Origin: Tumebacillus lacus | Lineage (GTDB): Bacteria; Bacillota; Bacilli; Tumebacillales; Tumebacillaceae | Assembly (NCBI RefSeq): GCF_026410385.1 | Contig: NZ_JAPMLT010000012.1 | Coordinates: 62,001 to 126,000, forward strand | Length of the DNA: 64,000 nt | Direction: 5' to 3' | Shown: positions 1 through 64,000 of the stretch, one piece after another | Position numbering within the stretch: position 1 is the stretch's first letter | Layout: each line of letters begins with the position of its first letter | The notes under the pieces: model-generated | Told to the model about the DNA's origin: nothing | Databases searched by the model: none | What the model saw: the letters and a program-made list of their open reading frames with translations, nothing else | Position numbers and translations under genes: made by a program

Positions 1-597
1 CAACACGTTGGCCATCTCCATCGCCGCGTTCATCACCTGATCGTCCGGGACGACCTTGTTGACCAGCCCGATGCGGTGCGCTTCCTGCGCGTCGATCGGA
101 TCGCCCATGAACATCAGCTCTTTGGCGCGTCCTTCGCCGATCAGACGGGGCAGACGCTGCGTGCCGCCCGCACCCGGGAACAGTCCGAGCTTGATTTCCG
201 GCAGGCCCAGTTTGACGCTCTCCCCGGCGATGCGGATGTCACAGGTCATCGCCAGCTCAAGTCCTCCACCGAGCGTGATGCCGTTCAATGCGGCAATCGT
301 CGGCTTCGGCAGATAGTCGAGTTTGTTGTAGGTGTGGAAATGCTCCAGCGCCATCTTTTTCGCTTCGCCGGGTGCCATCTTCGACGGGAACTCCTTGATG
401 TCCGCGCCCGCCATAAACGCGCGTCCTGCGCCGGTGAGGATCAGCACGACCACTTCTTCGTCATACTCGATCTCATGCACGCATTCACGGATCTCCAAGC
501 CCACTGCTTCGCTCAGCACGTTGACCGGCGGATTGTCGATCGTCACCACGGCAATGCCGTTTTCTTTTGTCCAGTTCACATATTTGCGAGCGCTCAT
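1..597 (-). CDS. Enoyl-CoA hydratase/isomerase, C-terminus beyond left edge
   Basis: This is a crotonase-family protein that hydrates 2-enoyl-CoA in beta-oxidation or butanoate metabolism. The visible 199 residues carry the oxyanion-hole segment AGRAFMAGADIKEF, the block GGGLELAMTCDIRIAG and PEIKLGLFPGAGGTQRLPRLIG-type sequence. The two glutamates (in GGGLEL and PEIKLG) match the catalytic pair of hydratases, so hydratase activity is more likely than isomerase activity. The start is ATG at 597, preceded by GGAGG eight bases upstream. The reading frame runs off the left edge, so the end is unknown. Exact chain-length preference cannot be told from sequence alone. Confidence 0.9.
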   Translation of the reverse strand, partial: MSARKYVNWTKENGIAVVTIDNPPVNVLSEAVGLEIRECVHEIEYDEEVVVLILTGAGRAFMAGADIKEFPSKMAPGEAKKMALEHFHTYNKLDYLPKPTIAALNGITLGGGLELAMTCDIRIAGESVKLGLPEIKLGLFPGAGGTQRLPRLIGEGRAKELMFMGDPIDAQEAHRIGLVNKVVPDDQVMNAAMEMANVL

Positions 598-690
598 CGC
601 ATACGCCTCCTGATACCGTCACATACGGTCAATCTATTTCTTCTACATGTAGACAGGAGTTCCTGCCTGTTCTTGCACTGACTGGTCAAA

Positions 691-882
691 TTATCGAAAA
701 TTTCGTCTCCAACGACCAATAAACAAAATCAAAAACCAGATCCCGGCGAGCGCTGTCACCCCGAGCGCCACCTTGGTCGCCACCCCAAAACCAAACCGCG
801 TGTTCAACCAATAAGAAAGTTCTCCTAGACCGACTAAGATCGCGACCATCAACCAATTCGGGAAATTTTTCTCATTCCACAT
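691..882 (-). CDS. Small two-helix membrane protein, unknown function
   Basis: A 63-residue protein begins MWNEKNFPNWLMVAILVGLG. It has two hydrophobic segments (about residues 10-27 and 38-57) separated by a short polar turn, and a basic C-terminus (RWRRNFR). This predicts a small integral membrane protein with its tail in the cytoplasm. An AGGAAG ribosome site lies just before the ATG. It sits alone between the enoyl-CoA hydratase and the divergent nitrite/sulfite reductase. No family was recognised. The frame is short, but composition and ribosome site favour a real gene. Confidence 0.6.
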   Translation of the reverse strand: MWNEKNFPNWLMVAILVGLGELSYWLNTRFGFGVATKVALGVTALAGIWFLILFIGRWRRNFR

Positions 883-1001
883 ACGGCTTCCTGCCCCTGC
901 CCTTTCTGCAACCGCATAATTATAGATCTACTCTTTATTTTCCGGCAAATCGACCAAGAACACAAGACTTGTCATGCTGTCTTTAGAAGATTGATTTCCA
1001 T

Positions 1002-1030
1002 TTGCACAATACTCCGATTACCCTTATAAT
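1002..1030 (+). promoter_or_regulatory. Sigma-A type promoter of the nitrite/sulfite reductase gene
   Basis: TTGCAC at 1002-1007 and a perfect TATAAT at 1025-1030 are separated by exactly 17 bases. They lie about 40 bases upstream of the TTG start at 1071. No operator or riboswitch was recognised around it. Confidence 0.75.
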
Positions 1031-1070
1031 CCATATATGGTTACTTGGAATTGAGGGGAGCTGAGCCCAT

Positions 1071-2642
1071 TTGGCTACGTTGAGCAAAGAAGAACTGCTG
1101 AAAATCGAAAAAGACGGACTGGACGTCCTCGCAGATATTCACCGCTATGCAAAAGAAGGATTCGACGCGATCGATCCCGGTGACTTTGTACGTTTTAAAT
1201 GGTACGGCATCTACCAGCAAAAGCCGAAGACCGACCCGTATTTCATGATGCGCGTGAAGATTCCGGGCGGCATGCTCACCTATGAGCAAGCGGTCGTCGT
1301 CGCCGAACTGGCAAACCGATTTGGCCGCGGCCTCGCGGACGTCACCACCCGTCAGGCGATCCAGTATCACTGGCTCAAGATCGAAGACATGCCGGAGATC
1401 TTCGACCGCCTCGCAGCGGTCGGCATGTCGCCGATCCAAGCGTGCGGCGACGTCGTGCGCAACGTGATCTCGTCGCCGGTCGCCGGTCTCGACGCGAAAG
1501 AGCTGTTTGACGTGCGCGATCTCGTGTGGGAAGTGGAGAAAAAGTTCCTGTCGAACAAAACCTACTCCAACCTGCCGCGCAAATTCAAGATCTCCATCGC
1601 AGCCGACCCCCGCGACCTCGGTCACCCGGAGATCAACGACCTCGCGCTCGTCCCGGCCAAACTCGGCGAGGAAGTCGGCTATCACATCCTCGTCGGCGGC
1701 GGTCTCTCCGCCAAGCCGCACCTCGCGCAAAACCTCGGCATCTTCGTCCGCCAAGAAGAAGCGCTGGAAGTGATCGAAGGCGTCGTCGCCGTCTACCGCG
1801 ACCACGGCTACCGGGAAAAGCGCAACCATGCCCGCGTCAAGTTCCTCGTCGCCGACTGGGGCGCTGAGAAATTCCTCGACGTGCTGGAAGCGCACATCGG
1901 CCGCACCTACACCCGTGGCGGCGAACGCCAGTTTGAACCGTGGAACGGCGCCTACCTCTACGGCGTGCACAAGCAAAAGCAAGCGGGCCTGAACTTCGTC
2001 GGCCTCTCGTTGCCGGTCGGCCGCATCTCCGGCGACATCCTGCTGGAGTTCGCCCGCATCGCCAAAAAATACGGCAACGGCGACCTGCGCACCACCAACA
2101 CCCAAAACATCATCATCCCGAACGTGCCGGACACAAACGTCGACGCGCTGCTGGCCGAGCCTCTGCTCCTGCAGTTCCCGCCGCAGCCGACCGCCTTTGT
2201 CGGCCACGCCGTCTCCTGCACGGGCAACGAGTTCTGCAACCTGGCGCTGGTCGAGACCAAGGAACGCATGAAAGAGATCGCGTACCACCTCGACGAGACG
2301 TTCCCCGGCTTTGACAACCCGGTCCGCCTGCACGTCAACGGCTGCCCCAACCAGTGCGGCCAACAGGCGATCGCCGACATCGGCCTCGCAGGCGCGCTGG
2401 TCCGCATCGAAGGCAAAATGCAGGATGCGTTCGACATCTCCATCGGCGGCGGGCTCGGTGAACACGCCCAGTTCAACCGCAAAGTGGTCCTGAAAGTGGC
2501 AGGCGACAAAGTCAAGTACGCGATTGAAGCCATCGTACGCCACTACCTCGCCCACCGCACGGAAGGCGAATCGTTCCGCTCCTTCGCCGCTCGCGTCTCA
2601 GACGACGAGATCAAAGCGCAAGTGGCCGCCCTCACGATCTAA
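1071..2642 (+). CDS. Siroheme nitrite/sulfite reductase
   Basis: This 523-residue cytoplasmic enzyme belongs to the ferredoxin-type nitrite/sulfite reductase family, which carries out six-electron reduction of nitrite or sulfite. The four cysteines that hold the [4Fe-4S] cluster coupled to siroheme are visible as C383-x5-C389 (CTGNEFC) and C425-x3-C429 (GCPNQCG). The DVTTRQAIQYHW segment matches the first substrate/siroheme half-domain. The start is TTG at 1071, with a GGGGAG ribosome site ten bases upstream. The gene stands alone, with its own promoter and a terminator after it. Sequence alone does not separate nitrite from sulfite as substrate. No nitrate reductase or ATP sulfurylase genes are nearby, so either is possible. 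Confidence 0.88.
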   Translation: MATLSKEELLKIEKDGLDVLADIHRYAKEGFDAIDPGDFVRFKWYGIYQQKPKTDPYFMMRVKIPGGMLTYEQAVVVAELANRFGRGLADVTTRQAIQYHWLKIEDMPEIFDRLAAVGMSPIQACGDVVRNVISSPVAGLDAKELFDVRDLVWEVEKKFLSNKTYSNLPRKFKISIAADPRDLGHPEINDLALVPAKLGEEVGYHILVGGGLSAKPHLAQNLGIFVRQEEALEVIEGVVAVYRDHGYREKRNHARVKFLVADWGAEKFLDVLEAHIGRTYTRGGERQFEPWNGAYLYGVHKQKQAGLNFVGLSLPVGRISGDILLEFARIAKKYGNGDLRTTNTQNIIIPNVPDTNVDALLAEPLLLQFPPQPTAFVGHAVSCTGNEFCNLALVETKERMKEIAYHLDETFPGFDNPVRLHVNGCPNQCGQQAIADIGLAGALVRIEGKMQDAFDISIGGGLGEHAQFNRKVVLKVAGDKVKYAIEAIVRHYLAHRTEGESFRSFAARVSDDEIKAQVAALTI

Positions 2643-2661
2643 CGCATGGCAGGCAGCAACG

Positions 2662-2694
2662 AGACGGTGTCTTTTTCCAAGACACCGTCTTTTT
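2662..2694 (+). terminator. Rho-independent terminator after nitrite/sulfite reductase
   Basis: A ten-base stem (AGACGGTGTC at 2662-2671 with GACACCGTCT at 2681-2690) is followed by a T run, twenty bases after the stop codon. Confidence 0.85.
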
Positions 2695-2723
2695 GTTACA
2701 ATAAAAGCTGGAGGTGATCGACG

Positions 2724-3686
2724 ATGATCCGAACACTCGCCTTGATCAAAGCGAAAGGCTTTGTCAAAGACCTGCCGCTCTCGAGCCTCTCCGGCCCGGA
2801 CGTGCTCTGGTACTGGGTCGATTTCAACCAACCGGACGAAAACGAGGCGCGTCTGCTCGCCGACCCTTTTCATTTCCATCCGCTGGCCATCGAGGACTGC
2901 TATCATTTTCTGCAGCGACCGAAGATGGACTACTACGACGGCTACCAGTTCTTTGTGCTGCACGCGCTCAATCCGCTGACCTTGCACGCCGAAGAGATCG
3001 ATCTGTTTCTCGGCCCGAACTATGTCGTCTCCTTCCATCTGATGCCATTGCGCGAAGTCGAGGAAGTCTGGAGCCGGATCATGCAGGACAAAAAGGCCAA
3101 AGAGCGCGGCCCGCTGTTTGTCGTCTACCAGATCATGGACAAGCTGGTCGACAACTATTTCCCGATGATCTACCAGATCGAAGACCATCTCGACGCCATC
3201 GAGGACAACACCAATCGCCAGTCGGTGTCGGCGCTGATGGATCAGGTGTTTGACATCCGCTCCGACCTGCTGAAGATCCGCCGCACCGTCGTGCCGATGC
3301 GCGACCTGCTCTACCGGATCTTAAATTCGTCGCATATCCAAGATCACAAGCTGCACCACGCCTATTTCACCGACATCCACGACCATCTGCTCAAGCTGAC
3401 CGAGATGATCGAGTCCAACCGCGAGATGACAGCCGACCTGCGGGACTCCTACCTGTCGATCAACTCGAACCGGATGAATCAGGTGATGATGACATTGACG
3501 ATGATCACGACGATCTTCATGCCGCTGACGTTGATCGCCGGGATCTACGGCATGAACTTTGAGAATATGCCCGAGCTGACGACGCGCTACGGCTACTACG
3601 TCGTGCTCGGCGTGATGCTGACAGCCGGGAGCCTGATGTACCTGTGGTTTCGCCGCAAAGGATGGTTTGACGAACCCCGCAAATGA
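2724..3686 (+). CDS. corA: CorA-family magnesium/divalent-cation transporter
   Basis: This 320-residue protein is a CorA-type pentameric Mg2+/Co2+ channel of the cytoplasmic membrane. A long acidic and helical cytoplasmic domain fills residues 1-255. Two C-terminal membrane helices (about 257-275 and 290-310) flank the selectivity loop, which holds the canonical YGMN motif at 275-278. The C-terminus is basic, as usual. The ATG at 2724 follows GGAGGTGATC. The gene ends seven bases from a convergent second CorA gene, with one hairpin spanning both 3' ends. Confidence 0.93.
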   Translation: MIRTLALIKAKGFVKDLPLSSLSGPDVLWYWVDFNQPDENEARLLADPFHFHPLAIEDCYHFLQRPKMDYYDGYQFFVLHALNPLTLHAEEIDLFLGPNYVVSFHLMPLREVEEVWSRIMQDKKAKERGPLFVVYQIMDKLVDNYFPMIYQIEDHLDAIEDNTNRQSVSALMDQVFDIRSDLLKIRRTVVPMRDLLYRILNSSHIQDHKLHHAYFTDIHDHLLKLTEMIESNREMTADLRDSYLSINSNRMNQVMMTLTMITTIFMPLTLIAGIYGMNFENMPELTTRYGYYVVLGVMLTAGSLMYLWFRRKGWFDEPRK

Positions 3687-3710
3687 GCGGGCGTCAAAAC
3701 CATCTTTTCT
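3661..3710. terminator. Hairpin spanning the 3' ends of the two convergent CorA genes
   Basis: The segment 3661-3672 (GATGGTTTGACG) pairs with 3692-3704, giving a long stem that contains the last codons of the upstream gene and reaches the convergent stop. T-rich sequence follows on the plus strand. It probably ends transcription from both sides. Confidence 0.6.
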
Positions 3711-4647
3711 TTTTGAAATAGGTAAACAAGGACAGAGCGACGGTCACCATCACGCCCCACATCACAAAATAACTGTACTTCCATTTGAGTTCCGGCACAT
3801 ACTCAAAGTTGGTCCCGTAGACGCCGGAGAGGAATGTCAACGGCAGGAAGAGGGCGGAAAACAAAGTCAGCGTCTTCATGATCTTGTTCATGTGATCCGA
3901 CTTGAGCGACATCTGCAGGTCGAAAATCGCCGCCATCCCCTCCCGCAACGAGTCATATCCGCCGACCGCACGGCCGAAAGACTGATCGAGATCTTTCAGA
4001 TAAAAAGACGTCTCTTCATCGGCGATCCAGTGCAGATCGGGAGCGGCGAGCAGTTGCACGATGTTTTGCTCCTCTTCGGCCACCCGCCGCCAGCGGTGCA
4101 GGTGCCGTTTCCAGCGAAACAGGTCTTTGGAGATCTCATTTTCAAACGGGTGCAAAAAGACGCGCTGCTCCAGGTCTTGCACTTCCAGCACGACCCGGTC
4201 GACCAGCGACAGATAGGACTCGACCAACGTGTCGAGCAAAAGATAGAGCAGATGACCCGACCCTAGCAAGCGAGGCGACGCATCCTGCAACCGCTGACGA
4301 AACGCGGCAAACACCGGCTCATCCGTCTGCTCGGTCAGCGTGACCAGATAGCCCTCGCCGATCAGCACCCCGACCTCCCGCTCCTCCGGGTGGTGCGATT
4401 CGTCGAGCACAAAAAAGGTCAGATACACATGATCGCGAAATCTCATATACCTTGGCCGGTCCCCGCCGCCGTCTCCGGCTATCTTGACGGCCAGATCATG
4501 GGCTCCGTACACATCTCCCAACACCTGCTGAATCTCCGATTTGGACGGAGCCATCAGATGCACCCACACCATCTCGCCGTCCTGCGGGCGTCTCACCGCC
4601 TGCTCCCTCGAGGCCTGGTGATCTTTCTGATCCGACCAGACCCACAA
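3694..4647 (-). CDS. CorA-like cation transporter with GTN in place of GMN
   Basis: This 317-residue CorA-superfamily membrane protein has a cytoplasmic N-terminal domain and two C-terminal helices. The pore motif reads YGTN at residues 277-280 (codon ACC for Thr) where CorA has YGMN. The rest of the loop (FEYVPELKWKYSYF) is CorA-like. Mg2+, Co2+ or Zn2+ transport is possible, and the substitution in the selectivity ring makes the ion uncertain. The start is inferred as TTG at 4647, after GGGAG with five-base spacing. An ATG at 4572 is the alternative. The open frame continues upstream, but across the previous gene's terminator, so that extension is rejected. Confidence 0.8.
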   Translation of the reverse strand: MWVWSDQKDHQASREQAVRRPQDGEMVWVHLMAPSKSEIQQVLGDVYGAHDLAVKIAGDGGGDRPRYMRFRDHVYLTFFVLDESHHPEEREVGVLIGEGYLVTLTEQTDEPVFAAFRQRLQDASPRLLGSGHLLYLLLDTLVESYLSLVDRVVLEVQDLEQRVFLHPFENEISKDLFRWKRHLHRWRRVAEEEQNIVQLLAAPDLHWIADEETSFYLKDLDQSFGRAVGGYDSLREGMAAIFDLQMSLKSDHMNKIMKTLTLFSALFLPLTFLSGVYGTNFEYVPELKWKYSYFVMWGVMVTVALSLFTYFKKKRWF

Positions 4648-4678
4648 TCGTTCTCCCTGCTGCTCGTTCCCACGCAAA

Positions 4679-4735
4679 AAAATCCCCTCCGTCCGTCGGT
4701 GTCTTTGGACACTAGCGTTCGCGAGGGGATCTTTT
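4679..4735 (-). terminator. Terminator after the Fe-S assembly operon
   Basis: On the minus strand, GATCCCCTC pairs with GAGGGGAT across an interrupted stem and is followed by a run of T. It lies just past the stop codon at 4755 of the last gene of the nifS operon. Confidence 0.7.
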
Positions 4736-4754
4736 GCTATGCGTATGACGTGAA

Positions 4755-5135
4755 CTACATCAGGCGCTTTTGGGTAAACAGGAAGTCGGTCAGCGCGTTT
4801 TTCAGCTGCTCCAGCTTCTCGTTTTCCTTTTTCAGCCCTTTGTAGAGATGCTTGTTTTTGCCGACGCCGAGCTTTTCCAGTTCGGTGCCTTCTTCCGCCC
4901 AACGCTGCGCCTGTCGCTTGAGCTTCGACATCTCGCGTTGGTTTTCGATCACCGAATGCTGCAAAGCGGTATGGATCTGCTGGATCTGGTCGACCGTCAG
5001 CTTCACCGTGTACCAGTCGTTGTCGGTCAAATGCTCCTGCTTCGTCAGTTGCAGGTCGACGACGTACGGTTTTTTACCGTCGGGAATCAGCGGGTTGACC
5101 CACGCCTCATCCTTCTTGTTTTGATCGTCCGACAT
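4755..5135 (-). CDS. Coiled-coil protein of unknown function in Fe-S operon
   Basis: This 126-residue hydrophilic protein starts MSDDQNKKDEAWVNPLIPDG. Its first half is mixed. Residues 60-115 are rich in charged heptad-like sequence (ENQREMSKLKRQAQRWAEEG, then LKKENEKLEQLKNAL) and predict a coiled coil. The ATG at 5135 lies one base after the nifU stop codon, so translation is probably coupled. It is the third gene of the nifS-nifU transcript and a terminator follows it. No cysteines or known domain were seen. A role linked to Fe-S assembly is inferred only from position. Confidence 0.7.
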   Translation of the reverse strand: MSDDQNKKDEAWVNPLIPDGKKPYVVDLQLTKQEHLTDNDWYTVKLTVDQIQQIHTALQHSVIENQREMSKLKRQAQRWAEEGTELEKLGVGKNKHLYKGLKKENEKLEQLKNALTDFLFTQKRLM

Positions 5136-5136
5136 C

Positions 5137-5559
5137 TTACTCTTCGTCCCAGTCCTCGAAGTCATCTTCGTTCAGGCCGAGGTTTTTGCCGGATTTCTTT
5201 TGGTAGTCGAGCAGAGCCGCTTTGAGAGCTTCCTCTGCCAGAACGGAGCAGTGCATCTTCACCGGCGGCAGGCCGTCCAGCGCGTCTGCGATAGCACGGT
5301 TGGTCAGGTTGAGCGCTTCGTCGATCGACTTGCCCTTGATCATCTCGGTGGACATCGAGGAGGTCGCGATCGCAGCGCCGCAGCCGAAGGTCTTGAAGGT
5401 GACGTCTTCGATCACGTTGGTTTCATCGTTGATCTTCAGGTACATCTTCATGATGTCGCCGCATTTCATGTTGCCGACTTCGCCGACGCCGGAAGCGTCT
5501 TCGATTTCGCCTACGTTGCGCGGGTTGGTGAAGTGGTCGAGAACTTTATCAGTATACAT
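5137..5559 (-). CDS. nifU: IscU/NifU-type Fe-S cluster scaffold protein
   Basis: This 140-residue scaffold assembles Fe-S clusters from sulfur delivered by the cysteine desulfurase. All three cluster-ligand cysteines are present, in GNMKCGD, FGCGAAIA and MHCSVLAEEAL, along with the aspartate after the first one. The length fits the single-domain IscU type and excludes full NifU. The C-terminal tail is very acidic (DDFEDWDEE). The start at 5559 follows GGGGGATA. It sits 59 bases after nifS in the same operon and overlaps nothing upstream. The in-frame extension to 5655 has no ribosome site and is discarded. Confidence 0.93.
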   Translation of the reverse strand: MYTDKVLDHFTNPRNVGEIEDASGVGEVGNMKCGDIMKMYLKINDETNVIEDVTFKTFGCGAAIATSSMSTEMIKGKSIDEALNLTNRAIADALDGLPPVKMHCSVLAEEALKAALLDYQKKSGKNLGLNEDDFEDWDEE

Positions 5560-5618
5560 GGAAGGTATCCCCCTTGTTGTTTGTAAAAATAGGATATGAA
5601 ACTGTGAAACGGACGGTC

Positions 5619-6803
5619 TTAGTGGATCGGCAGACCTTTTTGGAAACGTTCCCACACCGGCGACATCGCGCGCAGTTTGTCAACGATCGGCTTCAGCTCG
5701 GTGATGACATAGTCGACGTCTTCGTCGGTGGTGGAGTGGCCCAGCGTCATGCGCAGGGAGCCGTGTGCGGTGGTGTGGGTCAGGCCCATCGCCATCAGCA
5801 CGTGAGACGGATCGAGCGAGCCCGAGGTGCACGCGGAGCCGGAAGAGACCGCCATGCCCTTCATGTCCATCGACAGGATCAGCGCTTCGCCTTCGATGTA
5901 CTCGATGGAGATGTTCGCGTTGTGCGGCAGACGCTTGGTGCGCGGGCCGTTCAGACGGGTCTCTTCGATGGAGCCGAGCACGCCTTCGATCAGGCGGTCG
6001 CGAAGCTTTTCGAGGCGAGCCGACTCAGCCGGCATCTCAGCCACTGCGTGCTCGATCGCCACGCCAAGGCCGACGATGTTTGCCACGTTTTCGGTGCCCG
6101 GGCGCAGTTTGCGCTCTTGGCCGCCGCCGTGATACAGCGGCTGGACGCGGACGCCGCGACGCATGTACAGCGCGCCGATGCCCTTCGGACCGTAGATCTT
6201 GTGACCGGACAGCGCGAGGAAGTCGCAGTTGATCTCCTTGACGTTGACCGGCACTTTACCGACCGTTTGCACCGCGTCGGTATGGAACAGGATCTTGCGC
6301 TCGCGGCAGATCTTGCCGATCTCTTCGACCGGTTGGATCGTGCCGACTTCGTTGTTTGCGTGCATGACCGAGACGAGGATCGTGTCGTCGCGCAGGGCGT
6401 TTTGGAACTCTTCGACCGAGACCGCGCCTTCGCCGTCAACCGACAGATAGGTGACTTCAAAGCCCTCTTTCTCCAGCGACTTGAAGGCGTCCAGCACCGC
6501 GTGATGCTCGACCACGGTGGTGATCAGGTGCTTACCTTTTTTCTGGTTGGCGCGTGCGCCGCCGATGATCGCGATGTTGTCCGCTTCGGTGCCGGAGCCG
6601 GTGAAGATGATCTCTTTGGGATCAGCGCCGATCGCTTGAGCGACCTTTTCGCGAGCTTCTTCGATCAACTTGCGAGCCGGGCGGCCGAACGAGTGGATCG
6701 AGGACGGGTTGCCAAACACTTCGGAATGGACTTGCATCATCGCTTCAATAACTTCTTTACGAACCGGCGTGGTCGCGCCGTGATCGAGGTATACTCTACG
6801 CAT
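5619..6803 (-). CDS. nifS: Cysteine desulfurase
   Basis: This 394-residue PLP enzyme takes sulfur from L-cysteine as a persulfide and passes it to the NifU scaffold. The PLP lysine lies in LSGHKIYGPKGIGALY and the persulfide cysteine in SSGSACTSGSLDPSH, typical of the NifS/IscS group I loop. The N-terminus reads MRRVYLDHGATTP, as in the family. The chosen ATG at 6803 lies twelve bases after AAGGAG. The upstream in-frame ATG at 6815 abuts that site. The gene follows the Rrf2/IscR-like regulator, which suggests that regulator, nifS and nifU form one feedback-controlled operon. Confidence 0.95.
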   Translation of the reverse strand: MRRVYLDHGATTPVRKEVIEAMMQVHSEVFGNPSSIHSFGRPARKLIEEAREKVAQAIGADPKEIIFTGSGTEADNIAIIGGARANQKKGKHLITTVVEHHAVLDAFKSLEKEGFEVTYLSVDGEGAVSVEEFQNALRDDTILVSVMHANNEVGTIQPVEEIGKICRERKILFHTDAVQTVGKVPVNVKEINCDFLALSGHKIYGPKGIGALYMRRGVRVQPLYHGGGQERKLRPGTENVANIVGLGVAIEHAVAEMPAESARLEKLRDRLIEGVLGSIEETRLNGPRTKRLPHNANISIEYIEGEALILSMDMKGMAVSSGSACTSGSLDPSHVLMAMGLTHTTAHGSLRMTLGHSTTDEDVDYVITELKPIVDKLRAMSPVWERFQKGLPIH

Positions 6804-6828
6804 GTAGGGGGTCATCTCCTTCAACAGT

Positions 6829-7275
6829 TCAACTTTCTGCATGTAAGGTTAATTTGCTGCTGCCCGTGATAATATCGTGCAACGTGATGTCGTCGAGCAC
6901 GGCAACCATCGTATCTCGTAGTTTCTCCCAGACAACTTTCGTCTTGCAGTTGTCTGTCTTTGAACAGCAAGCCTCCGGGGTATCCTCCTGCGAATGCAGG
7001 CATTCGACCGGAGCGATCTCGCCTTCCAAGGCTTTGACCACCTGGCCGACGTTGATCTGTTCGGGCGGATGTCCGAGCTTATAGCCTCCGCGGGCGCCGC
7101 GTACACTGGTCACCAGTCCGGCCCTGCGCAAGTCGACGATGATCTGCTCCAAATATTGTTCCGGGATCTCTTCAGCCGCTGCGATTACCTTGATCGGGAT
7201 CGGCCCATCGGACGCCTTTTGAGCGAGATAGGTGATCGCCATCAACCCGTAATGACCGCGTGAAGACAGTTTCAT
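6829..7275 (-). CDS. Rrf2-family regulator, IscR-like
   Basis: This 148-residue winged-helix repressor has the Rrf2 N-terminus MKLSSRGHYGLMAITYLA and the recognition segment VRGARGGYKLG. A cysteine-rich stretch at about residues 92-110 (ECLHSQEDTPEACCSKTDNC) holds four cysteines in the place where IscR binds a [2Fe-2S] cluster. B. subtilis CymR is the alternative family member. It heads the nifS-nifU operon and lies downstream of tandem palindromes, so autoregulation according to Fe-S status is a strong inference. The ribosome site AAGGAGGTG precedes ATG 7275. Confidence 0.88.
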   Translation of the reverse strand: MKLSSRGHYGLMAITYLAQKASDGPIPIKVIAAAEEIPEQYLEQIIVDLRRAGLVTSVRGARGGYKLGHPPEQINVGQVVKALEGEIAPVECLHSQEDTPEACCSKTDNCKTKVVWEKLRDTMVAVLDDITLHDIITGSSKLTLHAES

Positions 7276-7325
7276 GTGTACGCACCTCCTTCCGGGACAG
7301 ATCTCCGATTGAAATTGGCATTTCT

Positions 7326-7393
7326 AATCTTGACTGTGTGAGTCAGGATTATGTGCCGAAAAAGGATCAGGATCGTTTTTTCTAATCCTGATC
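7326..7393 (-). promoter_or_regulatory. Two tandem palindromes, likely Rrf2/IscR-type operators
   Basis: Palindrome A pairs AATCTTGACT (7326-7335) with AGTCAGGATT (7341-7350) around a five-base spacer. Palindrome B pairs GATCAGGAT (7365-7373) with ATCCTGATC (7385-7393). Both are built from the half-site ATCCTGA or a close variant. They lie between the promoter at 7409-7438 and the start of the regulator gene, where a bound repressor would block transcription. Confidence 0.65.
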
Positions 7394-7408
7394 TCTTAGG
7401 TCAACTTT

Positions 7409-7438
7409 ATTATAGTCATGACGATTCCCGTCTGTCAA
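7409..7438 (-). promoter_or_regulatory. Sigma-A type promoter of the Fe-S assembly operon
   Basis: On the minus strand, TTGACA (7433-7438) and TATAAT (7409-7414) are both perfect and separated by 18 bases. The start point would lie just upstream of the tandem palindromes. Confidence 0.8.
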
Positions 7439-7512
7439 CCTTAGCCAAACCATTTTTTCCATTTGTCAAGAGTCGTTGAGAAACTTTCTCAATCTTTTCT
7501 CAAGACGGGAGT

Positions 7513-7761
7513 TCAGTCCTTTTTCGGACGGTTGTCGATGATCACCGGCGCGGCCACCGCCGATTGATTGGGGCGGTTTTCGTACTTCATCAGTTTTTCC
7601 ACCGCCGGTGCTGCGACGATCTCGATCTCCTTTTGGATCTTCTGGGCCAGGTCAAAGCGGCCCTGACTTTCGAGATACCTGCCGACCTCCCACAGGTCGT
7701 TGTAGCGCTCCATCTCCTCGCGGGTAAACAGCCCGCGCACCTGCACGCTCATCGGTCTCAT
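7513..7761 (-). CDS. Small hypothetical protein
   Basis: This 82-residue soluble protein begins MRPMSVQVRGLFTREEMERY. A helical, charged middle part (LESQGRFDLAQKIQKEIEIV) suggests a small helical bundle. The tail is low complexity. AGGGAG lies eight bases before ATG 7761. It follows the DUF72 gene by 20 bases in the same direction and is probably co-transcribed with it. No family was recognised. Confidence 0.65.
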   Translation of the reverse strand: MRPMSVQVRGLFTREEMERYNDLWEVGRYLESQGRFDLAQKIQKEIEIVAAPAVEKLMKYENRPNQSAVAAPVIIDNRPKKD

Positions 7762-7781
7762 CTCTGCATCTCCCTTTCTCG

Positions 7782-8651
7782 TTAGAAAAGCTCCATCTGA
7801 TCGGTCGGCAGCGGCGCACGCACGACCGGCTGACCGAGCAGTTCCATCATGTCAAAGGCGTTTTGTATCGCATAGTTGGAAAAGTTGTTGTTCATCAACA
7901 CTTGCACGCGGGCCGCCTTCTGCCGGACCTCCTGAATCTCCGGCAGCAGAGCGGCCAGTTCCTCGCGGCTGTATTTGTAGCGAAACCGCTCGCCGGCGTG
8001 CTTCGCGTCCTTGATGTACCACGTGTCTTCATTGCGCCCGTGCAGGCGCAGGATCGCAAGTCGCGGGTCGGTCACTTCCACGATGCGCGGGATGCTGGCC
8101 TCGCCGAGCTGCGGCTCGTCGACGATCACGTTGACGATCTCTTCCCGCTGCAACAGAGCAACGGTGCGCTCGATCACGTTGTCATCCTCAAACCACGAGC
8201 GATGGCGAAACTCCACCGCCACCGTCAGATCGGAGAAAAACTCGCGGGCGCGGCGCAGATACTGCACATTGTCCCACGTCAGCGTGAACCACGGCGGCAT
8301 CTGAAACAGCAACGCCGACAGTTTGCCGCTCTCGACCATCGGCCGGATGGCCTGGCGAAACGCGGGAAAGAACTCCATTCGCTCTTCGGGCGACAGACTG
8401 CGCTCATGTCCGGTCATGCCCTTGAACACTTTCATATTGAAGGAAAAGTCTTTGGGCGTCTCTGCAGCCCACCGCTCCACGTACTGCGGATTGGGGATCG
8501 CGTAAAAGCTGGAATCCACCTCGACGAGCGGAAAATAGTTGGCGTAATACATCAGCCGCTCGCTTGGCTTGACCTTTTTCGGATAAAAATCCTCATGGTC
8601 GCCCCAAGCGCACGTACCGCACAGAACTTCTGCCGCTGCTGCCTGTTGCAC
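7782..8651 (-). CDS. DUF72-family protein (TIM-barrel)
   Basis: This roughly 289-residue protein belongs to the DUF72 (YecE/YunF-like) family of TIM barrels of unknown function. The family signature appears as CGTCAWGDHEDFYP near the N-terminus, followed by YYANYFPLVEVDSSFYAIP and, in the middle, VAVEFRHRSWF. A GTG at 8663 overlaps the AGGAGG ribosome site itself, so the second GTG at 8651, eleven bases after it, is taken as start. It is followed by a small gene in the same direction. The biochemical role is unknown. Confidence 0.8.
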   Translation of the reverse strand: MQQAAAAEVLCGTCAWGDHEDFYPKKVKPSERLMYYANYFPLVEVDSSFYAIPNPQYVERWAAETPKDFSFNMKVFKGMTGHERSLSPEERMEFFPAFRQAIRPMVESGKLSALLFQMPPWFTLTWDNVQYLRRAREFFSDLTVAVEFRHRSWFEDDNVIERTVALLQREEIVNVIVDEPQLGEASIPRIVEVTDPRLAILRLHGRNEDTWYIKDAKHAGERFRYKYSREELAALLPEIQEVRQKAARVQVLMNNNFSNYAIQNAFDMMELLGQPVVRAPLPTDQMELF

Positions 8652-8705
8652 GATATCCAGCACCTCCTATGTATACGATCATCATACAAAAAGAAAGCAC
8701 GCCGC

Positions 8706-9377
8706 TCAACCCGAACGGCGATGCTCCTCTGCTGACAACGCCCACTGCTCGCGGGCTTTGCGGACAAATTTGGGTGAGGCGTTTTTGTCGGCGACCACGC
8801 GGTTGTAGTAGCGCACCGCCTCATTGCGCTCTCCGAGCCGACGGTACATCTCGCCGATCAGGAACGGCAGACGGCCGCTGTCTTCAATCGAGCTGTCCGT
8901 CTCATACGCGTGGACATAAAACTCGATGGCCTCGCGCAAAAAGCGCTCTTCCTCCGCTCGGTGACCTGTCTCCCGGTACAGCCATGCCGCCTGCAGGCAC
9001 AGTCCCCCGACTGTGCGCGACGGCTCCTCGACATATTGTGCGCAAAAGATCGCCAGTTTGGCTGCGACCAAAGCCTCTTGCACCGAACGGCCGCCGGTCA
9101 GGTCGTGCCCTCCCCAGCGGGACGCCACCTCCTCCTGATAGAGGTGTTTGCGGCGTTTGGTGAGCTTGGGCTCCGTCTTGTCGAGGAAGGAGTACCCGCA
9201 TCCCGGACAGACGTTGATCAGGTAGTGATTGGGATTCGGACCCTCATATGTCGTATAGAAATCGCTGTCGACCGTCGAGATCTTGATCGCTTTCGACAGG
9301 ACTTTTTTCGTTTTATAGTCTGTTTCACACATTGGACACCGGACTTTTTTCTCATAGAAGATATCAGTCAAGAACAT
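8706..9377 (-). CDS. DUF2225 protein with zinc-ribbon-like N-terminus
   Basis: This 223-residue cytoplasmic protein matches the DUF2225 family common in Bacillales. Two CxxC pairs, CPMC at about residues 14-17 and CPGC at about 58-61, predict a zinc site. The C-terminal half is alpha-helical and TPR-like, ending in NEAVRYYNRVVADKNASPKF. It is a single gene next to the small divergent gene at 9503. No enzymatic role is known to me. Confidence 0.8.
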   Translation of the reverse strand: MFLTDIFYEKKVRCPMCETDYKTKKVLSKAIKISTVDSDFYTTYEGPNPNHYLINVCPGCGYSFLDKTEPKLTKRRKHLYQEEVASRWGGHDLTGGRSVQEALVAAKLAIFCAQYVEEPSRTVGGLCLQAAWLYRETGHRAEEERFLREAIEFYVHAYETDSSIEDSGRLPFLIGEMYRRLGERNEAVRYYNRVVADKNASPKFVRKAREQWALSAEEHRRSG

Positions 9378-9502
9378 GATGTCTCATCCCCGCTCCCCAA
9401 ATACCAGTACTTTACTCATACTCATATCATTGCATGAAGCGGCGATTTCGACAATATACTGTTTTCGTTGACGAATCAGATGCAGGGGGAGCGATATAAC
9501 GG

Positions 9503-9721
9503 ATGATGTTGAAACCGCAAGTACAGGAGCACATTCAACACCGGGTGCATGAGGCGATGCTGCAACGCCAATCCTTGACGATTGTCGTGGAAGAGACAGA
9601 CGGTGAGCATCAAGTCGAAGGCCGCGTCGTCGGCTATCGGCCGGACTCAGACAGTGTGCAGATCACGAACGTATGGGGACGTTTCCTGATCCCGATCCAA
9701 AGCATCTTGCGCGTCCTGTAA
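9503..9721 (+). CDS. Small hypothetical protein, Sm-like or YolD-like fold possible
   Basis: This 72-residue protein has a helical N-terminus (about 1-22) followed by alternating beta-type sequence (SLTIVVEETDGEHQVEGRVV and SVQITNVWGRFLIPIQSILR). That pattern recalls small beta-barrel RNA-binding or YolD-like proteins, but no firm family match was made. A GGGGGAG site precedes the start. It has its own terminator, so it is a single-gene transcript. Confidence 0.6.
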   Translation: MMLKPQVQEHIQHRVHEAMLQRQSLTIVVEETDGEHQVEGRVVGYRPDSDSVQITNVWGRFLIPIQSILRVL

Positions 9722-9759
9722 GCGGAACAGAGAACAAAAAACAGAGAGAACAAACGAAG

Positions 9760-9792
9760 AAGTGGCACGCCGGCGAGGGCGTACCACTTTTT
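9760..9792 (+). terminator. Terminator after the 72-aa gene
   Basis: AAGTGGCACGCC (9760-9771) pairs, with one mismatch, with GGCGTACCACTT (9778-9789) and is followed by eight or more T. Confidence 0.8.
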
Positions 9793-9793
9793 T

Positions 9794-11104
9794 TTATTTG
9801 ACCGTTGCCGTCTTGGCAGACGTCGCCGCCGACCGCTCCGCTTTCGCAGCCGGGCGGTGGTTGAGAAACAGGTTGAGCGTGACGGCGGTGACAGTGCCGG
9901 TGACGATGCCGCTTTGCAGGAACATCTTCGCCACCGTCGGCAGTTGGTCGAACATCTGCGGCACGACCGCCGAGCCGAGGCCGACCGCGATGGAGCAGGC
10001 GGCGACGAGCAGATTTTCATTTTTCTTGAAGTCCGCTTCGGAGAGGATGTGGATGCCGTACGCGACGACCATGCCGAACATCGCGACCATCGCGCCGCCT
10101 AGCACCGGATTGGGAATCACGGTGGTCACCGCCGCGAGCTTAGGCAAAAGTCCCAGCACGACGAGGATCACACCGCCGACGACGACCACGTTGCGCGTTT
10201 TCACGCGGGTCATCGAGACGAGACCGACATTTTGCGAATAGGCGGTGTACGGGAAGGCGTTGAACACCCCGCCGAGCATCGTCGCGATCCCTTCCGCGCG
10301 CAGACCTTTGACGATGTCCTCCTCCTGCACGTCCTGACCGACCACTTTGCCGAGGGCAAAATAGACGCCGGTCGACTCGACCATCGAGATCACGCAGACG
10401 ATGATCATCGTCAGGATCGCCGTGAGGGAAAACTGCGGAGTGCCAAAGTAGAACGGCTGCGCGATGCTGACCCAGGACGCGTCATGGACAGCGGCAAAAT
10501 TGACCATGCCCATGAAGTAAGCGGCGACCGTGCCGGCGACCAGACCGAGCAAGACGGAGACGGAGCGGATAAATCCGGTGAAGAAACGGTTGATGAGCAG
10601 GATCAACAGCAGCGTGCCCAGCGCGAGCAGCAGATTGCGCGGCTGACCGAAGTCGGGAGAGCCTTGACCGCCTGCCGCGTTGTTCATCGCGACCGGGATC
10701 AAGGACAGGCCGATGATCGTCACGACCGAGCCGGTGACCACCGTCGGGAAGAAGCGCAGCAGCTTGCCAAACAGGGGGGCGGCCAGCAGGACGAACAGAC
10801 CGGCGACGATGATCGAGCCGTAGACGGTCGCCAGATTGGTCGACGAGGCGATGGCGATGATCGGGCCGACCGCCGTGAACGTGCAGCCGAGCACGACCGG
10901 CATCTTGATGCCGACATAGCGGGTGCCGAGCACCTGCAGCAGCGTCGCGATGCCGCAGAAGAACAGATCGGCGGCGATCAGGTAAGCCATCTGAGCCGGG
11001 GTCAGATGCAGGGCCGCCCCGATGATCAGCGGCACGACGACCGCGCCCGCGTACATCGCCAGCACATGTTGCAAACCGAGAGCAAACGTCTTTTGCGGGG
11101 TCAT
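9794..11104 (-). CDS. pbuX: Xanthine permease (NCS2/NAT family)
   Basis: This 436-residue membrane protein takes up xanthine with a proton or sodium ion. About twelve to fourteen hydrophobic helices are visible. The NAT-family signature QNxGxxxxT appears as SQNVGLVSMTRVKTR. Its start codon overlaps the xpt stop by one base (TAATG), so the two are translationally coupled, and the guanine riboswitch upstream of xpt controls both. The C-terminal tail is Ala/Lys-rich. The same gene pair and control are known in Bacillus subtilis. Confidence 0.93.
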   Translation of the reverse strand: MTPQKTFALGLQHVLAMYAGAVVVPLIIGAALHLTPAQMAYLIAADLFFCGIATLLQVLGTRYVGIKMPVVLGCTFTAVGPIIAIASSTNLATVYGSIIVAGLFVLLAAPLFGKLLRFFPTVVTGSVVTIIGLSLIPVAMNNAAGGQGSPDFGQPRNLLLALGTLLLILLINRFFTGFIRSVSVLLGLVAGTVAAYFMGMVNFAAVHDASWVSIAQPFYFGTPQFSLTAILTMIIVCVISMVESTGVYFALGKVVGQDVQEEDIVKGLRAEGIATMLGGVFNAFPYTAYSQNVGLVSMTRVKTRNVVVVGGVILVVLGLLPKLAAVTTVIPNPVLGGAMVAMFGMVVAYGIHILSEADFKKNENLLVAACSIAVGLGSAVVPQMFDQLPTVAKMFLQSGIVTGTVTAVTLNLFLNHRPAAKAERSAATSAKTATVK

Positions 11105-11712
11105 TACACCAACGCCTCCTCATTTTCCGTGAGAGTCTCTTCAATAAATGTCACGCCCGTCTCCGGAGACATCGACCGGATGCGAGCCAGCGAATGAATC
11201 TCGACACCGGCCGCTTCCAACTTGGCGCGTCCGTCTTGGAAGCTCTTCTCGACGACAGCCCCGACGCCGACCAGCGTCGCGCCTGCCTGACGCACGATCT
11301 CAACCAGCCCGAGCAGCGCGTCGCCCGTGGCGAGGAAATCGTCGACGATCAGCACGCGGTCCTCCGCGTTCAGGTAGCGTTTGGACACACTCACTTGGAA
11401 CGACTCCTGCCGCGTGAAGGAGAACACCTCCGTCGTGTAGAGGTCCTCGGTGAGCGTCACCGCTTTTTTCTTTTTCGCGTAAAGAAACGGCACTCCGAGC
11501 GTGAAGGCGGTCGCCATCGCAAAATGAATCCCGCTCGCCTCAATCGTCAGCACCTTCGTCACGCCGGCCGACTCCGCTTTTTGAGCAAACGCTTTGCCGA
11601 TCTCCATCGTCAACATCGGATCGACCTGATGATTCAAAAACGTATCGACTTTCAACACCGTCTCGGTCAACACCTGACCGTCTTGGCGAATGCGGTCTTG
11701 CAACAGTTTCAT
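11104..11712 (-). CDS. xpt: Xanthine phosphoribosyltransferase
   Basis: This 202-residue cytoplasmic enzyme converts xanthine and PRPP to XMP in purine salvage. The PRPP-binding loop reads VLIVDDFLATGDALLGL. The protein starts MKLLQDRIRQDGQVLT. The ATG at 11712 lies nine bases after AAAGGAG, and an ATG at 11721 is too close to that site. The open frame extends upstream through the riboswitch leader, which is not coding. It is the first gene of the xpt-pbuX operon. Confidence 0.95.
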   Translation of the reverse strand: MKLLQDRIRQDGQVLTETVLKVDTFLNHQVDPMLTMEIGKAFAQKAESAGVTKVLTIEASGIHFAMATAFTLGVPFLYAKKKKAVTLTEDLYTTEVFSFTRQESFQVSVSKRYLNAEDRVLIVDDFLATGDALLGLVEIVRQAGATLVGVGAVVEKSFQDGRAKLEAAGVEIHSLARIRSMSPETGVTFIEETLTENEEALV

Positions 11713-11753
11713 CTCGCTCATCTCCTTTGTCTGATTCGACCGGGGTAAAACAA

Positions 11754-11830
11754 AAAAAGCCCAGATCGACAGATTTATCCTCGCAGCGAAAACTCGCAAC
11801 AAAGTGAAACCTGTCCATCTGGGCTTTTCT
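11754..11830 (-). terminator. Riboswitch-controlled terminator before xpt
   Basis: On the minus strand, AAAGCCCAGAT and ATCTGGGCTTT form the base of a long hairpin with a further paired segment (GGACAG with CTGTC) and a T7 tail. It sits between the aptamer and the xpt start, as expected for the guanine-responsive transcription terminator. Confidence 0.8.
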
Positions 11831-11929
11831 CCCTCTGGTGTCACGCACAGCACAACGCCATGCGCTCGCGCCGCTCGGACCAGCTCTCTTTTTGACAATG
11901 GCAAAAGAGACGGAACCCTAGACGCGCTT

Positions 11930-12003
11930 CCACTCGTAGTCAGACAATTTACGGTCGTCTGGTAGAGACTTGTGGGCCATATCCCCACGAATTATACGAG
12001 CTG
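11930..12003 (-). promoter_or_regulatory. Guanine-class purine riboswitch aptamer
   Basis: On the minus strand the aptamer starts CTCGTATAATTCG and contains GATATGG, the loop segment TCTCTACC, CCGTAAA and the closing GACTACGAG. Stem P1 pairs CTCGTA with TACGAG. The specificity base in GACTAC is C, which pairs with guanine/hypoxanthine, whereas adenine switches have T there. It lies about 220 bases upstream of xpt with a terminator between, so excess guanine should stop xpt-pbuX transcription. Confidence 0.93.
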
Positions 12004-12124
12004 TTCAGTTGTGTAAGATAACGCCCTAAATCTATCATATTATTCGACAGAGAACAACCCTCACATTCTTGGAATTCGTGATATACTAGAGATCGATTCT
12101 GCATAAAGGAGTTGGACAGTACCA

Positions 12125-12214
12125 ATGAAACCGACCACCATCAAAGTCATCTCCATCATCCTCTCGCTGGCCATGATTGTGACCTTGCTCCCGCTGGCGT
12201 TTTCGATTTTTTAA
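12125..12214 (+). CDS. 29-residue single-helix membrane peptide, possibly Prli42-like
   Basis: A 29-codon frame, ATG 12125 to TAA 12214, encodes a peptide beginning MKPTTIKVISIIL and ending LPLAFSIF. Two lysines come first and one hydrophobic helix fills the rest, so a single-pass membrane peptide is predicted. A GGAG ribosome site sits ten to fifteen bases upstream. A very strong terminator follows eleven bases after the stop, so it looks like a complete one-gene unit. Length and charge pattern resemble Prli42, the stressosome membrane anchor of Bacillales. That identity is a guess from pattern memory. Confidence 0.6.
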   Translation: MKPTTIKVISIILSLAMIVTLLPLAFSIF

Positions 12215-12224
12215 AATAGAAGGC

Positions 12225-12263
12225 AAGAACCCCGTCGCCGAAGCGACGGGGTTCTTTTTTTAC
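12225..12263 (+). terminator. Strong terminator after the 29-aa gene
   Basis: A perfect 14-base stem (12225-12238 with 12243-12256) closes a CGAA loop and is followed by a T run. Confidence 0.92.
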
Positions 12264-12271
12264 GATTCAAA

Positions 12272-12949
12272 TTACTTCCCTTGCTCTTCCTGCTTTTTCT
12301 TCTCATGCAGGCGGATGCGTTTGGCCACGCGTTCGTAGTACTCGTCCGTGTTTTTCTCGCCGGAGTGCCATTCCGGGTCGTCGCGGTATCGTTGCTCCAG
12401 CCACGGGTCGGCGTAGAGATGATAGCCGCGCTCTTCCCAAAATCCGGGCTTGTCCTCCGCCACGAACTCGATGCCGCGCACCCATTTCGCGCTCTTCCAG
12501 AAATAGAGTTGCGGCACGACGAGGCGCAGCGGCCAGCCGTGGTTTGGAGTCAGCGGTTCGCCGTCGTGCGTGTGGGCAAACAGCACGTCGTCCATCAGGA
12601 GGTCGGTCAGAGGCAGATTGGTCGTCCAGCCTTCCTCCGCATGGATCACGACAAATTTGGCTTCCGGCGACACGTTGACCAGCGCCATCACGTCGCGGAA
12701 CGACACGCCGTCCCACGTGTTGTCGAGGCGCGACCACGTCGTGACACAGTGAATATCCGACTTCGAACGGTACGCCGGGAGCGCGTTAAACTCGTCCCAG
12801 TTCAACACCTTCTCCTCGTCGACTAGACCGAAAATGCGGAAATTCCAGGTGTTCAGGTCGATGCGCGGCACCGTGCCGGCGTGCAGCACCGGCCATTTCT
12901 CCGTCAGATACTGCCCCGGCGGGACGCGATCTTTCACTTCTTCGTTCAT
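12272..12949 (-). CDS. YuiH-like sulfite-oxidase-family molybdopterin oxidoreductase
   Basis: This roughly 225-residue protein matches the catalytic domain of the sulfite oxidase family without the dimerisation domain, like B. subtilis YuiH. The conserved Mo-ligand cysteine lies in SDIHCVTTWSRLDN. PNHGWPLRLVVPQLYFWKSA is the typical cofactor-contacting block. No signal peptide was seen, so it is probably cytoplasmic. The start is placed at ATG 12949, nine bases after AAAGGGTG. The frame is open to 12991, but the spacing there is poor. The physiological substrate is unknown. Confidence 0.85.
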   Translation of the reverse strand: MNEEVKDRVPPGQYLTEKWPVLHAGTVPRIDLNTWNFRIFGLVDEEKVLNWDEFNALPAYRSKSDIHCVTTWSRLDNTWDGVSFRDVMALVNVSPEAKFVVIHAEEGWTTNLPLTDLLMDDVLFAHTHDGEPLTPNHGWPLRLVVPQLYFWKSAKWVRGIEFVAEDKPGFWEERGYHLYADPWLEQRYRDDPEWHSGEKNTDEYYERVAKRIRLHEKKKQEEQGK

Positions 12950-13173
12950 CTGTCCAGTCACCCTTTGCAGCAGTCGTTGTAGGTTCATCATGCCTCTAGA
13001 CTAGCACGATGATGCAAACATTTCCACTTTCGCTCAGAGTCTTCCCGACTCTCCCATCTGCCACGTTGCAGAACGCGTTGACAATATTATGAAAATCAAG
13101 ATATTCTGCATCTGACAGCGACTGTTTGGCAAAAAGAATCAAAAAATCAAACCATCCAAAAGGAGGCGCCCCC

Positions 13174-15081
13174 ATGAAACTGCCGCTGTTGCTCGCGGGA
13201 CCGATCATTCGCCGCGCCGATTACCGCCGCATCTGCATCTGGGTGGCCGTCCGCCAGGCAGGCACCGTCCGCGCCGACCTGTTTCACGCCGACACCGGTA
13301 AAAAAATCGGCTCCGGCCGCACCGCCACGCTCCCGCTCGGCGACCGCCTGCACATCGCCCTCGTGCCGATCACCCCGGAGGACGGCGACACCTTTCCACG
13401 CGATGTTCTGCTTACCTACGAAGTCCTCCACAACGGCAAAAGCATCGTGCGCGATCATCCGGATCTCACCTACGACGGTCTCGCGCTGCCTTCCCTCTTC
13501 CTCCCCGGCGACCGGCCGCCGCTCCAGATCCTGCACGGTTCCTGCCGCAAACTGCACGGTGAAGGCGAAGACTGCCTCGCCGCAGCCGACACCTTGATCG
13601 CCCGCCATCCGCGCGATCTCAAGCGGCGGCCGAGCGTCCTGTTTCTCAGCGGCGACCAGATCTACGCCGACGACGTCGCAGGCCCGCTGATGCCGCGCCT
13701 GACCGCCCTCGCCCGCCAACTGACCGGGTGGCACGAACCGCTGCCCGGCCTCGACACCCCGCCGTCCTTCCTGCCGATCTACGGGCGGGACGCGGCGACG
13801 GGGCTCGCCGGATTTACCTCCTCTCACCCGAGCAATCACCTGCTCACCTTTGGTGAATACGCCGCCCTCTACCTGCTCGCGTGGAACGGCGAGCTGTGGC
13901 CGGACGAATGGCCTGCCAGCGAAAAGGTGATCCCGCTCCTTCCGGACGGCGGTCACCGCATCGCCCTCCAGAAAAAATACGACAAAGAACTCGCCCATCT
14001 CCAACGCACACGCGCCGCTCTCCCCGCGATACGGCGGGCACTGGCCAACATCCCGACCTACATGACGTTCGACGACCACGAGATCACCGACGACTGGAAC
14101 ATCACCGCCCTGTGGCACGACCGCGTCTCCCGCTCCCCGCTCGGCCGCCGGGTGATCGCCAACGCCCTCGCCGCCTACTGGGCGTTCCAAGGCTACGGCA
14201 ACGACCCCGACCGCTTTCAGGCACCGTACGCCGACCTCCTCCCGACCTATTTCACCGCCAAAAGGAGCGCCGACCACGACCTGCAAGCCCGCTTCGAACA
14301 GACTTTTTGGAGCCGCGCTTCCTTTAGCTATCACGCTCCGACCCGACCTGTCGCCTTCGTGCTCGACACCCGCAGCACGCGCCGGTACGACAGCCCGGAA
14401 GGCCCGTCCCGACTGCTCGGCGACCCGGACGCGCACCTCGCTGATCTGGCGGCACGCGCCGGTTACCGACGCGGCGATCCGCTGCTCCTGATCTCGCCGA
14501 CTCCGATCTGCGGCTACGAGCCGGTCGAGCGGCTCCAGTCGCTGATCGCCCCGCTGATCGGCCCGCACCGCCTCGACGACGAAGCGTGGCGATCCAACCT
14601 GAACGGCTACCTCGACCTGCTGCTCGCCCTCTCCCGGCAGCTCGCCCCTCGCTGGACGGCCGTCTTGTCGGGCGACGTGCACTATGCGTTCAACCTCGAC
14701 TATACGTTTCACGGCCCGGACGCTCTGCCGCCGCTGCACCTGCTCCAACTGACCGGGGGAGCCTTGAAAAACACCGGCTTCAAGCCCCGCTTCCTCGCCG
14801 GGACCAGCACCGCCTTCTCCCTGTTCAACGACGGCACCGAGCGGTCGAGCATCCGCTTCCAGACCGATCTCCCCGACGCCGCATGGACCTTGCCGACCAG
14901 ATGGACGGAGACCAAGACCCTTCTCCCCCTCGACGGCCCGACCACCTCACCGCTCATCGGCGACAACACCCTCGGCTGGATCACCCTCGAACGAGGTCAT
15001 CGCCGCCTCATCCACCGCCTCCTGCTCCGCACCGAGGACGGCGATCAAATGGCGACGGCGCGATTTGAATTGCCAAAATAA
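13174..15081 (+). CDS. PhoD-like metallophosphatase
   Basis: This 635-residue protein belongs to the PhoD-like phosphatase superfamily (phosphomonoester/diester hydrolysis with Fe/Ca-type metals). Motifs in order are LHGSCRKLHG, FLSGDQIYADDVAG (Asp metal ligand), MTFDDHEITDDWN (the DDHE block) and VLSGDVHYAFN near the C-terminus. No signal peptide is visible, unlike secreted PhoD, so it is probably intracellular. The start is ATG 13174 behind AAAGGAGG. The open frame reaches 13126 without a ribosome site. The gene stands alone between two terminators. Confidence 0.85.
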   Translation: MKLPLLLAGPIIRRADYRRICIWVAVRQAGTVRADLFHADTGKKIGSGRTATLPLGDRLHIALVPITPEDGDTFPRDVLLTYEVLHNGKSIVRDHPDLTYDGLALPSLFLPGDRPPLQILHGSCRKLHGEGEDCLAAADTLIARHPRDLKRRPSVLFLSGDQIYADDVAGPLMPRLTALARQLTGWHEPLPGLDTPPSFLPIYGRDAATGLAGFTSSHPSNHLLTFGEYAALYLLAWNGELWPDEWPASEKVIPLLPDGGHRIALQKKYDKELAHLQRTRAALPAIRRALANIPTYMTFDDHEITDDWNITALWHDRVSRSPLGRRVIANALAAYWAFQGYGNDPDRFQAPYADLLPTYFTAKRSADHDLQARFEQTFWSRASFSYHAPTRPVAFVLDTRSTRRYDSPEGPSRLLGDPDAHLADLAARAGYRRGDPLLLISPTPICGYEPVERLQSLIAPLIGPHRLDDEAWRSNLNGYLDLLLALSRQLAPRWTAVLSGDVHYAFNLDYTFHGPDALPPLHLLQLTGGALKNTGFKPRFLAGTSTAFSLFNDGTERSSIRFQTDLPDAAWTLPTRWTETKTLLPLDGPTTSPLIGDNTLGWITLERGHRRLIHRLLLRTEDGDQMATARFELPK

Positions 15082-15117
15082 AAAGGTGTACCCTCCCCCC
15101 TGGACGGTACACCTTTT
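15081..15117. terminator. Bidirectional terminator between phosphatase and ABC exporter
   Basis: AAAAGGTGTACC (15081-15092) pairs with GGTACACCTTTT (15106-15117). A and T runs flank both sides, and the genes converge here. Confidence 0.85.
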
Positions 15118-15121
15118 TCCT

Positions 15122-16930
15122 TTATTCTCTTGCTTCTCCCGCAAACTGCTGCCGGTACAACCCGGCATACACCCCGCCTTGCTCCAGCAACTCCGCATGT
15201 TTGCCGCTTTCCACGAGGCGACCGTCTTCGATGACGAGGATCTGATCGGCCGCCAAAATGGTCGACAGCCGATGCGCGATCACCAGCGACGTGCGCGATT
15301 TCATCAATTCCTCCAGCGCCTTTTGAATATACGCCTCCGAGTGTGAGTCAAGAGCGGACGTCGCCTCATCGAGGATCAGTATTTTTGGTGACTTAACTAT
15401 TACCCGGGCAATAGCTAACCTCTGCTTCTCCCCGCCCGACAGTTTGTGCCCCCGTTCACCGACCACCGTGTCATAGCCCTCGGGCAGCGACGAGATGAAA
15501 TCGTGAAGATATGCCGCCTTTGCCGCCGCCACGATCTCCTCGTCGGTCGCGTCCGGTTTGCCGTAGCGCAGGTTGTCGCGGATCGACGCGTGAAACAGGA
15601 ACGTCTCCTGCGTCACCATGCCGACCTGCTCCCCGAGTGACCGGAGCCGAAGATCGCGCAGGTCATGTCCGTCGAGCAGCACGCGCCCCTCCGTGGGATC
15701 GTACAGGCGGGGGATCAGGTTGGAGATCGTCGTCTTGCCCGCCCCGCTCGGTCCGACCAGCGCGACGAGCTGTCCGGGCTGGATCACAAAGTTCAGATCG
15801 CGCAGCACCGCCCGATCCTCCCCGTAGCGGAACGACACCCCCTCAAACTCGATCCGCCCCTTCACCTCGCCGAGTGCCTTCGCATCCGGCCGTTCCTCGA
15901 TCTCCACCGGCATGTCCAGATACTCAAACAGCCGCTCAAACAACGCCACCGACCCGTAAAGATTTACCTGCAGATTGGCGAGCGACGCCACCGGCCCGTA
16001 CAAGCGACCGAGAAACGCCGTAAACGCGATCACCGTCCCGAGCGTGACCCCTTCGTCGATCACCAGATGACCGCCGTACCAGTAGAGGATCGCCGGTCCC
16101 GCCGTCGAGACGATCGTGATAAACATAAAGAACCACCGCCCGATCATGCTCTGCCGGATCTGCAGCCGCATCAACTCGCGGGACATCTTTTGAAATTTGT
16201 CCTGCTCCTCCTCCTGACGCACAAACGCCTTGACCAGCAACGCCCCGGAGACGGACAGCGTCTCCTGCATCATCGAGGACAGCTCGCCGACTTTCGCCTG
16301 CGATTCCTTTTTCACCTGATAGTTCAGCCGGCCCACCCGCCTCGTAGGCAAGATAAACAGCGGCAACATCACCAGCGACAACAACGCCAGCCGCCAGTCC
16401 AGCACAAACATCGTCACCAGCGTCGTCGACGCGATCAACAGATTGTTGATCGACGACGCGAACGTATCGGTCACCACCGACTGCAGACCGTTCACATCGT
16501 TGTTGACCCGCGACATGATATCGCCCGTTTTCGTCGAGGTGAAAAAGCGGATCGACATCCTGTGCAGATGCCGGTACAGCTCCGTGCGAATGTCGTACAT
16601 CACGCTCTGCCCGATGTGCGAATTCAGATACGTCTGCCCCACCCCGACCAGCCCTTGCAAGATCGCCGCCGCCAGCATGCCCAGCACGAGCAAATTCAAC
16701 AGCCCCGTGCGACCTTCCGGGATCGCCGTGTCGACCACCCACTTGATCAGCAGCGGTTGGAGCAGCCCGAGCCCTGCTGCCGTCAGGATACAGACGATGA
16801 CCAGCGCAGCCCATTTCAGATAAGGACGAAAATAGCCCAAGATCCGTAGCAGCGACTCTCGTTTCATCTCCGGCTTCGGCTTCCCGTTCTGCCCCCAATC
16901 ATACGTCGTGTGCATTCTCATCCCGCTCAT
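15122..16930 (-). CDS. ABC exporter, fused membrane and ATPase domains
   Basis: This roughly 602-residue half-transporter is of the MsbA/BmrA/LmrA type. Six membrane helices span residues 30-320. The nucleotide-binding domain follows, with Walker A GPSGAGKTT, Q-loop VTQETFLF, signature LSGGEKQR, Walker B ILILDEATSALD and H-loop IAHRLST. It probably works as a homodimer and exports lipids, peptides or drugs; the substrate cannot be inferred. The start is uncertain among a GTG at 16939 and ATGs at 16930 and 16921. ATG 16930 has a GGAG site eight bases upstream. It is a single gene with terminators on both sides. Confidence 0.9.
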   Translation of the reverse strand: MSGMRMHTTYDWGQNGKPKPEMKRESLLRILGYFRPYLKWAALVIVCILTAAGLGLLQPLLIKWVVDTAIPEGRTGLLNLLVLGMLAAAILQGLVGVGQTYLNSHIGQSVMYDIRTELYRHLHRMSIRFFTSTKTGDIMSRVNNDVNGLQSVVTDTFASSINNLLIASTTLVTMFVLDWRLALLSLVMLPLFILPTRRVGRLNYQVKKESQAKVGELSSMMQETLSVSGALLVKAFVRQEEEQDKFQKMSRELMRLQIRQSMIGRWFFMFITIVSTAGPAILYWYGGHLVIDEGVTLGTVIAFTAFLGRLYGPVASLANLQVNLYGSVALFERLFEYLDMPVEIEERPDAKALGEVKGRIEFEGVSFRYGEDRAVLRDLNFVIQPGQLVALVGPSGAGKTTISNLIPRLYDPTEGRVLLDGHDLRDLRLRSLGEQVGMVTQETFLFHASIRDNLRYGKPDATDEEIVAAAKAAYLHDFISSLPEGYDTVVGERGHKLSGGEKQRLAIARVIVKSPKILILDEATSALDSHSEAYIQKALEELMKSRTSLVIAHRLSTILAADQILVIEDGRLVESGKHAELLEQGGVYAGLYRQQFAGEARE

Positions 16931-16974
16931 TCCTCTCACTCCACCCCGTCTCTCTTCCTGTATCCTCCATTATA

Positions 16975-17006
16975 ACAAAAACACCACCCCGTCGACGGAG
17001 TGGTGT
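16975..17006 (-). terminator. Terminator after the methionine gamma-lyase gene
   Basis: ACACCACCCCGT (16981-16992) can pair with ACGGAGTGGTGT (16995-17006), with one mismatch and a tight loop. On the minus strand a T run follows. Confidence 0.7.
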
Positions 17007-17016
17007 GTCCCTTCCT

Positions 17017-18192
17017 TTATATCTCGGCCAACGCCTGCTCCAGATCGGCGATGATATCCTGGGCAGCCTCGAGGCCCACCGATATCCGGATCAGCCCATC
17101 GGAGATCCCCATCTCCTCGCGGCGAACTTCCGGCGGCACGACCGAATGCGTCATCGAGGCCGGGTGCTGGATCAGCGTCGTCGCCTCTCCGAGCGACACC
17201 GCCAACTGGGCGAGCCGCACGCTGTTCAGCACCTTCCGTCCCGCTTCCAGCGTCGCCACTTCAAACGAGATCACGCCACCTGGCCCGCGCATCTGCCGCT
17301 CGGCCAACTCCTTCTGCGGAAAATCAGCCAGCCCTGGATAATCCACACGAGTCACCTTTTCATGACCCGCCAAATACTCGGCCACCTTCATCGCATTCGC
17401 ACAATGCCGCTCCATCCGCACCGGTAAAGTCTTGAGCCCGCGCAGGATCAGCCATGCCTCCATCGGAGCCATCACCGCGCCAATGTCTTTCAGCGTCGAC
17501 ATCCGAACCTCATCGAGGAACGCCTTGCGTCCCACGGCGACCCCGGCGATCAGATCGCCGTGTCCGCCGAGATACTTCGTGGCGCTGTGCACGACCACAT
17601 CCGCACCGAGCAATAGCGGCTGCTGCAACGCCGGCGAAAGAAACGTATTGTCGACCACCAGTTGCGCCCCGTGCGCGTGCGCGATCTCTGAAACCGCTTT
17701 CAAATCAACCAACTTCAAAGTCGGATTGATCGGCGTCTCCACATACACCACCTTTGTCTCCGGACGCATCGCGGCCGCCACTTTCGCTGGGTCGGACATA
17801 TCGATCAGCGAGAAATCGACTTTAAATTTCTGCTTCAACATCGCCAGCAGCCCGTACGTACACCCGTACAGCCCCTCCGAGCAAAGAATATGGTCGCCCG
17901 ACTCTACCATCGCGATCAGCACCGCCGAGATCGCGCCCATCCCCGAGCCAAACGCCAGACCTGCCTCGCCCTGCTCCAGATCGGCGACCGCCTGCTCCAA
18001 CACCGCCACCGTCGGATTGCCCAGCCGCGAGTAGATCATCCCGTCCTCAAGGCCCGCAAACCTCGCCTCACCCGCCTCCGCCGTCGGAAACACAAACGTC
18101 GACGACAGATACAACGGCGGCGTCAGCGACCCGTGCACCTCTCGCTTCGGCTCCATCCAATGAATACTTCGTGTGTCAAACTCTCGCTCCAT
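17017..18192 (-). CDS. megL: Methionine gamma-lyase-like PLP enzyme
   Basis: This 391-residue Cys/Met-metabolism PLP enzyme carries the PLP lysine in VVHSATKYLGGHGD. The segment LYGCTYGLL places a cysteine where methionine gamma-lyases have their active-site cysteine. SVGLEAAQDIIADLEQAL ends the protein, as in that family. It would split methionine into methanethiol, ammonia and 2-oxobutyrate. Cystathionine gamma-synthase or gamma-lyase is the alternative. The gene is alone, with no SAM riboswitch or T-box seen upstream. Confidence 0.82.
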   Translation of the reverse strand: MEREFDTRSIHWMEPKREVHGSLTPPLYLSSTFVFPTAEAGEARFAGLEDGMIYSRLGNPTVAVLEQAVADLEQGEAGLAFGSGMGAISAVLIAMVESGDHILCSEGLYGCTYGLLAMLKQKFKVDFSLIDMSDPAKVAAAMRPETKVVYVETPINPTLKLVDLKAVSEIAHAHGAQLVVDNTFLSPALQQPLLLGADVVVHSATKYLGGHGDLIAGVAVGRKAFLDEVRMSTLKDIGAVMAPMEAWLILRGLKTLPVRMERHCANAMKVAEYLAGHEKVTRVDYPGLADFPQKELAERQMRGPGGVISFEVATLEAGRKVLNSVRLAQLAVSLGEATTLIQHPASMTHSVVPPEVRREEMGISDGLIRISVGLEAAQDIIADLEQALAEI

Positions 18193-18254
18193 CTCGTCAA
18201 TCCCCTTTTTTCTTAAGAGTATTCATGTTCTATATTGAATTGTACCATACAAAT

Positions 18255-18286
18255 AAGGCGTCTCCTCAACAGGAGACGCCTTTTTT
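18255..18286. terminator. Hairpin between two minus-strand genes
   Basis: GGCGTCTCCT (18257-18266) pairs perfectly with AGGAGACGCC (18271-18280) across a CAAC loop. The best T run is on the plus strand, but the neighbouring gene that ends here is on the minus strand, so it probably works in that direction. Confidence 0.6.
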
Positions 18287-18307
18287 CGATTAAATTATTA
18301 ATTAGGT

Positions 18308-18796
18308 TTATACACGTACTGTAAACGCACCGCCGCGAGCCGAACCCTCTTCCTCGATGCGGACCAACGAGTTGAACTTGCGTGCCAAGCCGCGCAGCAA
18401 CCCGAGGTTAAATTTGGACGGATAAGGAGTGTCACAAATGACTTTGAACGTTTTCAGGTCTTCCTGCTGGACCTTGTATTCACCGATGTTGCCGTTGCGA
18501 TGGTTCATTTTATACGCGATGTCCAAGGACAGCAACGCCTTTTCGAACGAATTGATCTCCGGCGGGAACTGCGCGTTTTTCGGCGCATACTTGCCGATCT
18601 CCACGAGCACGTTCGGGCCAACGCTCTTGGCCAACTCCTCCGTCACCGCAAGGACGACCTCCAGATCGTACCATTTGCCCGGATCGATATCGGAAATCCC
18701 CTTCTCGGCGAGCAGTGCTTTGACCCGGTTCTGGAAAACACCGCAACCTTCCACAATATTCTGAACACTAGAACCATGCGCTTCAATTTTCGCCAT
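18308..18796 (-). CDS. Conserved-looking soluble protein, unknown function
   Basis: This 162-residue cytoplasmic protein starts MAKIEAHGSSVQNIVEGCGV. It contains the distinctive stretch FEKALLSLDIAYKMNHRNG and ends with LVRIEEEGSARGGAFTVRV. The balance of helix and strand suggests a compact ligand-binding or regulatory fold. No known domain was recognised. Start ATG 18796 follows GAGGAGG. A single-gene unit is likely, given an AT-rich region upstream and a hairpin after it. Confidence 0.75.
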   Translation of the reverse strand: MAKIEAHGSSVQNIVEGCGVFQNRVKALLAEKGISDIDPGKWYDLEVVLAVTEELAKSVGPNVLVEIGKYAPKNAQFPPEINSFEKALLSLDIAYKMNHRNGNIGEYKVQQEDLKTFKVICDTPYPSKFNLGLLRGLARKFNSLVRIEEEGSARGGAFTVRV

Positions 18797-18956
18797 TGTG
18801 AACAACCTCCTCAAAGACGATTGCAGTTTTTCCAAGCTTTTCTTGTACAAACAATACCAAAGCTTCCATGAATATGTCAATCATAAATTTAATATATTTG
18901 ACTCAGTTTAGAAGAGTGCAAGGAAAGTAAAATACTTCTTAACGAATCATAGAAAG

Positions 18957-18986
18957 TAAAAAACTGCCGAGCTTTTACCCGGCAGT
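18957..18986 (-). terminator. Terminator after azlD
   Basis: ACTGCCG (18963-18969) pairs with CGGCAGT (18980-18986), and six T follow on the minus strand. Confidence 0.75.
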
Positions 18987-18991
18987 CACAT

Positions 18992-19300
18992 TTATACCAC
19001 ATGCATCACAACGACCAGTCCCAAACTCACGCCAAAACTCAGGAAGAAATTTTTCGTCACCCGCATCAAAAGCAGGCACAGCGCACAGGCCGACAGTGCC
19101 AGCCAGTCGAACACAAGCTCGCCGTCCTTTTGAAACAGCGACGTAAAGATCAGCGCCGCAAAGATGCCGACCGGAATGTACTGCAACCCGCTGCGCACCC
19201 GCGGGGACAGCGCATCCGCCTTCATCCGCAGCAGTGCCCGACGCGTCAGATACGTCACCGCCATCATCGCCGCAAACAGCAACAGGATCTCAACGCTCAT
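18992..19300 (-). CDS. azlD: AzlD-family membrane protein
   Basis: This 102-residue protein has four hydrophobic segments, the usual AzlD size and layout. The early VTYLTRRALL segment is typical. It partners AzlC in branched-chain amino acid (and azaleucine) export. Its start at 19300 overlaps the azlC stop by eleven bases, indicating coupled translation and a fixed ratio of the two subunits. The frame stays open upstream, but that part shadows azlC. Confidence 0.88.
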   Translation of the reverse strand: MSVEILLLFAAMMAVTYLTRRALLRMKADALSPRVRSGLQYIPVGIFAALIFTSLFQKDGELVFDWLALSACALCLLLMRVTKNFFLSFGVSLGLVVVMHVV

Positions 19301-20081
19301 CCCCGCTCGCCTCCTTCTCTCCGGACAGGTCGGACGCATCGCCCGCCTGCGCCTTCGACTGCTCGTTCGACCGCTCCGGCAGCAGATAGCCGACCGCAAA
19401 CGCCGCCACCCCGGCTGCCAGCAGATGCAGCCCGTTCGGCAACACCCCGGCCAGCCACACCGCCAACGCCCCGCAGACGACAAACGTCAGGATGCGCAGC
19501 CACGAATAGAGCTGGTAGTACGCCAGCGCGAGGAACATCAAGGTAAAGCTCATGCCCAGCCCCAGCGCCTGCGGATCGGGAATCCACTTGCCCGCCGCCG
19601 TGCCGAGCACCGTCCCGACATTCCAACATCCGTACAGCATCAGCCCGACGGCTGCGATATACCCTTTATTTGGTGCATGCTCCCGAAACCGGTTGAGCAT
19701 GATCGCATACGACTCATCGATCAAGAAAAACGCCATCCCGCTCGTAAAGCGACCGGAAAAAGACTTGTAATAGGGAGACATCGACAATCCGATCAAAAAG
19801 TGCCGTGAATTGATAAAAAACGTCGCCAACACGATCGCCCAAAACCCCGCATCCCCCGACAGCATCGACAACGCCGCAAACTGGGCCGCTCCCGCATAGA
19901 CGATCAGCGACATCGCGAGGCTCTCCCACGCCGTGAGACCGGCCTGCAGCGACAACATCCCGTAGATCGCGCCAAACAACAAAACGCTCATCGCAATCGG
20001 CGCCGCATCCAAGACCCCTTGCCGCCACTCCGATCCCGACGGGAGCGACCGCGCCATCCGACCGTCGACTCGCCCTTCCAT
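19290..20081 (-). CDS. azlC: AzlC-family branched-chain amino acid exporter subunit
   Basis: This 263-residue permease subunit contains AAPIAMSVLLFGAIYGMLS and FFINSRHFLIGLSMSPYY, conserved in AzlC proteins. About seven to eight membrane helices are visible. A charged C-terminal tail (about residues 235-263) is hydrophilic. ATG 20081 follows AAAGGAG by nine bases. It is the first gene of the azlC-azlD pair. No Lrp-type regulator lies nearby. Confidence 0.9.
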   Translation of the reverse strand: MEGRVDGRMARSLPSGSEWRQGVLDAAPIAMSVLLFGAIYGMLSLQAGLTAWESLAMSLIVYAGAAQFAALSMLSGDAGFWAIVLATFFINSRHFLIGLSMSPYYKSFSGRFTSGMAFFLIDESYAIMLNRFREHAPNKGYIAAVGLMLYGCWNVGTVLGTAAGKWIPDPQALGLGMSFTLMFLALAYYQLYSWLRILTFVVCGALAVWLAGVLPNGLHLLAAGVAAFAVGYLLPERSNEQSKAQAGDASDLSGEKEASGDER

Positions 20082-20190
20082 GCTTCTCAACTCCTTTACA
20101 GATGTACCATGATTCGCGCTTGCCGGGGTGAATTCCTCCCGTTCTAATGTTACACTGTATGAAAACGCGATATAGAAAAGGTTGATATAC

Positions 20191-22098
<1,908 letters not shown>

Positions 22099-22154
22099 AC
22101 GAAGTACGCATGCAAATGCAAAACCACCATTGAAACATCCCCAATACACAGAAG

Positions 22155-22189
22155 AAGACCAGGCCCTCGCACACAGCCTGGTCTTTTTC
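22155..22189. terminator. Terminator between ABC-F gene and convergent SRPBCC gene
   Basis: AAGACCAGGC (22155-22164) pairs with GCCTGGTCTT (22176-22185), followed by T on the plus strand. It may also serve the convergent gene. Confidence 0.8.
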
Positions 22190-22201
22190 ATGCGCTTGTT
22201 T

Positions 22202-22678
22202 TCACTCAACCCCTGCTTGCCGCTTCACTTCCGCCTCCACGAGCCGTTTCAGCTTTCCGAGCGAGCGGCGGGTCACCGCGTACATCACCGGCGTCATCAG
22301 CCAGCTGTCGAACAGCACATGCAGCGGCCGCTTCAGCTCAAACCGAAACGCCGACCGGACCACCGTCCGCTCCTGCCCGTCCCGGATGTACGTCCACGAT
22401 CCGCTGCCCGACGCCACCGGCACGCCGTGCGCCTGCACGAGCCGCACCACCGTCTGCCGATACGGGTTGACCGTCAGATACTCCATGTCGAAGCGATACG
22501 GCAGCAGCATCCTCCCCGCCACCGTAAACGTCGCCCCTTTCATCGGCACGCCGTCCTTTGTGAAGCGACCGCGCGTCACGCGAAAATCCCACTCGCCGCG
22601 TCGCGTCGGGTCCTGCATCACCGCCCAGACCCGCTCCACCGGCGCGTCGATCTCCACCTCACAGACGACCCGCGCCAT
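22202..22678 (-). CDS. SRPBCC-family (START-like) protein
   Basis: This 158-residue protein starts MARVVCEVEIDAPVERVWAV, the usual opening strand of polyketide-cyclase/START-like lipid-binding folds. Its C-terminal long helix (RRSLGKLKRLVEAEVKRQAG) closes the cavity in such proteins. The ligand is unknown. Its ATG at 22678 overlaps the end of the upstream membrane-protein gene by 20 bases, so the two form an operon. Confidence 0.8.
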   Translation of the reverse strand: MARVVCEVEIDAPVERVWAVMQDPTRRGEWDFRVTRGRFTKDGVPMKGATFTVAGRMLLPYRFDMEYLTVNPYRQTVVRLVQAHGVPVASGSGSWTYIRDGQERTVVRSAFRFELKRPLHVLFDSWLMTPVMYAVTRRSLGKLKRLVEAEVKRQAGVE

Positions 22679-23102
22679 CGCGATCCACCGGCACCTTTTT
22701 CTCCAAGGCCTCCACCAGCACATCCGGGTCCGGGAACCCCTGCAACGACAGAAAATACGGCTCGTCCACATTTTTGCGCTCGATCATCAGCCCTTCCGCC
22801 CCGCCGCGCGCCTTCGCCCGGTACGAGACCGACAGACCCGCGTACGGCATCTGCACATCATCCAGCCAGACCCGCTCCACTGTCAGCCCCTTGTCCCCGA
22901 CCACGATCCCGCGGATCAGCAGATAGTTGCGGAACACCAGCACCATCGCGATCACATAAAACACGATCGCCACCACCATCTTGATCTGCACATCCCGCAT
23001 CGCAAACTGTTCCTTGTCAATCGTAAAGATATACCCCAGCAACGCCGCGACGAGCAGCAAACTCCAGATCGCGCCCTTCCACGGCAACCGTTCAAATCTC
23101 AT
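22659..23102 (-). CDS. Two-helix membrane protein with cytoplasmic domain
   Basis: This 147-residue protein has two N-terminal membrane helices (about 10-27 and 38-60). A soluble domain of roughly 85 residues follows, with alternating strands (GDKGLTVERVWLDDVQMPYA), reminiscent of small PH-like bacterial membrane domains. It overlaps the SRPBCC gene that follows. No specific family was assigned. Confidence 0.72.
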   Translation of the reverse strand: MRFERLPWKGAIWSLLLVAALLGYIFTIDKEQFAMRDVQIKMVVAIVFYVIAMVLVFRNYLLIRGIVVGDKGLTVERVWLDDVQMPYAGLSVSYRAKARGGAEGLMIERKNVDEPYFLSLQGFPDPDVLVEALEKKVPVDRDGAGRL

Positions 23103-23128
23103 CTCCCATACCTCCCTGAAAAATAGAA

Positions 23129-23153
23129 GAAAAACCGCTCCTACCAGAGCGGC
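23129..23153 (-). terminator. Terminator after the ferredoxin gene
   Basis: CCGCTC (23135-23140) pairs with GAGCGG (23147-23152), with a T tail on the minus strand. Confidence 0.65.
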
Positions 23154-23185
23154 ATCCCTTCATCTGCTATGTACATATCCCGTGA

Positions 23186-23491
23186 CTAGTCGCGAGCCGG
23201 GTGCTGCACTTCCAGATCACCGTTGCACTCGACTTGGCAACCGAGGCGATGACCGTCGTCTAGGCGGAACAGCAGATAGTCGATCTCGTCTTCAGACGGC
23301 TCGTTGAGGAACTCCTCGCCCTGCAGGACCTTGACCGAGCACTGGCCGCACTCTGCGCTCGCACAGCCCCACTCCATCTCGATGTGACGCTTTTTGCATT
23401 CTTCGAGCAGGTTGGCACCTTTGGCGACCTCGATGGTGACCGTCTCGTTTGTCTCTTCTAAGTGAATGGTAACTTTTACCGTATCAGCCAT
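23186..23491 (-). CDS. Plant-type [2Fe-2S] ferredoxin
   Basis: This 101-residue electron carrier has the cluster motif C-x4-C-x2-C (GCASAECGQCSV) followed by the fourth cysteine in RLGCQVE. The N-terminus MADTVKVTIHLEE forms the usual beta-grasp strand. The protein is acidic, as ferredoxins are. The start is ATG 23491 behind GTGAGG. It is a single gene. A redox partner is not evident nearby. Confidence 0.9.
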   Translation of the reverse strand: MADTVKVTIHLEETNETVTIEVAKGANLLEECKKRHIEMEWGCASAECGQCSVKVLQGEEFLNEPSEDEIDYLLFRLDDGHRLGCQVECNGDLEVQHPARD

Positions 23492-23677
23492 TGGAAAAAC
23501 CTCACTTTGCAATAGAAATCATGGTACACAACGAACAGTTTACCACGATCCCCGACAGAATACACGAAACACCGCTTACAGAAAAGCCATTTTCTTTTTG
23601 CTAAAGAGGTTTTCCCCTGAAAAAAACCGAAATACATATACAATATACGTCAAATTCAGACAAAAAGGATGAACCAC

Positions 23678-24664
23678 ATGAGCAACCTGTCCTTCCACGT
23701 CAAACCGCTCTCCTTCCGCCGCCGCAAACGCCGGCCGTACCTGCGGATCGCCCTGATCCTGCTCGCACTCATCGCTCTCATCATCCCGTCCGTCTCCGGC
23801 TACGTCGCGTGGAGCCTGACCCACCCGGACAAAAAACCGCTGGCCGCCACACCGGACAGCGTCGGCCTCACCTATCAAGACATCGAATTTGCATCGGCGG
23901 ACGGCACCCTCCTGCGCGGCTGGTTCCTCCCCGCCACAGGCAGCGCGGCTACCAACGACCGCCTGATCGTGCTCGCCCACGGCTACCGGGGCAACCGCCT
24001 CTCCGACAAACCGTCGCTCCCGACCGCCAAAGCGCTCGTCGAGAACGGATACGCCGTCCTGATGTTCGACTTCCGCAACTCCGGCCTCTCCGACGGCACC
24101 CTGACCACCGTAGGCCTCTTGGAAAAAGACGACCTCCTCGCCGCCGTCCGCTATGCGGAAGGGCAAGGCTACGGCTCACAAGGCATCGGACTCCTCGGCT
24201 TCTCGATGGGCGCCGCCACGTCGCTCCTGGCCGCCGCAGACGCGCCGCAAGTGAAGGCACTGGCGGTCGACAGCCCGTTCTCCGATCTCAAGAGCTACCT
24301 GCAGGAAAACCTCCCGCACTGGTCGCACCTGCCCGAGTTCCCATTCACCCCGGTCATCCTGCGCGCCATCCCGCTCCTGATCGGCCACGACACCGGAGAA
24401 GTCTCCCCCATCCAAGCCGTCGACCGCCTCAAAGACCGCCCGATCCTCTTCATCCACGGCGGCAACGACCAAGCGATTGCCAAGCACCACAGCGACAAAG
24501 TGGTGGAAGCGCTGGCAAGGTCGAAGGAAGAGATCTGGAGCGTACCTGCTGCCGGGCATGTGGGGACGTATGAGTTGGAACCGGTGGCGTATGTGGAGAA
24601 AGTAGTTTCGTTCTTTAAGGTGCATCTGGGAAGCCAGCAAGAAGAAGGCACACCGTCGTTGTAA
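23678..24664 (+). CDS. Membrane-anchored alpha/beta hydrolase
   Basis: This 328-residue protein has a basic N-terminus and one membrane helix (about residues 25-45), so the catalytic part is predicted outside the membrane or membrane-bound. The nucleophile is in GFSMGAATS, the acid in HGGNDQAI and the histidine in AAGHVGTYE. DFRNSGLSDG is typical of the YqkD/FrsA-like serine aminopeptidase-type hydrolases. The chosen ATG 23678 has AAGG nine bases upstream; an ATG at 23669 overlaps that site. The substrate is unknown. Confidence 0.85.
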   Translation: MSNLSFHVKPLSFRRRKRRPYLRIALILLALIALIIPSVSGYVAWSLTHPDKKPLAATPDSVGLTYQDIEFASADGTLLRGWFLPATGSAATNDRLIVLAHGYRGNRLSDKPSLPTAKALVENGYAVLMFDFRNSGLSDGTLTTVGLLEKDDLLAAVRYAEGQGYGSQGIGLLGFSMGAATSLLAAADAPQVKALAVDSPFSDLKSYLQENLPHWSHLPEFPFTPVILRAIPLLIGHDTGEVSPIQAVDRLKDRPILFIHGGNDQAIAKHHSDKVVEALARSKEEIWSVPAAGHVGTYELEPVAYVEKVVSFFKVHLGSQQEEGTPSL

Positions 24665-24680
24665 CGGTGTGCCTTGTCCT
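24645..24680 (+). terminator. Terminator after the hydrolase gene
   Basis: A perfect 12-base stem, AAGGCACACCGT (24645-24656) with ACGGTGTGCCTT (24664-24675), overlaps the stop codon and is followed by a short T-rich tail. Confidence 0.75.
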
Positions 24681-24695
24681 TTTCCTATGGGTCGA

Positions 24696-25652
24696 TCAGT
24701 CGATCACATACACATTCATCTGCTTCCGTCCAAACTGGATCGCCGCATCGTAGCTGTTCTTAAACAGATCCACCCTTGCAGACTTGATCGCCCCTCCCGT
24801 GTCGCCCGCGATGCCGTAGCCGTAGCCGGGGATGTAGAGGTGCGACCCGAGCGAGATCTGCGTCGGGTCGACGGCGACCATGCCTTCGCGCACCGTCATC
24901 CCGATGTAGGTCAGCGCCCCGCTGTGCGTGTACGCGGTGGCTTCGACGGGCTTGTGGTTCATGTACGGCAGCGTACTGCCGCTGCGGCTGCTGACCGCAA
25001 CGCGCTGCGTGCCCTGCGGTCGGTTGACCACCGAGCGGTTCAGCAGGGCGGCCACGTCCGCGCGGGTCGCCGTATCCTTCGGGTTGAGCTCCCCCCCGGT
25101 CGTGCCGCGCACGATGCCCTGCTGGGCCGCGTACGCCATCGACTTCACCGCCCACGACGAGATCTGCCCCCGGTCCACATACGGTTTGATCGCCGTGCTG
25201 TACGCGCTGTAGCTCATCCGCCGTGCCGTCTCCGACTCGCGGCCGAGCGCACTGACCGTCATCTTGACCATCTCTTCACGGGTCAGTTGTTTTTGTGGAG
25301 CAAAAGAGCCTGCGCTCACTCCGCTCGTGACCCCCAGCCGATAGGATAGTTCCACATAAGGCGTGTACCATTCTCCCCGCGGGGTGTCGCGAAATACACC
25401 TTCAAACGTACCCGGCAACGGGATGCCCTTCGCCTGTACCAGCAACTTCGCATACTCCGCGCGCGTCACCGGCTTGTTCGGACGAAACGTGCCGTCCCCG
25501 TACCCTGTAATGATCCCTTTGTTCGCCAGTGCCAGGATGTCCTGCTTGGCAAACGTATTGTCGATATCCGTAAACGTAGCGGCCTCTGCATTGTTCGTCG
25601 CCAACAGCAACCCAATCACCGCTGCAGGCAGACTCAAATTCATCTTCTTCAT
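24696..25652 (-). CDS. Secreted S-layer-homology protein with C-terminal 3D domain
   Basis: This 318-residue exported protein has a signal peptide (MKKMNLSLPAAVIGLLLA, cleavage near NAEAA). Three S-layer-homology repeats follow, about residues 25-210, with marks such as GIITGYGDGTFRPNKPVTRA. They bind secondary cell-wall polymer. The C-terminal 90 residues form a 3D domain (EATAYTHSGALTYIG, VAVDPTQISLGS, GDTGGAI), named for its three aspartates and related to lytic transglycosylase folds. It is therefore probably a cell-wall-anchored peptidoglycan enzyme. ATG 25652 follows AGGAGG. No operon partner. Confidence 0.9.
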   Translation of the reverse strand: MKKMNLSLPAAVIGLLLATNNAEAATFTDIDNTFAKQDILALANKGIITGYGDGTFRPNKPVTRAEYAKLLVQAKGIPLPGTFEGVFRDTPRGEWYTPYVELSYRLGVTSGVSAGSFAPQKQLTREEMVKMTVSALGRESETARRMSYSAYSTAIKPYVDRGQISSWAVKSMAYAAQQGIVRGTTGGELNPKDTATRADVAALLNRSVVNRPQGTQRVAVSSRSGSTLPYMNHKPVEATAYTHSGALTYIGMTVREGMVAVDPTQISLGSHLYIPGYGYGIAGDTGGAIKSARVDLFKNSYDAAIQFGRKQMNVYVID

Positions 25653-25925
25653 CTTCTCCTCCTGCTTTGTGACTCTCAAATTCTCTTGCCCATGCCACAA
25701 CAAAATTCGTAGATTACCAGTCTTTTGTGTCGTCTGGGGAAGAAAATTTTCCGGTGACAAATCATGGTGCCTTTTTGTCGGATGATGTCGAGAGTAAAGG
25801 ATTTCGCCTTGTCAGAGAGGAGTCCCTGCTGAAATTGGCTTGCCGCATTTTGGGAGGAGGGAGTTTTCGTGTATAATGGAGAAGAGTTTGTCCCAGTTTG
25901 TACCTAAGAAAGGTGATGACTACAT

Positions 25926-26366
25926 ATGAAAAAAGCAATCATTGAACTCGAAAAAGGCGGCACCATGGAATTCGAACTGTTCGACACCCACGCACCGGGC
26001 ACCGTTGAGAACTTCGAGAAGCTCGCAAACGACGGCTTCTACAACGGCCTGGCCTTCCACCGCGTCATCCCGGGCTTCGTCGCTCAAGGCGGCTGCCCGC
26101 ACGGCACCGGCACCGGCGGCCCGGGCTACACCATCAAGTGCGAAGTCGTAGACAACCCGAACCAACACAAGCGCGGCGCCCTCTCGATGGCACACGCTGG
26201 CCGCAACACCGGCGGTTCCCAGTTCTTCATCGTCCACGACCGCAAAACCACCGCTCACCTCGACGGCAACCACACCGTCTTCGGTCAGATCCTCTCCGGC
26301 GAAGAGTTCATCGACTCGATCGGCCAAGGGGACAAGATGAAGGAAGTTAAGGTAGTAGAGGCTTAA
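25926..26366 (+). CDS. ppiB: Cyclophilin-type peptidyl-prolyl isomerase
   Basis: This 146-residue cytoplasmic cyclophilin speeds proline isomerisation in folding proteins. The active-site arginine is in [23 protein letters not shown] and HTVFGQI complete the catalytic face. There is no signal peptide. A TATAAT at 25872-25877 lies about 50 bases upstream, and AAAGGTGATGAC precedes the start. It is the last GC-rich gene before the AT-rich island begins. Confidence 0.93.
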
Positions 26367-26374
26367 AAAGATGG

Positions 26375-26411
26375 AAAAAGGTGCTCTACCCAATGGGTAG
26401 AGCACCTTTTT
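26375..26411. terminator. Strong bidirectional terminator at the left island boundary
   Basis: A 17-base perfect stem (26375-26391 with 26395-26411) carries A5/T5 ends and a three-base loop. It lies between ppiB and the convergent island gene. Confidence 0.92.
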
Positions 26412-26412
26412 C

Positions 26413-27306
26413 CTAATTGTACATCACAGTCGATAAAGGCTTCATTTCGGCAATCTTCGTAAAATATATCCCATCATGCTTCTTTTTTATCTCAATTACC
26501 TTAGCAAATTCGAACTTATTCAACTCGTTCATTAGTTGCTTCATTGTCAGGCCTCGCTGTGTTTTCAAAACATGTTTATGAAGATTTATAACTCTAATTG
26601 GCACCCCAATCTCCGATTGCCATATAAAACGACCAATACATTGCTCTACTTTTCCTTCCAGGTGTATCCTCGAGATTCTCTCAATGTTACTTACTTCCTC
26701 GTTAATAGTTTCTGATAAATTCTTTATTATTTCTGACAAAGTATTATTATCAACTCCACTAAACCTTTTTTTCTTCATTTCCTCGACCAATTTCTCCGGG
26801 TCTAGAATGTCTTTAATTTGCCCAAATACCTTATTCGGATCTGAACTTCCTTGATCCATAAGACTACTAACTTCTCTAATTTTTTCATCAACCGCGTGAT
26901 CTCTTCGAATACCAATTAATGACACGACGATACCTAAGCCCAACAACAAAGTAACATCATTTGCTAACGATAGAAAACTCTTATTCGTTATAATTGTGTA
27001 TAGATACGGAATTACTATTATTGAACAAACAGCGAAAAATTGAAAAGTAGACATCGCCCAAAAATATAGTTTGCCTGAATCAAAACCTAACTTTGTCAAT
27101 TTCTTCACCTTTAGTTTTTGACTCCTATCATAGTTATAGTACCAAAAATCAGCTAAGGTGAAGAAACATGCAGAGAGCGAGAAACCAAACTGTGATACGG
27201 GATCAAGTGTAGTAACACCAAAAGCTCGGCACATCCCAATGAGTATCAAACAAAAACCGACATATTTAGTAATTGAGTCACTCTTAAATATATCTCTAAA
27301 AGACAT
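26413..27306 (-). CDS. Multi-pass membrane protein with cytoplasmic C-domain, island gene
   Basis: This 297-residue protein has four predicted membrane helices in its N-terminal half (about residues 15-35, 42-58, 85-108 and 118-135). A soluble C-terminal domain of about 150 residues follows, rich in charged helices and ending in winged-helix-like sequence (LTMKQLMNELNKFEFAKVIE). No family was recognised. ATG 27306 follows AGAGGAG. It lies 32 bases after the restriction-enzyme gene and is probably co-transcribed with it. Codon use is AT-rich, unlike ppiB next door. A membrane effector or sensor role is possible but unproven. Confidence 0.7.
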   Translation of the reverse strand: MSFRDIFKSDSITKYVGFCLILIGMCRAFGVTTLDPVSQFGFSLSACFFTLADFWYYNYDRSQKLKVKKLTKLGFDSGKLYFWAMSTFQFFAVCSIIVIPYLYTIITNKSFLSLANDVTLLLGLGIVVSLIGIRRDHAVDEKIREVSSLMDQGSSDPNKVFGQIKDILDPEKLVEEMKKKRFSGVDNNTLSEIIKNLSETINEEVSNIERISRIHLEGKVEQCIGRFIWQSEIGVPIRVINLHKHVLKTQRGLTMKQLMNELNKFEFAKVIEIKKKHDGIYFTKIAEMKPLSTVMYN

Positions 27307-27338
27307 GTATTTACTCCTCTCCACAAGACGAAATTAGG

Positions 27339-28622
27339 TTATAAATATAACACTTCTTCAGGCCGACGCGCTTGAACCATAGAATCATACTCAAAATCCA
27401 AGCTTTTCAAGAATTCCTTAATATCCAGAAACCCTCGCTCATGGGCCATCTTCATAACCTCTTGTGCTAACCGCAAACCATTTACAAGCAAGAGTGGGTA
27501 ACCATCTTCAATAACTTCACGTTGCACAGGTTGGGAGAAAAAACTAGTCGTTACGTAAACACCGATCCAGCCCCTTTTGAGGCGTGCAACAGTTCTGGCA
27601 ATATCTTTTCCATTCGTCGGAGAATCGAACTTTTCACATTTTGCTTGTCCGAGGACAATTAATTTTACACGATTGAAGTCACTTCCAACATCAAGCCGAC
27701 CAACGAAATCCGCTCCTCCATCCCCAGAAGATGGAGTAACCCAACCCTCTACGTATTGTCCGGTTGACTTTCCTAATATGGCACCTGCAACTTTTGCTGC
27801 CAATGCTTCAAAACGAGATCGTTTCTGGTAATAAGCGTATATCTGATCCAATACAATTCTTTCTCTAGTCCCTACCAGTGGCCGTTGTTCATCTGGTTTC
27901 AAAGTCATTAATTTGGAAACACGTCTTCTAAGGCGTTCCCTGACTCCGGAGCCACTTCTGATCCATATCTTCCATGATTCTGGTGCGTATACCAATGACT
28001 CTTCCAATGTAAGTGATGAATCACGTCTCTTTGATATCCAATCCCAATTGAATTTTTCGTTCTCTTCCACAATACTTAGCACAGTGAAATCAAATACGTA
28101 ATTAGAAAAAGTACGACCTAACCGTGAATCATATTGAACGACCTTCTCAGCACGCTCCATGACCCCAAAACCTTTGAATTGTACGTTCCCTTTTACCCTA
28201 CCATCTACTTTAACCCGCTCAAAGAAAAGGATCGGCACTGAATTCTTCCGAATTTTAGGGTCTGGCGAATTATGTATCTCAAATTGTTCCAAAAGGATTC
28301 GATTACCTTGTGATTCTTCTGGTCTTACTTCTGGTCGTTTGTTATCTCCAAAATAACGGATATGTCCATTATCAACATCGAAAAAATCCTGCCAGGGTGT
28401 CTCATGAGTTCCAATTTTGTTAGGACTGCTTGAGATTAGGATCGCCGCACGCCGTTCCCCTTCAGAGGTTCGAATACTTCCAATAGGATTAATACCTGAC
28501 TCTAACAATGGTAACTTGCAATTAGGCGTATAAGTTTCGTGAAAGAAGTTTACAAGACCATCCTTTATTTCAGGGTCAGGGGAATACGGGCGTGAATAAC
28601 GAAAAATTTGTCCAATATACAA
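27339..28622 (-). CDS. Modification-dependent (type IV) restriction endonuclease, Mrr/AspBHI-like
   Basis: This roughly 427-residue protein has an Mrr-type nuclease domain in its C-terminal third. The catalytic Asp lies in GDGGADFVGRL and the Q-x-K motif in VLGQAKCEKF. The N-terminal 200 residues, including GNVQFKGFGVMERAEKVVQY and FSNYVFDFTVLS, resemble the methyl-cytosine-reading domain of AspBHI/MspJI-type enzymes from memory. It would cut DNA carrying modified cytosine. The start is TTG 28622 with AAGG seven bases before it. It is the first gene of a two-gene unit with the membrane protein and lies behind a palindromic site. Confidence 0.72.
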   Translation of the reverse strand: MYIGQIFRYSRPYSPDPEIKDGLVNFFHETYTPNCKLPLLESGINPIGSIRTSEGERRAAILISSSPNKIGTHETPWQDFFDVDNGHIRYFGDNKRPEVRPEESQGNRILLEQFEIHNSPDPKIRKNSVPILFFERVKVDGRVKGNVQFKGFGVMERAEKVVQYDSRLGRTFSNYVFDFTVLSIVEENEKFNWDWISKRRDSSLTLEESLVYAPESWKIWIRSGSGVRERLRRRVSKLMTLKPDEQRPLVGTRERIVLDQIYAYYQKRSRFEALAAKVAGAILGKSTGQYVEGWVTPSSGDGGADFVGRLDVGSDFNRVKLIVLGQAKCEKFDSPTNGKDIARTVARLKRGWIGVYVTTSFFSQPVQREVIEDGYPLLLVNGLRLAQEVMKMAHERGFLDIKEFLKSLDFEYDSMVQARRPEEVLYL

Positions 28623-28640
28623 TCGATCACCTTCTTATAA

Positions 28641-28671
28641 ACAATGAGGATAAAATATATTTTATCATTGT
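28641..28671 (-). promoter_or_regulatory. Perfect 18-bp palindrome upstream of the type IV enzyme
   Basis: GATAAAATATATTTTATC (28649-28666) is its own reverse complement. Outer arms ACAAT (28642-28646) and ATTGT (28667-28671) extend the symmetry. It lies about 30 bases upstream of the TTG start, where a repressor would cover the promoter. Confidence 0.55.
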
Positions 28672-28734
28672 TTGTATAAAGAATACTAGATATATAACTG
28701 AACAAACAGAGCGAATAATGTACCCTAATTATAA

Positions 28735-28768
28735 AAAAAGGCGGGGTCATTTCGACCCGGCCTTTTTC
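28735..28768 (-). terminator. Terminator of the helicase operon
   Basis: An A-rich/T-rich hairpin (AAAAAGGC and GGGTC arms pairing with GACCC and GCCTTTTT) spans the stop codon at 28747, with a T run on the minus strand. Confidence 0.8.
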
Positions 28769-30465
28769 CCGTACATACTCTTCTTAAACCCCGAAGCCTC
28801 ATAGTCCCTCGTATCAAAGTCGCGAACAAACTGAGAAATACTAAGCTCACTTTGTCCGGCATACAGCAACCAAACTTGCTTTTTCGCCCTAGTAAGCGCG
28901 ACGTAAAGCACCTTTTTCTCGTCGTTTATGATTTCATCTTCATCTTTCTGATACGTTTCGGACATACGATCTTTGTTTAGTTGATCAAGCGCCTCAATCC
29001 TCTGTTGGCTCGGATAGTGCAACCTGTCAAAATGAAGAATGAAAACATAATCAAACTCAAGTCCTTTGACACTGTATGCATCGGTAAAGAACAATGGCTT
29101 CTCCCGGCTGTTCAAGTTGAAACGGTGCCCATATTGATCCGTGGTTATGAGATCAAATTCCCTTGCCAATGCAGCTCTGATAGGAGAATTCTTTATCTTG
29201 AAATAATCATCATCATATCGGTGAATCACAGCAATAGTACTACCGGGATCGGCCTCTCTGATCTTGTGAACTTCGTTGACCAGCCATTTGTTCAACTTCT
29301 GAACATTTGAGTAATATCGAATCTGCGGTTTCAATCCTTCACGGACAAAGTTCTTTTCCGACTCACGATCGTTCTCCGTATCCAAAAACTGAAGTGAACC
29401 AGCAAGTGCCATGATTTGTTTGGTTGATCGATAATTGATTTTCAAACGTCTGTTCCTCTTACCTTCGACTTCCACACCCAACTCCTTGTAGGACAATGGA
29501 TTTCGTTTGTAAATCCGTTGTTTAGGGTCCCCGGACAAAGTGAGTGTTTTTTTACACAGTTTCGCGAGCACCATGATCTGCATTGGTTGCAAGTCTTGTA
29601 CTTCGTCGATGAAAATGTGATCGTATTTCAGTGACTCTGGAATGCGGTCGAAGTACCTGAGAAGCAACAACGCATAGTCCTCAGCATCTAATTCTCCGTG
29701 GTATTTCTCCTCCCGAACTCTGTTGTACTCCTCATACAGTCGGAAGATCGTTTTTCGCTGTTCTTTAGTAATACGGGGGTTATTACCACGCCCTGTTCGT
29801 TCTACCTCCAGATACTTTTCTTCATAGATAAATCCGTTGGCTTTCATCCACAGGATCTCATCCATGAAGAATGATTTCCTGTGGGTTTTATATAACTGCT
29901 GTTCTTTCGGCAGACTCTTGTGTGTTTCACTCTCCATAAAATTGTCGATAAAAACGCCGGTATGGGTCCTCATTACTTCCATTTTGTGATGGACGTCCTT
30001 CGTGGATGCACGAAACTTTGGCACTTTTATACCAATCTGCCATAACAGTTCCTTTGCCATATTATGGAAGGTGTGAATGTGCGGGTCATGACCAGCATTC
30101 TTCAGCTCCCAAAACTTCGGTGACGAACTCAGCCGTTTCTGTGCATCTTGAATCAGCGTCACGTTATATGACACGTACAAGACGCGGCTCCCCAGTTTTT
30201 CTTCATGCATCGCCTTCATCATACGATATACGAGTGCGATACTCTTCCCGCTTCCGGCCGAACCGTTTATTAGCAATGTATCTTCATCCTGTTGCACGAC
30301 AGCCAACTGATCAGGGCTTAAAGTGATATTATCAAGCCACCTCTGCACTTGATCATCCGTTACAACATACGTGCTCTTCTTTCGTCGCGCTTTCGCCGAT
30401 TTCGAATCTGTCCAGTATTCTGATATTTTGCTCCAGAACTCAAGATCAATCCTCCGCTCTTCCAA
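28747..30465 (-). CDS. UvrD-like superfamily 1 helicase (second of pair)
   Basis: This 572-residue DNA helicase carries motif I GSAGSGKS (68-75), motif II IFIDEVQDLQ, motif III SGDPKQRIYK, motif IV INYRSTKQI, motif V SVKGLEFDYVF and motif VI VLYVALTRAKKQ. It lacks any recognisable nuclease domain. Residues 1-20 (MEERRIDLEFWSKISEYWTD) share a pattern with the 69-aa protein encoded at 31915. It is the last gene of a five-gene operon, 15 bases after the sister helicase. Base composition is AT-rich. Helicases of this type occur in DNA repair and in phage defence (for example the GajB subunit of Gabija). Confidence 0.9.
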   Translation of the reverse strand: MEERRIDLEFWSKISEYWTDSKSAKARRKKSTYVVTDDQVQRWLDNITLSPDQLAVVQQDEDTLLINGSAGSGKSIALVYRMMKAMHEEKLGSRVLYVSYNVTLIQDAQKRLSSSPKFWELKNAGHDPHIHTFHNMAKELLWQIGIKVPKFRASTKDVHHKMEVMRTHTGVFIDNFMESETHKSLPKEQQLYKTHRKSFFMDEILWMKANGFIYEEKYLEVERTGRGNNPRITKEQRKTIFRLYEEYNRVREEKYHGELDAEDYALLLLRYFDRIPESLKYDHIFIDEVQDLQPMQIMVLAKLCKKTLTLSGDPKQRIYKRNPLSYKELGVEVEGKRNRRLKINYRSTKQIMALAGSLQFLDTENDRESEKNFVREGLKPQIRYYSNVQKLNKWLVNEVHKIREADPGSTIAVIHRYDDDYFKIKNSPIRAALAREFDLITTDQYGHRFNLNSREKPLFFTDAYSVKGLEFDYVFILHFDRLHYPSQQRIEALDQLNKDRMSETYQKDEDEIINDEKKVLYVALTRAKKQVWLLYAGQSELSISQFVRDFDTRDYEASGFKKSMYGKKAGSK

Positions 30466-30480
30466 CTTGCGTCGCCTCCG

Positions 30481-31902
30481 TTAGAGTTTCACTTTGCTGA
30501 ACAGGGTTTCGTCCATCTCCTCAATGAAACGCGATGGAGCGCCGGAATACAGCATGTACAACTCGTGCTTTGCTCTGGTCATCGCTACATAGAGCAACCG
30601 ACGTTCTACTGCGATATACTCATCGTCTTCATCCTCATCGCCGCGCACCGCAGGGATGTTTCCTTCTCTTACTTTTACAACGAGAACGATGTCAAATTCC
30701 AAGCCTTTTACGGAGTGCAACGTGGTCAGTTTCACTCCAGGTGTATGAACGTTGCCCTCCTGTTTCTGGATCATCTCGGAGAGTATGTCTGCGTCGGCGA
30801 ACAAGTTCTGCATTCTTTTGACGTGTTTCCACCAGCGGGTGACTACGCCAATCGTCCGATCAGGCGAACGGTCTCGCAGGGCCTTCACCATTTGCACCAA
30901 CATCCGTTCCTCATCCTGAACTTTGCCACAATCTATCACTTGAGGTTTAGAACCGTGAACATCGGGATAAAGCGGCTCGATATAGTCTTCATCTTTTGCC
31001 TTCACGATCGGGTCATTCTTTTGCAGACTGTGTGCAAGTTCAATAATTTGCCGCGTGGAGCGGAAAGTATTTTGTAACACTTTTGTCCGTCCGCCTTGGA
31101 TGTTAATGCCAATGTCTCGCCAAGCGAACGAAGTATTGTAGATTTTCTGACCCTTGTCGGCCGCCACGATCATAGACTTTCGTGCTGCGATGCGCAACAC
31201 TTGAAGTTGCGCTTGTTGCAAGTCTTGCGCTTCATCCACCAAGATGTGGTCGATCTTAACTGAATCCGGGAGTTCAGCCTGTATGTCCAAAATCCTCGGC
31301 GCGTAATCGTCGTAGTCAAGTTTATTTTCTTGTTTGAGAAACTTTTGATACGTCTCCAAAAGATCAAAGATCTTTTCGCGATCGGCTTTCGTCACACGCA
31401 CATTCCCAGTGCGTCCGATACGCTCCACTTTGAGATAAGCGTCTCGCTGTTGCAAATTCTTACCCTTTATCCAACTGATCTCTTCTTTTAGAAACGTCTT
31501 GAAGCGTTCCTGTTTGAAGAAGCGATGCTCACTTCCGGTACCGGCCTTTGAAAGGGCCTTTTCGAATAACTCATCTTGCATGCTGTTCCATACGGTGTTG
31601 GTTCTTATGTTTAACGCGCGAAGTACTTGTCCGGCCCAACTATGGAAGGTATAGACTTTCACACGATTGGGATTGATCAGATCGGCCAGATACTTTGCGT
31701 AGGCCGCCAACGTAGCGTTATAGGTAAACAACGCGACCGTAGTGCCTTTTTCCTCAGTCACAATTTTCAAGGCACGACGCAACAGAACCGTTGTCTTACC
31801 GCTTCCTGCAATTCCCTTTATTAACATGTGCTCGCCTTTGTAATCCACTGCCTCCTGCTGTTTCGGTGTGAGATCATGTTCCAAAGCAGCTGTCTGTTTC
31901 AT
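30481..31902 (-). CDS. UvrD-like superfamily 1 helicase (first of pair)
   Basis: This 473-residue helicase has motif I GIAGSGKTT (30-38), motif II ILVDEAQDLQ, motif III ADKGQKIYN, motif IV NTFRSTRQIIELA, motif V TTLHSVKGLEFDIVLV and motif VI LLYVAMTRAKHEL. It is a paralogue of the helicase encoded just downstream but lacks that protein's N-terminal 40 residues. No nuclease domain is present. The gene follows the 69-aa gene by 12 bases. An origin by duplication within the operon is likely. Confidence 0.9.
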   Translation of the reverse strand: MKQTAALEHDLTPKQQEAVDYKGEHMLIKGIAGSGKTTVLLRRALKIVTEEKGTTVALFTYNATLAAYAKYLADLINPNRVKVYTFHSWAGQVLRALNIRTNTVWNSMQDELFEKALSKAGTGSEHRFFKQERFKTFLKEEISWIKGKNLQQRDAYLKVERIGRTGNVRVTKADREKIFDLLETYQKFLKQENKLDYDDYAPRILDIQAELPDSVKIDHILVDEAQDLQQAQLQVLRIAARKSMIVAADKGQKIYNTSFAWRDIGINIQGGRTKVLQNTFRSTRQIIELAHSLQKNDPIVKAKDEDYIEPLYPDVHGSKPQVIDCGKVQDEERMLVQMVKALRDRSPDRTIGVVTRWWKHVKRMQNLFADADILSEMIQKQEGNVHTPGVKLTTLHSVKGLEFDIVLVVKVREGNIPAVRGDEDEDDEYIAVERRLLYVAMTRAKHELYMLYSGAPSRFIEEMDETLFSKVKL

Positions 31903-31914
31903 CTTTCCACCCTC

Positions 31915-32124
31915 TTAAAAGAAGTCATCATCATTTTCATTTTCACCAAATATCGCTTCCAACGCTGACGGGATTCGGCGGACCGTCTCATGTTCATTCA
32001 AAACTGCCAGAACAGAGTGCACAACTTGTTCGGCCGTGTCTTCGATGTGCGCTTGGAGTTCTTCATCGTCCCCTTGTGTCCATGCCGCTGCGATCTGGTT
32101 CCAAAAACCAATGTCAAATATCAT
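31915..32124 (-). CDS. Small acidic protein (69 aa) in the helicase operon
   Basis: This 69-residue protein begins MIFDIGFWNQIAAAWTQGDD and ends in an acidic tail (GENENDDDFF). Its first 16 residues fit D-[IL]-x-F-W-x2-I-x3-W-T, also found at the N-terminus of the helicase at 28747-30465. The rest is helical (HIEDTAEQVVHSVLAVLNEH). The start is placed at ATG 32124 after a G-rich site. An in-frame ATG at 32148 overlaps the upstream gene's end. It is probably an accessory or docking subunit; the function is unknown. Confidence 0.65.
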   Translation of the reverse strand: MIFDIGFWNQIAAAWTQGDDEELQAHIEDTAEQVVHSVLAVLNEHETVRRIPSALEAIFGENENDDDFF

Positions 32125-32137
32125 CTTAGTGCCCCCG

Positions 32138-34777
32138 TCATCGATCATCCGCTGAGTAATGCCCGTCCGGGCATTGCGGCAGATGCGGGCAGTAACGGCA
32201 GTACTCGCCAGGGATAGATTCCATTTGCATATCTTCATGTCGGACTTCCTGATTGAAAGCCTCAGTCGTCAAACGAGGCTTCCCTCGCAAGTAACTCGTA
32301 TTCAAAAACTGGAATCGTTCTCGAGCCCTGAGATACTCGGAGCCGTCATACCGATCAAACTGCATTCGAACAGAACGAACATATATCAACGCATGTTCTC
32401 TCAACTCTTGCTTCTTCAGATTTAACCAGTGCGGGAACAACTGCGATGTCTCTTGGAAAGCCTCTTCTTCCTCACGGTCTGTCAGCGCGGCAGTCACCGT
32501 TACGAGATTAGAGAAGAGAAACTCATGATGGAACGGCTCCCGGAACGTTGCAAAATCTTGTGTCAGGAAACTGTAGTAGAACCGGCGCGGGCACAGTTGA
32601 TATTCCTGTCGTGCATCCGACGGATACTTAAACATCAGTTGCACAGCTTCGTCAACATCTCCGGAAATGCGCTTCTGCTCGTCTAAGTGAATTTCTTCGA
32701 ATACATCCTCAACCAATTTCGGTTTGATACCGAGCAACGCGAGATACATCGACTCTTCAAGCTCTTTACCTTGCCATTCACGCATCCACGACAGCGTAAC
32801 CTGCGGATGGAAAGCAAGCAAAGAATAGAACAGGTACCGAGTAATCTGGGGAGCCATCTGTTCTCGCAGCAAGATCGTTTTGAGCTCTTCCCTCTGTTCT
32901 GCCAATGCTTCCAAACAATCGCGGCTGAGCGGCCACGGCACACTGGATGCACGGTAGGGCAGACTCTCCTCATCGAGTCCCACAACGTGGATTCGCTTTT
33001 GTTGCAACAACGCGGCCGCGTCCAATTCTTCGAACTTTCCGATCTTCCGTCCGTTCGGGTTATCAGGATCGTCATCCCGCTCCTCTTGTTTGTCATCGTT
33101 AAAATCACCGCCCAGGTACAGAGCCAGCGCTTCTGAGAGATCCTGCAGACGGAATTGTTCCTGAGCATTTCGCTCGGTCATCAACTGTTCTTTTAAGAAG
33201 CGAATTAAATCGCGCTCCAATGGAAGAAGCTCACTTTCTGGCACCTTCTTTTGCAATAACTCATCGATCTTCGCGAAATGGTCAGCCAACGTGACTCGCA
33301 CTTTTCCGTCTCCAAAGAGCTCTTCAGCGATACGCAACAGTTCCTCGATCATTTCAAAGACGACGAGCATGTCCTCCTCCCCTAATTTAAAGAACGAGAA
33401 GCGCAACAATGGATTTTCCATCATTTCATGAAAGCGCTTCGTCTCTGGCGGCGCATCGATCCCGCGAGTGAATGCACCGGCCACGTTCCGACGGGCCTTC
33501 ATTAGATGATCAATCCGGTTTCTCCATTGACTCAGAGACCCGCAGCCTTCAAAATACGGCAACAAATCTCGAAGTGCCAGTGTGTACTGTCTCGCATTTT
33601 TATCCCCCACTGTTAGCCAGCCGGATGCAAAACATTCAAAAAGGCTCCGCTCGTCTAGAATCAGTTTTCCTTTGGCTTCCTTCCACATGCAATGCAAGTG
33701 AAACAGAAACTGACCGATCGGATACGAGAGCAGATGACGATCTTTGAAATTTTGCGGAAAATACTCCTTCAACCGTTCATTGATTTGCTCATGGGCAGGA
33801 GAGAAGTATTCGACTTCCCCATCTTTGGAATTCGGATGAGCGCTGTACTCTCGAAGAAGTGCATAAAAGTCTTGGTACTCCAGCACCTGCAAAGTATTTT
33901 GATCAGGAGACACGGAAGTGTCCACTCTAAGGTGTGCCTCAAAAATTCGGGCGAGTAGGTCGCCAAATGTATTTTCAGGGCCGAAGGATTCCGGCACATG
34001 CCAGTTTTGATCATCTGGCACCCATCCCTTGATAAAAGCTCTTACTGATTCAAAAGTGCCTTGATAGCGCGGATCATACAGGTTGACAAACACCAGTTCG
34101 ATGCCTGCGTTTTCGAGTAAGGAGAAAAATTTGTGCTGTAACGGGGTGATGAAGTAAAAACCATGCAGGACGACCCGCTCAATACGGTCTGGTACAACGG
34201 GTCGGTCGTCGTTGATCACCCCAAACGGTATGCTTCGAATTGCGTCCGGTAACACCTCGTGAAGACTTTTCGGATTTTCTAATTCAACATTCATCCGTTT
34301 GCGAATTGATCGAAAGTCCGGGTTATTTTCTTCCATCTGTTTCCACAGCTGTATAAAAATCTTCTCCTCTTCCGTTTGCGCATGGGGTTTGACCGAATCA
34401 GGAGTCAACCCGATCTCGGTCAACGTTCGCATCGTTTTCAGCACATCTTGCTGGTTCCGGCGAAACGCGACCTGACGCTTCCCCCGAACCGGATCATCTT
34501 TAGGCAAAAGATCGATAAGTTCGGATAAATGGGCGTACTGTCGCAGTTTGGTGTCGGGGGACGCCCAACCATCGAGCAACCGTTCCATGACAAGACCTGC
34601 ACCCACAATGCGGCCAGTAAGAACAGATCTCTCCTTCTGATAAAAAGTTTCAACCCCGTGACGCAGGCTGTCCGTTGCACACATATGAACATCTCCGAGA
34701 TATGGTGCAAATCCGGCGAGATCATTAATCTTTGTGGGGTCACTGTAGGCGATCATTCTTGCAGTCACCAAATTCAC
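32138..34777 (-). CDS. AddB-like protein, Fe-S cysteines kept, nuclease core missing
   Basis: This 879-residue protein resembles AddB (RecC-like half of AddAB). It shows VVLHGFYFITPLQHKFFSLL, IHVVGLDEESLPYRASS and the late block LCPRRFYYSFL. Four cysteines match AddB's iron-sulfur staple: C729, then C860-x2-C863-x5-C869. In AddB the nuclease lies between the first cysteine and the other three and spans about 320 residues; here the gap is 131 and no GxIDR or QLxxY motif is seen. No Walker A motif is present at the N-terminus. It overlaps the AddA-like gene by four bases (ATGA) and is likely its partner. Confidence 0.8.
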   Translation of the reverse strand: MNLVTARMIAYSDPTKINDLAGFAPYLGDVHMCATDSLRHGVETFYQKERSVLTGRIVGAGLVMERLLDGWASPDTKLRQYAHLSELIDLLPKDDPVRGKRQVAFRRNQQDVLKTMRTLTEIGLTPDSVKPHAQTEEEKIFIQLWKQMEENNPDFRSIRKRMNVELENPKSLHEVLPDAIRSIPFGVINDDRPVVPDRIERVVLHGFYFITPLQHKFFSLLENAGIELVFVNLYDPRYQGTFESVRAFIKGWVPDDQNWHVPESFGPENTFGDLLARIFEAHLRVDTSVSPDQNTLQVLEYQDFYALLREYSAHPNSKDGEVEYFSPAHEQINERLKEYFPQNFKDRHLLSYPIGQFLFHLHCMWKEAKGKLILDERSLFECFASGWLTVGDKNARQYTLALRDLLPYFEGCGSLSQWRNRIDHLMKARRNVAGAFTRGIDAPPETKRFHEMMENPLLRFSFFKLGEEDMLVVFEMIEELLRIAEELFGDGKVRVTLADHFAKIDELLQKKVPESELLPLERDLIRFLKEQLMTERNAQEQFRLQDLSEALALYLGGDFNDDKQEERDDDPDNPNGRKIGKFEELDAAALLQQKRIHVVGLDEESLPYRASSVPWPLSRDCLEALAEQREELKTILLREQMAPQITRYLFYSLLAFHPQVTLSWMREWQGKELEESMYLALLGIKPKLVEDVFEEIHLDEQKRISGDVDEAVQLMFKYPSDARQEYQLCPRRFYYSFLTQDFATFREPFHHEFLFSNLVTVTAALTDREEEEAFQETSQLFPHWLNLKKQELREHALIYVRSVRMQFDRYDGSEYLRARERFQFLNTSYLRGKPRLTTEAFNQEVRHEDMQMESIPGEYCRYCPHLPQCPDGHYSADDR

Positions 34778-37281
34778 ACTCCTTCTCCTAAGAGAGCAGA
34801 CCAGCTATTCACTTTGTCTCCCCACGCATATTTACGATTGTTTAGCATCCAAAGTTGCTTCTCGCAGCGTGTCATTGCTACATACAGCAGGCGTGCTTCC
34901 TCTCGAATGACCTCTTCTCTTTCATTCTCCGCCAGCTCTGAGTACTTCGAGTTTTCCCATGTTACCTCACCGTGCCTGATCAACCAACCAGCATTGATCC
35001 CATCGCTTTCCCGTTTGAATAGCAATTCACTGAAACTATCATTTTCCTCCCACCGGAAACTGCGTTCCGTGAAAGGAACGATAACCGTGTGAAACTCCAA
35101 CCCTTTCGACCGGTGAACCGTCATAATCTGAACACGGCCGTCTCTCTCTTCATCAGGGAGTTTCGGTTCATCCACATCACGGTTGATCGCTTGGTTCAAC
35201 TTCAGCCATTTGTTGAGGGAGTATAGCGTGAGGAAGTCATTGCTAAAGACATCATGAATCATTTCAAACAGCTGATTCAGGTTGCGACGATATTGCTTTG
35301 CCCGCTTCAGTGCCTCAGCTTTGTATTCAGTTTCATTCGAATTCACGGTAGAAATGATCTGCTCCTGACGCATCCGATATCGGGAGTATGGGTTAGTTTT
35401 TTCAATGATGCCTCTGAGGACAGAAAGAATCGGTTCCAATCGAATCCTTTCTTTGACACAATCCTTCCACTCCGGAAACGGTTGATGTTGGTGCAATATC
35501 TCCAGCAAACGCTCACGTTCACCATTGCAGGGAACCAGCGCTATCCAATCAATCTGCACCTGAGAATAGGAGGTCGCGTACAGATTAAGCATACTTTGCG
35601 GGTTGGTCGGGTAAAGCAATGCTTCTACCAAACTCGCGAAATCATTCACCGCATCGCTGGTGAAGAAAGTGCCCCCAATCTCCAAATCAAAGAAGATCCC
35701 AGCGTCTTCGAACCACTCCTTCACTCGTTGCGCTTCTCGGTTCGTACGTACAAGAACCGCCACCTTTGGTGTTTCCTCACTTTCTTGGAGACGCTCTTTT
35801 TCTTTGCGCACATCTTCAAGGGCCTGGCGGACCAATCGAATCGTGTGAACGGGGTGTCTGGCATCATCTTTGTCGTACGACACCCGTTCGATGTTCAGCG
35901 AATGAGCATCGTGTTTCATGCCAATTAACGGAGTCTCGTATACGAGATACTCCTTTTCTCCCCATCCTGCAAAGATCTTGTCGATCTTGCCGAGCAGCTC
36001 TCCTGCCGTTCGATAGTTTTTGACCAGCGGATAGCCTGTCATCTTTTGACCGTTCTGCTCCTCCAGCATTTCTTTCAGCCATGTGAAAGCCGTGTAGTTC
36101 GCCCCGCGAAACCGATAGATGCTTTGCTTAATGTCACCGACGACAAACAACGAACTGTCAAAAGCCCTCTGCAGGGAAGTGATCAGGCGGATTTGTGTGT
36201 CATCGGTGTCTTGAAACTCGTCAACAAACAAATATTGAATCGGTTGCGCGACATTACGGAAGTCGATGGTTGATCGAGCGATCATATCGATTTGTCTGGT
36301 CAAATCGTTCAAAGAAATCGCGTTTTCCTCTTCTTTCAGGTTCTGAAAACGTCGTTCGCACTCAGCAAACAAGGTTTGAAACATCTCTTGAAAACCCGCA
36401 CTCTCCCCCGCAGCAGTTCCCCATTGTAATTGACCGATTTCCTCGCGGGAAAAACCTTTTCGCTCCATCTCCTCCCAGAAATCAACGACTTTTTTTACGA
36501 GTTCATATAATCGAAGGCCTTGAAGTTTTTCCGTCACAGGATATTTTTCCATCCATTCTGCCAGAAACTCATCCAAAAACCCCTCAATCAATCTTTTTCT
36601 CTCCAAACCGAACGAGCGGATCTGAACTTTGGTACCAAATCCATGAACGGAACCGAGTTGCTGAACAAGTTTTTTGGCAAAAGAGTGAATGGTCGAGATT
36701 TGCATCGTATTCAACTCTTCAATGAGTCGAATGTATCGTTGATTGCCTGTCAATTGAAAACGGCTGAGAAACTCTTTTCGCAATTTGCGAAACATGTTCT
36801 TAGCCGCGTCTCTGGTAAAAGTAATCATAACGATGTCCTTGAGTGTTACGTCAGTCATGTGCAGCAAAAAGAGAATTCGTTGCACCATAACGGTCGTTTT
36901 CCCTGTCCCCGCGCCTGCTTCTACAGACAGATGTTGCTCAGGCGGAGCATGTTCAATCCGATATTGCTCTACGTTAAAAGACGGATTTAATTCTGCTATT
37001 TGGTCAAGGCACGATTCGACATCACCAAACTGACCATCTACCACTATACAGGGTGTCGGCACAGTCGAGTGGTTGAGTTCAGCGGAAATAAATACGGACA
37101 GCAAATTGCTCTGCTCAAAACGCTCCAATCCTTCCAATGTCGGAGAACCATCCAGGAAGAGAATTACTTTGACCCCATTCTCTAACAACTGGAGTACTCG
37201 ATCCCTGTATTCATCAGTGAATGGAGAGCCGTAGTTTGCAAATAAGAGGGAATATTTCGGCGACAAGGACTGAAGTTCCAT
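34774..37281 (-). CDS. AddA-like SF1 helicase without C-terminal nuclease
   Basis: This 835-residue UvrD/AddA-type helicase has Walker A GAGTGKTT (123-130), motif II FVDEFQDTD, motif III VGDIKQSIYRFRGANY, motif V IMTVHRSKGLEFHTVIVPF and motif VI LLYVAMTRCEKQLWML. It stops about 25 residues later. AddA proteins run to about 1,200 residues and end in a PD-(D/E)XK nuclease, which is absent here. About 100 extra residues precede the Q-motif (NVEQYRIEHAPPEQ), with no recognised fold. It is the first gene of the five-gene operon. Confidence 0.88.
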   Translation of the reverse strand: MELQSLSPKYSLLFANYGSPFTDEYRDRVLQLLENGVKVILFLDGSPTLEGLERFEQSNLLSVFISAELNHSTVPTPCIVVDGQFGDVESCLDQIAELNPSFNVEQYRIEHAPPEQHLSVEAGAGTGKTTVMVQRILFLLHMTDVTLKDIVMITFTRDAAKNMFRKLRKEFLSRFQLTGNQRYIRLIEELNTMQISTIHSFAKKLVQQLGSVHGFGTKVQIRSFGLERKRLIEGFLDEFLAEWMEKYPVTEKLQGLRLYELVKKVVDFWEEMERKGFSREEIGQLQWGTAAGESAGFQEMFQTLFAECERRFQNLKEEENAISLNDLTRQIDMIARSTIDFRNVAQPIQYLFVDEFQDTDDTQIRLITSLQRAFDSSLFVVGDIKQSIYRFRGANYTAFTWLKEMLEEQNGQKMTGYPLVKNYRTAGELLGKIDKIFAGWGEKEYLVYETPLIGMKHDAHSLNIERVSYDKDDARHPVHTIRLVRQALEDVRKEKERLQESEETPKVAVLVRTNREAQRVKEWFEDAGIFFDLEIGGTFFTSDAVNDFASLVEALLYPTNPQSMLNLYATSYSQVQIDWIALVPCNGERERLLEILHQHQPFPEWKDCVKERIRLEPILSVLRGIIEKTNPYSRYRMRQEQIISTVNSNETEYKAEALKRAKQYRRNLNQLFEMIHDVFSNDFLTLYSLNKWLKLNQAINRDVDEPKLPDEERDGRVQIMTVHRSKGLEFHTVIVPFTERSFRWEENDSFSELLFKRESDGINAGWLIRHGEVTWENSKYSELAENEREEVIREEARLLYVAMTRCEKQLWMLNNRKYAWGDKVNSWSALLGEGV

Positions 37282-37856
37282 CTGTTTTGAACCCCTTTCA
37301 GATATCGAAACACTTCTAAAAGTCTATTTCTTCTGCTTAGAAGAAAGTTCGCATATAATTAGCACTATTGATATATTGATACATAACCACCATACCTGTC
37401 AAATGAAGTAAACATTCGAGATGTTTTACTGTCGGTTCACCAAAGATGAATAGGTTTACGGGGCAAGAGTTACTATATTTTGTAAATCCCTTAATTCCCC
37501 CCCCTCCTGTCTGCTTATCAAAATGTTTCCCATTTATACTTAGTAGAGTTATACTCTCACTGAATCACAAATTTTCTATAACGATTTGCTACGGTTGCAT
37601 ACAGATTTCACTGGAGATAGCAGTTGAAGAAGACGGTGAACCATACCGCGCCTTGCAGATATGATCGAGGAAGTCAATCGCTGCACGAAAGAAATACTGT
37701 TAGCACGAGGAATTGGAGCCGCCGAGTGCTTGTGCGCATCCTAATTTTTTTCGAATATGATCCTTAAAATAACCTCATAAGGTCATTTCCTATTTCTGTT
37801 AGCAGGATATAATATGGATGAGTTCAGGATAAATATGAAAAAATTTGGTGATCTGT
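37282..37856. other. Divergent intergenic region with inverted repeat
   Basis: This 575-base AT-rich stretch separates the helicase operon from the restriction-modification genes. An inverted repeat with perfect 8-base arms (TTTCTTCT 37327-37334 and AGAAGAAA 37339-37346) lies 46-65 bases upstream of the AddA-like start. A minus-strand TTGACA (37397-37402) may be the operon -35, but its -10 is unclear. A plus-strand TATAAT lies at 37808-37813 before the HTH gene. Frames between 37600 and 37745 (EEDGEPYRAL; MIEEVNRCTKEILLARGIG) could be remnants of a gene. No intact gene was seen. Confidence 0.45.
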
Positions 37857-38345
37857 ATGAGTGAAATGAGGGAGCATCTCCCCCGGAAAGAAACTGTGCA
37901 AAAACTCCTGCAAAAGATTCTTGTTTGGAAGTTCATGGGCAATATGACCAGAGCTCTGAAGCAACGCAACCTTACGCACACAGAACTGAGCAAAGCCGCC
38001 GGAAGAGTTGCCAGTGCTTTTAACAAAACGATCAACCAAGTCGAGGACCTGCGCCTGTCATCTTTTCTTCGATACTGGGTCGTGATTTCGGAGCTTACGG
38101 CAGATGACAACCTCCATGAAAAAATCGTTTTTGAGGAGTTGATCGATGAAGAGATTCGAAGAATGATCGCTGTTCTCTCAGACCTTTCCTACGAGGACCA
38201 ACCTTCGCATCTTCTGATTAGCGAAAGGGAGTTTTTCATCGGTCTTCGGGTACATGTGGAAGGCCTGAAGAAAAAACATGCTCTTGGGCCGGAGGAGTCC
38301 GAGACGTATGAGCTGATTGCAGAGTTGTGCGAGAGGATTGATTAA
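37857..38345 (+). CDS. HTH-containing protein upstream of the restriction gene
   Basis: This roughly 162-residue protein has a helix-turn-helix-like segment at about residues 30-75 (LKQRNLTHTELSKAAGRVAS, then FNKTINQVEDLRLSSFLRYW) and a helical C-terminal half. Its stop lies one base before the TTG start of the AlwI-family endonuclease, so the two are coupled. A GGTGATC ribosome site precedes ATG 37857. It could be a controller of the restriction gene, though it is longer than classic C proteins, or an accessory subunit. No firm family assignment. Confidence 0.65.
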   Translation: MSEMREHLPRKETVQKLLQKILVWKFMGNMTRALKQRNLTHTELSKAAGRVASAFNKTINQVEDLRLSSFLRYWVVISELTADDNLHEKIVFEELIDEEIRRMIAVLSDLSYEDQPSHLLISEREFFIGLRVHVEGLKKKHALGPEESETYELIAELCERID

Positions 38346-38346
38346 C

Positions 38347-39960
38347 TTGGCAAAAGAACGAAAAGTTTGGTTCATTACCCGTCCGGAGCGCGATCCAAAG
38401 TTTCACGATGAAGCGATGGCCGCGTTGCAGAAAGCAACAGACGACTTTTCTGTAAAATGGGCAAATAACCGCGAAGCTCACAAACAGTTTGAGTCAGTGT
38501 TGAGTCAGTCCGGCCTGAAGCGCAATAACATCAGTGATTCCGGTTCAGGCGGCCGCACTTGGGCAGCCATGCTGAGGACATTTGCTTATTGCTACACAAA
38601 TGAGGATGGGTACCTCGTGCCTACAAAGGCAGGACGTAAACTCATCGAGGGTGAGAAAGTTTTTGATAACATCAAAAAACAAATTCTCACTTTGCAAATC
38701 CCGAACGCCTATTTTCTTGAATCGGGGTTTCGACCGAAGTTTGAAGAAGACTTCAGCATCAGACCCGCCAGATTTCTGATCAAACTGACCAATCAACCGG
38801 ATCTGAACTACTATGTGACCAAGGAAGAAATTACTTATTTTGTCCTTACGGCGAAAAAGGACAACGAGTTGACCTTTATAACAGAGAAGATTTTGGAGTT
38901 TCGCCATGCCACCGATATCGGTAAACAGGAGATTCGTCAGCACACGGCAGAAGTGTACGATCACCGGGAGCGTTCTGACAAAGGTGCGAGAGATTTTGAA
39001 ATGGCACACTCCGATGTGGCACACACCTTTATGCTGATTTCCGATTATACCGGTTTGGTCGAGTATATCCGAGGCGATTCGCTTCGGGCCATCCCCGCGG
39101 ACAGCAAAAAAGTCTCTGCGGAACTGGCGTTTTTCGATGAACGCTACCCGTTCAACAATCGGTACAAAATCTCTCCGCAGCGAATGGCTGAGAACAACGG
39201 CCTCGATGTGGACAGTTTCAAAGCCAGCGGCTATGGAACGGAAAAACCGGCAACCAGTAAAAATAAGTTAGAGAACAAAATCAAAAAAACCTTGGAATCC
39301 TATCCGGCAGTCGATACACTCAGCACGGATGAGATCAAGGAAATCCTGCAAAAAGTATTGCCTCCACGAGATGCTGAGGCACAAGCGTTTGAGTTGAAGG
39401 AACGGTCCTATGGTGCTTTGAACACCGACTTCGTGGAGGCTTATTTAAACGAAAAGGACCCTCTCGCGTTTGAAGATAAGACCGGCGAGATCTTCAAAGC
39501 GATAGGGTTCGATGTCATGATGAGGCCTAAGCCCCATACCCCCACCACAACGAAGATCGAGATTCTTTTGAAGTATGGCGACAAGGAATGCGGCATTATC
39601 GATGCAAAAAATCATAAGAAATTCAACCTGTCGGCAAGCCTCGCCTCACACATGGTGACCGAGTACCTGCCGCACTACGATGGAATTGACGGCCGGGATG
39701 TTCAATTCTTTGGATATGTCTCCGCTACCACTTTCAGCGGTGAAAAAACCCTGAAGAAAATCACAGAGAAGATCAAGGATAAAATTCCTGACCGCGAGAT
39801 CCAAGGCATGATCATAAGTGCTCCGGTTCTGCTGGCATTCCTCGATTACTGTCTGGAAGAAAATCTGTCTAAACAAGAACGAGTCGCATTGTTCTTGAAG
39901 GCATTCAACAACACCGGTTACGACAACTTCGGTAAACTGCTGAAAGCAGTCAACAATTAA
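38347..39960 (+). CDS. AlwI-family type II restriction endonuclease
   Basis: This roughly 537-residue protein starts (M)AKERKVWFITRPERDPKFH. It matches the AlwI family from memory through GSGGRTWAAMLRTFAYCY, ILTLQIPNAYFLESGFRP and YYVTKEEITYFVLTAKKDN. A C-terminal PD-(D/E)XK nuclease is likely, with GIIDAKNH (D419, K421) as the catalytic strand. AlwI itself cuts next to GGATC; this enzyme's site is unknown. TTG 38347 follows GAGAGG by ten bases. It converges on a cytosine methyltransferase gene that probably protects the host. Confidence 0.8.
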   Translation: MAKERKVWFITRPERDPKFHDEAMAALQKATDDFSVKWANNREAHKQFESVLSQSGLKRNNISDSGSGGRTWAAMLRTFAYCYTNEDGYLVPTKAGRKLIEGEKVFDNIKKQILTLQIPNAYFLESGFRPKFEEDFSIRPARFLIKLTNQPDLNYYVTKEEITYFVLTAKKDNELTFITEKILEFRHATDIGKQEIRQHTAEVYDHRERSDKGARDFEMAHSDVAHTFMLISDYTGLVEYIRGDSLRAIPADSKKVSAELAFFDERYPFNNRYKISPQRMAENNGLDVDSFKASGYGTEKPATSKNKLENKIKKTLESYPAVDTLSTDEIKEILQKVLPPRDAEAQAFELKERSYGALNTDFVEAYLNEKDPLAFEDKTGEIFKAIGFDVMMRPKPHTPTTTKIEILLKYGDKECGIIDAKNHKKFNLSASLASHMVTEYLPHYDGIDGRDVQFFGYVSATTFSGEKTLKKITEKIKDKIPDREIQGMIISAPVLLAFLDYCLEENLSKQERVALFLKAFNNTGYDNFGKLLKAVNN

Positions 39961-39991
39961 TCATGATCACGCCGTGATCGTCCTCATTATG

Positions 39992-40027
39992 CAAAAAAAC
40001 AGGAGGGCATCTGCCCTCCTGTTTTTT
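39992..40027. terminator. Bidirectional terminator between endonuclease and methyltransferase genes
   Basis: ACAGGAGGGC (39999-40008) pairs perfectly with GCCCTCCTGT (40013-40022), with A7 before and T6 after. It overlaps the methyltransferase stop codon. Confidence 0.9.
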
Positions 40028-41144
40028 ATACTTTCAAACTGAGTTGAGTCTCTGTTTCGAAATCGATTCCGAGTCCCTTCCACCAGTCGGACTGTTCCAA
40101 GGCGTCATACTCCATCCCGGCGAAAGTCTTGAAGATCGCCTCGAAGATCACTTTGGAGCCCTGCGGAGGCACAGCCATTCCGATCTGTTGACGGACCTTT
40201 TCCTTCTTGCCTAAAAACTCAAAGGTATCCGGGAAGGTCTGAAGTCTCGCACGCTCACGATTGGTCAAGGCGCGCGGTTCCGCCCAATGATAGACATGCG
40301 TGCCTCCGCCGCCACTGCCTGTCACGGTGTAGGAAGGCTTATTGGGATGCAGACGCTTGTAGATCTGGCTCAATTTTGCACCCTTGACCTTCAGGCGAAG
40401 ATGCTCCGGCACGCCTTCATACCATGCGTTTTCACCTGGCGGGATGTGGTTCAGCATCTGAATGACTTTATCCGAATGCTTTGTAAACTCGTGATTGAAC
40501 GCATCATCAGGGATGGGCGGGTTCTCGATGGCCTCACGCGCAGTTACAAAGTTGCCGCTGTGAGTCGGTACCGGGATTTTAAAATCCAGTCCCAGATCTT
40601 TTCGAATCCCCACAATGATGATCCGATGACGTGCTTGCGGCACGCCGTATTCTTCAAATTTGTAGAGATGAGGAGTCAGGTTGTAGCCTCTCCCTGCAGA
40701 TGCCAGATCGCGAAGGATGTTGATGAAGGCCTTCCCTTCATTCGCGCTCTGCAGGCCACCCACATTTTCTGCGATGAAGAACTTGGGGTTGTGATAGTTG
40801 ATGACCTTTACACCGTATGTGTACAGTGGACCGTAATCGCCGGTCATGCCCCGCTGCTCACCGACGATGCTGTAATCGTTGCAAGGAAATCCAAAGGAAA
40901 ACGCATCAATATCGGCCAGTTCATGAATATTTAGTTCTTGAACAGGCTGATTGTAAACGATCGCTTCCTGATGATTCTTCAAGATGTTGTGTTTATAGGT
41001 AGCGCAGGCGCTCTCGTCGATGTCGTTCGCCCAAACGTGTTCCACTTTATATTCTTCTCCCGAACGGTCCGTGATCGCAGCCATTTTTGCACCATAGGCC
41101 AAACCGCCGGGACCGTTGAAGAACTCTCCCATTCTGAAAATCAC
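40026..41144 (-). CDS. DNA C5-cytosine methyltransferase
   Basis: This 372-residue enzyme transfers methyl from SAM to carbon 5 of cytosine. Motif I is FFNGPGGLAYGAKMA. Motif IV carries the catalytic C88 in GFPCNDYS, with PCN in place of the commoner PCQ. Motif VI is ENVGG, motif VIII QARHRIIIVGIR, and motifs IX-X are RERARLQTFPDTF and QIGMAVPPQ. The target-recognition region lies at about residues 195-310. The start is GTG 41144, eight bases after GAGAGGTG. It is convergent with the endonuclease and divergent from vsr, and all three likely form one system. Confidence 0.93.
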   Translation of the reverse strand: MIFRMGEFFNGPGGLAYGAKMAAITDRSGEEYKVEHVWANDIDESACATYKHNILKNHQEAIVYNQPVQELNIHELADIDAFSFGFPCNDYSIVGEQRGMTGDYGPLYTYGVKVINYHNPKFFIAENVGGLQSANEGKAFINILRDLASAGRGYNLTPHLYKFEEYGVPQARHRIIIVGIRKDLGLDFKIPVPTHSGNFVTAREAIENPPIPDDAFNHEFTKHSDKVIQMLNHIPPGENAWYEGVPEHLRLKVKGAKLSQIYKRLHPNKPSYTVTGSGGGGTHVYHWAEPRALTNRERARLQTFPDTFEFLGKKEKVRQQIGMAVPPQGSKVIFEAIFKTFAGMEYDALEQSDWWKGLGIDFETETQLSLKV

Positions 41145-41387
41145 AGCCGAAACACCTCTCTATTCATCTCCATACAGTCGCTCGCACGCTGGATAGATGA
41201 TCAGGACATACTCTACTAGAATAGTATTTTTTCGTTTTCTTTTCTACAGCACTCGAATGCATTTCGACAAGCTATCTCCCGTTCCTTCTTACACACTTTG
41301 TGTACCTTTGGTTTTCGAACCTAAGAGTATAGGGAAAAGAGGAATCTGGGAAACTCACGGCAAGCAACATCCGGAGGAGGAAGTCAG

Positions 41388-41819
41388 ATGGCCGACACAC
41401 TTACGAAAGAAGCCCGCAGCCGCAACATGAGCGCAATCCGTTCAACCCGCACAAAGTTGGAGAATCGCGTAGCGAAGGAACTATGGAAGCGAGGTTATCG
41501 GTTCCAGCACAACGTACGTGACCTGTTTGGCAAACCTGATCTGTCCATGAAGAAGTGGAAAATCGCTGTTTTCATAGACTCTTGCTTTTGGCATGGGTGC
41601 GAACTACATGCGCAAGTGCCCGCAGCAAATCAGGAGTTTTGGCTTAAGAAAATAGCCCGTAATAAAGAGAGAGACCTGAATGTCACACAATACTATCAGG
41701 ACGCCGGGTGGACGGTGCTTCGTTACTGGGAGCATGATATCAAGAAGGATTTTGAAAGGGTTATTGAAATGATCGGCGAGCATGTGTATCTGGCTAAGAA
41801 AGAGAAAGGCTCGCTCTAA
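41388..41819 (+). CDS. vsr: Very short patch repair endonuclease
   Basis: This 143-residue nickase starts repair of T:G mismatches made when 5-methylcytosine deaminates. The active-site block reads FGKPDLSMKKWKIAVFIDSC followed by FWHGCELH, with the family's Asp and His residues. The N-terminus (TKEARSRNMSAIRSTRTKLE) is typical. ATG 41388 follows GGAGGAAG. Its presence beside a C5-cytosine methyltransferase supports real cytosine methylation by that enzyme. Confidence 0.95.
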   Translation: MADTLTKEARSRNMSAIRSTRTKLENRVAKELWKRGYRFQHNVRDLFGKPDLSMKKWKIAVFIDSCFWHGCELHAQVPAANQEFWLKKIARNKERDLNVTQYYQDAGWTVLRYWEHDIKKDFERVIEMIGEHVYLAKKEKGSL

Positions 41820-41841
41820 ATTGAATCAAATTTGTCCATGC

Positions 41842-41880
41842 GGGGCGTGTTGCAACGGCACGCCCCTCATTATTTTCGTG
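41842..41880 (+). terminator. Terminator after vsr
   Basis: GGGGCGTG (41842-41849) pairs with CACGCCCC (41860-41867), followed by a T-rich stretch. Confidence 0.75.
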
Positions 41881-42018
41881 TTTTTAAGACTCTGACAGTG
41901 GAAATCTTTGAAAGTGCAAGTGGTGACGAATGCAAATATTGATGTATAATTACTACACGAAATATTTTAACGTAAATGTTAATGTGATAGCTCCCCGTAT
42001 AATAAGGAGGACAGTATA

Positions 42019-43167
42019 TTGACTCCCGGTATTTCAATTCCACTTGGAAGACGCATCTCAGAGATCCTGCACGAAAAGGGAATCTCCCCCAATGCATTCA
42101 GTCAGAGAATCGGAATGGGCAAAGACACTTTTTACAGCTGCATCAAAGGCGACCGTTATATCAAACCTTCCGAACTCGCCCTTATGGCATCCAAATTGAA
42201 CCTTACCAGTGATCGAATTCTACAGAGAGACAACGAAAAAGAATTTCTGGAAGTACGCTCGCTTCTGGAGCGAAAAGTGAACATTCAACGTGCGCTGGAA
42301 TTAGCCCAACACCTCTTTCAGAGTGCCCTTGGATGGACTGAGAAGTTCGATCTGTTAAACGATATCGGGACAGCTTATCATCATCTGAAGGACTACGAGC
42401 AAGCACACCGCGCTTGGGTGGCCGCTCTGCCCTACGCGGAAAAGATTCATTCGGCCTACGGAGAATACGAACGTCTTTTTCGAATTACAAAAAACCTGAT
42501 CATCTCCTATACCCAAAGAAACGATTTTGCCAAGTTGACTCAGATCCTGGCAGAAATGGAGCCTTCTTTCGAGAATTCAAATCCGGACTATGCGGGTGCT
42601 TTGAGTTATTCACACGCGATGGTAGCCTTAAAGTTGGGCGACAAGGAACTGTGCCGGGACAAGCTGTACCAGCAACTTCGATTCAATCAGATGATGAATG
42701 TGACGAGAGCGGTGGGGATTGCCCATCACAACGTTTCTTATATCGAGTACCTGCTTGGGAACTATGAGGTGGCAAGGTCGCATTCTGAGAAAGCAATGGA
42801 TCTGCTCATTGATTTTCCCGATCTTTATTTCGAATCGGTTAAAGATTTTGTCCGCATCCTGTGGCATCTGGATCAATTCGACCTTGCAAAGGAAAAAGTC
42901 GTAACTTCGCTCGAATCGGTGGAACAATTCAACCTACCGGAAGCACGGGCGAAACTGCTGGTCTTGAAAGCTTTGACTCACAACGATGCAACGAGTGCGG
43001 AATCCATTTTTTCAATAGGCGGACTAGATGAAAAGCTCTATCTCCTTGCTTGTCATTTCTTACTGGACTTTTGCAGAACGGCGAATGACGCAGAAGGGCT
43101 TTTGAGATATTATAAAATCATGAAGAGATACGATAAATCACCGTTGTCCGTTTGGGAGGGTATTTAA
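42019..43167 (+). CDS. HTH-TPR regulator of RRNPP (Rap/NprR/PlcR/AimR) type
   Basis: This 382-residue protein has an N-terminal XRE-type helix-turn-helix (about residues 8-60: RRISEILHEKGISPNAFSQR through GDRYIKPSELALMASKL). About 300 residues of TPR-like helices follow (for example DIGTAYHHLKDYEQAHRAWV). This layout belongs to cytoplasmic receptors that bind re-imported signal peptides and switch DNA binding. TTG 42019 follows AAGGAGG by eight bases. A TTAAC/GTTAA palindrome (41967-41982) lies between a TATAAT at 41945 and another at 41998, a possible own operator. Its stop overlaps the start of a 42-aa propeptide gene. Confidence 0.8.
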   Translation: MTPGISIPLGRRISEILHEKGISPNAFSQRIGMGKDTFYSCIKGDRYIKPSELALMASKLNLTSDRILQRDNEKEFLEVRSLLERKVNIQRALELAQHLFQSALGWTEKFDLLNDIGTAYHHLKDYEQAHRAWVAALPYAEKIHSAYGEYERLFRITKNLIISYTQRNDFAKLTQILAEMEPSFENSNPDYAGALSYSHAMVALKLGDKELCRDKLYQQLRFNQMMNVTRAVGIAHHNVSYIEYLLGNYEVARSHSEKAMDLLIDFPDLYFESVKDFVRILWHLDQFDLAKEKVVTSLESVEQFNLPEARAKLLVLKALTHNDATSAESIFSIGGLDEKLYLLACHFLLDFCRTANDAEGLLRYYKIMKRYDKSPLSVWEGI

Positions 43168-43295
43168 TGAAGAAGAGAATGTTCTGCTTTTTGGTCGCCT
43201 TTGCTTTTCTTGTTGGCGTGTTTGGTCCGATTTCCACCACAGAAGCAAGTTTCATTCCGCCCGATCCCTCGATTGTGCTGAATGATAAGAATTGA
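43167..43295 (+). CDS. Secreted signal-peptide precursor (42 aa), partner of the HTH-TPR regulator
   Basis: This 42-codon frame overlaps the regulator's stop by one base (TAATG) and has GGGAGGG upstream. It encodes a typical export signal: basic MKKR, hydrophobic FCFLVAFAFLVGVFG, then PISTTEA as a plausible cleavage region. The remaining tail is SFIPPDPSIVLNDKN. Phr, PapR, NprX and AimP precursors have the same size, placement and design, and release a 5-8 residue signal from the C-terminal part. The mature peptide cannot be set from sequence; the segment around DPSIVL is one guess. A terminator follows. Confidence 0.72.
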   Translation: MKKRMFCFLVAFAFLVGVFGPISTTEASFIPPDPSIVLNDKN

Positions 43296-43306
43296 ATTTT
43301 GGTACT

Positions 43307-43336
43307 GCCTTCCGTTTTTGACGGGAGGCTTTTTTA
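43307..43336 (+). terminator. Terminator after the propeptide gene
   Basis: GCCTTCCGT (43307-43315) pairs with ACGGGAGGC (43321-43329) with one G-T wobble, then T6. Confidence 0.8.
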
Positions 43337-43447
43337 TTTTATTCGAAAGAAAAATTACCTTCTGATGCATGACTTGTAAATCGTATATCCCTTCCTTTAG
43401 AACAGTTACTATGATTACAAACATGATAAAGTCAAGGAGGTTTTATA

Positions 43448-44764
43448 GTGAAGATCCATGATTCCAGCACACAGCCCTTCTCCCTCGGCCGCCGCATTCG
43501 CGAACTGCGTCTGCGTAAGGGGCTCACCCAAATCGATCTCGCCGCAGGGCTTTGCACTCCGTCGATGATCTCGCAGGTCGAGTCGGACCGGGCGCGTCCC
43601 TCGTACAAAATGCTTTACTCGATCTCCGAGCGGCTCGACGTACCGTTGGAGCGGCTGCTCGTCGATGTCGAACTCAATCTGGAGGTCGTCAGCGCTTACA
43701 AGATGGCGCGGGCGATGGTCTTGGCAAAGGAATACAGAGCGGCGATCCCGCTCCTCGAAGACTTGATCCAGACACCTCGTGCTGCGGTGTCGAGTGTGGA
43801 TCTGTATCTGGATCTCGGGCAGTGCTATCTCCACACGGGGCAGTTGACCGAGGCGGAGCAGATGCTAAAACATGTCCGGGAACTCGCCATCATGCGCAAT
43901 GACGCGCTGGTAAATGTGCAGGTGTTGCGGTCGCTCGGGGAGATTGAGTTTCAGCGGAAGAACTACACGCTGGCGTTGTATCAGTGGCAGGGTGCGTTGG
44001 AGGAGTCGGCGGCACTGGAGCGGGAAGATCCGTTGCTCACCGGGCAGTTGTATGTGCAGATCGGGTCGGCGTATACGCAGCTCGGGCGCGTGGAGGAAGC
44101 GCTCGGGGCTTATTTGCAAGCTGTCGAACGCCTCCAAGGGACGGAGAGTGTGCAGGAGATCTCCGGGGCGTATCTGGCGTTGGCAGACGGGTATCGGAAG
44201 GTGGACGATTTTGAGAAGAGTTCCTCCTATGCGGAGCTCGCCATCGGCGGGTATGCGGCGTTGGAGAATCTGCGGATGACGGCGACGTTGCGGCGGATGC
44301 ATGCGGTGGCGCGGGGTCAGGCCGGGCTGGTGGATGAGGCGATGGCGGATCTCGTGGCGTGTGTGGAGGAGTTTCGCCGGTTGGGAGACGGTGTGGAGGA
44401 AGGCGTGGCGTGGGTGGAGTTGGCGAGGTTGCAGGTCGTCGCGGGAGATGCGGGTGCGGCGGAGGAGGCTTGTCGACGGGCACGGGCGTTGTTGCCGGAG
44501 TTGCATGTGTATCAGGCGTGGGTGCAAGAGGTGCGGGGGCGGATCGCGCTGGCGGCCGGAGACCGGCCGGAAGCGTTGCGGCGGTTTGCGTTGGCCGCAG
44601 ACGGGTTCCGGCAGCGGGAGGCTGTGAAGGAGTGGGTAGAGACGATGCAGGCGATGGCGGGGCTCTATGAGGCGGAGGGTGACATGACGCGGGCGGTGCA
44701 GGTGTTGCGCGAGGTGACGCGGTATACGGGGCAGGTATTGGCGGAGCGTGGGATTGTGTTGTAG
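43448..44764 (+). CDS. Second HTH-TPR regulator, GC-rich
   Basis: This 438-residue protein has an XRE helix-turn-helix at about residues 12-70 (RRIRELRLRKGLTQIDLAAG, SMISQVESDRARPSYKMLYS). About nine TPR-like helical pairs follow (for example YLDLGQCYLHTGQLTEAEQM). It has the NprR/Rap-like layout and length. GTG 43448 lies seven bases after AAGGAGG. Unlike the regulator at 42019 it is GC-rich, so it looks resident. No propeptide frame follows it; the next gene runs the other way. The ligand is unknown. Confidence 0.82.
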   Translation: MKIHDSSTQPFSLGRRIRELRLRKGLTQIDLAAGLCTPSMISQVESDRARPSYKMLYSISERLDVPLERLLVDVELNLEVVSAYKMARAMVLAKEYRAAIPLLEDLIQTPRAAVSSVDLYLDLGQCYLHTGQLTEAEQMLKHVRELAIMRNDALVNVQVLRSLGEIEFQRKNYTLALYQWQGALEESAALEREDPLLTGQLYVQIGSAYTQLGRVEEALGAYLQAVERLQGTESVQEISGAYLALADGYRKVDDFEKSSSYAELAIGGYAALENLRMTATLRRMHAVARGQAGLVDEAMADLVACVEEFRRLGDGVEEGVAWVELARLQVVAGDAGAAEEACRRARALLPELHVYQAWVQEVRGRIALAAGDRPEALRRFALAADGFRQREAVKEWVETMQAMAGLYEAEGDMTRAVQVLREVTRYTGQVLAERGIVL

Positions 44765-44771
44765 AGCGCGA

Positions 44772-45164
44772 TCACACGGACGCAAGCAACACTTCGATCG
44801 TCGGCAGGTCGGCCGGTGCCCAGTCGAGGGTGGGCAGGTCTTGGATGGGCAGCCATGTGAGTTTTTCATGCTCGGTGGCTTGCGGTGTTCCGTTTACCAC
44901 TGTGGCGTGGTAGGTGATGAGGCGGACGGTGATGGCGGGGTATTCGTGGGTAGCGTCGGCGACCAGCTCCCCGACCTCGATGTCGCAGCCGAGCTCTTCG
45001 CGGATCTCCCGGCACAGACTCTGTTGCGGCGTCTCGCCGGGCTCGATCTTGCCGCCGGGGAACTCCCAGAGGCCGGGCATGGACATGGTTTGTGAGCGAA
45101 GTGCGCAGAGCACTTCGTTTTTTTCATTGCGAAGGACGGCGCCGACGACGTCGATTTTTTTCAT
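44772..45164 (-). CDS. MutT-like Nudix hydrolase
   Basis: This 130-residue protein is probably an 8-oxo-dGTP or related nucleotide pyrophosphatase. The Nudix box GX5EX7REUXEEXGU is complete (GGKIEPGE, then REIREELG). The N-terminus MKKIDVVGAVLRNEKNEVLC and the late TWLPIQDLPTLDWAPADLP segment resemble MutT. ATG 45164 is twelve bases after AAGGAG. The gene converges on the HTH-TPR gene with seven bases between stops. It is a single gene. Confidence 0.9.
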   Translation of the reverse strand: MKKIDVVGAVLRNEKNEVLCALRSQTMSMPGLWEFPGGKIEPGETPQQSLCREIREELGCDIEVGELVADATHEYPAITVRLITYHATVVNGTPQATEHEKLTWLPIQDLPTLDWAPADLPTIEVLLASV

Positions 45165-45280
45165 GGGGGGTGGGGGCTCCTTTTGAAAGAGATATAGGTA
45201 GTATGGCACAAAGTTTTGAACAGGAAGCTTATGTGGCTTATTGAATTATCTAGAAACGACAGAAAGGTTCATCTCGCAAA

Positions 45281-45562
45281 TTATCGATATTCAGACGAAC
45301 CCATGTACTTTAAACGGTTTTCTTGAATCACAACGTCTCGATGGTCCCCTACATACTGGAAATTGTATCCTCCTCTATCTTCGTAACCCCTCAGGCAATG
45401 CTTCTTTTTCGGCTATGCCGACTCAATTATAGTCCGGCGTTCATCACATCTATTTGAAAACAAACAAGTATCCACATCAGTTGCAGGTTCATAGCCAAAG
45501 CGAATTTGCGGGATCTCGTATTTGTTTCTCAGGTTGTGGAGGTCATGCTGAAGTAACGTCAT
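45281..45562 (-). pseudogene. Disrupted AT-rich reading frame with one internal stop
   Basis: On the minus strand, a frame from ATG 45562 to TAA 45281 spans 94 codons with one TAG at 45413-45415. Both halves look like natural protein: MTLLQHDLHNLRNKYEIPQI before the stop, and RGGYNFQYVGDHRDVVIQEN after it. There is no good ribosome site. The stretch is AT-richer than its neighbours, so it may be the remnant of an acquired gene. A plus-strand 63-codon frame from 45241 covers part of the same DNA but has no ribosome site. The remaining bases of 45165-45737 show no gene. Confidence 0.3.
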
Positions 45563-45639
45563 ACACACATCTTAATCGAATCTTCCTTATCCTTCCACTC
45601 CCCTACATATCTTGTGAGTTTCCCCTCTTTTCATGAGCA

Positions 45640-45676
45640 GCCGAGCGGCGCACTTGCCCGCTCGGCTTCTTCTCTT
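45640..45676 (+). terminator. Hairpin upstream of the nitrilase-family gene
   Basis: GCCGAGCGG (45640-45648) pairs perfectly with CCGCTCGGC (45658-45666), followed by a pyrimidine-rich, T-rich tail. It could end transcription of any decayed gene upstream. Confidence 0.55.
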
Positions 45677-45737
45677 TCCTTGCATATCATGGTAATCTAA
45701 AGACAGAATCTCAACGGATCGAACGGAGGAATCCCAG

Positions 45738-46526
45738 ATGACGCAACTGCGCATTGCCCTGCTCCAAATGGACATCGCCCTCGGGCAGCCGGAGGTCAAC
45801 CAAGCCAAGGCTCGCGAATGGGTGGAGAAAGCCGCAGCTGCCGGCACCGATCTGATCGTGCTGCCGGAGATGTGGAACACCGGCTACTCGCTGCAAAACA
45901 TCAAAGAGGTCGCCGACCGCAACGGCGAGCAGACCCGGGCGATGATGAGCGAGCTCGCTCGGACTTACAACGTCAACATCCACGCCGGGTCGGTCTCCGA
46001 TCTGCGCGACGGTCAAGTCTACAACACCACCTATCTCTTCGACCGGAAAGGCCAAGTGACGGGCACGTACTCCAAAGTGCATCTGTTCCGCCTGATGGAC
46101 GAGGAAAAATACCTCCAAGGCGGCGACCGACTCGGCGAGTTTACGGTCGACGGCGTGCAGATCGGGTCGATGATCTGCTACGATCTGCGCTTCCCGGAGC
46201 TCTCCCGCACGATGGTGCTCAACGGCGCGCAGGCGCTGTTTGTCCCGGCCGAGTGGCCGCATCCGCGCCTGAACCACTGGCGGCACCTGCAGATCGCCCG
46301 CGCGATTGAAAACCAGACGTTCGTCATCTCCTGCAACCGCGTCGGCTTTGGCGGCGAGACGGAGTTCTTCGGCCACTCGATGGTGATCGACCCGTGGGGC
46401 GAGATCCTGCTCGAAGCGGACGAGACAGAAGGCATCCACCATGTCACCATCGACCTCAGCGTAGTGCCGGAGATCCGCAGCCGCATCCCGATCTTCGAGG
46501 ATCGCCGTCCGGAGCTGTATAAGTAA
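45738..46526 (+). CDS. Carbon-nitrogen hydrolase (nitrilase superfamily, omega-amidase-like)
   Basis: This 262-residue cytoplasmic amidase has the catalytic triad Glu44 (VLPEMWNTGY), Lys113 (YSKVHLF) and Cys147 (MICYDLRFPE). The order and length fit the YafV/Nit2/MtnU group. In Bacillus such enzymes remove 2-oxoglutaramate-type products of transamination or act in methionine salvage. Methionine-salvage genes are not adjacent here, so the substrate is open. ATG 45738 follows CGGAGG. A terminator comes after it. Confidence 0.85.
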   Translation: MTQLRIALLQMDIALGQPEVNQAKAREWVEKAAAAGTDLIVLPEMWNTGYSLQNIKEVADRNGEQTRAMMSELARTYNVNIHAGSVSDLRDGQVYNTTYLFDRKGQVTGTYSKVHLFRLMDEEKYLQGGDRLGEFTVDGVQIGSMICYDLRFPELSRTMVLNGAQALFVPAEWPHPRLNHWRHLQIARAIENQTFVISCNRVGFGGETEFFGHSMVIDPWGEILLEADETEGIHHVTIDLSVVPEIRSRIPIFEDRRPELYK

Positions 46527-46535
46527 GAAAATAAG

Positions 46536-46570
46536 AAAAACCTCCCGTCCGCCGGCGGGAGGTTTTCTCT
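46536..46570. terminator. Terminator between the amidase gene and the 54-aa gene
   Basis: AAAACCTCCCG (46537-46547) pairs with CGGGAGGTTTT (46556-46566). The two genes converge here, and both strands carry T runs. Confidence 0.85.
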
Positions 46571-46581
46571 GTGTTCGTTTG

Positions 46582-46746
46582 CTACAGCAGGTTGTGCCAC
46601 TCTTTGTTGACGGCGATGACCGAGTAGCACTCCGGGCAGAGTTGGCCTGCCGTGTCGATGTAATGGGAGCGCTCGTAGGACGGAGTGTCAGCCTCAAACT
46701 CCGTCTCAGCTTGGCACAGGCAGCAGCAATCATTCTTTTTACTCAT
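46582..46746 (-). CDS. Small cysteine-rich, probably zinc-binding protein (54 aa)
   Basis: This 54-residue protein starts MSKKNDCCCLCQAETEFEAD and contains a second cysteine pair in LCPECYSVI. The cysteine pairs suggest a zinc ribbon. AAGGA lies nine to ten bases before ATG 46746. The stop codon is at 46582-46584, next to a bidirectional terminator. It is too short for standard gene callers, but its composition matches the surrounding genome. The function is unknown. Confidence 0.65.
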   Translation of the reverse strand: MSKKNDCCCLCQAETEFEADTPSYERSHYIDTAGQLCPECYSVIAVNKEWHNLL

Positions 46747-46941
46747 TTCATTTCATTCCTTCCTAGTCGCGATCTGTTATTTAGAATTATACCAAAGGGA
46801 GACGGGAATTCAAGTGAATTATCGAAAAATTTTGTGAATATTTTGTGAGGAGGCGACACACTTCGTCCCCCACAGGCACCCGATGGCGGAAACGGATTTT
46901 TTCAACAGGTTTAGAGTACGTCGAGACGCGGTCCGGTATGC

Positions 46942-46975
46942 AAAAAAGAGAGCCGTTCGCAAAGAACGGCTCTCT
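46942..46975 (-). terminator. Terminator of the haem operon
   Basis: A 12-base perfect stem (46947-46958 with 46964-46975) has a T6 tail on the minus strand, directly after hemY. Confidence 0.88.
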
Positions 46976-46984
46976 CGGTGTTCG

Positions 46985-48442
46985 TTATTTCGTCAAAAAG
47001 GACACGATCTGCCCGGCCGTCTGTTTGCCCTGCCCGATGGTGTCAGGGATGCCAAGGCCGGTAAATCCCGCTCCGGCGAAGAACACGCCCGGCAGGTCGC
47101 GGGCCGCCTGGTCGACGAACGTTTTCACGCGGTCGAGGTGGCCGACGGTGTACTGCGGCATCGAACGACGCCAACGGGCGACGCGGGTGAACATCGGCTC
47201 GGCGGTGATGCCCATGATCTTTTTCACATCGGCGCGGACGCGGGCGACGATCGTTTCGTCCGACTCGTCGACGATCGCCTCTTCCCCGGCGCGGCCGACG
47301 TAGAAGCGCATCAGGACTTTGCCGTTTTTCGCCGTGTGCGACCATTTGCTCGACGTCCAGGTGCACGCGGTGATCGTGGTGCCTTCTTTGTGCGGGATGA
47401 CAAATCCGGTGCCGTCCAGCGGGTAGTCGATGACGCCTTTGTCAAAGGCGAGAACGCAGGTGGCGACCGAAGCGTACGGGACTTGGGTCAGGTGCGAGCC
47501 GGAGACGAGCTCCTGCGGCAGGAGCTTGGCCGATTCGAAGGTCGGCGCGGTCAGCACGACGGCGTCTGCGGTGAGGGTCTCCCCTGCTGCCAGCCGCACG
47601 GTGTAACCGCCCTCCTCACGCGGGGTGATCTCCTCGACGGCGGTGGAGAGGCGCACGTCGGTCTGGGTCAATGCGTCCGCGATGCCGCGAATCAGGCGTT
47701 CGAGGCCGTTCGGGAAGGTGACAAAGACGGAGTTGGGCAACGGCTTCTGCCCGAGCTCCGGCTGTTGCGGCACGGCCGCTTTCGCTTTGGCTTCGCGGGC
47801 TTGGGCCAGCATGCCGCGCACGAGGGAGCCGTAGTTTTGCTCCAGTTGCTCAAACTGCGGGAAGGTGGCGCGCAGACTCAGTTTGCGCAGGTCCCCGGCG
47901 TAGATGCCGGCCAGCAGCGGTTCGGCCATGTGGTCGACGACTTCTTTGCCGAGGCGGCGCTCCAGGAAGGCACCCAGCGACTGATCGCCTTTTTGCTGGT
48001 GTTTCGGCAGGACGAGGTCCAGCCCCGCCCGCAGTTTGCCGCCCATCGACAGGAGGCCGGTGGTGGCAAACGGCATGAACTGGGTCGGGATGCCGATGTT
48101 CAAGCCTTGCGGGATGCGGTGGAGCTTGCCTTCGTGGAGGATGTAGGTCTTTTTGTTGTGCGGGTTGGTGCCGACCAGTTCGCCGTCGATGCCGAGCTCC
48201 CGACAGAGCTCGACCGCCTGCGGTTTGCGCACGAGGAAGGAGTCCGGTCCCGCCTCGATGACAAAGTCGTCGATCTCATCGGTCTTGATCTTGCCCCCGA
48301 GGCGGTTGTCCGCCTCCAGCAGAGTGATCGTGAGGCTGTGGCCTTGTGCGCGGGCCGCCTGCTCCAGATAGTAGGCGGTGCTAAGGCCGGTGATGCCCCC
48401 GCCGATGATGACGACCTGTTTGCCGTTCGCTTTGTCTGCCAT
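46985..48442 (-). CDS. hemY: Protoporphyrinogen/coproporphyrinogen III oxidase
   Basis: This 485-residue FAD enzyme has the nucleotide-binding motif VVIIGGGITGLSTAYYLE and a C-terminal FAD loop (FFAGAGFTGLGIPDTIGQGK). In Firmicutes the family (HemY/CgoX) oxidises coproporphyrinogen III in the coproporphyrin-dependent haem route. It is probably a soluble or peripheral membrane protein. It follows hemH by six bases and is the last gene of hemE-hemH-hemY. Confidence 0.93.
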   Translation of the reverse strand: MADKANGKQVVIIGGGITGLSTAYYLEQAARAQGHSLTITLLEADNRLGGKIKTDEIDDFVIEAGPDSFLVRKPQAVELCRELGIDGELVGTNPHNKKTYILHEGKLHRIPQGLNIGIPTQFMPFATTGLLSMGGKLRAGLDLVLPKHQQKGDQSLGAFLERRLGKEVVDHMAEPLLAGIYAGDLRKLSLRATFPQFEQLEQNYGSLVRGMLAQAREAKAKAAVPQQPELGQKPLPNSVFVTFPNGLERLIRGIADALTQTDVRLSTAVEEITPREEGGYTVRLAAGETLTADAVVLTAPTFESAKLLPQELVSGSHLTQVPYASVATCVLAFDKGVIDYPLDGTGFVIPHKEGTTITACTWTSSKWSHTAKNGKVLMRFYVGRAGEEAIVDESDETIVARVRADVKKIMGITAEPMFTRVARWRRSMPQYTVGHLDRVKTFVDQAARDLPGVFFAGAGFTGLGIPDTIGQGKQTAGQIVSFLTK

Positions 48443-48448
48443 GCGTTC

Positions 48449-49381
48449 TCATCCCTTTTTCGCTTGTTGCAAAACGGCCGTGGCGACTCCTTGCAAAAAT
48501 TGCGATTCGTCGTTCGGCGAGGCGGGGCGAACCAGTTTGACGCCGAGTTCCTCCGCCAGTTTTTGCGCTTCGATGTCGATGTCGTAGAGGACTTCCAGAT
48601 GATCGGAGACAAAGCCGATCGGCGCGATGATCAGGCCTTTGATGCCCGCGTTCGCTTGGAAGCGGATCACGTCGAGGATGTCAGGGCCGAGCCACGGCTC
48701 CGGGGTGCGCCCTGCCGATTGCCAGGCGGTCGACCAGTTGCGGTGGCCGATCTGCTCGGAGACGGCAGCACCGGTCTCTTCGATCTGTTTCGGGTACGGG
48801 TCGCCGACTTGGAGGATGCGCTCCGGGAGGGAGTGCGCGGTGTAGAAGATCTTTACCGCGTCACGCTCTTCGGGGGCAAACTGCTCCAGCGCAGCCTGCA
48901 CGCGTTTGGCGGTGGAGTCGATGAAAAGCGGTTGCAGATGCCAGCTCTCAACGAACGTCATCTGCGGGCCGCCGTGTTTTTCGATGGACTCCTGCGCGTA
49001 TTTGATGTAGGTGCCGATGCTCATCGTCGAGTAGTGCGGCGCGAGGACGACGCCGATGGCCGTCTCGATGCCGTCGGCGACCATTTTCTCGACCGTCTCT
49101 TCGATGAACGGGTGCCAGTGTTTCATGCCGGTGTACATCTTGTATTCGGTGTCCGGGTCGAGCTCGGTGAGAGCGCGGTGCAGGCCGTCGACTTGGTCGG
49201 CGGTGATCTTGTTCAGCGGCGAGAGGCCGCCGATCGCCTCGTAGCGGTCGATCAGGTCCTGCAACTGCTGCGGCTCCGGAGCGCGACCGCGTCTGATGTG
49301 CGTGTAGTAAGGCAAGACCTCGTCGATGCTGCGCGGGGTGCCGTACGCCATGACGAGGATGCCGACCGGTCGTTTCGACAT
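48449..49381 (-). CDS. hemH: Ferrochelatase (coproporphyrin type)
   Basis: This 310-residue enzyme inserts ferrous iron into coproporphyrin III or protoporphyrin IX. The metal-binding histidine is in GVVLAPHYSTMSIG, and FYTAHSLPERIL is the conserved family block. There are no C-terminal Fe-S cysteines, as in the Bacillus enzyme. Its ATG overlaps the hemE stop by one base (TAATG), and hemY follows six bases later, so all three are coupled. Confidence 0.94.
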   Translation of the reverse strand: MSKRPVGILVMAYGTPRSIDEVLPYYTHIRRGRAPEPQQLQDLIDRYEAIGGLSPLNKITADQVDGLHRALTELDPDTEYKMYTGMKHWHPFIEETVEKMVADGIETAIGVVLAPHYSTMSIGTYIKYAQESIEKHGGPQMTFVESWHLQPLFIDSTAKRVQAALEQFAPEERDAVKIFYTAHSLPERILQVGDPYPKQIEETGAAVSEQIGHRNWSTAWQSAGRTPEPWLGPDILDVIRFQANAGIKGLIIAPIGFVSDHLEVLYDIDIEAQKLAEELGVKLVRPASPNDESQFLQGVATAVLQQAKKG

Positions 49382-50421
49382 TAGCGGCTCAACCTCCGGG
49401 CGGAGTATTCATGAACAAAGTCGGTCAGGCGTTTGAGCACGTCGACGTCCGCCTCCGGGAAGATGCCGTGTCCGAGGTTGAAGACAAAGCCCGGCTGAGC
49501 CATGCCCATGTCGAGGATGCGGGCTGCTTCGGCAAAGCGCACGTCTTCCGGTGCCAGCAGATAAGCCGGGTCGAGGTTGCCTTGCAGAGAGAATTTGCTC
49601 CCCACGCGCTCGCGTGCTTGGTCGAGCGGGACGCGCCAGTCGACGCCGATCACGTCGACCGGGAGTTCGCTCCAGATGCGCATCAGTTCGCCGGTGCCGA
49701 CGCCAAAGTAGATCTTCGGCACGTTGAGTTCTTGCAGGCCGGTGAAGATCTTTTTCATGGTCGGCAACACGTAGGTGCGGTAGTCGCTTTGGGAGAGCGA
49801 ACCGACCCAGGAGTCGAAGATCTGGATCGCTTGGGCACCCGCTTCGATGTGTGCCTTCATATAGGAGAGGATCATGTCGGACAGTTTGTCCATCAGCGCG
49901 TTCCAGACGTCCGGGGCGCTGTACATCATCTGCTTGGTCTTGTAATAATTGCGGGACGGGCCGCCCTCAATGATATAGGAAGCGAGGGTGAACGGCGCGC
50001 CTGCGAAGGTGATCAGCGGGACTTTCAGTTCGCGGACGAGGATCTCGATGGTCTCGATGACGAACGGCAGGTCTTCTTTGGCGTTCGGGACGCGCATGGC
50101 GTTAACGTCAGCCAGAGTGCGGACCGGGTTGGAGATGACCGGGCCGATGCCCGCTTTGATCTCGACATCGATACCCATCGGTTTGATCGGGGTCATGATG
50201 TCGGAGTAGAGGATCGCAGCGTCGACGCCGAGTTGCTCAATCGGCGCGATGGTTACTTCGGCGCAGAGTTCCGGTTGCTCGGTGATCTGTTCGAGCGAGA
50301 ATTTTTCTTTGATTTTACGGTAGCTCGGTTGGTAACGGCCGGCTTGGCGCATGTACCAGACTGGGATATGGTCGACCGATTCTTTGCGAATCGATCGCAA
50401 GAAAGTGTCGTTAAAGGTCAT
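49381..50421 (-). CDS. hemE: Uroporphyrinogen decarboxylase
   Basis: This 346-residue enzyme converts uroporphyrinogen III to coproporphyrinogen III. The N-terminal signature HIPVWYMRQAGRYQPSYR is complete, and the conserved aspartate lies in AAILYSDIMTPIKPMG. NLGHGIFPEADVDVLKRLTD is the typical end block. It is the first gene of the hemE-hemH-hemY operon, the usual Bacillales arrangement. Confidence 0.95.
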   Translation of the reverse strand: MTFNDTFLRSIRKESVDHIPVWYMRQAGRYQPSYRKIKEKFSLEQITEQPELCAEVTIAPIEQLGVDAAILYSDIMTPIKPMGIDVEIKAGIGPVISNPVRTLADVNAMRVPNAKEDLPFVIETIEILVRELKVPLITFAGAPFTLASYIIEGGPSRNYYKTKQMMYSAPDVWNALMDKLSDMILSYMKAHIEAGAQAIQIFDSWVGSLSQSDYRTYVLPTMKKIFTGLQELNVPKIYFGVGTGELMRIWSELPVDVIGVDWRVPLDQARERVGSKFSLQGNLDPAYLLAPEDVRFAEAARILDMGMAQPGFVFNLGHGIFPEADVDVLKRLTDFVHEYSARRLSR

Positions 50422-50487
50422 GTGGAGTCACCATTTTCTACTATGTATTTTTTGTCAAAGTCATCATACCGCAAGGAGTGGGCAAGA

Positions 50488-50910
50488 TCAAATGAATGAA
50501 TTGTGTCTCGAAAAGGAAAACTTTGTGAGCGCGTGGAGGGCGACGCCGTACAGGGCGTGCGCGGCGAACCACCACACGAGCGGTCGGAGTTGCCCGGAGA
50601 GCTCGGGAGCGGCCAGCGGTTGGAGGACAAAATAGATCAGGGACGTGAGCAGACCGTAGAGAGCGCCGGTGATGAAGTTGGCCGGAAGGACGCGCAAATA
50701 GATGTAGCGATACGCCATCGCAGCGATGATGGCGACGAGGAAATGCAGGAGCCATTGGATGATCGGGGTATTGAAGGTGCTCAAGACCGGGATATAGGAC
50801 AGGTCGAGCAACACGACGTCGAGCGGGTCGCCTGTAGCTGTTGCGAGGAGGACCAGGAGCAGACCGAGCAACACACCCGTGACGAGACCGATGACAGACA
50901 GACGAAGCAT
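50488..50910 (-). CDS. Four-helix membrane protein, YqhR-like size
   Basis: This 140-residue protein has four hydrophobic segments (about residues 4-22, 45-65, 72-92 and 108-128) and a short basic C-terminus. The start is ATG 50910 after AAGGGGTGATC; the upstream in-frame ATG at 50946 lacks a ribosome site. It resembles small four-helix membrane proteins of Bacillales, but no specific family was assigned. It is upstream of hemE in the same direction, 66 bases away, and might be co-transcribed. Confidence 0.72.
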   Translation of the reverse strand: MLRLSVIGLVTGVLLGLLLVLLATATGDPLDVVLLDLSYIPVLSTFNTPIIQWLLHFLVAIIAAMAYRYIYLRVLPANFITGALYGLLTSLIYFVLQPLAAPELSGQLRPLVWWFAAHALYGVALHALTKFSFSRHNSFI

Positions 50911-50965
50911 AAAGATCACCCCTTGAGAATGATGGTCGAAGATCAATTCCGCTCCCAGATGTGAT

Positions 50966-50996
50966 AAAAACCACCCGCCAAAGACGGGTGGTTTTT
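50966..50996. terminator. Terminator after rocA
   Basis: AAAAACCACCCG (50966-50977) pairs with CGGGTGGTTTTT (50985-50996) around a seven-base loop. It lies just past the stop of rocA. Confidence 0.88.
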
Positions 50997-51007
50997 CGTG
51001 TCGCGAA

Positions 51008-52558
51008 TTAGAAGCGTTCGACGACGGTTTTTGCTTGGGTGAATTGGAGCAGGTAGTCGTAGCCGCCCGCTTTGGAGTCGGTGCCGGACATGTTGAAGCC
51101 GCCGAACGGTTGGACGCCGACGAGCGCGCCGGTGATCTTGCGGTTGAAGTACAGGTTGCCGACGTGGAACTCGCGACGTGCGCGCTCCAGGTGGAAACGG
51201 TTGTTGGAGATCACGCCGCCGGTCAGACCGAACTCGGTGTCGTTGGCGATGTCCAGCGCGTCGTCAAAGTCTTTCGCTTTGATGACGGCCAGCACCGGGC
51301 CGAAGATCTCTTCTTGCGAGATGCGGGCGTTGCGGTCAACGTCTGCGATGACGGTCGGCTGGATGTAGAAGCCGTTGCCTTCCGCTTTGCCGCCGCCGAC
51401 GAGGACTTTGCCTTCGCCTTTGCCGATCTCGATGTAGTTCAGGACGTTTTTGTAAGCCGACTCATCGACGACCGGACCGAGGCCGAGACCTTCTTCGTGC
51501 GCCGGGCCGACTTTGAGTGCTTTGGTCAGTTCAACGATCTCGCCGACCACCGCGTCATACACATCCTGATGGATGATCGCACGGGAGCAAGCGGAGCATT
51601 TTTGACCGGAGTAGCCAAAGGCGGACTGGACGATGTACGCCGCCGCTTCTTTGACGTTGACGTCGTTGTCGACGACGATGGAGTCTTTGCCACCCATCTC
51701 CGCCACGACACGCTTCAGCCATTTCTGACCTTTGTGCACCTTCGCTGCCCGCTCGTAGATGCGGCAGCCGACTTCTTTGGAGCCGGTGAAGGAGATGAAG
51801 CGGGTCTTCGGATGGTCGACGAGGTAGTCGCCGATCACGGAGCCTGCGCCCGGTACGAAGTTGACGACGCCGTCCGGCAGACCGGCTTCGATCAGCACCT
51901 CGACGAATTTCGCTGCGATGACTTGGGTCGGGGTCGCCGGCTTGAGCAGCACGGTGTTGCCTGCGACGATCGCCGATGCGGTCATGCCGACCATGATCGC
52001 CAGCGGGAAGTTCCACGGCGGGATGACGATGCCGACACCCAGCGGGATGTAGGTCAGTTCGTTGTCTTCGCCTTCCCAACGGGTCAGCTGTTGCTCTTCG
52101 GACAGGCGCACCATCTCACGCGCGTAGAATTCCAGGAAGTCGATCGCTTCGGCAAACTCCACGTCCGCCTCCACCCAGATCTTGCCGGATTCGTACACCA
52201 TCCACGAGAGGAACTCGTAGCGGCGGCGCTGCATGATCGCCGATGCTTTCAGGAGCACGCGAGCGCGCGCTTTCGGATCGAAGTCTTTCCACCAGGAAAA
52301 CGCGTTGAGCGCTGCGGTCATCGCTTCTTCCGCCAACGCCGTGTCCGCCTTGGAGATCAGGCCGATCACTTGGTCTTTGTTGGACGGGTTGATCGAGGTC
52401 GATTTGTCGTCGGTCTTGATCTTCTTGCCACCGATCACCAAATCGTATTCACGGCCAAAGTCTGCTTCGACCTTTGCAAGTGCAGTCAGCATTTGTTCAC
52501 GAATCTCCGGCTGTGCGAAGTCGAGGAAATGCTCATTTCGGAAAGTCCCTACTGCCAT
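51008..52558 (-). CDS. rocA: L-glutamate gamma-semialdehyde (P5C) dehydrogenase
   Basis: This 516-residue NAD-dependent aldehyde dehydrogenase makes glutamate from 1-pyrroline-5-carboxylate, the second step of proline (and arginine) breakdown. The catalytic glutamate is in VVAEMGGKDS and the catalytic cysteine in YSGQKCSACSR. FTGSKEVGC marks the nucleotide site. Length and block ITGALVGVQPFGGFNMSGTD fit the RocA/PutC type. Proline dehydrogenase lies about 0.8 kb away in divergent orientation, so the pair forms a proline-use locus. Confidence 0.94.
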   Translation of the reverse strand: MAVGTFRNEHFLDFAQPEIREQMLTALAKVEADFGREYDLVIGGKKIKTDDKSTSINPSNKDQVIGLISKADTALAEEAMTAALNAFSWWKDFDPKARARVLLKASAIMQRRRYEFLSWMVYESGKIWVEADVEFAEAIDFLEFYAREMVRLSEEQQLTRWEGEDNELTYIPLGVGIVIPPWNFPLAIMVGMTASAIVAGNTVLLKPATPTQVIAAKFVEVLIEAGLPDGVVNFVPGAGSVIGDYLVDHPKTRFISFTGSKEVGCRIYERAAKVHKGQKWLKRVVAEMGGKDSIVVDNDVNVKEAAAYIVQSAFGYSGQKCSACSRAIIHQDVYDAVVGEIVELTKALKVGPAHEEGLGLGPVVDESAYKNVLNYIEIGKGEGKVLVGGGKAEGNGFYIQPTVIADVDRNARISQEEIFGPVLAVIKAKDFDDALDIANDTEFGLTGGVISNNRFHLERARREFHVGNLYFNRKITGALVGVQPFGGFNMSGTDSKAGGYDYLLQFTQAKTVVERF

Positions 52559-52651
52559 CTATGAAACCCCCTGTTCACTATGTAGGTAACGATAACAACC
52601 CTCATTGTAACCAACTTGCAAGGGGGACGCAAGCAACCCCGGCACAGAACA

Positions 52652-52682
52652 ACAGCGGGTGTCTGCTGAAGACACCCGCTGT
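52652..52682 (-). terminator. Terminator after the proline-rich gene
   Basis: ACAGCGGGTGTC (52652-52663) pairs with GACACCCGCTGT (52671-52682). It lies just downstream of the stop at 52693. Confidence 0.8.
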
Positions 52683-52692
52683 TCGTTTTCTT

Positions 52693-53181
52693 TTAGTAAT
52701 AATACGGCCCTGGTATCGGCAACGGCAAGGGAACGGGCAGCGGAACCGGCCCGACAAAGGGCGGATACGGGTACAGGAAAGGTCTCGGACGCGGATAGAA
52801 GGGCGGCGGATAGGGGTAGAACGGACGCGGCGGAGGCAGCGGGAGGAAACGGTCGTCTCGGTCGTGGCTGACAGCCACAGTCTCTTCGTCGCTCCCCGCT
52901 CCCCCGTCGCGATACATCGGCACATGGTAGTAACCGGGATACTGGTCGGTCGGCAGCGGCCATTGCCACGGCTGCGGCTGGATCGGCGTCGGCGTGACGA
53001 CGCCTCCGGGCACGGTGACGACGGTGCCGCCGGTGATCACATCGGGCGGATACCCCGGCACGGTCGGCATCGGAATCGGCGGGATAATGTTTGGATTGAC
53101 GATGGGGATCGGACGCCCGTCACGGGCATCATAGAAATACGGAATCGGCTGAACGGCCTTGCGTTTACGTCGGGAACTCAT
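52693..53181 (-). CDS. Proline/tyrosine-rich low-complexity protein, spore-coat-like
   Basis: This 162-residue protein is dominated by Pro, Tyr, Phe and Gly, with runs such as RPFYPYPPPFYPRPRPF and PLPVPLPLPIPGPYYY. It begins with basic MSSRRKRK and has no signal peptide. Such compositions are common in spore coat and cell-surface proteins of Bacillales. No domain is visible. It is a single gene with its own terminator, between rocA and putB. The coat role is a guess from composition. Confidence 0.65.
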   Translation of the reverse strand: MSSRRKRKAVQPIPYFYDARDGRPIPIVNPNIIPPIPMPTVPGYPPDVITGGTVVTVPGGVVTPTPIQPQPWQWPLPTDQYPGYYHVPMYRDGGAGSDEETVAVSHDRDDRFLPLPPPRPFYPYPPPFYPRPRPFLYPYPPFVGPVPLPVPLPLPIPGPYYY

Positions 53182-53386
53182 AAGGTTTTGGTCTCCTCCC
53201 GATATGGAACTCGCTCACGATACCTTATGAGGCATCCGTCCCGGTTGCCCGCCCAATTTTCATCGTTCGACAACGTTCACGGTGTTGTCAAAATCTATCT
53301 CATCTGTGATATACTAATGATGGATTTGTCCATCAGAAATATTATAAAAAGTAGTGATTCTGGTCATTAAAGTGAGGTAGATTTCT

Positions 53387-54310
53387 GTGTCTCTCAGTCG
53401 AAAGATCGTCCTCTCCGTCGCCGGCAACTCGTTGGTAAGCGGATTCATCAAGAAATATGGCATGAAACTCGGCGCGGCACGCTTTGTCGCGGGCGAGACG
53501 CTGAAAGAAGCACTCGAACAGGTCAAGCTGCTCAACCGCGACGGCCTCGTCGTCACGCTCGACCACCTCGGCGAGTTTGTGTTCAACGAGGATGAAGCAT
53601 GGGCTTCGACCCGCGCTTGCCTCGATGTCCTCGACGGCATCAAAGCGAGCGGCGTCAACTCCAACATGTCGCTGAAAATGACCTCGCTGGGTCTCGACCT
53701 CAGCAAAGAGCTGTGCATGAAGCATATGCGCATGATCCTCGACAAAGCACGCGAGTACGACAACTTCGTCCGCATCGACATGGAAGACTACGCGCACATC
53801 GACGTGACGATGGAGATCTTCAACGAACTGCGCCAGGAATACGGCAAGCACGTCGGCCTTGTCATCCAGGCGTACCTCTACCGCACCGTCGACGACATGA
53901 AGCTCTTGGAAGAAACCTACGAAAACCTCAACCTCCGCCTCGTCAAAGGCGCCTATCTGGAATCCCCGGAAGTCGCGTACCCGAACATGGAGGACGTCAA
54001 CAAAAACTACAAGAAGATCATCGAGATGCACCTGCTCGCAGGTCACTTCACCGCTGTGGCTTCCCACGACGACGTGATGATCAACTTCACCAAAGACCTC
54101 GTGAAAAAGCACAACATCCCGAACTCCCAGTTCGAGTTCCAAATGCTCTACGGCGTCCGTCCGGAGACGCAGCGCGAACTGGTCAAGGAAGGCTACGCAA
54201 TGCGCGTCTACGTTCCGTACGGCAACGACTGGTACGGCTACTTCTCCCGCCGCATCGCCGAGCGTCCGGCCAACGCATTCTTCATCATCAAGAACATGTT
54301 CCGCAAATAA
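53387..54310 (+). CDS. putB: Proline dehydrogenase
   Basis: This 307-residue FAD enzyme oxidises proline to 1-pyrroline-5-carboxylate at the membrane face. FAD- and substrate-contacting blocks are visible: IQAYLYRTVDD, LRLVKGAYLESPEVAYP and the C-terminal YFSRRIAERPAN. Length matches Bacillus PutB/FadM. GTG 53387 follows GAGG by nine bases. A TTGTCA near 53285 and a TATACT near 53311 may form its promoter. It is functionally paired with rocA. No PutR-like activator gene lies nearby. Confidence 0.93.
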   Translation: MSLSRKIVLSVAGNSLVSGFIKKYGMKLGAARFVAGETLKEALEQVKLLNRDGLVVTLDHLGEFVFNEDEAWASTRACLDVLDGIKASGVNSNMSLKMTSLGLDLSKELCMKHMRMILDKAREYDNFVRIDMEDYAHIDVTMEIFNELRQEYGKHVGLVIQAYLYRTVDDMKLLEETYENLNLRLVKGAYLESPEVAYPNMEDVNKNYKKIIEMHLLAGHFTAVASHDDVMINFTKDLVKKHNIPNSQFEFQMLYGVRPETQRELVKEGYAMRVYVPYGNDWYGYFSRRIAERPANAFFIIKNMFRK

Positions 54311-54317
54311 AAAAAGG

Positions 54318-54358
54318 AAAGCCCCGCTGCCGGTCGGATCGGCAGCGGGGCTTTTTTT
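54318..54358. terminator. Bidirectional terminator between putB and the HAD gene
   Basis: A 15-base perfect stem (54318-54332 with 54340-54354) has A and T flanks. The genes converge here. Confidence 0.92.
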
Positions 54359-54869
54359 AGTCGTGCGAGAGAATCCAGTCGGCCGCCTTGGCCAGCGACG
54401 GCGCGGAATGATCGGCCGGGGAGTGCGGGTCGCCGATGAAGATCGTTTTGACGCCCGCCTTAAGCCCTGCGATGACGTCGGTGTCGCGGTCGCCGACCAT
54501 GTAGGACCGGGAGAGGTCGACGTCGTATTTTTGGGCGAGGTCGAGGATCATCTTCGGCTCCGGTTTTCGGCAGGCGCAGCGGGCGTGGGGTTTGTGGGCG
54601 CAGTAGGCGATCTCGTCGAGGATCGCCCCGTCTCGCTCCAGTTCCCGCTCCATTTTTTCGTGGATGAGGTGGAGGTTTTCCTCTTTCATGTGGCCAAGTC
54701 CGACGCCGCCTTGATTGGTGACGACGAACACTTTGTAGCCGGCGTCGTTCAGTCTTTTGATCGCCTGTCCCGCATCGGGGAACAGGATCAGGTCTTCCGG
54801 TGTGTTGACATAGCGGACGTGGTCGTTGATCACGCCGTCGCGGTCGAGAAATACGGCTTTGGTCGCCAT
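54357..54869 (-). CDS. HAD-IIIA phosphatase, GmhB-like
   Basis: This 170-residue phosphatase resembles D-glycero-heptose-1,7-bisphosphate phosphatase. The catalytic DxD is in VFLDRDGVIN, motif II in VFVVTNQGG and motif IV in MVGDRDTDV. A zinc loop (CAHKPHARCACRKPEP) is present, as in GmhB. Heptose genes are not nearby, so it may act on another sugar or histidinol phosphate. ATG 54869 follows AAAGGAG by eleven bases. Confidence 0.88.
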   Translation of the reverse strand: MATKAVFLDRDGVINDHVRYVNTPEDLILFPDAGQAIKRLNDAGYKVFVVTNQGGVGLGHMKEENLHLIHEKMERELERDGAILDEIAYCAHKPHARCACRKPEPKMILDLAQKYDVDLSRSYMVGDRDTDVIAGLKAGVKTIFIGDPHSPADHSAPSLAKAADWILSHD

Positions 54870-54979
54870 AGGGGGCAACGCTCCTTTTTTGCTCTAGAAT
54901 GCGCAGAACGGGAGATGCGTAGACCAACATTTTCTGGGGCACTCTACAACTGACATTTTTGGCGCAGAAGGGAGACTGT

Positions 54980-55735
54980 ATGATGAGAGCTCGCAACAAG
55001 AAATGGCTGTCCCTCACCCTGTCGCTGGCGGTGCTGCTCGCTCCCGGCGCAGCGATGGCGGAAAACAACAACGACCAACTCTCCCCGAATGAACACCGGC
55101 AGCTCCGGCAGATCACCGAACTGTCCGGCGGCACGATCTCGATCCAGTGGGACCAAGAGCGCGGCACGCCCCGCTCGATCTCCGGCCGGCTGTCGAAGCC
55201 GCTGAAAGGCGAACCGCTCGACATGGCGTATACGTTCCTCGGCACGGTGAAGGAACTGTATCACGTCGAAGCCCCGCGAAAGTCGTTCCGCCTGCGGAAG
55301 GTCAGCAAGGATGAGCTCGGCATGACGCACATCCGCCTCGCTCATATCGCCCGCGACATCCCGGTCTGGGGGGATGAGATCATCATCCACATCGACAAAA
55401 ACGGCGTCGTGCGCTCGGTCAACGGCCAGTTCACGCCCAAGATCGAGGCCAATTCGGAGCAGTTCACGGCGGCCAAGATCGACGCGGCGAAGGCGATTCA
55501 AAATGCGCTGGCCGATGTCAAAGTGGAAAAGCCGGACGCGCCGCCGACGGCGATGCTGTATTATTTCCCCCACCCCACCCCCGACTCGGTGACGCTGACC
55601 TACATCGTGACGATCCTCGACCAGAGCGCACCTGCCGAATGGAAGGTGTTTGTGGATGCGGTGAGCGGCGATGTGGTGCATAAGTACAATAATATCAAGT
55701 TTAAGCAAGGCTTGAAAAAGCCGAAGCAGCAGTAG
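54980..55735 (+). CDS. Secreted FTP-PepSY protein, orphan M4-protease propeptide
   Basis: This roughly 251-residue exported protein has a signal peptide (basic MMRARNKK, hydrophobic SLTLSLAVLLAPG, cleavage near AMAEN). It then resembles the propeptide of thermolysin-type proteases: an FTP-like domain (about residues 45-110) and a PepSY domain (about 125-240, ending EWKVFVDAVSGDVVHKYNNI). The protease catalytic domain (HEXXH) is absent; the frame stops after PepSY. It could act as a protease inhibitor or chaperone in trans, or be a shortened protease. ATG 54980 follows AAGGGAG by five bases. Confidence 0.78.
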   Translation: MMRARNKKWLSLTLSLAVLLAPGAAMAENNNDQLSPNEHRQLRQITELSGGTISIQWDQERGTPRSISGRLSKPLKGEPLDMAYTFLGTVKELYHVEAPRKSFRLRKVSKDELGMTHIRLAHIARDIPVWGDEIIIHIDKNGVVRSVNGQFTPKIEANSEQFTAAKIDAAKAIQNALADVKVEKPDAPPTAMLYYFPHPTPDSVTLTYIVTILDQSAPAEWKVFVDAVSGDVVHKYNNIKFKQGLKKPKQQ

Positions 55736-55743
55736 TTGAAACA

Positions 55744-55773
55744 GGCGACCGCCACCCTGCGAGTCGCCTTTTT
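55744..55773 (+). terminator. Terminator after the propeptide-like gene
   Basis: GGCGAC (55744-55749) pairs with GTCGCC (55763-55768), followed by T5. Confidence 0.65.
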
Positions 55774-55776
55774 CAT

Positions 55777-55819
55777 GAAAAGAGAGCGCCGTCCGCGAGT
55801 GGACGGCTCTCTCTTTTTT
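55777..55819 (-). terminator. Terminator after the S-layer-homology gene
   Basis: An interrupted stem pairs AAGAGAGC and CGTCC with GGACG and GCTCTCTCTT. T-rich sequence follows on both strands; it lies 14 bases past the stop at 55833. Confidence 0.7.
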
Positions 55820-55832
55820 CTGGCATATCGCC

Positions 55833-57158
55833 CTACTTGGCCGACATCCCCGCATACAGGTCTTTGATCTCCTGCGGGATGATGATGTCGGTCACCGCGT
55901 TGTAGTCGGAGAACGTGACGTCAATCGTCGTTTGCGCGTCTGCTCCATGATCTTCCACGATGTGCATCTGCTTGAACTGATGCGTCGTGCGGTCGATGAC
56001 GAACGTGTAGATCACGTTGGTAAAGATCGCCTCTTCACCGCCGCTCGCCTCCAGCAGGTCCGGCGGGAGCAAGGACAAATATTCGCTGCTCGACGGCTTG
56101 CTGGTGATCGTGACGGTGTTTTCCGCTTCGTTTTCCGCGACGGTCGAGTACGCGGCCAGGTAGCGGGTCGGTACCGATTCGACCGAGGAGAGCGCACTCG
56201 GCCCGACGTTTTCTTCTGCGGTCAACTCGACGGAGACCCACTCGCCGCCCACGCCGCGCATGAAATTGTAGCCTTTGTACACGTACGACTCGACCGGTTC
56301 GCTGACCAGCGTGCCGGTGCCATCGGGCGCCGTGACGGTGCCGGTGATGCGCATCGTGTACTCCGGTTTGACGATCACTTCGTTGATCATGTCGGTGTGC
56401 ATCGAGAAGTCTATCATCTTCACCGACATGCCCATGTTCAGCTTGTACGACTCGGCTGCGTTTGTGACCGCTTCCGCTTGTTTGAGGTGGTCGACCGCTT
56501 GGCGAATCGTCTGAAATTGGCCTGTGTACGATTCGCGGTTGTTGTAAAACTCATAAGCGAGACGGGCGACCGCTTGGCGAGCAGACAGACCGCGCGGCAT
56601 AAAGGAATACCCCGTACTCGACGCCGAGCCTTTGAGAAAGCCGACTTTCTGTGCGAGGGCGACGGCGTTTTGCGCATAGCCGGTCACCTGCCCCCGGTCG
56701 ATGAAGGAAGACGGCATCGCGAGGTCATTCGCCAGCGCTTCCATGCCAAAGCCGCGAATGAAAAACACGGCGAGCTGCTCGCGGGTGATGTTTTGCATGG
56801 CTCCGAACTGGGTGGCGCTGACGCCTTGTGTCAGACCGGCTTTGACCAACGCACCGACGTACGGACGCGCCCAAGGCGCCACGTCGGTAAATTTGGCGGC
56901 CGCTGCGGCGTCGCCCTCCAGTTTCATCGCCTTGGCGAGCACTTTCGCAAATTCCTGACGCGTCATCGAGGCGTTCGGGCGGAACGTGTTGTCTTCATAC
57001 CCGGTGAGGATGCCGTCGGTGACGAGGATCTCGATCTCTTGCTTGGCATAGGCCCCGCCGATGTCCCAGAGTTTGGGCGGTTGGGTCTGCGCAGCGGCCG
57101 GATCGGCGACTGCGAGCAGCGTCGCAGTCAGAAGGAGTGCGGTAATCTGTTTGTACAT
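55833..57158 (-). CDS. Secreted S-layer-homology protein with lipoprotein-like C-domain
   Basis: This 441-residue exported protein has a signal peptide (MYKQITALLLTATLLAVA, cleavage near PAAAQ). Two to three S-layer-homology repeats span about residues 30-205 (for example GILTGYEDNTFRPNASMTRQ). The C-terminal 230 residues are beta-rich and resemble the DUF6612/LppX-like lipid-binding fold (SVKMIDFSMHTDMINEVIVK), a guess from pattern. It would be held on the cell wall by its S-layer-homology part. ATG 57158 follows AAGGAGG. The frame further upstream is a shadow of the thiolase gene. Confidence 0.82.
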   Translation of the reverse strand: MYKQITALLLTATLLAVADPAAAQTQPPKLWDIGGAYAKQEIEILVTDGILTGYEDNTFRPNASMTRQEFAKVLAKAMKLEGDAAAAAKFTDVAPWARPYVGALVKAGLTQGVSATQFGAMQNITREQLAVFFIRGFGMEALANDLAMPSSFIDRGQVTGYAQNAVALAQKVGFLKGSASSTGYSFMPRGLSARQAVARLAYEFYNNRESYTGQFQTIRQAVDHLKQAEAVTNAAESYKLNMGMSVKMIDFSMHTDMINEVIVKPEYTMRITGTVTAPDGTGTLVSEPVESYVYKGYNFMRGVGGEWVSVELTAEENVGPSALSSVESVPTRYLAAYSTVAENEAENTVTITSKPSSSEYLSLLPPDLLEASGGEEAIFTNVIYTFVIDRTTHQFKQMHIVEDHGADAQTTIDVTFSDYNAVTDIIIPQEIKDLYAGMSAK

Positions 57159-57210
57159 ATGAGTAAGAGTCCTCCTTGTGGCGATTCTGTCTGTAAGGTG
57201 CTCCCAAATG

Positions 57211-57249
57211 CAAAAAACGATTCCTTTCCCGGCTGGGAAAGGAACCGTT
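57211..57249 (-). terminator. Terminator after the thiolase gene
   Basis: A long stem (AACGATTCCTTTCCC at 57217-57231 with the complementary arm 57235-57249, one mismatch) has a T6 tail on the minus strand. Confidence 0.85.
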
Positions 57250-57274
57250 GGATGGTGCAGGAAACGAACGAGGA

Positions 57275-58453
57275 TCAGACGCGCTCGACGAGCAGCGCGA
57301 CGCCCATGCCGCCGCCGACGCACAGCGTGGCGATGCCGCGGTCGAGGCCGCGATGGTGCAACTCATGGACGAGCGAGACGGTGATGCGGGCACCGGTCGC
57401 GCCGACCGGGTGGCCGAGAGACAGACCGGAGCCGTTGACGTTGACGATGTTGCGGTCGAGGTCGAGCAGTTTTTCCACGGCGATGTACTGCGCCGCAAAC
57501 GCTTCGTTGATCTCCCAGAGCTGGATGTCGTCTTTTTGTAGACCGGTTTTGGCCAGCAGTTTGTTGACGGCCGGCACCGGGCCGTAGCCCATCAGCTCCG
57601 GCTCGACAGCGGCGACGGCCGACGCAACGATCTTCGCCAGCGGTTTGACGCCGAGCTCGCGGACTTTCTCCTCCGACATCAGCACGAGCGCGGCCGCGCC
57701 GTCATTGAGACCGGATGCGGTGCCTGCGGTGACGGTGCCGTCTTCGCGGAACGCCGGTTTGAGCTTCGCCATGCCTTCAAGGGTGACGTCGGCACGCGCG
57801 TGTTCGTCGCGGGTGACCGTCTGCGTTTTGCCCCGTCCCAGCGGCACGTTGACCGGCACGATCTCGCGCTCAAACAGCCCGGATTCGATGGCGGCCATCG
57901 CACGGCGGTGCGATTCGACGGCCAGTTCGTCCTGCTCTTCGCGGGAGATGTTGTATTTGTCGGCGAGATTCTCCGCCGTCACGCCCATCAGGATGCCTTG
58001 GAGCGGATCGGTCAGCACTTCCCAGACCGAGTCGTAGATCGTTTTGTGCTGCAGGCGTGCGCCCCAGCGGTTTTCTTTGAGGATATACGGCGAGGAGGAC
58101 ATCACCTCGACGCCGCCTGCGACGACGATGTCGGCGTTGCCGGTCTGGATCTGTTGCAGACCGGAGATGATCGCCTGAAGGCCCGACGCGCACTGGCGCT
58201 GGATCGTCATGCCCGGCACATGATCCGGGAACTCCGCTTTGAGCAGCGCGGTACGGGCTGTGTTCGGCTCGTCGGTGCGCTGGATGCAGTGGCCGAGGAT
58301 AACCTCCTCCACCTGCCCTTTCTCGATGCCGGCGCGCTCGACGGCCGCCGCGATCAGATCGGCCGCGAGCCCGCTCGGCATCATCGACTTGAACGATCCG
58401 CCAAACGACGTGATCGCCGAACGGACCGCGCTTACAATGTATACGTCTTTCAT
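57275..58453 (-). CDS. Acetyl-CoA acetyltransferase (thiolase)
   Basis: This 392-residue thiolase either condenses two acetyl-CoA or splits 3-ketoacyl-CoA. The acyl-carrying cysteine is in RQCASGLQAI, the catalytic histidine in WEINEAFAAQY, and the second cysteine in TLCVGGGMGVALLVERV. The start at ATG 58453 follows GAGGGG by six bases. The gene is alone, so direction (biosynthetic or degradative) is open; the enoyl-CoA hydratase at the left edge is far away. Confidence 0.92.
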   Translation of the reverse strand: MKDVYIVSAVRSAITSFGGSFKSMMPSGLAADLIAAAVERAGIEKGQVEEVILGHCIQRTDEPNTARTALLKAEFPDHVPGMTIQRQCASGLQAIISGLQQIQTGNADIVVAGGVEVMSSSPYILKENRWGARLQHKTIYDSVWEVLTDPLQGILMGVTAENLADKYNISREEQDELAVESHRRAMAAIESGLFEREIVPVNVPLGRGKTQTVTRDEHARADVTLEGMAKLKPAFREDGTVTAGTASGLNDGAAALVLMSEEKVRELGVKPLAKIVASAVAAVEPELMGYGPVPAVNKLLAKTGLQKDDIQLWEINEAFAAQYIAVEKLLDLDRNIVNVNGSGLSLGHPVGATGARITVSLVHELHHRGLDRGIATLCVGGGMGVALLVERV

Positions 58454-58523
58454 CTTTTTCCCCTCCGTCAGAAGCATCAGTTAACTTCATGATAGTCCTT
58501 CCGACCGGTCGGTGCAAGGTTTT

Positions 58524-59708
58524 TTACGAGATCTGCTCGGCCCATGTCTGCCAATTTCCGTTATACGGAATCCGCGCCGTCTTGACCGCATCGTGGAAGA
58601 TCCGCATGTTGCTCCAATACCCCACGTGCGCGTATCCCCATTTCTGACCGTTGTCGACCTGCACGTTCGTCACGCCTTTGTAGAAATCGAGGGGCCCTGA
58701 GATCGGGTCTTTCGGGTCCCAGTAGTTGGTCCAGTTTAACGAGGTGAGGCAGTCGCGGACGGTGCTTTGAAAGACGACGTCCGGCGCGGCGGGCAGTTCG
58801 GCGTCGATGCGGCGGAAGGCGTTGACGTTGTTGAGCACGAGGCGTTTGACATAGTCGCTCTGCGGGATGTGCTCGCGGAAGAAAAAGGCGACTTTGTCGA
58901 GCGGCGAACCGATGGAGATGAAGTCGGTCAGTTTGTCCGCATGGCGGCGTAGCGCTTCGTTGTCGTTCATGGAGAGATTGATGCGGTTCAACGCGTCGTA
59001 GGCGATGACGCTGCCGAGGGAGTGGCCGACGAGGATGATCTTCTCGTAGTCGTCGTCGAGCAGAGACGTGATCTTTTGAATCGCCCCTTGCAGGACGCGC
59101 TGACGGACTTCGTAAAATTTGGACTTCATATCGCTCGACGTGTAGATCGCCACGTCGCCGAGGTAGTCGATCAAAAGTTGCGTCGGTTTGCCGATGAACA
59201 GCCGGAGGATCGGGTCAAGAACTGCCGGCATCAGCCCGTGCGTGACCAGGCCCATTTTATAGAGACCGCGCAGGACCCAGCCGAGATGCTTGAGGTACCA
59301 GCGCTTTTTAAATTTGCCGTCTTCAAACGCTTCATAGCGGCGGACCAGCTCGTTATTGGCCTCGTAAAATTTTTCAGCGCCGTCCGACGCTTGGATCAGC
59401 CAGTGCACGATCTCTTGGAACGAGATTACGTCTTTCATGTTGTGCGCCCAATAGTATTCGTGGACATCGAGGCGAACGGTCGGATCGTGGCTGCAGCAGA
59501 CTTCCACATAATCCTCCGTCCCGTCCGCCAGCTGAGCGCGGCTGTGCGTGAGGGTGATCTCATCGTCCGGGCGGCTCTGACGCAAAGAGTCGACGAGGTT
59601 GCGCGTGAACAGGTCCAGCGTTTCATAGACGTTCTGCTCCCCGATGCCGTGAATGATCAGGATGCAGATCTTGCGGGTGTTCGTTTGGTTCAGGGTGGTC
59701 AAGTTCAT
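58524..59708 (-). CDS. Lipase-like alpha/beta hydrolase
   Basis: This 394-residue cytoplasmic protein has the N-terminal oxyanion block ILIIHGIGEQNVYETLDLF and the nucleophile motif GHSLGSVIAYDAL at about residue 230. A later FISIGSPLDKVAFFFREHIP segment is typical of class-3-lipase-like or DUF-type hydrolases. No signal peptide. The substrate is unknown. It is a single gene between thiolase and the MoxR operon. Confidence 0.75.
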   Translation of the reverse strand: MNLTTLNQTNTRKICILIIHGIGEQNVYETLDLFTRNLVDSLRQSRPDDEITLTHSRAQLADGTEDYVEVCCSHDPTVRLDVHEYYWAHNMKDVISFQEIVHWLIQASDGAEKFYEANNELVRRYEAFEDGKFKKRWYLKHLGWVLRGLYKMGLVTHGLMPAVLDPILRLFIGKPTQLLIDYLGDVAIYTSSDMKSKFYEVRQRVLQGAIQKITSLLDDDYEKIILVGHSLGSVIAYDALNRINLSMNDNEALRRHADKLTDFISIGSPLDKVAFFFREHIPQSDYVKRLVLNNVNAFRRIDAELPAAPDVVFQSTVRDCLTSLNWTNYWDPKDPISGPLDFYKGVTNVQVDNGQKWGYAHVGYWSNMRIFHDAVKTARIPYNGNWQTWAEQIS

Positions 59709-59785
59709 GTGTGATTCCCCTCCCTCTCGTCCGGTGATACCTAATAGAGGGGGAATATTCTGACATTTAACAACCCAATCAGTAA

Positions 59786-59808
59786 AAAGACCTCGGGTTA
59801 ACGAGGTC
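59786..59808 (-). terminator. Terminator of the MoxR-DUF58-DUF4129 operon
   Basis: AGACCTCG (59788-59795) pairs with CGAGGTCT across a six-base loop, with T5 on the minus strand. It overlaps the stop codon of the last gene. Confidence 0.75.
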
Positions 59809-61081
59809 TGTTCTCCGTCAGTTCGTCGGTCAGCCGAGCGGCCAGCGGTTCCCGGTCGGTGACGGTGCGCTCGCCGTAGCGTTCGTCCATGTACAGGTCG
59901 GTCAGTTCGCGCATCGGGGCGGCGAGCTCCGGGCGCTGGACGGCGACACGGCGGATGTAGGCGAGGGGCGTCTCGCCGGGATGGCGGCCGTAGCCGTCTT
60001 TTCTCATGGCGTGGAGGAAGCGGCGGTAGAGGCGGCGCATCCGGGTCAAGGAACCGACCGGGACGCCGCCGCCCCGCCGGGTCGGCGTCTTGGCAGCGGT
60101 GCCGCGGATGAACTCGCGCACTTCGACGATGCCGCCTTTGGGTCGGCCGCGATGGAGGCGTCCCCGATGGCGCAGGTAGAGGAGCAGGACGACGAGGACG
60201 GCGATCAAGAGGAGGGTCATGATCGTGCCTTCGACGATCAGCGGGTCGACGGCTCCTTGCAGGTTCCCGTCGATCTCGGGCAGTTTGGTGAGTTCGCCTT
60301 CGCCCTCTTGTTTGCCCGACCGGCCATGAAAGTCACCCAGTCCCAGCCACGCCAGCAACCAGCCCACGCCGTAGACCAGCGGGGTCAGCACATAGCCGAT
60401 CGCCGTCCAGACCGCCTTGAACACCGGCACGCCCACCGCGTTGAGCAGCCAGGCGCCAAGCAGGGCACCGCCGACGACGAACAGCGGCAGGTTGTTTTGC
60501 AGGCGGTTCAGCGCGGACGGGGTGCTGTCGATGCCGCGCATCCACTGCGCAGCCCACGTCAGGGCCAGCAAGCGCAGGAACAGGAAGAGGATGAAAAACG
60601 GAAACATCTGCGACTGCCAGCGCGGGTCACCTTGCAGGATCAGGGTGAGCACGGCGGCGACCACGATCATGGCGATCTCCTGCCGGTAATGGCGTTGGAG
60701 CGCATGGCGCAAATAGGTGCGGTCGTCGACCGCCTCCATCATCCGCACCCACATCAAAAGCCCTGGGATCAGCATCGTCATCACCGGGTAGAGGATGTGT
60801 TCCGGCGGCAGGAGCAGCACGGAGAGGATCGTCGCCGCGATCAGGAAAACGATCCCGAGAGCGAGCAGCAGGAGCTGTTTGTCGCCGCTCTCCTCCCTGT
60901 GCTCCCCGAGCAGAAAGCGGGTGTATGCCACGCCGCCGAGGATCGCAGCGGTGAGCAGATAGCCGGGCACGTAGGCGGTGCCGTTTGCATAGAGGCCGCT
61001 CAAAATGATGAACAGGACGCTGTAGCCGACGGCATAACTGCCGATGGTCGCGAGGTAGACCCGGTGGAGCAAGCGGATCAT
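59798..61081 (-). CDS. Multi-pass membrane protein with DUF4129-like C-terminus
   Basis: This 427-residue protein has about nine membrane helices and a cytoplasmic C-terminus. That end, RLYRRFLHAMRKDGYGRHPG and then TPLAYIRRVAVQRPEL, resembles DUF4129. In the usual MoxR-DUF58-TgpA operons the third protein carries a transglutaminase domain between its helices; none is seen here (no Cys-His-Asp block). It overlaps the DUF58 gene by four bases. It probably forms a membrane complex with the other two products. Confidence 0.75.
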   Translation of the reverse strand: MIRLLHRVYLATIGSYAVGYSVLFIILSGLYANGTAYVPGYLLTAAILGGVAYTRFLLGEHREESGDKQLLLLALGIVFLIAATILSVLLLPPEHILYPVMTMLIPGLLMWVRMMEAVDDRTYLRHALQRHYRQEIAMIVVAAVLTLILQGDPRWQSQMFPFFILFLFLRLLALTWAAQWMRGIDSTPSALNRLQNNLPLFVVGGALLGAWLLNAVGVPVFKAVWTAIGYVLTPLVYGVGWLLAWLGLGDFHGRSGKQEGEGELTKLPEIDGNLQGAVDPLIVEGTIMTLLLIAVLVVLLLYLRHRGRLHRGRPKGGIVEVREFIRGTAAKTPTRRGGGVPVGSLTRMRRLYRRFLHAMRKDGYGRHPGETPLAYIRRVAVQRPELAAPMRELTDLYMDERYGERTVTDREPLAARLTDELTENRPR

Positions 61082-62238
61082 GCGGACACCTCCTGATCGA
61101 GCGTGGCTTGTTCTGCGTCGTCCTCGTCTTCCTCGACAGCCAGCACCGTGACCGGGATGCCCGGCGGCAGTCCGTGCAGGGAGTCGGCGACACGCGGAAA
61201 GGCGAAGATCCGGATCGTGTGCCCTTCGGCGCGCAGATGCTCGACGGCGAGGGCGGCGGACGGACTCCAGTGGGCGGTGAAGATCACCAGCGTCGTGCGG
61301 TCGCGCAACCGCCCCCGCAGCTCGCCGAGCAGATCTTCAAACGGAGCGGCCGCCCGGTGGCTGAGCCCGCCGAGTGCCGCGAGCAAGGTCTCAAAGTGAT
61401 CCGGCCGGTCGTTCGGCGGGATGTGCAGAGAGCCCGCCCCCGTCCAGCCGGCGTTGGTGGAGAGGGAGATCGACAGGCCCTGCTCCGCCGCCGCTTGCAA
61501 CCAGGTGGCGGCGGCGCGGATCTCGTGCTCCAGCAGGGCGTGGATGCTGCCCGTCCAGAACGGTTCGAAAAATTGGCCGTTGATCACGACGCAAAAGTCG
61601 GCTTGCGACGTGGTCTCGAACTGTTTGATCATCAGTTCGCTGGTGCGGGCGGTCGCCGCCCAGTGGATCGCTTTGTACGGGTCGCCGAGTTGATAGCTCC
61701 GCACGCCTTGCAGACGGGACGCGTCTTCTTGGTACCACCGTTGCACCGCCCGCTCGCCGATCAGTTCGTCCAGCCGCACGTGCAGGTCCGCCTCCGGGAG
61801 CAGGCGCGGACGGACGAGGATCGAACTCATGTCGTGGACTTTCTCATACGCGTCTTTTAAGCCAATTCCGTCGCCATACCGCAGTTCACCCGATTCAAAT
61901 CGATGCAGACCCCGCGCTGCAAAGCGCACCGGCACACAGCGCTGCATCCGCTGACGAGGAAGCAGGAAGGAACGAAGGACGAGCACATCGCTCCACTCCC
62001 CGTCTTCATTTCGGGCGAGCAGTCCGTCGCAAAGCGGCTGCGCAAGTTCCAGCCACGGGAGCGGAAACCAAGAGGTGTTCTCCAACACCACCCAGATCTC
62101 GCCTTCGTCTCCGGCGGTCCGGATCTCCTCCGGCAGTCGGATCTGGTAACGGATCTTGCCTTCCGTCCCTGTCTCCCAGAGCCGGGAGTAGGCGTAGATC
62201 ATCAGCAGCAGTCCGCCGATGAACAGCAGGGCGGTCAT
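61078..62238 (-). CDS. DUF58-family protein
   Basis: This 386-residue protein has two short N-terminal hydrophobic segments and a von Willebrand-A-like C-domain. The family motif GDPYKAIHWAATAR is present. DUF58 proteins act with MoxR ATPases in assembly or maturation of protein complexes. Overlaps of four bases (ATGA) with both neighbours indicate coupled translation. Confidence 0.88.
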   Translation of the reverse strand: MTALLFIGGLLLMIYAYSRLWETGTEGKIRYQIRLPEEIRTAGDEGEIWVVLENTSWFPLPWLELAQPLCDGLLARNEDGEWSDVLVLRSFLLPRQRMQRCVPVRFAARGLHRFESGELRYGDGIGLKDAYEKVHDMSSILVRPRLLPEADLHVRLDELIGERAVQRWYQEDASRLQGVRSYQLGDPYKAIHWAATARTSELMIKQFETTSQADFCVVINGQFFEPFWTGSIHALLEHEIRAAATWLQAAAEQGLSISLSTNAGWTGAGSLHIPPNDRPDHFETLLAALGGLSHRAAAPFEDLLGELRGRLRDRTTLVIFTAHWSPSAALAVEHLRAEGHTIRIFAFPRVADSLHGLPPGIPVTVLAVEEDEDDAEQATLDQEVSA

Positions 62239-63203
62239 CGGGATGCTCCCGCCGCGTCGTCCTCCACCGGTACCGGGACGATGTCTTCGAGGATCTCCGC
62301 GAGCAGGTGATCGGCCCCTTTTTGCTTGATGCGCATGGACGGGTCGAGTGCCAACCGGTGGGTCAGCACGGGTGCCGCCAGCTCTTGAATATCGTCCGGG
62401 ATCACATAGTCGCGGCCGCGAATGCCGGCCAGCGCTTGAGCGGCCGCCCCCAGCGCGATCAAGCCGCGCGGGGAGACGCCGATGCGGATGCCGTCGTGCT
62501 CGCGGGTGCGGCGGACGATCTCGAGCAGGTAGTGCTCCACGTCGGGAGCGAAACGGATGCGGCGGACGTCCTCCATCGCCTGGACGATCTCGTCCGGGGT
62601 GACGACCGGCTCCACCGTCGCCGAGGAACGGCCTTCGCGGGAGTAGCGGAAAATGGTGCGCTCCTCTTCCAGCGTCGGATAGCCGAGCGATATTTTCATC
62701 AAAAAGCGGTCGAGCTGCGCTTCCGGCAACGGGAACGTGCCGTGCGACTCAATCGGATTTTGCGTGGCGATCACAAAGAACGGGCGGTCGAGCGGGCGCG
62801 AGGCTCCGTCGACGGTGATCTGTCCCTCCGCCATCGCTTCCAGCAGCGCGGCTTGCGTGCGCGGGATGGCGCGGTTGATCTCGTCGGCGAGCACCAGTTG
62901 GGAAAACAGCGGACCTTGGCGGAATTCAAACGAGCTCGTCTGTTGGTTGAAAACGGTCGTGCCGACGACGTCGGACGGCAGCAGATCCGGGGTGCATTGC
63001 AGGCGGGTAAATTCACAGCCGATGCTGGCGGCCAGCGATTTGGCGAGCACCGTCTTGCCGACACCCGGCACGTCTTCCAGCAGGACGTGGCCCCCGGAGA
63101 AGAGGCCGACGAGCAGCAGATCGAGCGTATCTTGTTGTCCGACGATCGCTTTTGCGACCTCTTGACGAATTTTATGGGTGACTTGTTGAATTCGATTGTT
63201 CAT
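62235..63203 (-). CDS. MoxR-type AAA+ ATPase
   Basis: This 322-residue chaperone-like ATPase has Walker A DVPGVGKTVLAKSL, Walker B LVLADEINRA, sensor FFVIATQNPIE and the MoxR-specific LDRFLMKISLGYP. It is the first gene of the MoxR-DUF58-DUF4129 operon. It probably supplies energy for remodelling a membrane or surface target; the substrate is not evident. Confidence 0.92.
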   Translation of the reverse strand: MNNRIQQVTHKIRQEVAKAIVGQQDTLDLLLVGLFSGGHVLLEDVPGVGKTVLAKSLAASIGCEFTRLQCTPDLLPSDVVGTTVFNQQTSSFEFRQGPLFSQLVLADEINRAIPRTQAALLEAMAEGQITVDGASRPLDRPFFVIATQNPIESHGTFPLPEAQLDRFLMKISLGYPTLEEERTIFRYSREGRSSATVEPVVTPDEIVQAMEDVRRIRFAPDVEHYLLEIVRRTREHDGIRIGVSPRGLIALGAAAQALAGIRGRDYVIPDDIQELAAPVLTHRLALDPSMRIKQKGADHLLAEILEDIVPVPVEDDAAGASR

Positions 63204-63277
63204 GTCACACTCACACCTCTCTATTTTCTGAAGAATTAGTCACTTCGGATCGGAAAAAGTTACATGTTCTGCAAAAG

Positions 63278-63308
63278 AAAAAAGACGGTGCAAAGACCGT
63301 CTTTTTTC
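63278..63308. terminator. Hairpin after the dehydrogenase gene
   Basis: AAAAAAGACGGT pairs with ACCGTCTTTTTT around a short loop. T runs are present on both strands. The dehydrogenase gene ends ten bases away. Confidence 0.85.
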
Positions 63309-63318
63309 AGCCGTTGGC

Positions 63319-64000
63319 TTACCGGTTGATCCCGCTCATCGCTTCGAGTTGGAGCAGGATGACCGCGATGTCTTGGTCGCCGTGTCCGTTCGCTTTGGCG
63401 GCGACGAACGTCTGGTGCGCAGCCGACGTGGCCGGGAGCGAGGCTTCGGCCGTCTTGGCCGCTTCGAGGGCGAGGCCGAAGTCTTTTTCCATGTGCTTGA
63501 GCGCAAACGCCGCATCAAAATGGCCCGCCAGGATGCTCGGCGTTTTCATGGCAAGAATCGGCGAGGCGATCGCCGTCTGGCCGAACATGTCGAGCACCGT
63601 CTGACGGTCGAGGCCGGTCTTTTCCGCCAGCACGAGCGCTTCGGAGAGACCTTGCATCGTGATGCCGAGCATCAGGTTGACCGCCAGTTTGGCGTTGGCA
63701 CCTTGGCCGTTCTCCCCGAAGTGGTAGGACGCTTTGCCAAGGGCACGGAAGATCGGCGAGCACGTTTCATAGAGCTCCTTGTCGCCCCCGACGAGGATGA
63801 CGAGCGTGCCGTCTGTCGCCGGTTTGACCGAGCCGGAGACGGGCGCGTCGAGGAAGCCGATGCCCTGTGCACGAAGACGGGCGCCGATGGAGCGCGACGT
63901 CTCCGGGGCGATGGTGCTCATGTCGATCAAGGTCTGCCCGGCCCGCATCGCGGCGGCTGCCCCCGCTTCGCCAAACAGCACCGCCTCGACGGTCGCCGAG
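63319..64000 (-). CDS. 3-hydroxyisobutyrate-dehydrogenase-family NAD(P) oxidoreductase, N-terminus beyond right edge
   Basis: About 226 C-terminal residues of a beta-hydroxyacid dehydrogenase are visible. The substrate block FLDAPVSGSVKPATDGTL and the catalytic-lysine block GQGANAKLAVNLMLG match the family. The NAD-binding Rossmann part lies beyond the window. The substrate could be 3-hydroxyisobutyrate, tartronate semialdehyde or succinic semialdehyde. A terminator follows the stop. Confidence 0.88.
   Translation of the reverse strand, partial: SATVEAVLFGEAGAAAAMRAGQTLIDMSTIAPETSRSIGARLRAQGIGFLDAPVSGSVKPATDGTLVILVGGDKELYETCSPIFRALGKASYHFGENGQGANAKLAVNLMLGITMQGLSEALVLAEKTGLDRQTVLDMFGQTAIASPILAMKTPSILAGHFDAAFALKHMEKDFGLALEAAKTAEASLPATSAAHQTFVAAKANGHGDQDIAVILLQLEAMSGINR

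What the first reader, a model, noticed from the sequence alone, without database searches (positions are those of the whole stretch)
28747..37281. Five-gene operon of AddA-like, AddB-like, a 69-aa protein and two UvrD-like helicases
Seen: five minus-strand genes with gaps or overlaps of -4, 13, 12 and 15 bases, one terminator at the end, AT-rich composition and defence-type neighbours. Three SF1 helicases plus an AddB-like scaffold in one operon do not match any named system I recall (Gabija has one UvrD plus an OLD nuclease; RecBCD/AddAB has two subunits). Inferred: a multi-helicase DNA surveillance, repair or anti-phage machine.
Basis: partly seen in the sequence, partly recalled or inferred. 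Interest (0 to 1): 0.78.

Follow-up and report, generated by a model that had tools for sequence, protein, structure and literature searches.

The report
Restriction-linked AddAB-like multi-helicase operon
Next to a DNA restriction system, a Bacilli bacterium carries a five-gene cluster built on the DNA-end-processing machine AddAB but without its cutting parts; relatives sit beside restriction systems in many other bacteria, which suggests a helper machine that deals with DNA cut by restriction enzymes.

Summary
The five genes and their spacing are as described. The core is a diverged AddA-AddB pair. AddA-like keeps its helicase motifs but lacks the C-terminal nuclease. AddB-like has the predicted AddB fold (best PDB match B. 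subtilis AddB) and four Fe-S cysteines, but no nuclease motif. The two small helicases are paralogues (31% identity); the 69-aa protein resembles the N-terminus of the longer one (modest scores).

Of 34 homologous operons read, AddA precedes AddB in 33 (one is cut by a contig end), a small helicase of either type follows in 21, and all five genes occur in 2 (window, Cohnella luojiensis). A C5-cytosine methyltransferase lies within 10 kb in 13 of 17 genomes (0.18 expected). A second set was weaker (1 of 13), but there a separate clade adjoins type I restriction genes and one pair lies in a Dpd-like locus.

Best reading: an end-loading helicase complex that works with restriction enzymes, probably in phage defence. 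AddB-like matches no PADLOC 2.0.0 model. Function is inferred.

The parts
34774..37281 (-). AddA-like SF1A helicase, 835 aa; ends 38 residues after the start of motif VI, no C-terminal nuclease
   Evidence: PF00580 E 2.3e-47, PF13361 E 1e-25; NCBIfam addA_Gpos E 3e-50, far below its cut-off; PDB AddA 3u44_A E 2e-26; motifs and length
36943..37281 (-). N-terminal ~100-aa domain of AddA-like, found in all 14 aligned relatives; weakly PLD-superfamily-like fold
   Evidence: Alignment A5: S11, G36, G83 invariant; model pLDDT 77, pTM 0.70; best VIA Z 7.3, below the level that is safe by itself; no Foldseek match at E<=0.001
32138..34777 (-). AddB-like protein, 879 aa
   Evidence: AlphaFold2 model pLDDT 78, pTM 0.71; top PDB matches AddB 4cei_B E 2e-12, 4cej_B Z 18.6 over residues 5-808
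32171..32593 (-). Fe-S-type cysteines C729, C860, C863, C869 of AddB-like; nuclease core between them shortened and without PD-(D/E)XK motif
   Evidence: Four Cys in 15 of 15 rows of A3, spacing 116-149 against 280 in the host's canonical AddB; motif regex absent in 15 of 15. This region is modelled with low confidence
31915..32124 (-). 69-aa protein: N-terminal FWxxIAxxW segment, C-terminal acidic tail ending FF
   Evidence: 30% identical to the 74-aa protein at the same place in Geobacillus plasmid pJS1-2; profile link to the N-terminus of the 572-aa helicase
30481..31902 (-). Small SF1 helicase, 473 aa (Hel473 type)
   Evidence: PF00580 E 4e-25; GajB profile E 4e-42; 51% identical to the Geobacillus plasmid gene; motifs I, II, III, V, VI
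28747..30465 (-). Small SF1 helicase with N-terminal FWSKISEYW segment, 572 aa (Hel572 type)
   Evidence: PF00580 E 6e-25; GajB profile E 2e-32; 47% identical to the G405 gene; 31% to Hel473
28744..28758 (-). terminator-like hairpin at the operon end
   Evidence: consensus match only
27339..28622 (-). AspBHI-type methyl-directed restriction endonuclease directly downstream (neighbour)
   Evidence: PADLOC mREase_II E 6e-162; PF18062 E 6e-30
37845..38345 (+). 166-aa protein before the REase gene (neighbour)
   Evidence: No PADLOC or NCBIfam match; only a sub-threshold Pfam match
38317..39960 (+). AlwI-type restriction endonuclease (neighbour)
   Evidence: PADLOC REase_II E 3e-237; PF09491 E 3e-6
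40026..41144 (-). C5-cytosine DNA methyltransferase (neighbour)
   Evidence: PF00145 E 1e-70
41388..41819 (+). Vsr mismatch endonuclease (neighbour)
   Evidence: PF03852 E 9e-26

Best explanation
A restriction-coupled, AddAB-derived helicase complex, most likely anti-phage. SHOWN by sequence: an AddA-AddB-type pair, both canonical nuclease parts missing, Fe-S cysteines kept, one or two small SF1 helicases downstream, close linkage to restriction-modification genes. INFERRED: AddB-like with its Fe-S cluster grips free DNA ends left by the neighbouring restriction enzymes; AddA-like drives 3'-5' unwinding; the small helicase joins through an N-terminal helix (FWxxxxxxW), present in cis in the 572-aa form and supplied in trans by the 69-aa protein for the 473-aa form, and adds a second motor or clears the displaced strand; the acidic tail of the 69-aa protein may act as an SSB-tip-like hook (SSB tip recalled). 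Unwinding without Chi-type switching keeps cut phage DNA from being repaired or recombined. In relatives a nuclease domain at the AddA N-terminus would finish the DNA; here a host or island nuclease would have to.
For: AddA precedes AddB in 33 of 34 operons; helicase downstream in 21 of 34. C5 methyltransferase within 10 kb in 13 of 17 genomes, 0.18 expected, P 1.6e-23; N6_Mtase and N6_N4_Mtase 0 of 17 each (0.27 and 0.10 expected). In another clade type I HsdM within 10 kb in 3 of 13 genomes (0.24 expected, P 1.6e-3), HsdR/S beside L068 and L070. One AddA-AddB pair lies one base from a DpdE-like gene followed by DpdF- and DpdH-like genes (L067). AddB fold; Fe-S Cys 15 of 15; nuclease losses. 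NERD-type N-terminus in relatives (PF08378 E 3e-8 in L015; matching motif in L022 and L067). Two plasmid-borne copies. The host keeps a canonical AddA and AddB, so this is an extra copy.
Against: No activity, phage or interaction data. In genome set 2 a C5 methyltransferase is within 10 kb in only 1 of 13 (0.09 expected, P 0.09). The window form has no recognisable nuclease in any of the five proteins. Association does not show direction: repair of self-inflicted cuts would give the same neighbourhoods. 10 of 34 operons, read through without a cut, have no Hel473/572-type gene. The helix link between the 69-aa protein and the 572-aa helicase rests on E-values of 0.0009-0.04.
Confidence: 0.45

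Rival explanations
1. Self-protection or repair: the complex mends breaks that the neighbouring restriction system (or Vsr, or deaminated 5-methylcytosine) causes in the host's own DNA, as a nuclease-free helper of recombination.
For: No nuclease left in the window form; Vsr in the island and DNA polymerase IV plus YolD directly upstream in Geobacillus plasmid pJS1-2; a repair machine would also travel with restriction systems.
Against: Many relatives carry a nuclease-like domain at the AddA N-terminus (14 of 30 classified AddA have a long N-terminus), odd for pure protection; one pair is inside a Dpd-like locus and others by type I systems, where 5mC/Vsr chemistry does not apply; the host has its own AddAB.
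Confidence: 0.22
2. A stand-alone anti-phage system of Gabija-like type that senses DNA ends or replication forks, independent of the restriction genes and merely parked in the same islands.
For: The small helicases match GajB profiles best in PADLOC (E 4e-42 and 2e-32); islands are variable in the genus; GHKL genes PDC-M33A/B lie near L026 and L032.
Against: Enrichment is for specific partners per clade (C5 type II in three clades; type I in another) instead of defence genes at random; no GajA among the nine window proteins scanned.
Confidence: 0.2
3. A mobile-element function: DNA-end processing or recombination for plasmids or integrated islands, with cargo restriction genes for maintenance.
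For: Plasmid copies in Geobacillus zalihae and Exiguobacterium acetylicum; one short phage-labelled record L015.
Against: No relative found in 2.9 million viral contigs in two pattern scans, which reach only relatives sharing the patterns; most operons read are on chromosome-size or long contigs of genome assemblies.
Confidence: 0.1

Closest known systems
AddAB (B. subtilis type) helicase-nuclease
   Same: Gene pair, SF1A AddA motor, AddB fold (4cei_B E 2e-12, 4cej_B Z 18.6), Fe-S cysteine pattern
   Different: Both nuclease parts missing: 38 aa after the start of AddA motif VI against 406 in the host's own AddA; AddB Cys spacing 131 against 280. Gene order is AddA then AddB; the host's canonical pair has AddB then AddA. 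Extra ~100-aa AddA N-terminal domain and small helicase subunits.
UvrD-Cas4-like fusion genes beside Dcm and Vsr (Hudaiberdiev et al. 2017, PMC5704561; passages seen)
   Same: A helicase-nuclease type machine beside 5mC methyltransferase and Vsr, proposed as an ancillary defence component
   Different: There one fused protein with a Cas4-like nuclease; here a two- to five-subunit AddAB-type set, with the nuclease, where present, at the AddA N-terminus
Gabija GajB
   Same: Small UvrD-like helicases, best PADLOC match of both small helicases
   Different: No GajA among the scanned proteins; helicases work beside an AddAB-like pair
ARMADA ArmD (PMC12458937; passages seen)
   Same: GajB-like UvrD helicase as part of a defence operon with a methyltransferase
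   Different: ARMADA is built on a YprA-like helicase and an ArmB methyltransferase; its text has 0 occurrences of AddA, AddB or RecB
AddB-like nuclease/helicase beside interspaced repeat arrays (PMC10910872; passages seen)
   Same: AddB-like label, inactivated helicase domain
   Different: Described as a PD-(D/E)XK nuclease with CRISPR-like repeat arrays; I did not compare sequences or search for repeat arrays here

Membership tests
Canonical AddAB | AddA with SF1A helicase motifs | tested here: met
   PF00580 and PF13361 above cut-off; motifs II-VI and Walker A AGAGTGKT, invariant G and K in A4
Canonical AddAB | C-terminal PD-(D/E)XK nuclease on AddA | tested here: not met
   38 aa after the start of motif VI; host's own AddA has 406 with the motif
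Canonical AddAB | AddB fold with Fe-S cysteines | tested here: met
   (fold, residues 5-808); four Cys in 15 of 15. Cluster itself not shown
Canonical AddAB | Active nuclease in AddB | tested here: not met
   Motif absent in 15 of 15, Cys spacing 116-149 against 280
Canonical AddAB | NCBIfam addA_Gpos equivalog score | tested here: not met
   170.9 bits against cut-off 707.65
Canonical AddAB | Chi-regulated end resection | not testable with these tools
   Needs biochemistry
Gabija | GajB-type UvrD helicase | tested here: met
   PDLC00132 E 4e-42 and 2e-32, but AddA-like also matches GajB profiles, so this is superfamily-level
Gabija | GajA (OLD-type ATPase-TOPRIM nuclease) next to it | tested here: not met
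   None of nine window proteins from 26413 to 39960 matched GajA at E<=0.01 in the families listed (lists of the helicases are cut at 25 rows)
UvrD-Cas4 fusion of PMC5704561 | UvrD helicase fused to a Cas4-like (pfam12705) nuclease | tested here: not met
   No nuclease family in any of the five proteins at E<=0.1
UvrD-Cas4 fusion of PMC5704561 | Dcm and Vsr neighbours | tested here: met
   PF00145 and PF03852 at 40026-41819
Any system in PADLOC-DB 2.0.0 | A model for the AddB-like or the 69-aa protein | tested here: not met
   0 families for both; also 0 for the AddB-like of L067. DefenseFinder and later catalogues not searched

The most novel reading that the evidence does not exclude
A family of AddAB chassis that lost both native nucleases and became an interchangeable second stage for modification-based restriction of several chemistries (C5 type II, type I, Dpd-like): one helicase core, swappable nuclease heads at the AddA N-terminus, and a helicase subunit that exists fused to its docking helix or split from it, with the five-gene operon carrying both versions at once.
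Probability: 0.4. Interest if true: 0.76.

Novelty: new variant of a known kind. Interest (0 to 1): 0.62.

Why it matters
Restriction enzymes cut invading DNA, but what happens to the ends next is usually credited to the housekeeping RecBCD or AddAB, which phages inhibit (PMC9836394, passages seen). A dedicated AddAB-type complex travelling with restriction systems would be a second line that those inhibitors may not reach. It also offers a test case for how a helicase-nuclease is rebuilt: nucleases deleted, heads exchanged, a subunit split in two. The hypothesis is directly testable in laboratory Bacillus strains.

Tried and rejected
Gabija member: rejected, no GajA among nine scanned window proteins. 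Ordinary AddAB: rejected, nuclease parts missing and the host has its own pair. Generic hypothesis that any defence gene is enriched equally: not favoured, since N6_Mtase and N6_N4_Mtase were within 10 kb in 0 of 17 set-1 genomes; but only 0.27 and 0.10 were expected, so these zeros show that adenine systems are not strongly enriched there, no more.

C5 link as a rule for the whole family: rejected. In set 2, 1 of 13 within 10 kb (P 0.09). The 16-kb window (5 of 13 for C5; 9 of 13 for C5 or N6) was chosen after I had seen the distances, and several of those genomes are close kin (G519/G730, G643/G678), so its P values are descriptive only.

Sequence proof of AddB homology: hhalign of A3 against the host's AddB failed (probability 1%); phmmer against the PDB found nothing. 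Foldseek gave no match at E<=0.001 for the AddA N-terminal domain and the best VIA Z is 7.3 (TrmB, then PLD enzymes), so PLD-like is a lead; I saw no HxK motif in it by eye.

Viral relatives: two scans of viral contigs, none confirmed; one in 50,697 phage records (L015, an unannotated 8.4-kb scaffold from faeces). Rfam: 0 matches over 22-46 kb. tRNA: 0 in the window.

Rows dropped before counts. From: G712, G731, G749 (E above 1e-20) were left out of set 2; G749 has an N6_Mtase about 2 kb from its partial match, a row that would have favoured my reading. From: G164, G221, G382 (weak) not read. L064 and L014 are the same plasmid (equal length and gene coordinates), counted once. In one search methyltransferase pieces under 900 bp apart were merged (32 loci from 41 rows), which lowers the expected number slightly. 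In one search, L027 and L073 (AddA cut or missing) were not in the table, and L015 and L075 (contig ends) were left out of it; L074 was counted as without Hel572.

In one search the 2397 background ORFs are mechanical ORFs, and the small proteins themselves are among them.
Full report
WHAT IS THERE. Five intact minus-strand genes run from 37281 to 28747 with gaps of -4, 13, 12 and 15 bases. They lie in an AT-rich stretch, G+C 0.41-0.49 from about 26 to 44 kb, between flanks of 0.54-0.61. The same stretch holds an AspBHI-type methyl-directed REase, an AlwI-type REase, a C5 methyltransferase and Vsr.

THE PROTEINS. AddA-like (835 aa) has the UvrD/AddA helicase domains and matches solved AddA (3u44_A E 2e-26), but stops 38 residues after the start of motif VI, where the host's own AddA continues for 406 residues with its nuclease. 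AddB-like (879 aa) has no family match and no PDB sequence match; hhalign to the host's AddB failed. Its AlphaFold2 model (pLDDT 78, pTM 0.71) finds B. subtilis AddB first in the PDB (4cei_B E 2e-12; 4cej_B Z 18.6 over residues 5-808); UvrD and RecC chains follow. Four cysteines in the AddB Fe-S arrangement are present in 15 of 15 aligned relatives, but the stretch between them is 116-149 residues against 280 in canonical AddB and has no PD-(D/E)XK motif; this C-terminal region is modelled with low confidence. An Fe-S cluster needed for binding broken DNA is known for AddAB (Yeeles et al. 2009; I saw only the title in a reference list). An inactive nuclease-like domain is known in RecC (PMC1185551; listing and start of abstract only).

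The two small helicases (473 and 572 aa) are paralogues, 31% identical, and match GajB profiles in PADLOC. The 69-aa protein is conserved in place: 74 aa in Geobacillus (30% identity). A profile of six such small proteins, run against the first 90 residues of 220 long ORFs, puts four N-termini of 572-type helicases on top (L019 E 0.0009, window 0.0026, L020 0.02, L017 0.04). In reverse, a profile of 13 helicase N-termini ranks the window's 69-aa protein first of 2397 short ORFs (E 0.0064), with L013 and L021 at ranks 8 and 11; the other small proteins were not in the top 12 shown. So the 69-aa protein looks like the detached N-terminus of the longer helicase; the scores are modest. Small proteins were seen in 7 of 10 operons with a 473-type helicase, the one in L029 without the FW motif. 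All 7 have five or more acidic residues in the last 12, and 5 of 7 have six or more, against 8 of 2397 short ORFs, these five included. Several end in an aromatic or hydrophobic residue, reminiscent of the SSB tip (recalled).

RELATIVES. Searches brought in Geobacillus and Exiguobacterium plasmids, one phage-labelled scaffold, a congener G405, G325 and G359, 13 named genome loci in Bacillota, and 18 of 398 genomes of the class and 6 of 398 of the phylum by profile, the weakest rows doubtful. I read 34 distinct operons. AddA directly precedes AddB in 33; in L073 the contig ends inside AddB. A small helicase of either type follows in 21; L015 and L075 are cut, L074 has only a distant one 1.9 kb on, and 10 have none. 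All five genes occur in the window and in Cohnella luojiensis L020. Rossellomorea aquimaris L022 has two operons in tandem: AddA-AddB-Hel572, then nuclease-headed AddA-AddB-small-Hel473.

HEADS. In many relatives AddA has a longer N-terminus. L015 carries a NERD domain (PF08378 E 3e-8), and L022 (second operon) and L067 show the same motif; others have a different conserved block that I take for nuclease-like by eye only. Downstream of it, in all 14 aligned, sits a ~100-aa domain with invariant S11, G36, G83, weakly PLD-like. Hel572 occurs in 12 of 16 short-AddA loci and 0 of 14 long-AddA loci (Fisher 2.2e-5, not corrected for descent). The tree puts the window in a short-AddA clade with L013, L019, L020, L021, L022a, L024 and L030 (support 95/97); a second short-AddA clade holds L017 and L068-L075.

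RESTRICTION LINK. In 17 genomes (set 1: window genome, G405, G325, G359 and the 13) a C5 methyltransferase lies within 10 kb of the AddB-like gene in 13; 0.18 expected, P 1.6e-23. Misses: G412 at 10.1 kb, G325 none on the contig, G415 and G418 on short contigs. In G413, G414, G420 and G421 it is the genome's only match. Two adenine/N4 families gave 0 of 17 each (0.27 and 0.10 expected). Set 2 (13 further genomes at E<=1e-20) is weaker for C5: 1 of 13 within 10 kb (P 0.09), 5 of 13 within 16 kb, a distance chosen after seeing the data. There N6_Mtase is within 10 kb in 3 of 13 (0.24 expected, P 1.6e-3). Gene by gene, L070 has HsdS and HsdR directly upstream, L073 HsdM and specificity genes downstream, L068 HsdR upstream. 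In L067 the AddA-AddB pair is followed, one base on, by DpdE-like, then DpdF- and DpdH-like genes. G598 and G488 show no such link. REases of at least three PADLOC profiles lie by L020, L022, L023, L024, L029, L030 and L031, so the partner is not one hitch-hiking system.

HOW IT LIKELY WORKS. Restriction makes ends; the AddB-like Fe-S scaffold would load there and AddA-like unwind; the small helicase docks by its N-terminal helix, in cis or through the 69-aa protein. Where a nuclease head exists it cuts; in the window form cutting is left to other enzymes. Only the parts list, fold and linkage are shown; the rest is inference. Repair of self-restriction is the main rival. RecBCD as a phage-immunity hub with phage inhibitors is described in PMC9836394 (passages), and AddAB with one motor and two nuclease domains in PMC4824097 (passages).

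KNOWN OR NEW. Precedent: UvrD-Cas4 fusions beside Dcm and Vsr, read as ancillary defence parts (PMC5704561, passages). PMC10910872 mentions an AddB-like nuclease with repeat arrays (passages); PMC12458937 has GajB-like ArmD but no AddA or AddB (passages). Literature searches, in open-licence PubMed Central papers only and judged from listings, showed no description of this operon. PADLOC 2.0.0 has no model for its AddB-like or 69-aa protein. Hence: new variant of a known kind.

Noticed in passing
window 26000-44000; L076, L077, L078: Variable, AT-rich island between a cyclophilin/SLH-3D gene pair and two HTH-type genes recurs at the same place in the four genus members; G406 holds a Vsr-like gene there and G405 a C5 methyltransferase, and in G405 the AddAB-like operon sits on the other side of the SLH-3D gene (gene identities in L076-L078 partly by eye).
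   Followed up: partly
window 27339-28622: Methyl-directed AspBHI-type REase in the same island as a C5 methyltransferase: it must tolerate the resident methylation pattern.
   Followed up: no
L026:2960-5658, L032:3130-5058; also by eye L027, L029, L030, L031: A GHKL-like candidate defence cassette (PADLOC PDC-M33A/B in L026, PDC-M33A in L032) lies near several nuclease-headed AddAB-like operons.
   Followed up: partly
L067:3-14549: AddA(NERD-like)-AddB pair directly continued by DpdE-, DpdF- and DpdH-like genes on the same strand: possible unnoticed part of a Dpd-like system.
   Followed up: partly
L023:6343-10014: AddA-like of 1223 aa that seems to carry two different nuclease-like N-terminal blocks (by eye).
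   Followed up: no
L030:15065-15415: Short ORF resembling the N-terminus of the nuclease-headed AddA form, perhaps a remnant of a lost second operon beside an intact one (by eye).
   Followed up: no
L020:10348-11598: PLD-domain protein (PF13091 E 1.5e-16) directly after the five-gene operon of Cohnella luojiensis; a candidate nuclease partner.
   Followed up: no
L013:7596-9193: DNA polymerase IV and YolD-like genes directly upstream of the operon on the Geobacillus zalihae plasmid.
   Followed up: no
L014:14122-16098: 658-aa protein after AddB in the Exiguobacterium plasmid, no Pfam or PADLOC match; it could replace the small helicase.
   Followed up: no
window 26413-27324: 303-aa protein at the island edge with no curated family match.
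   Followed up: no
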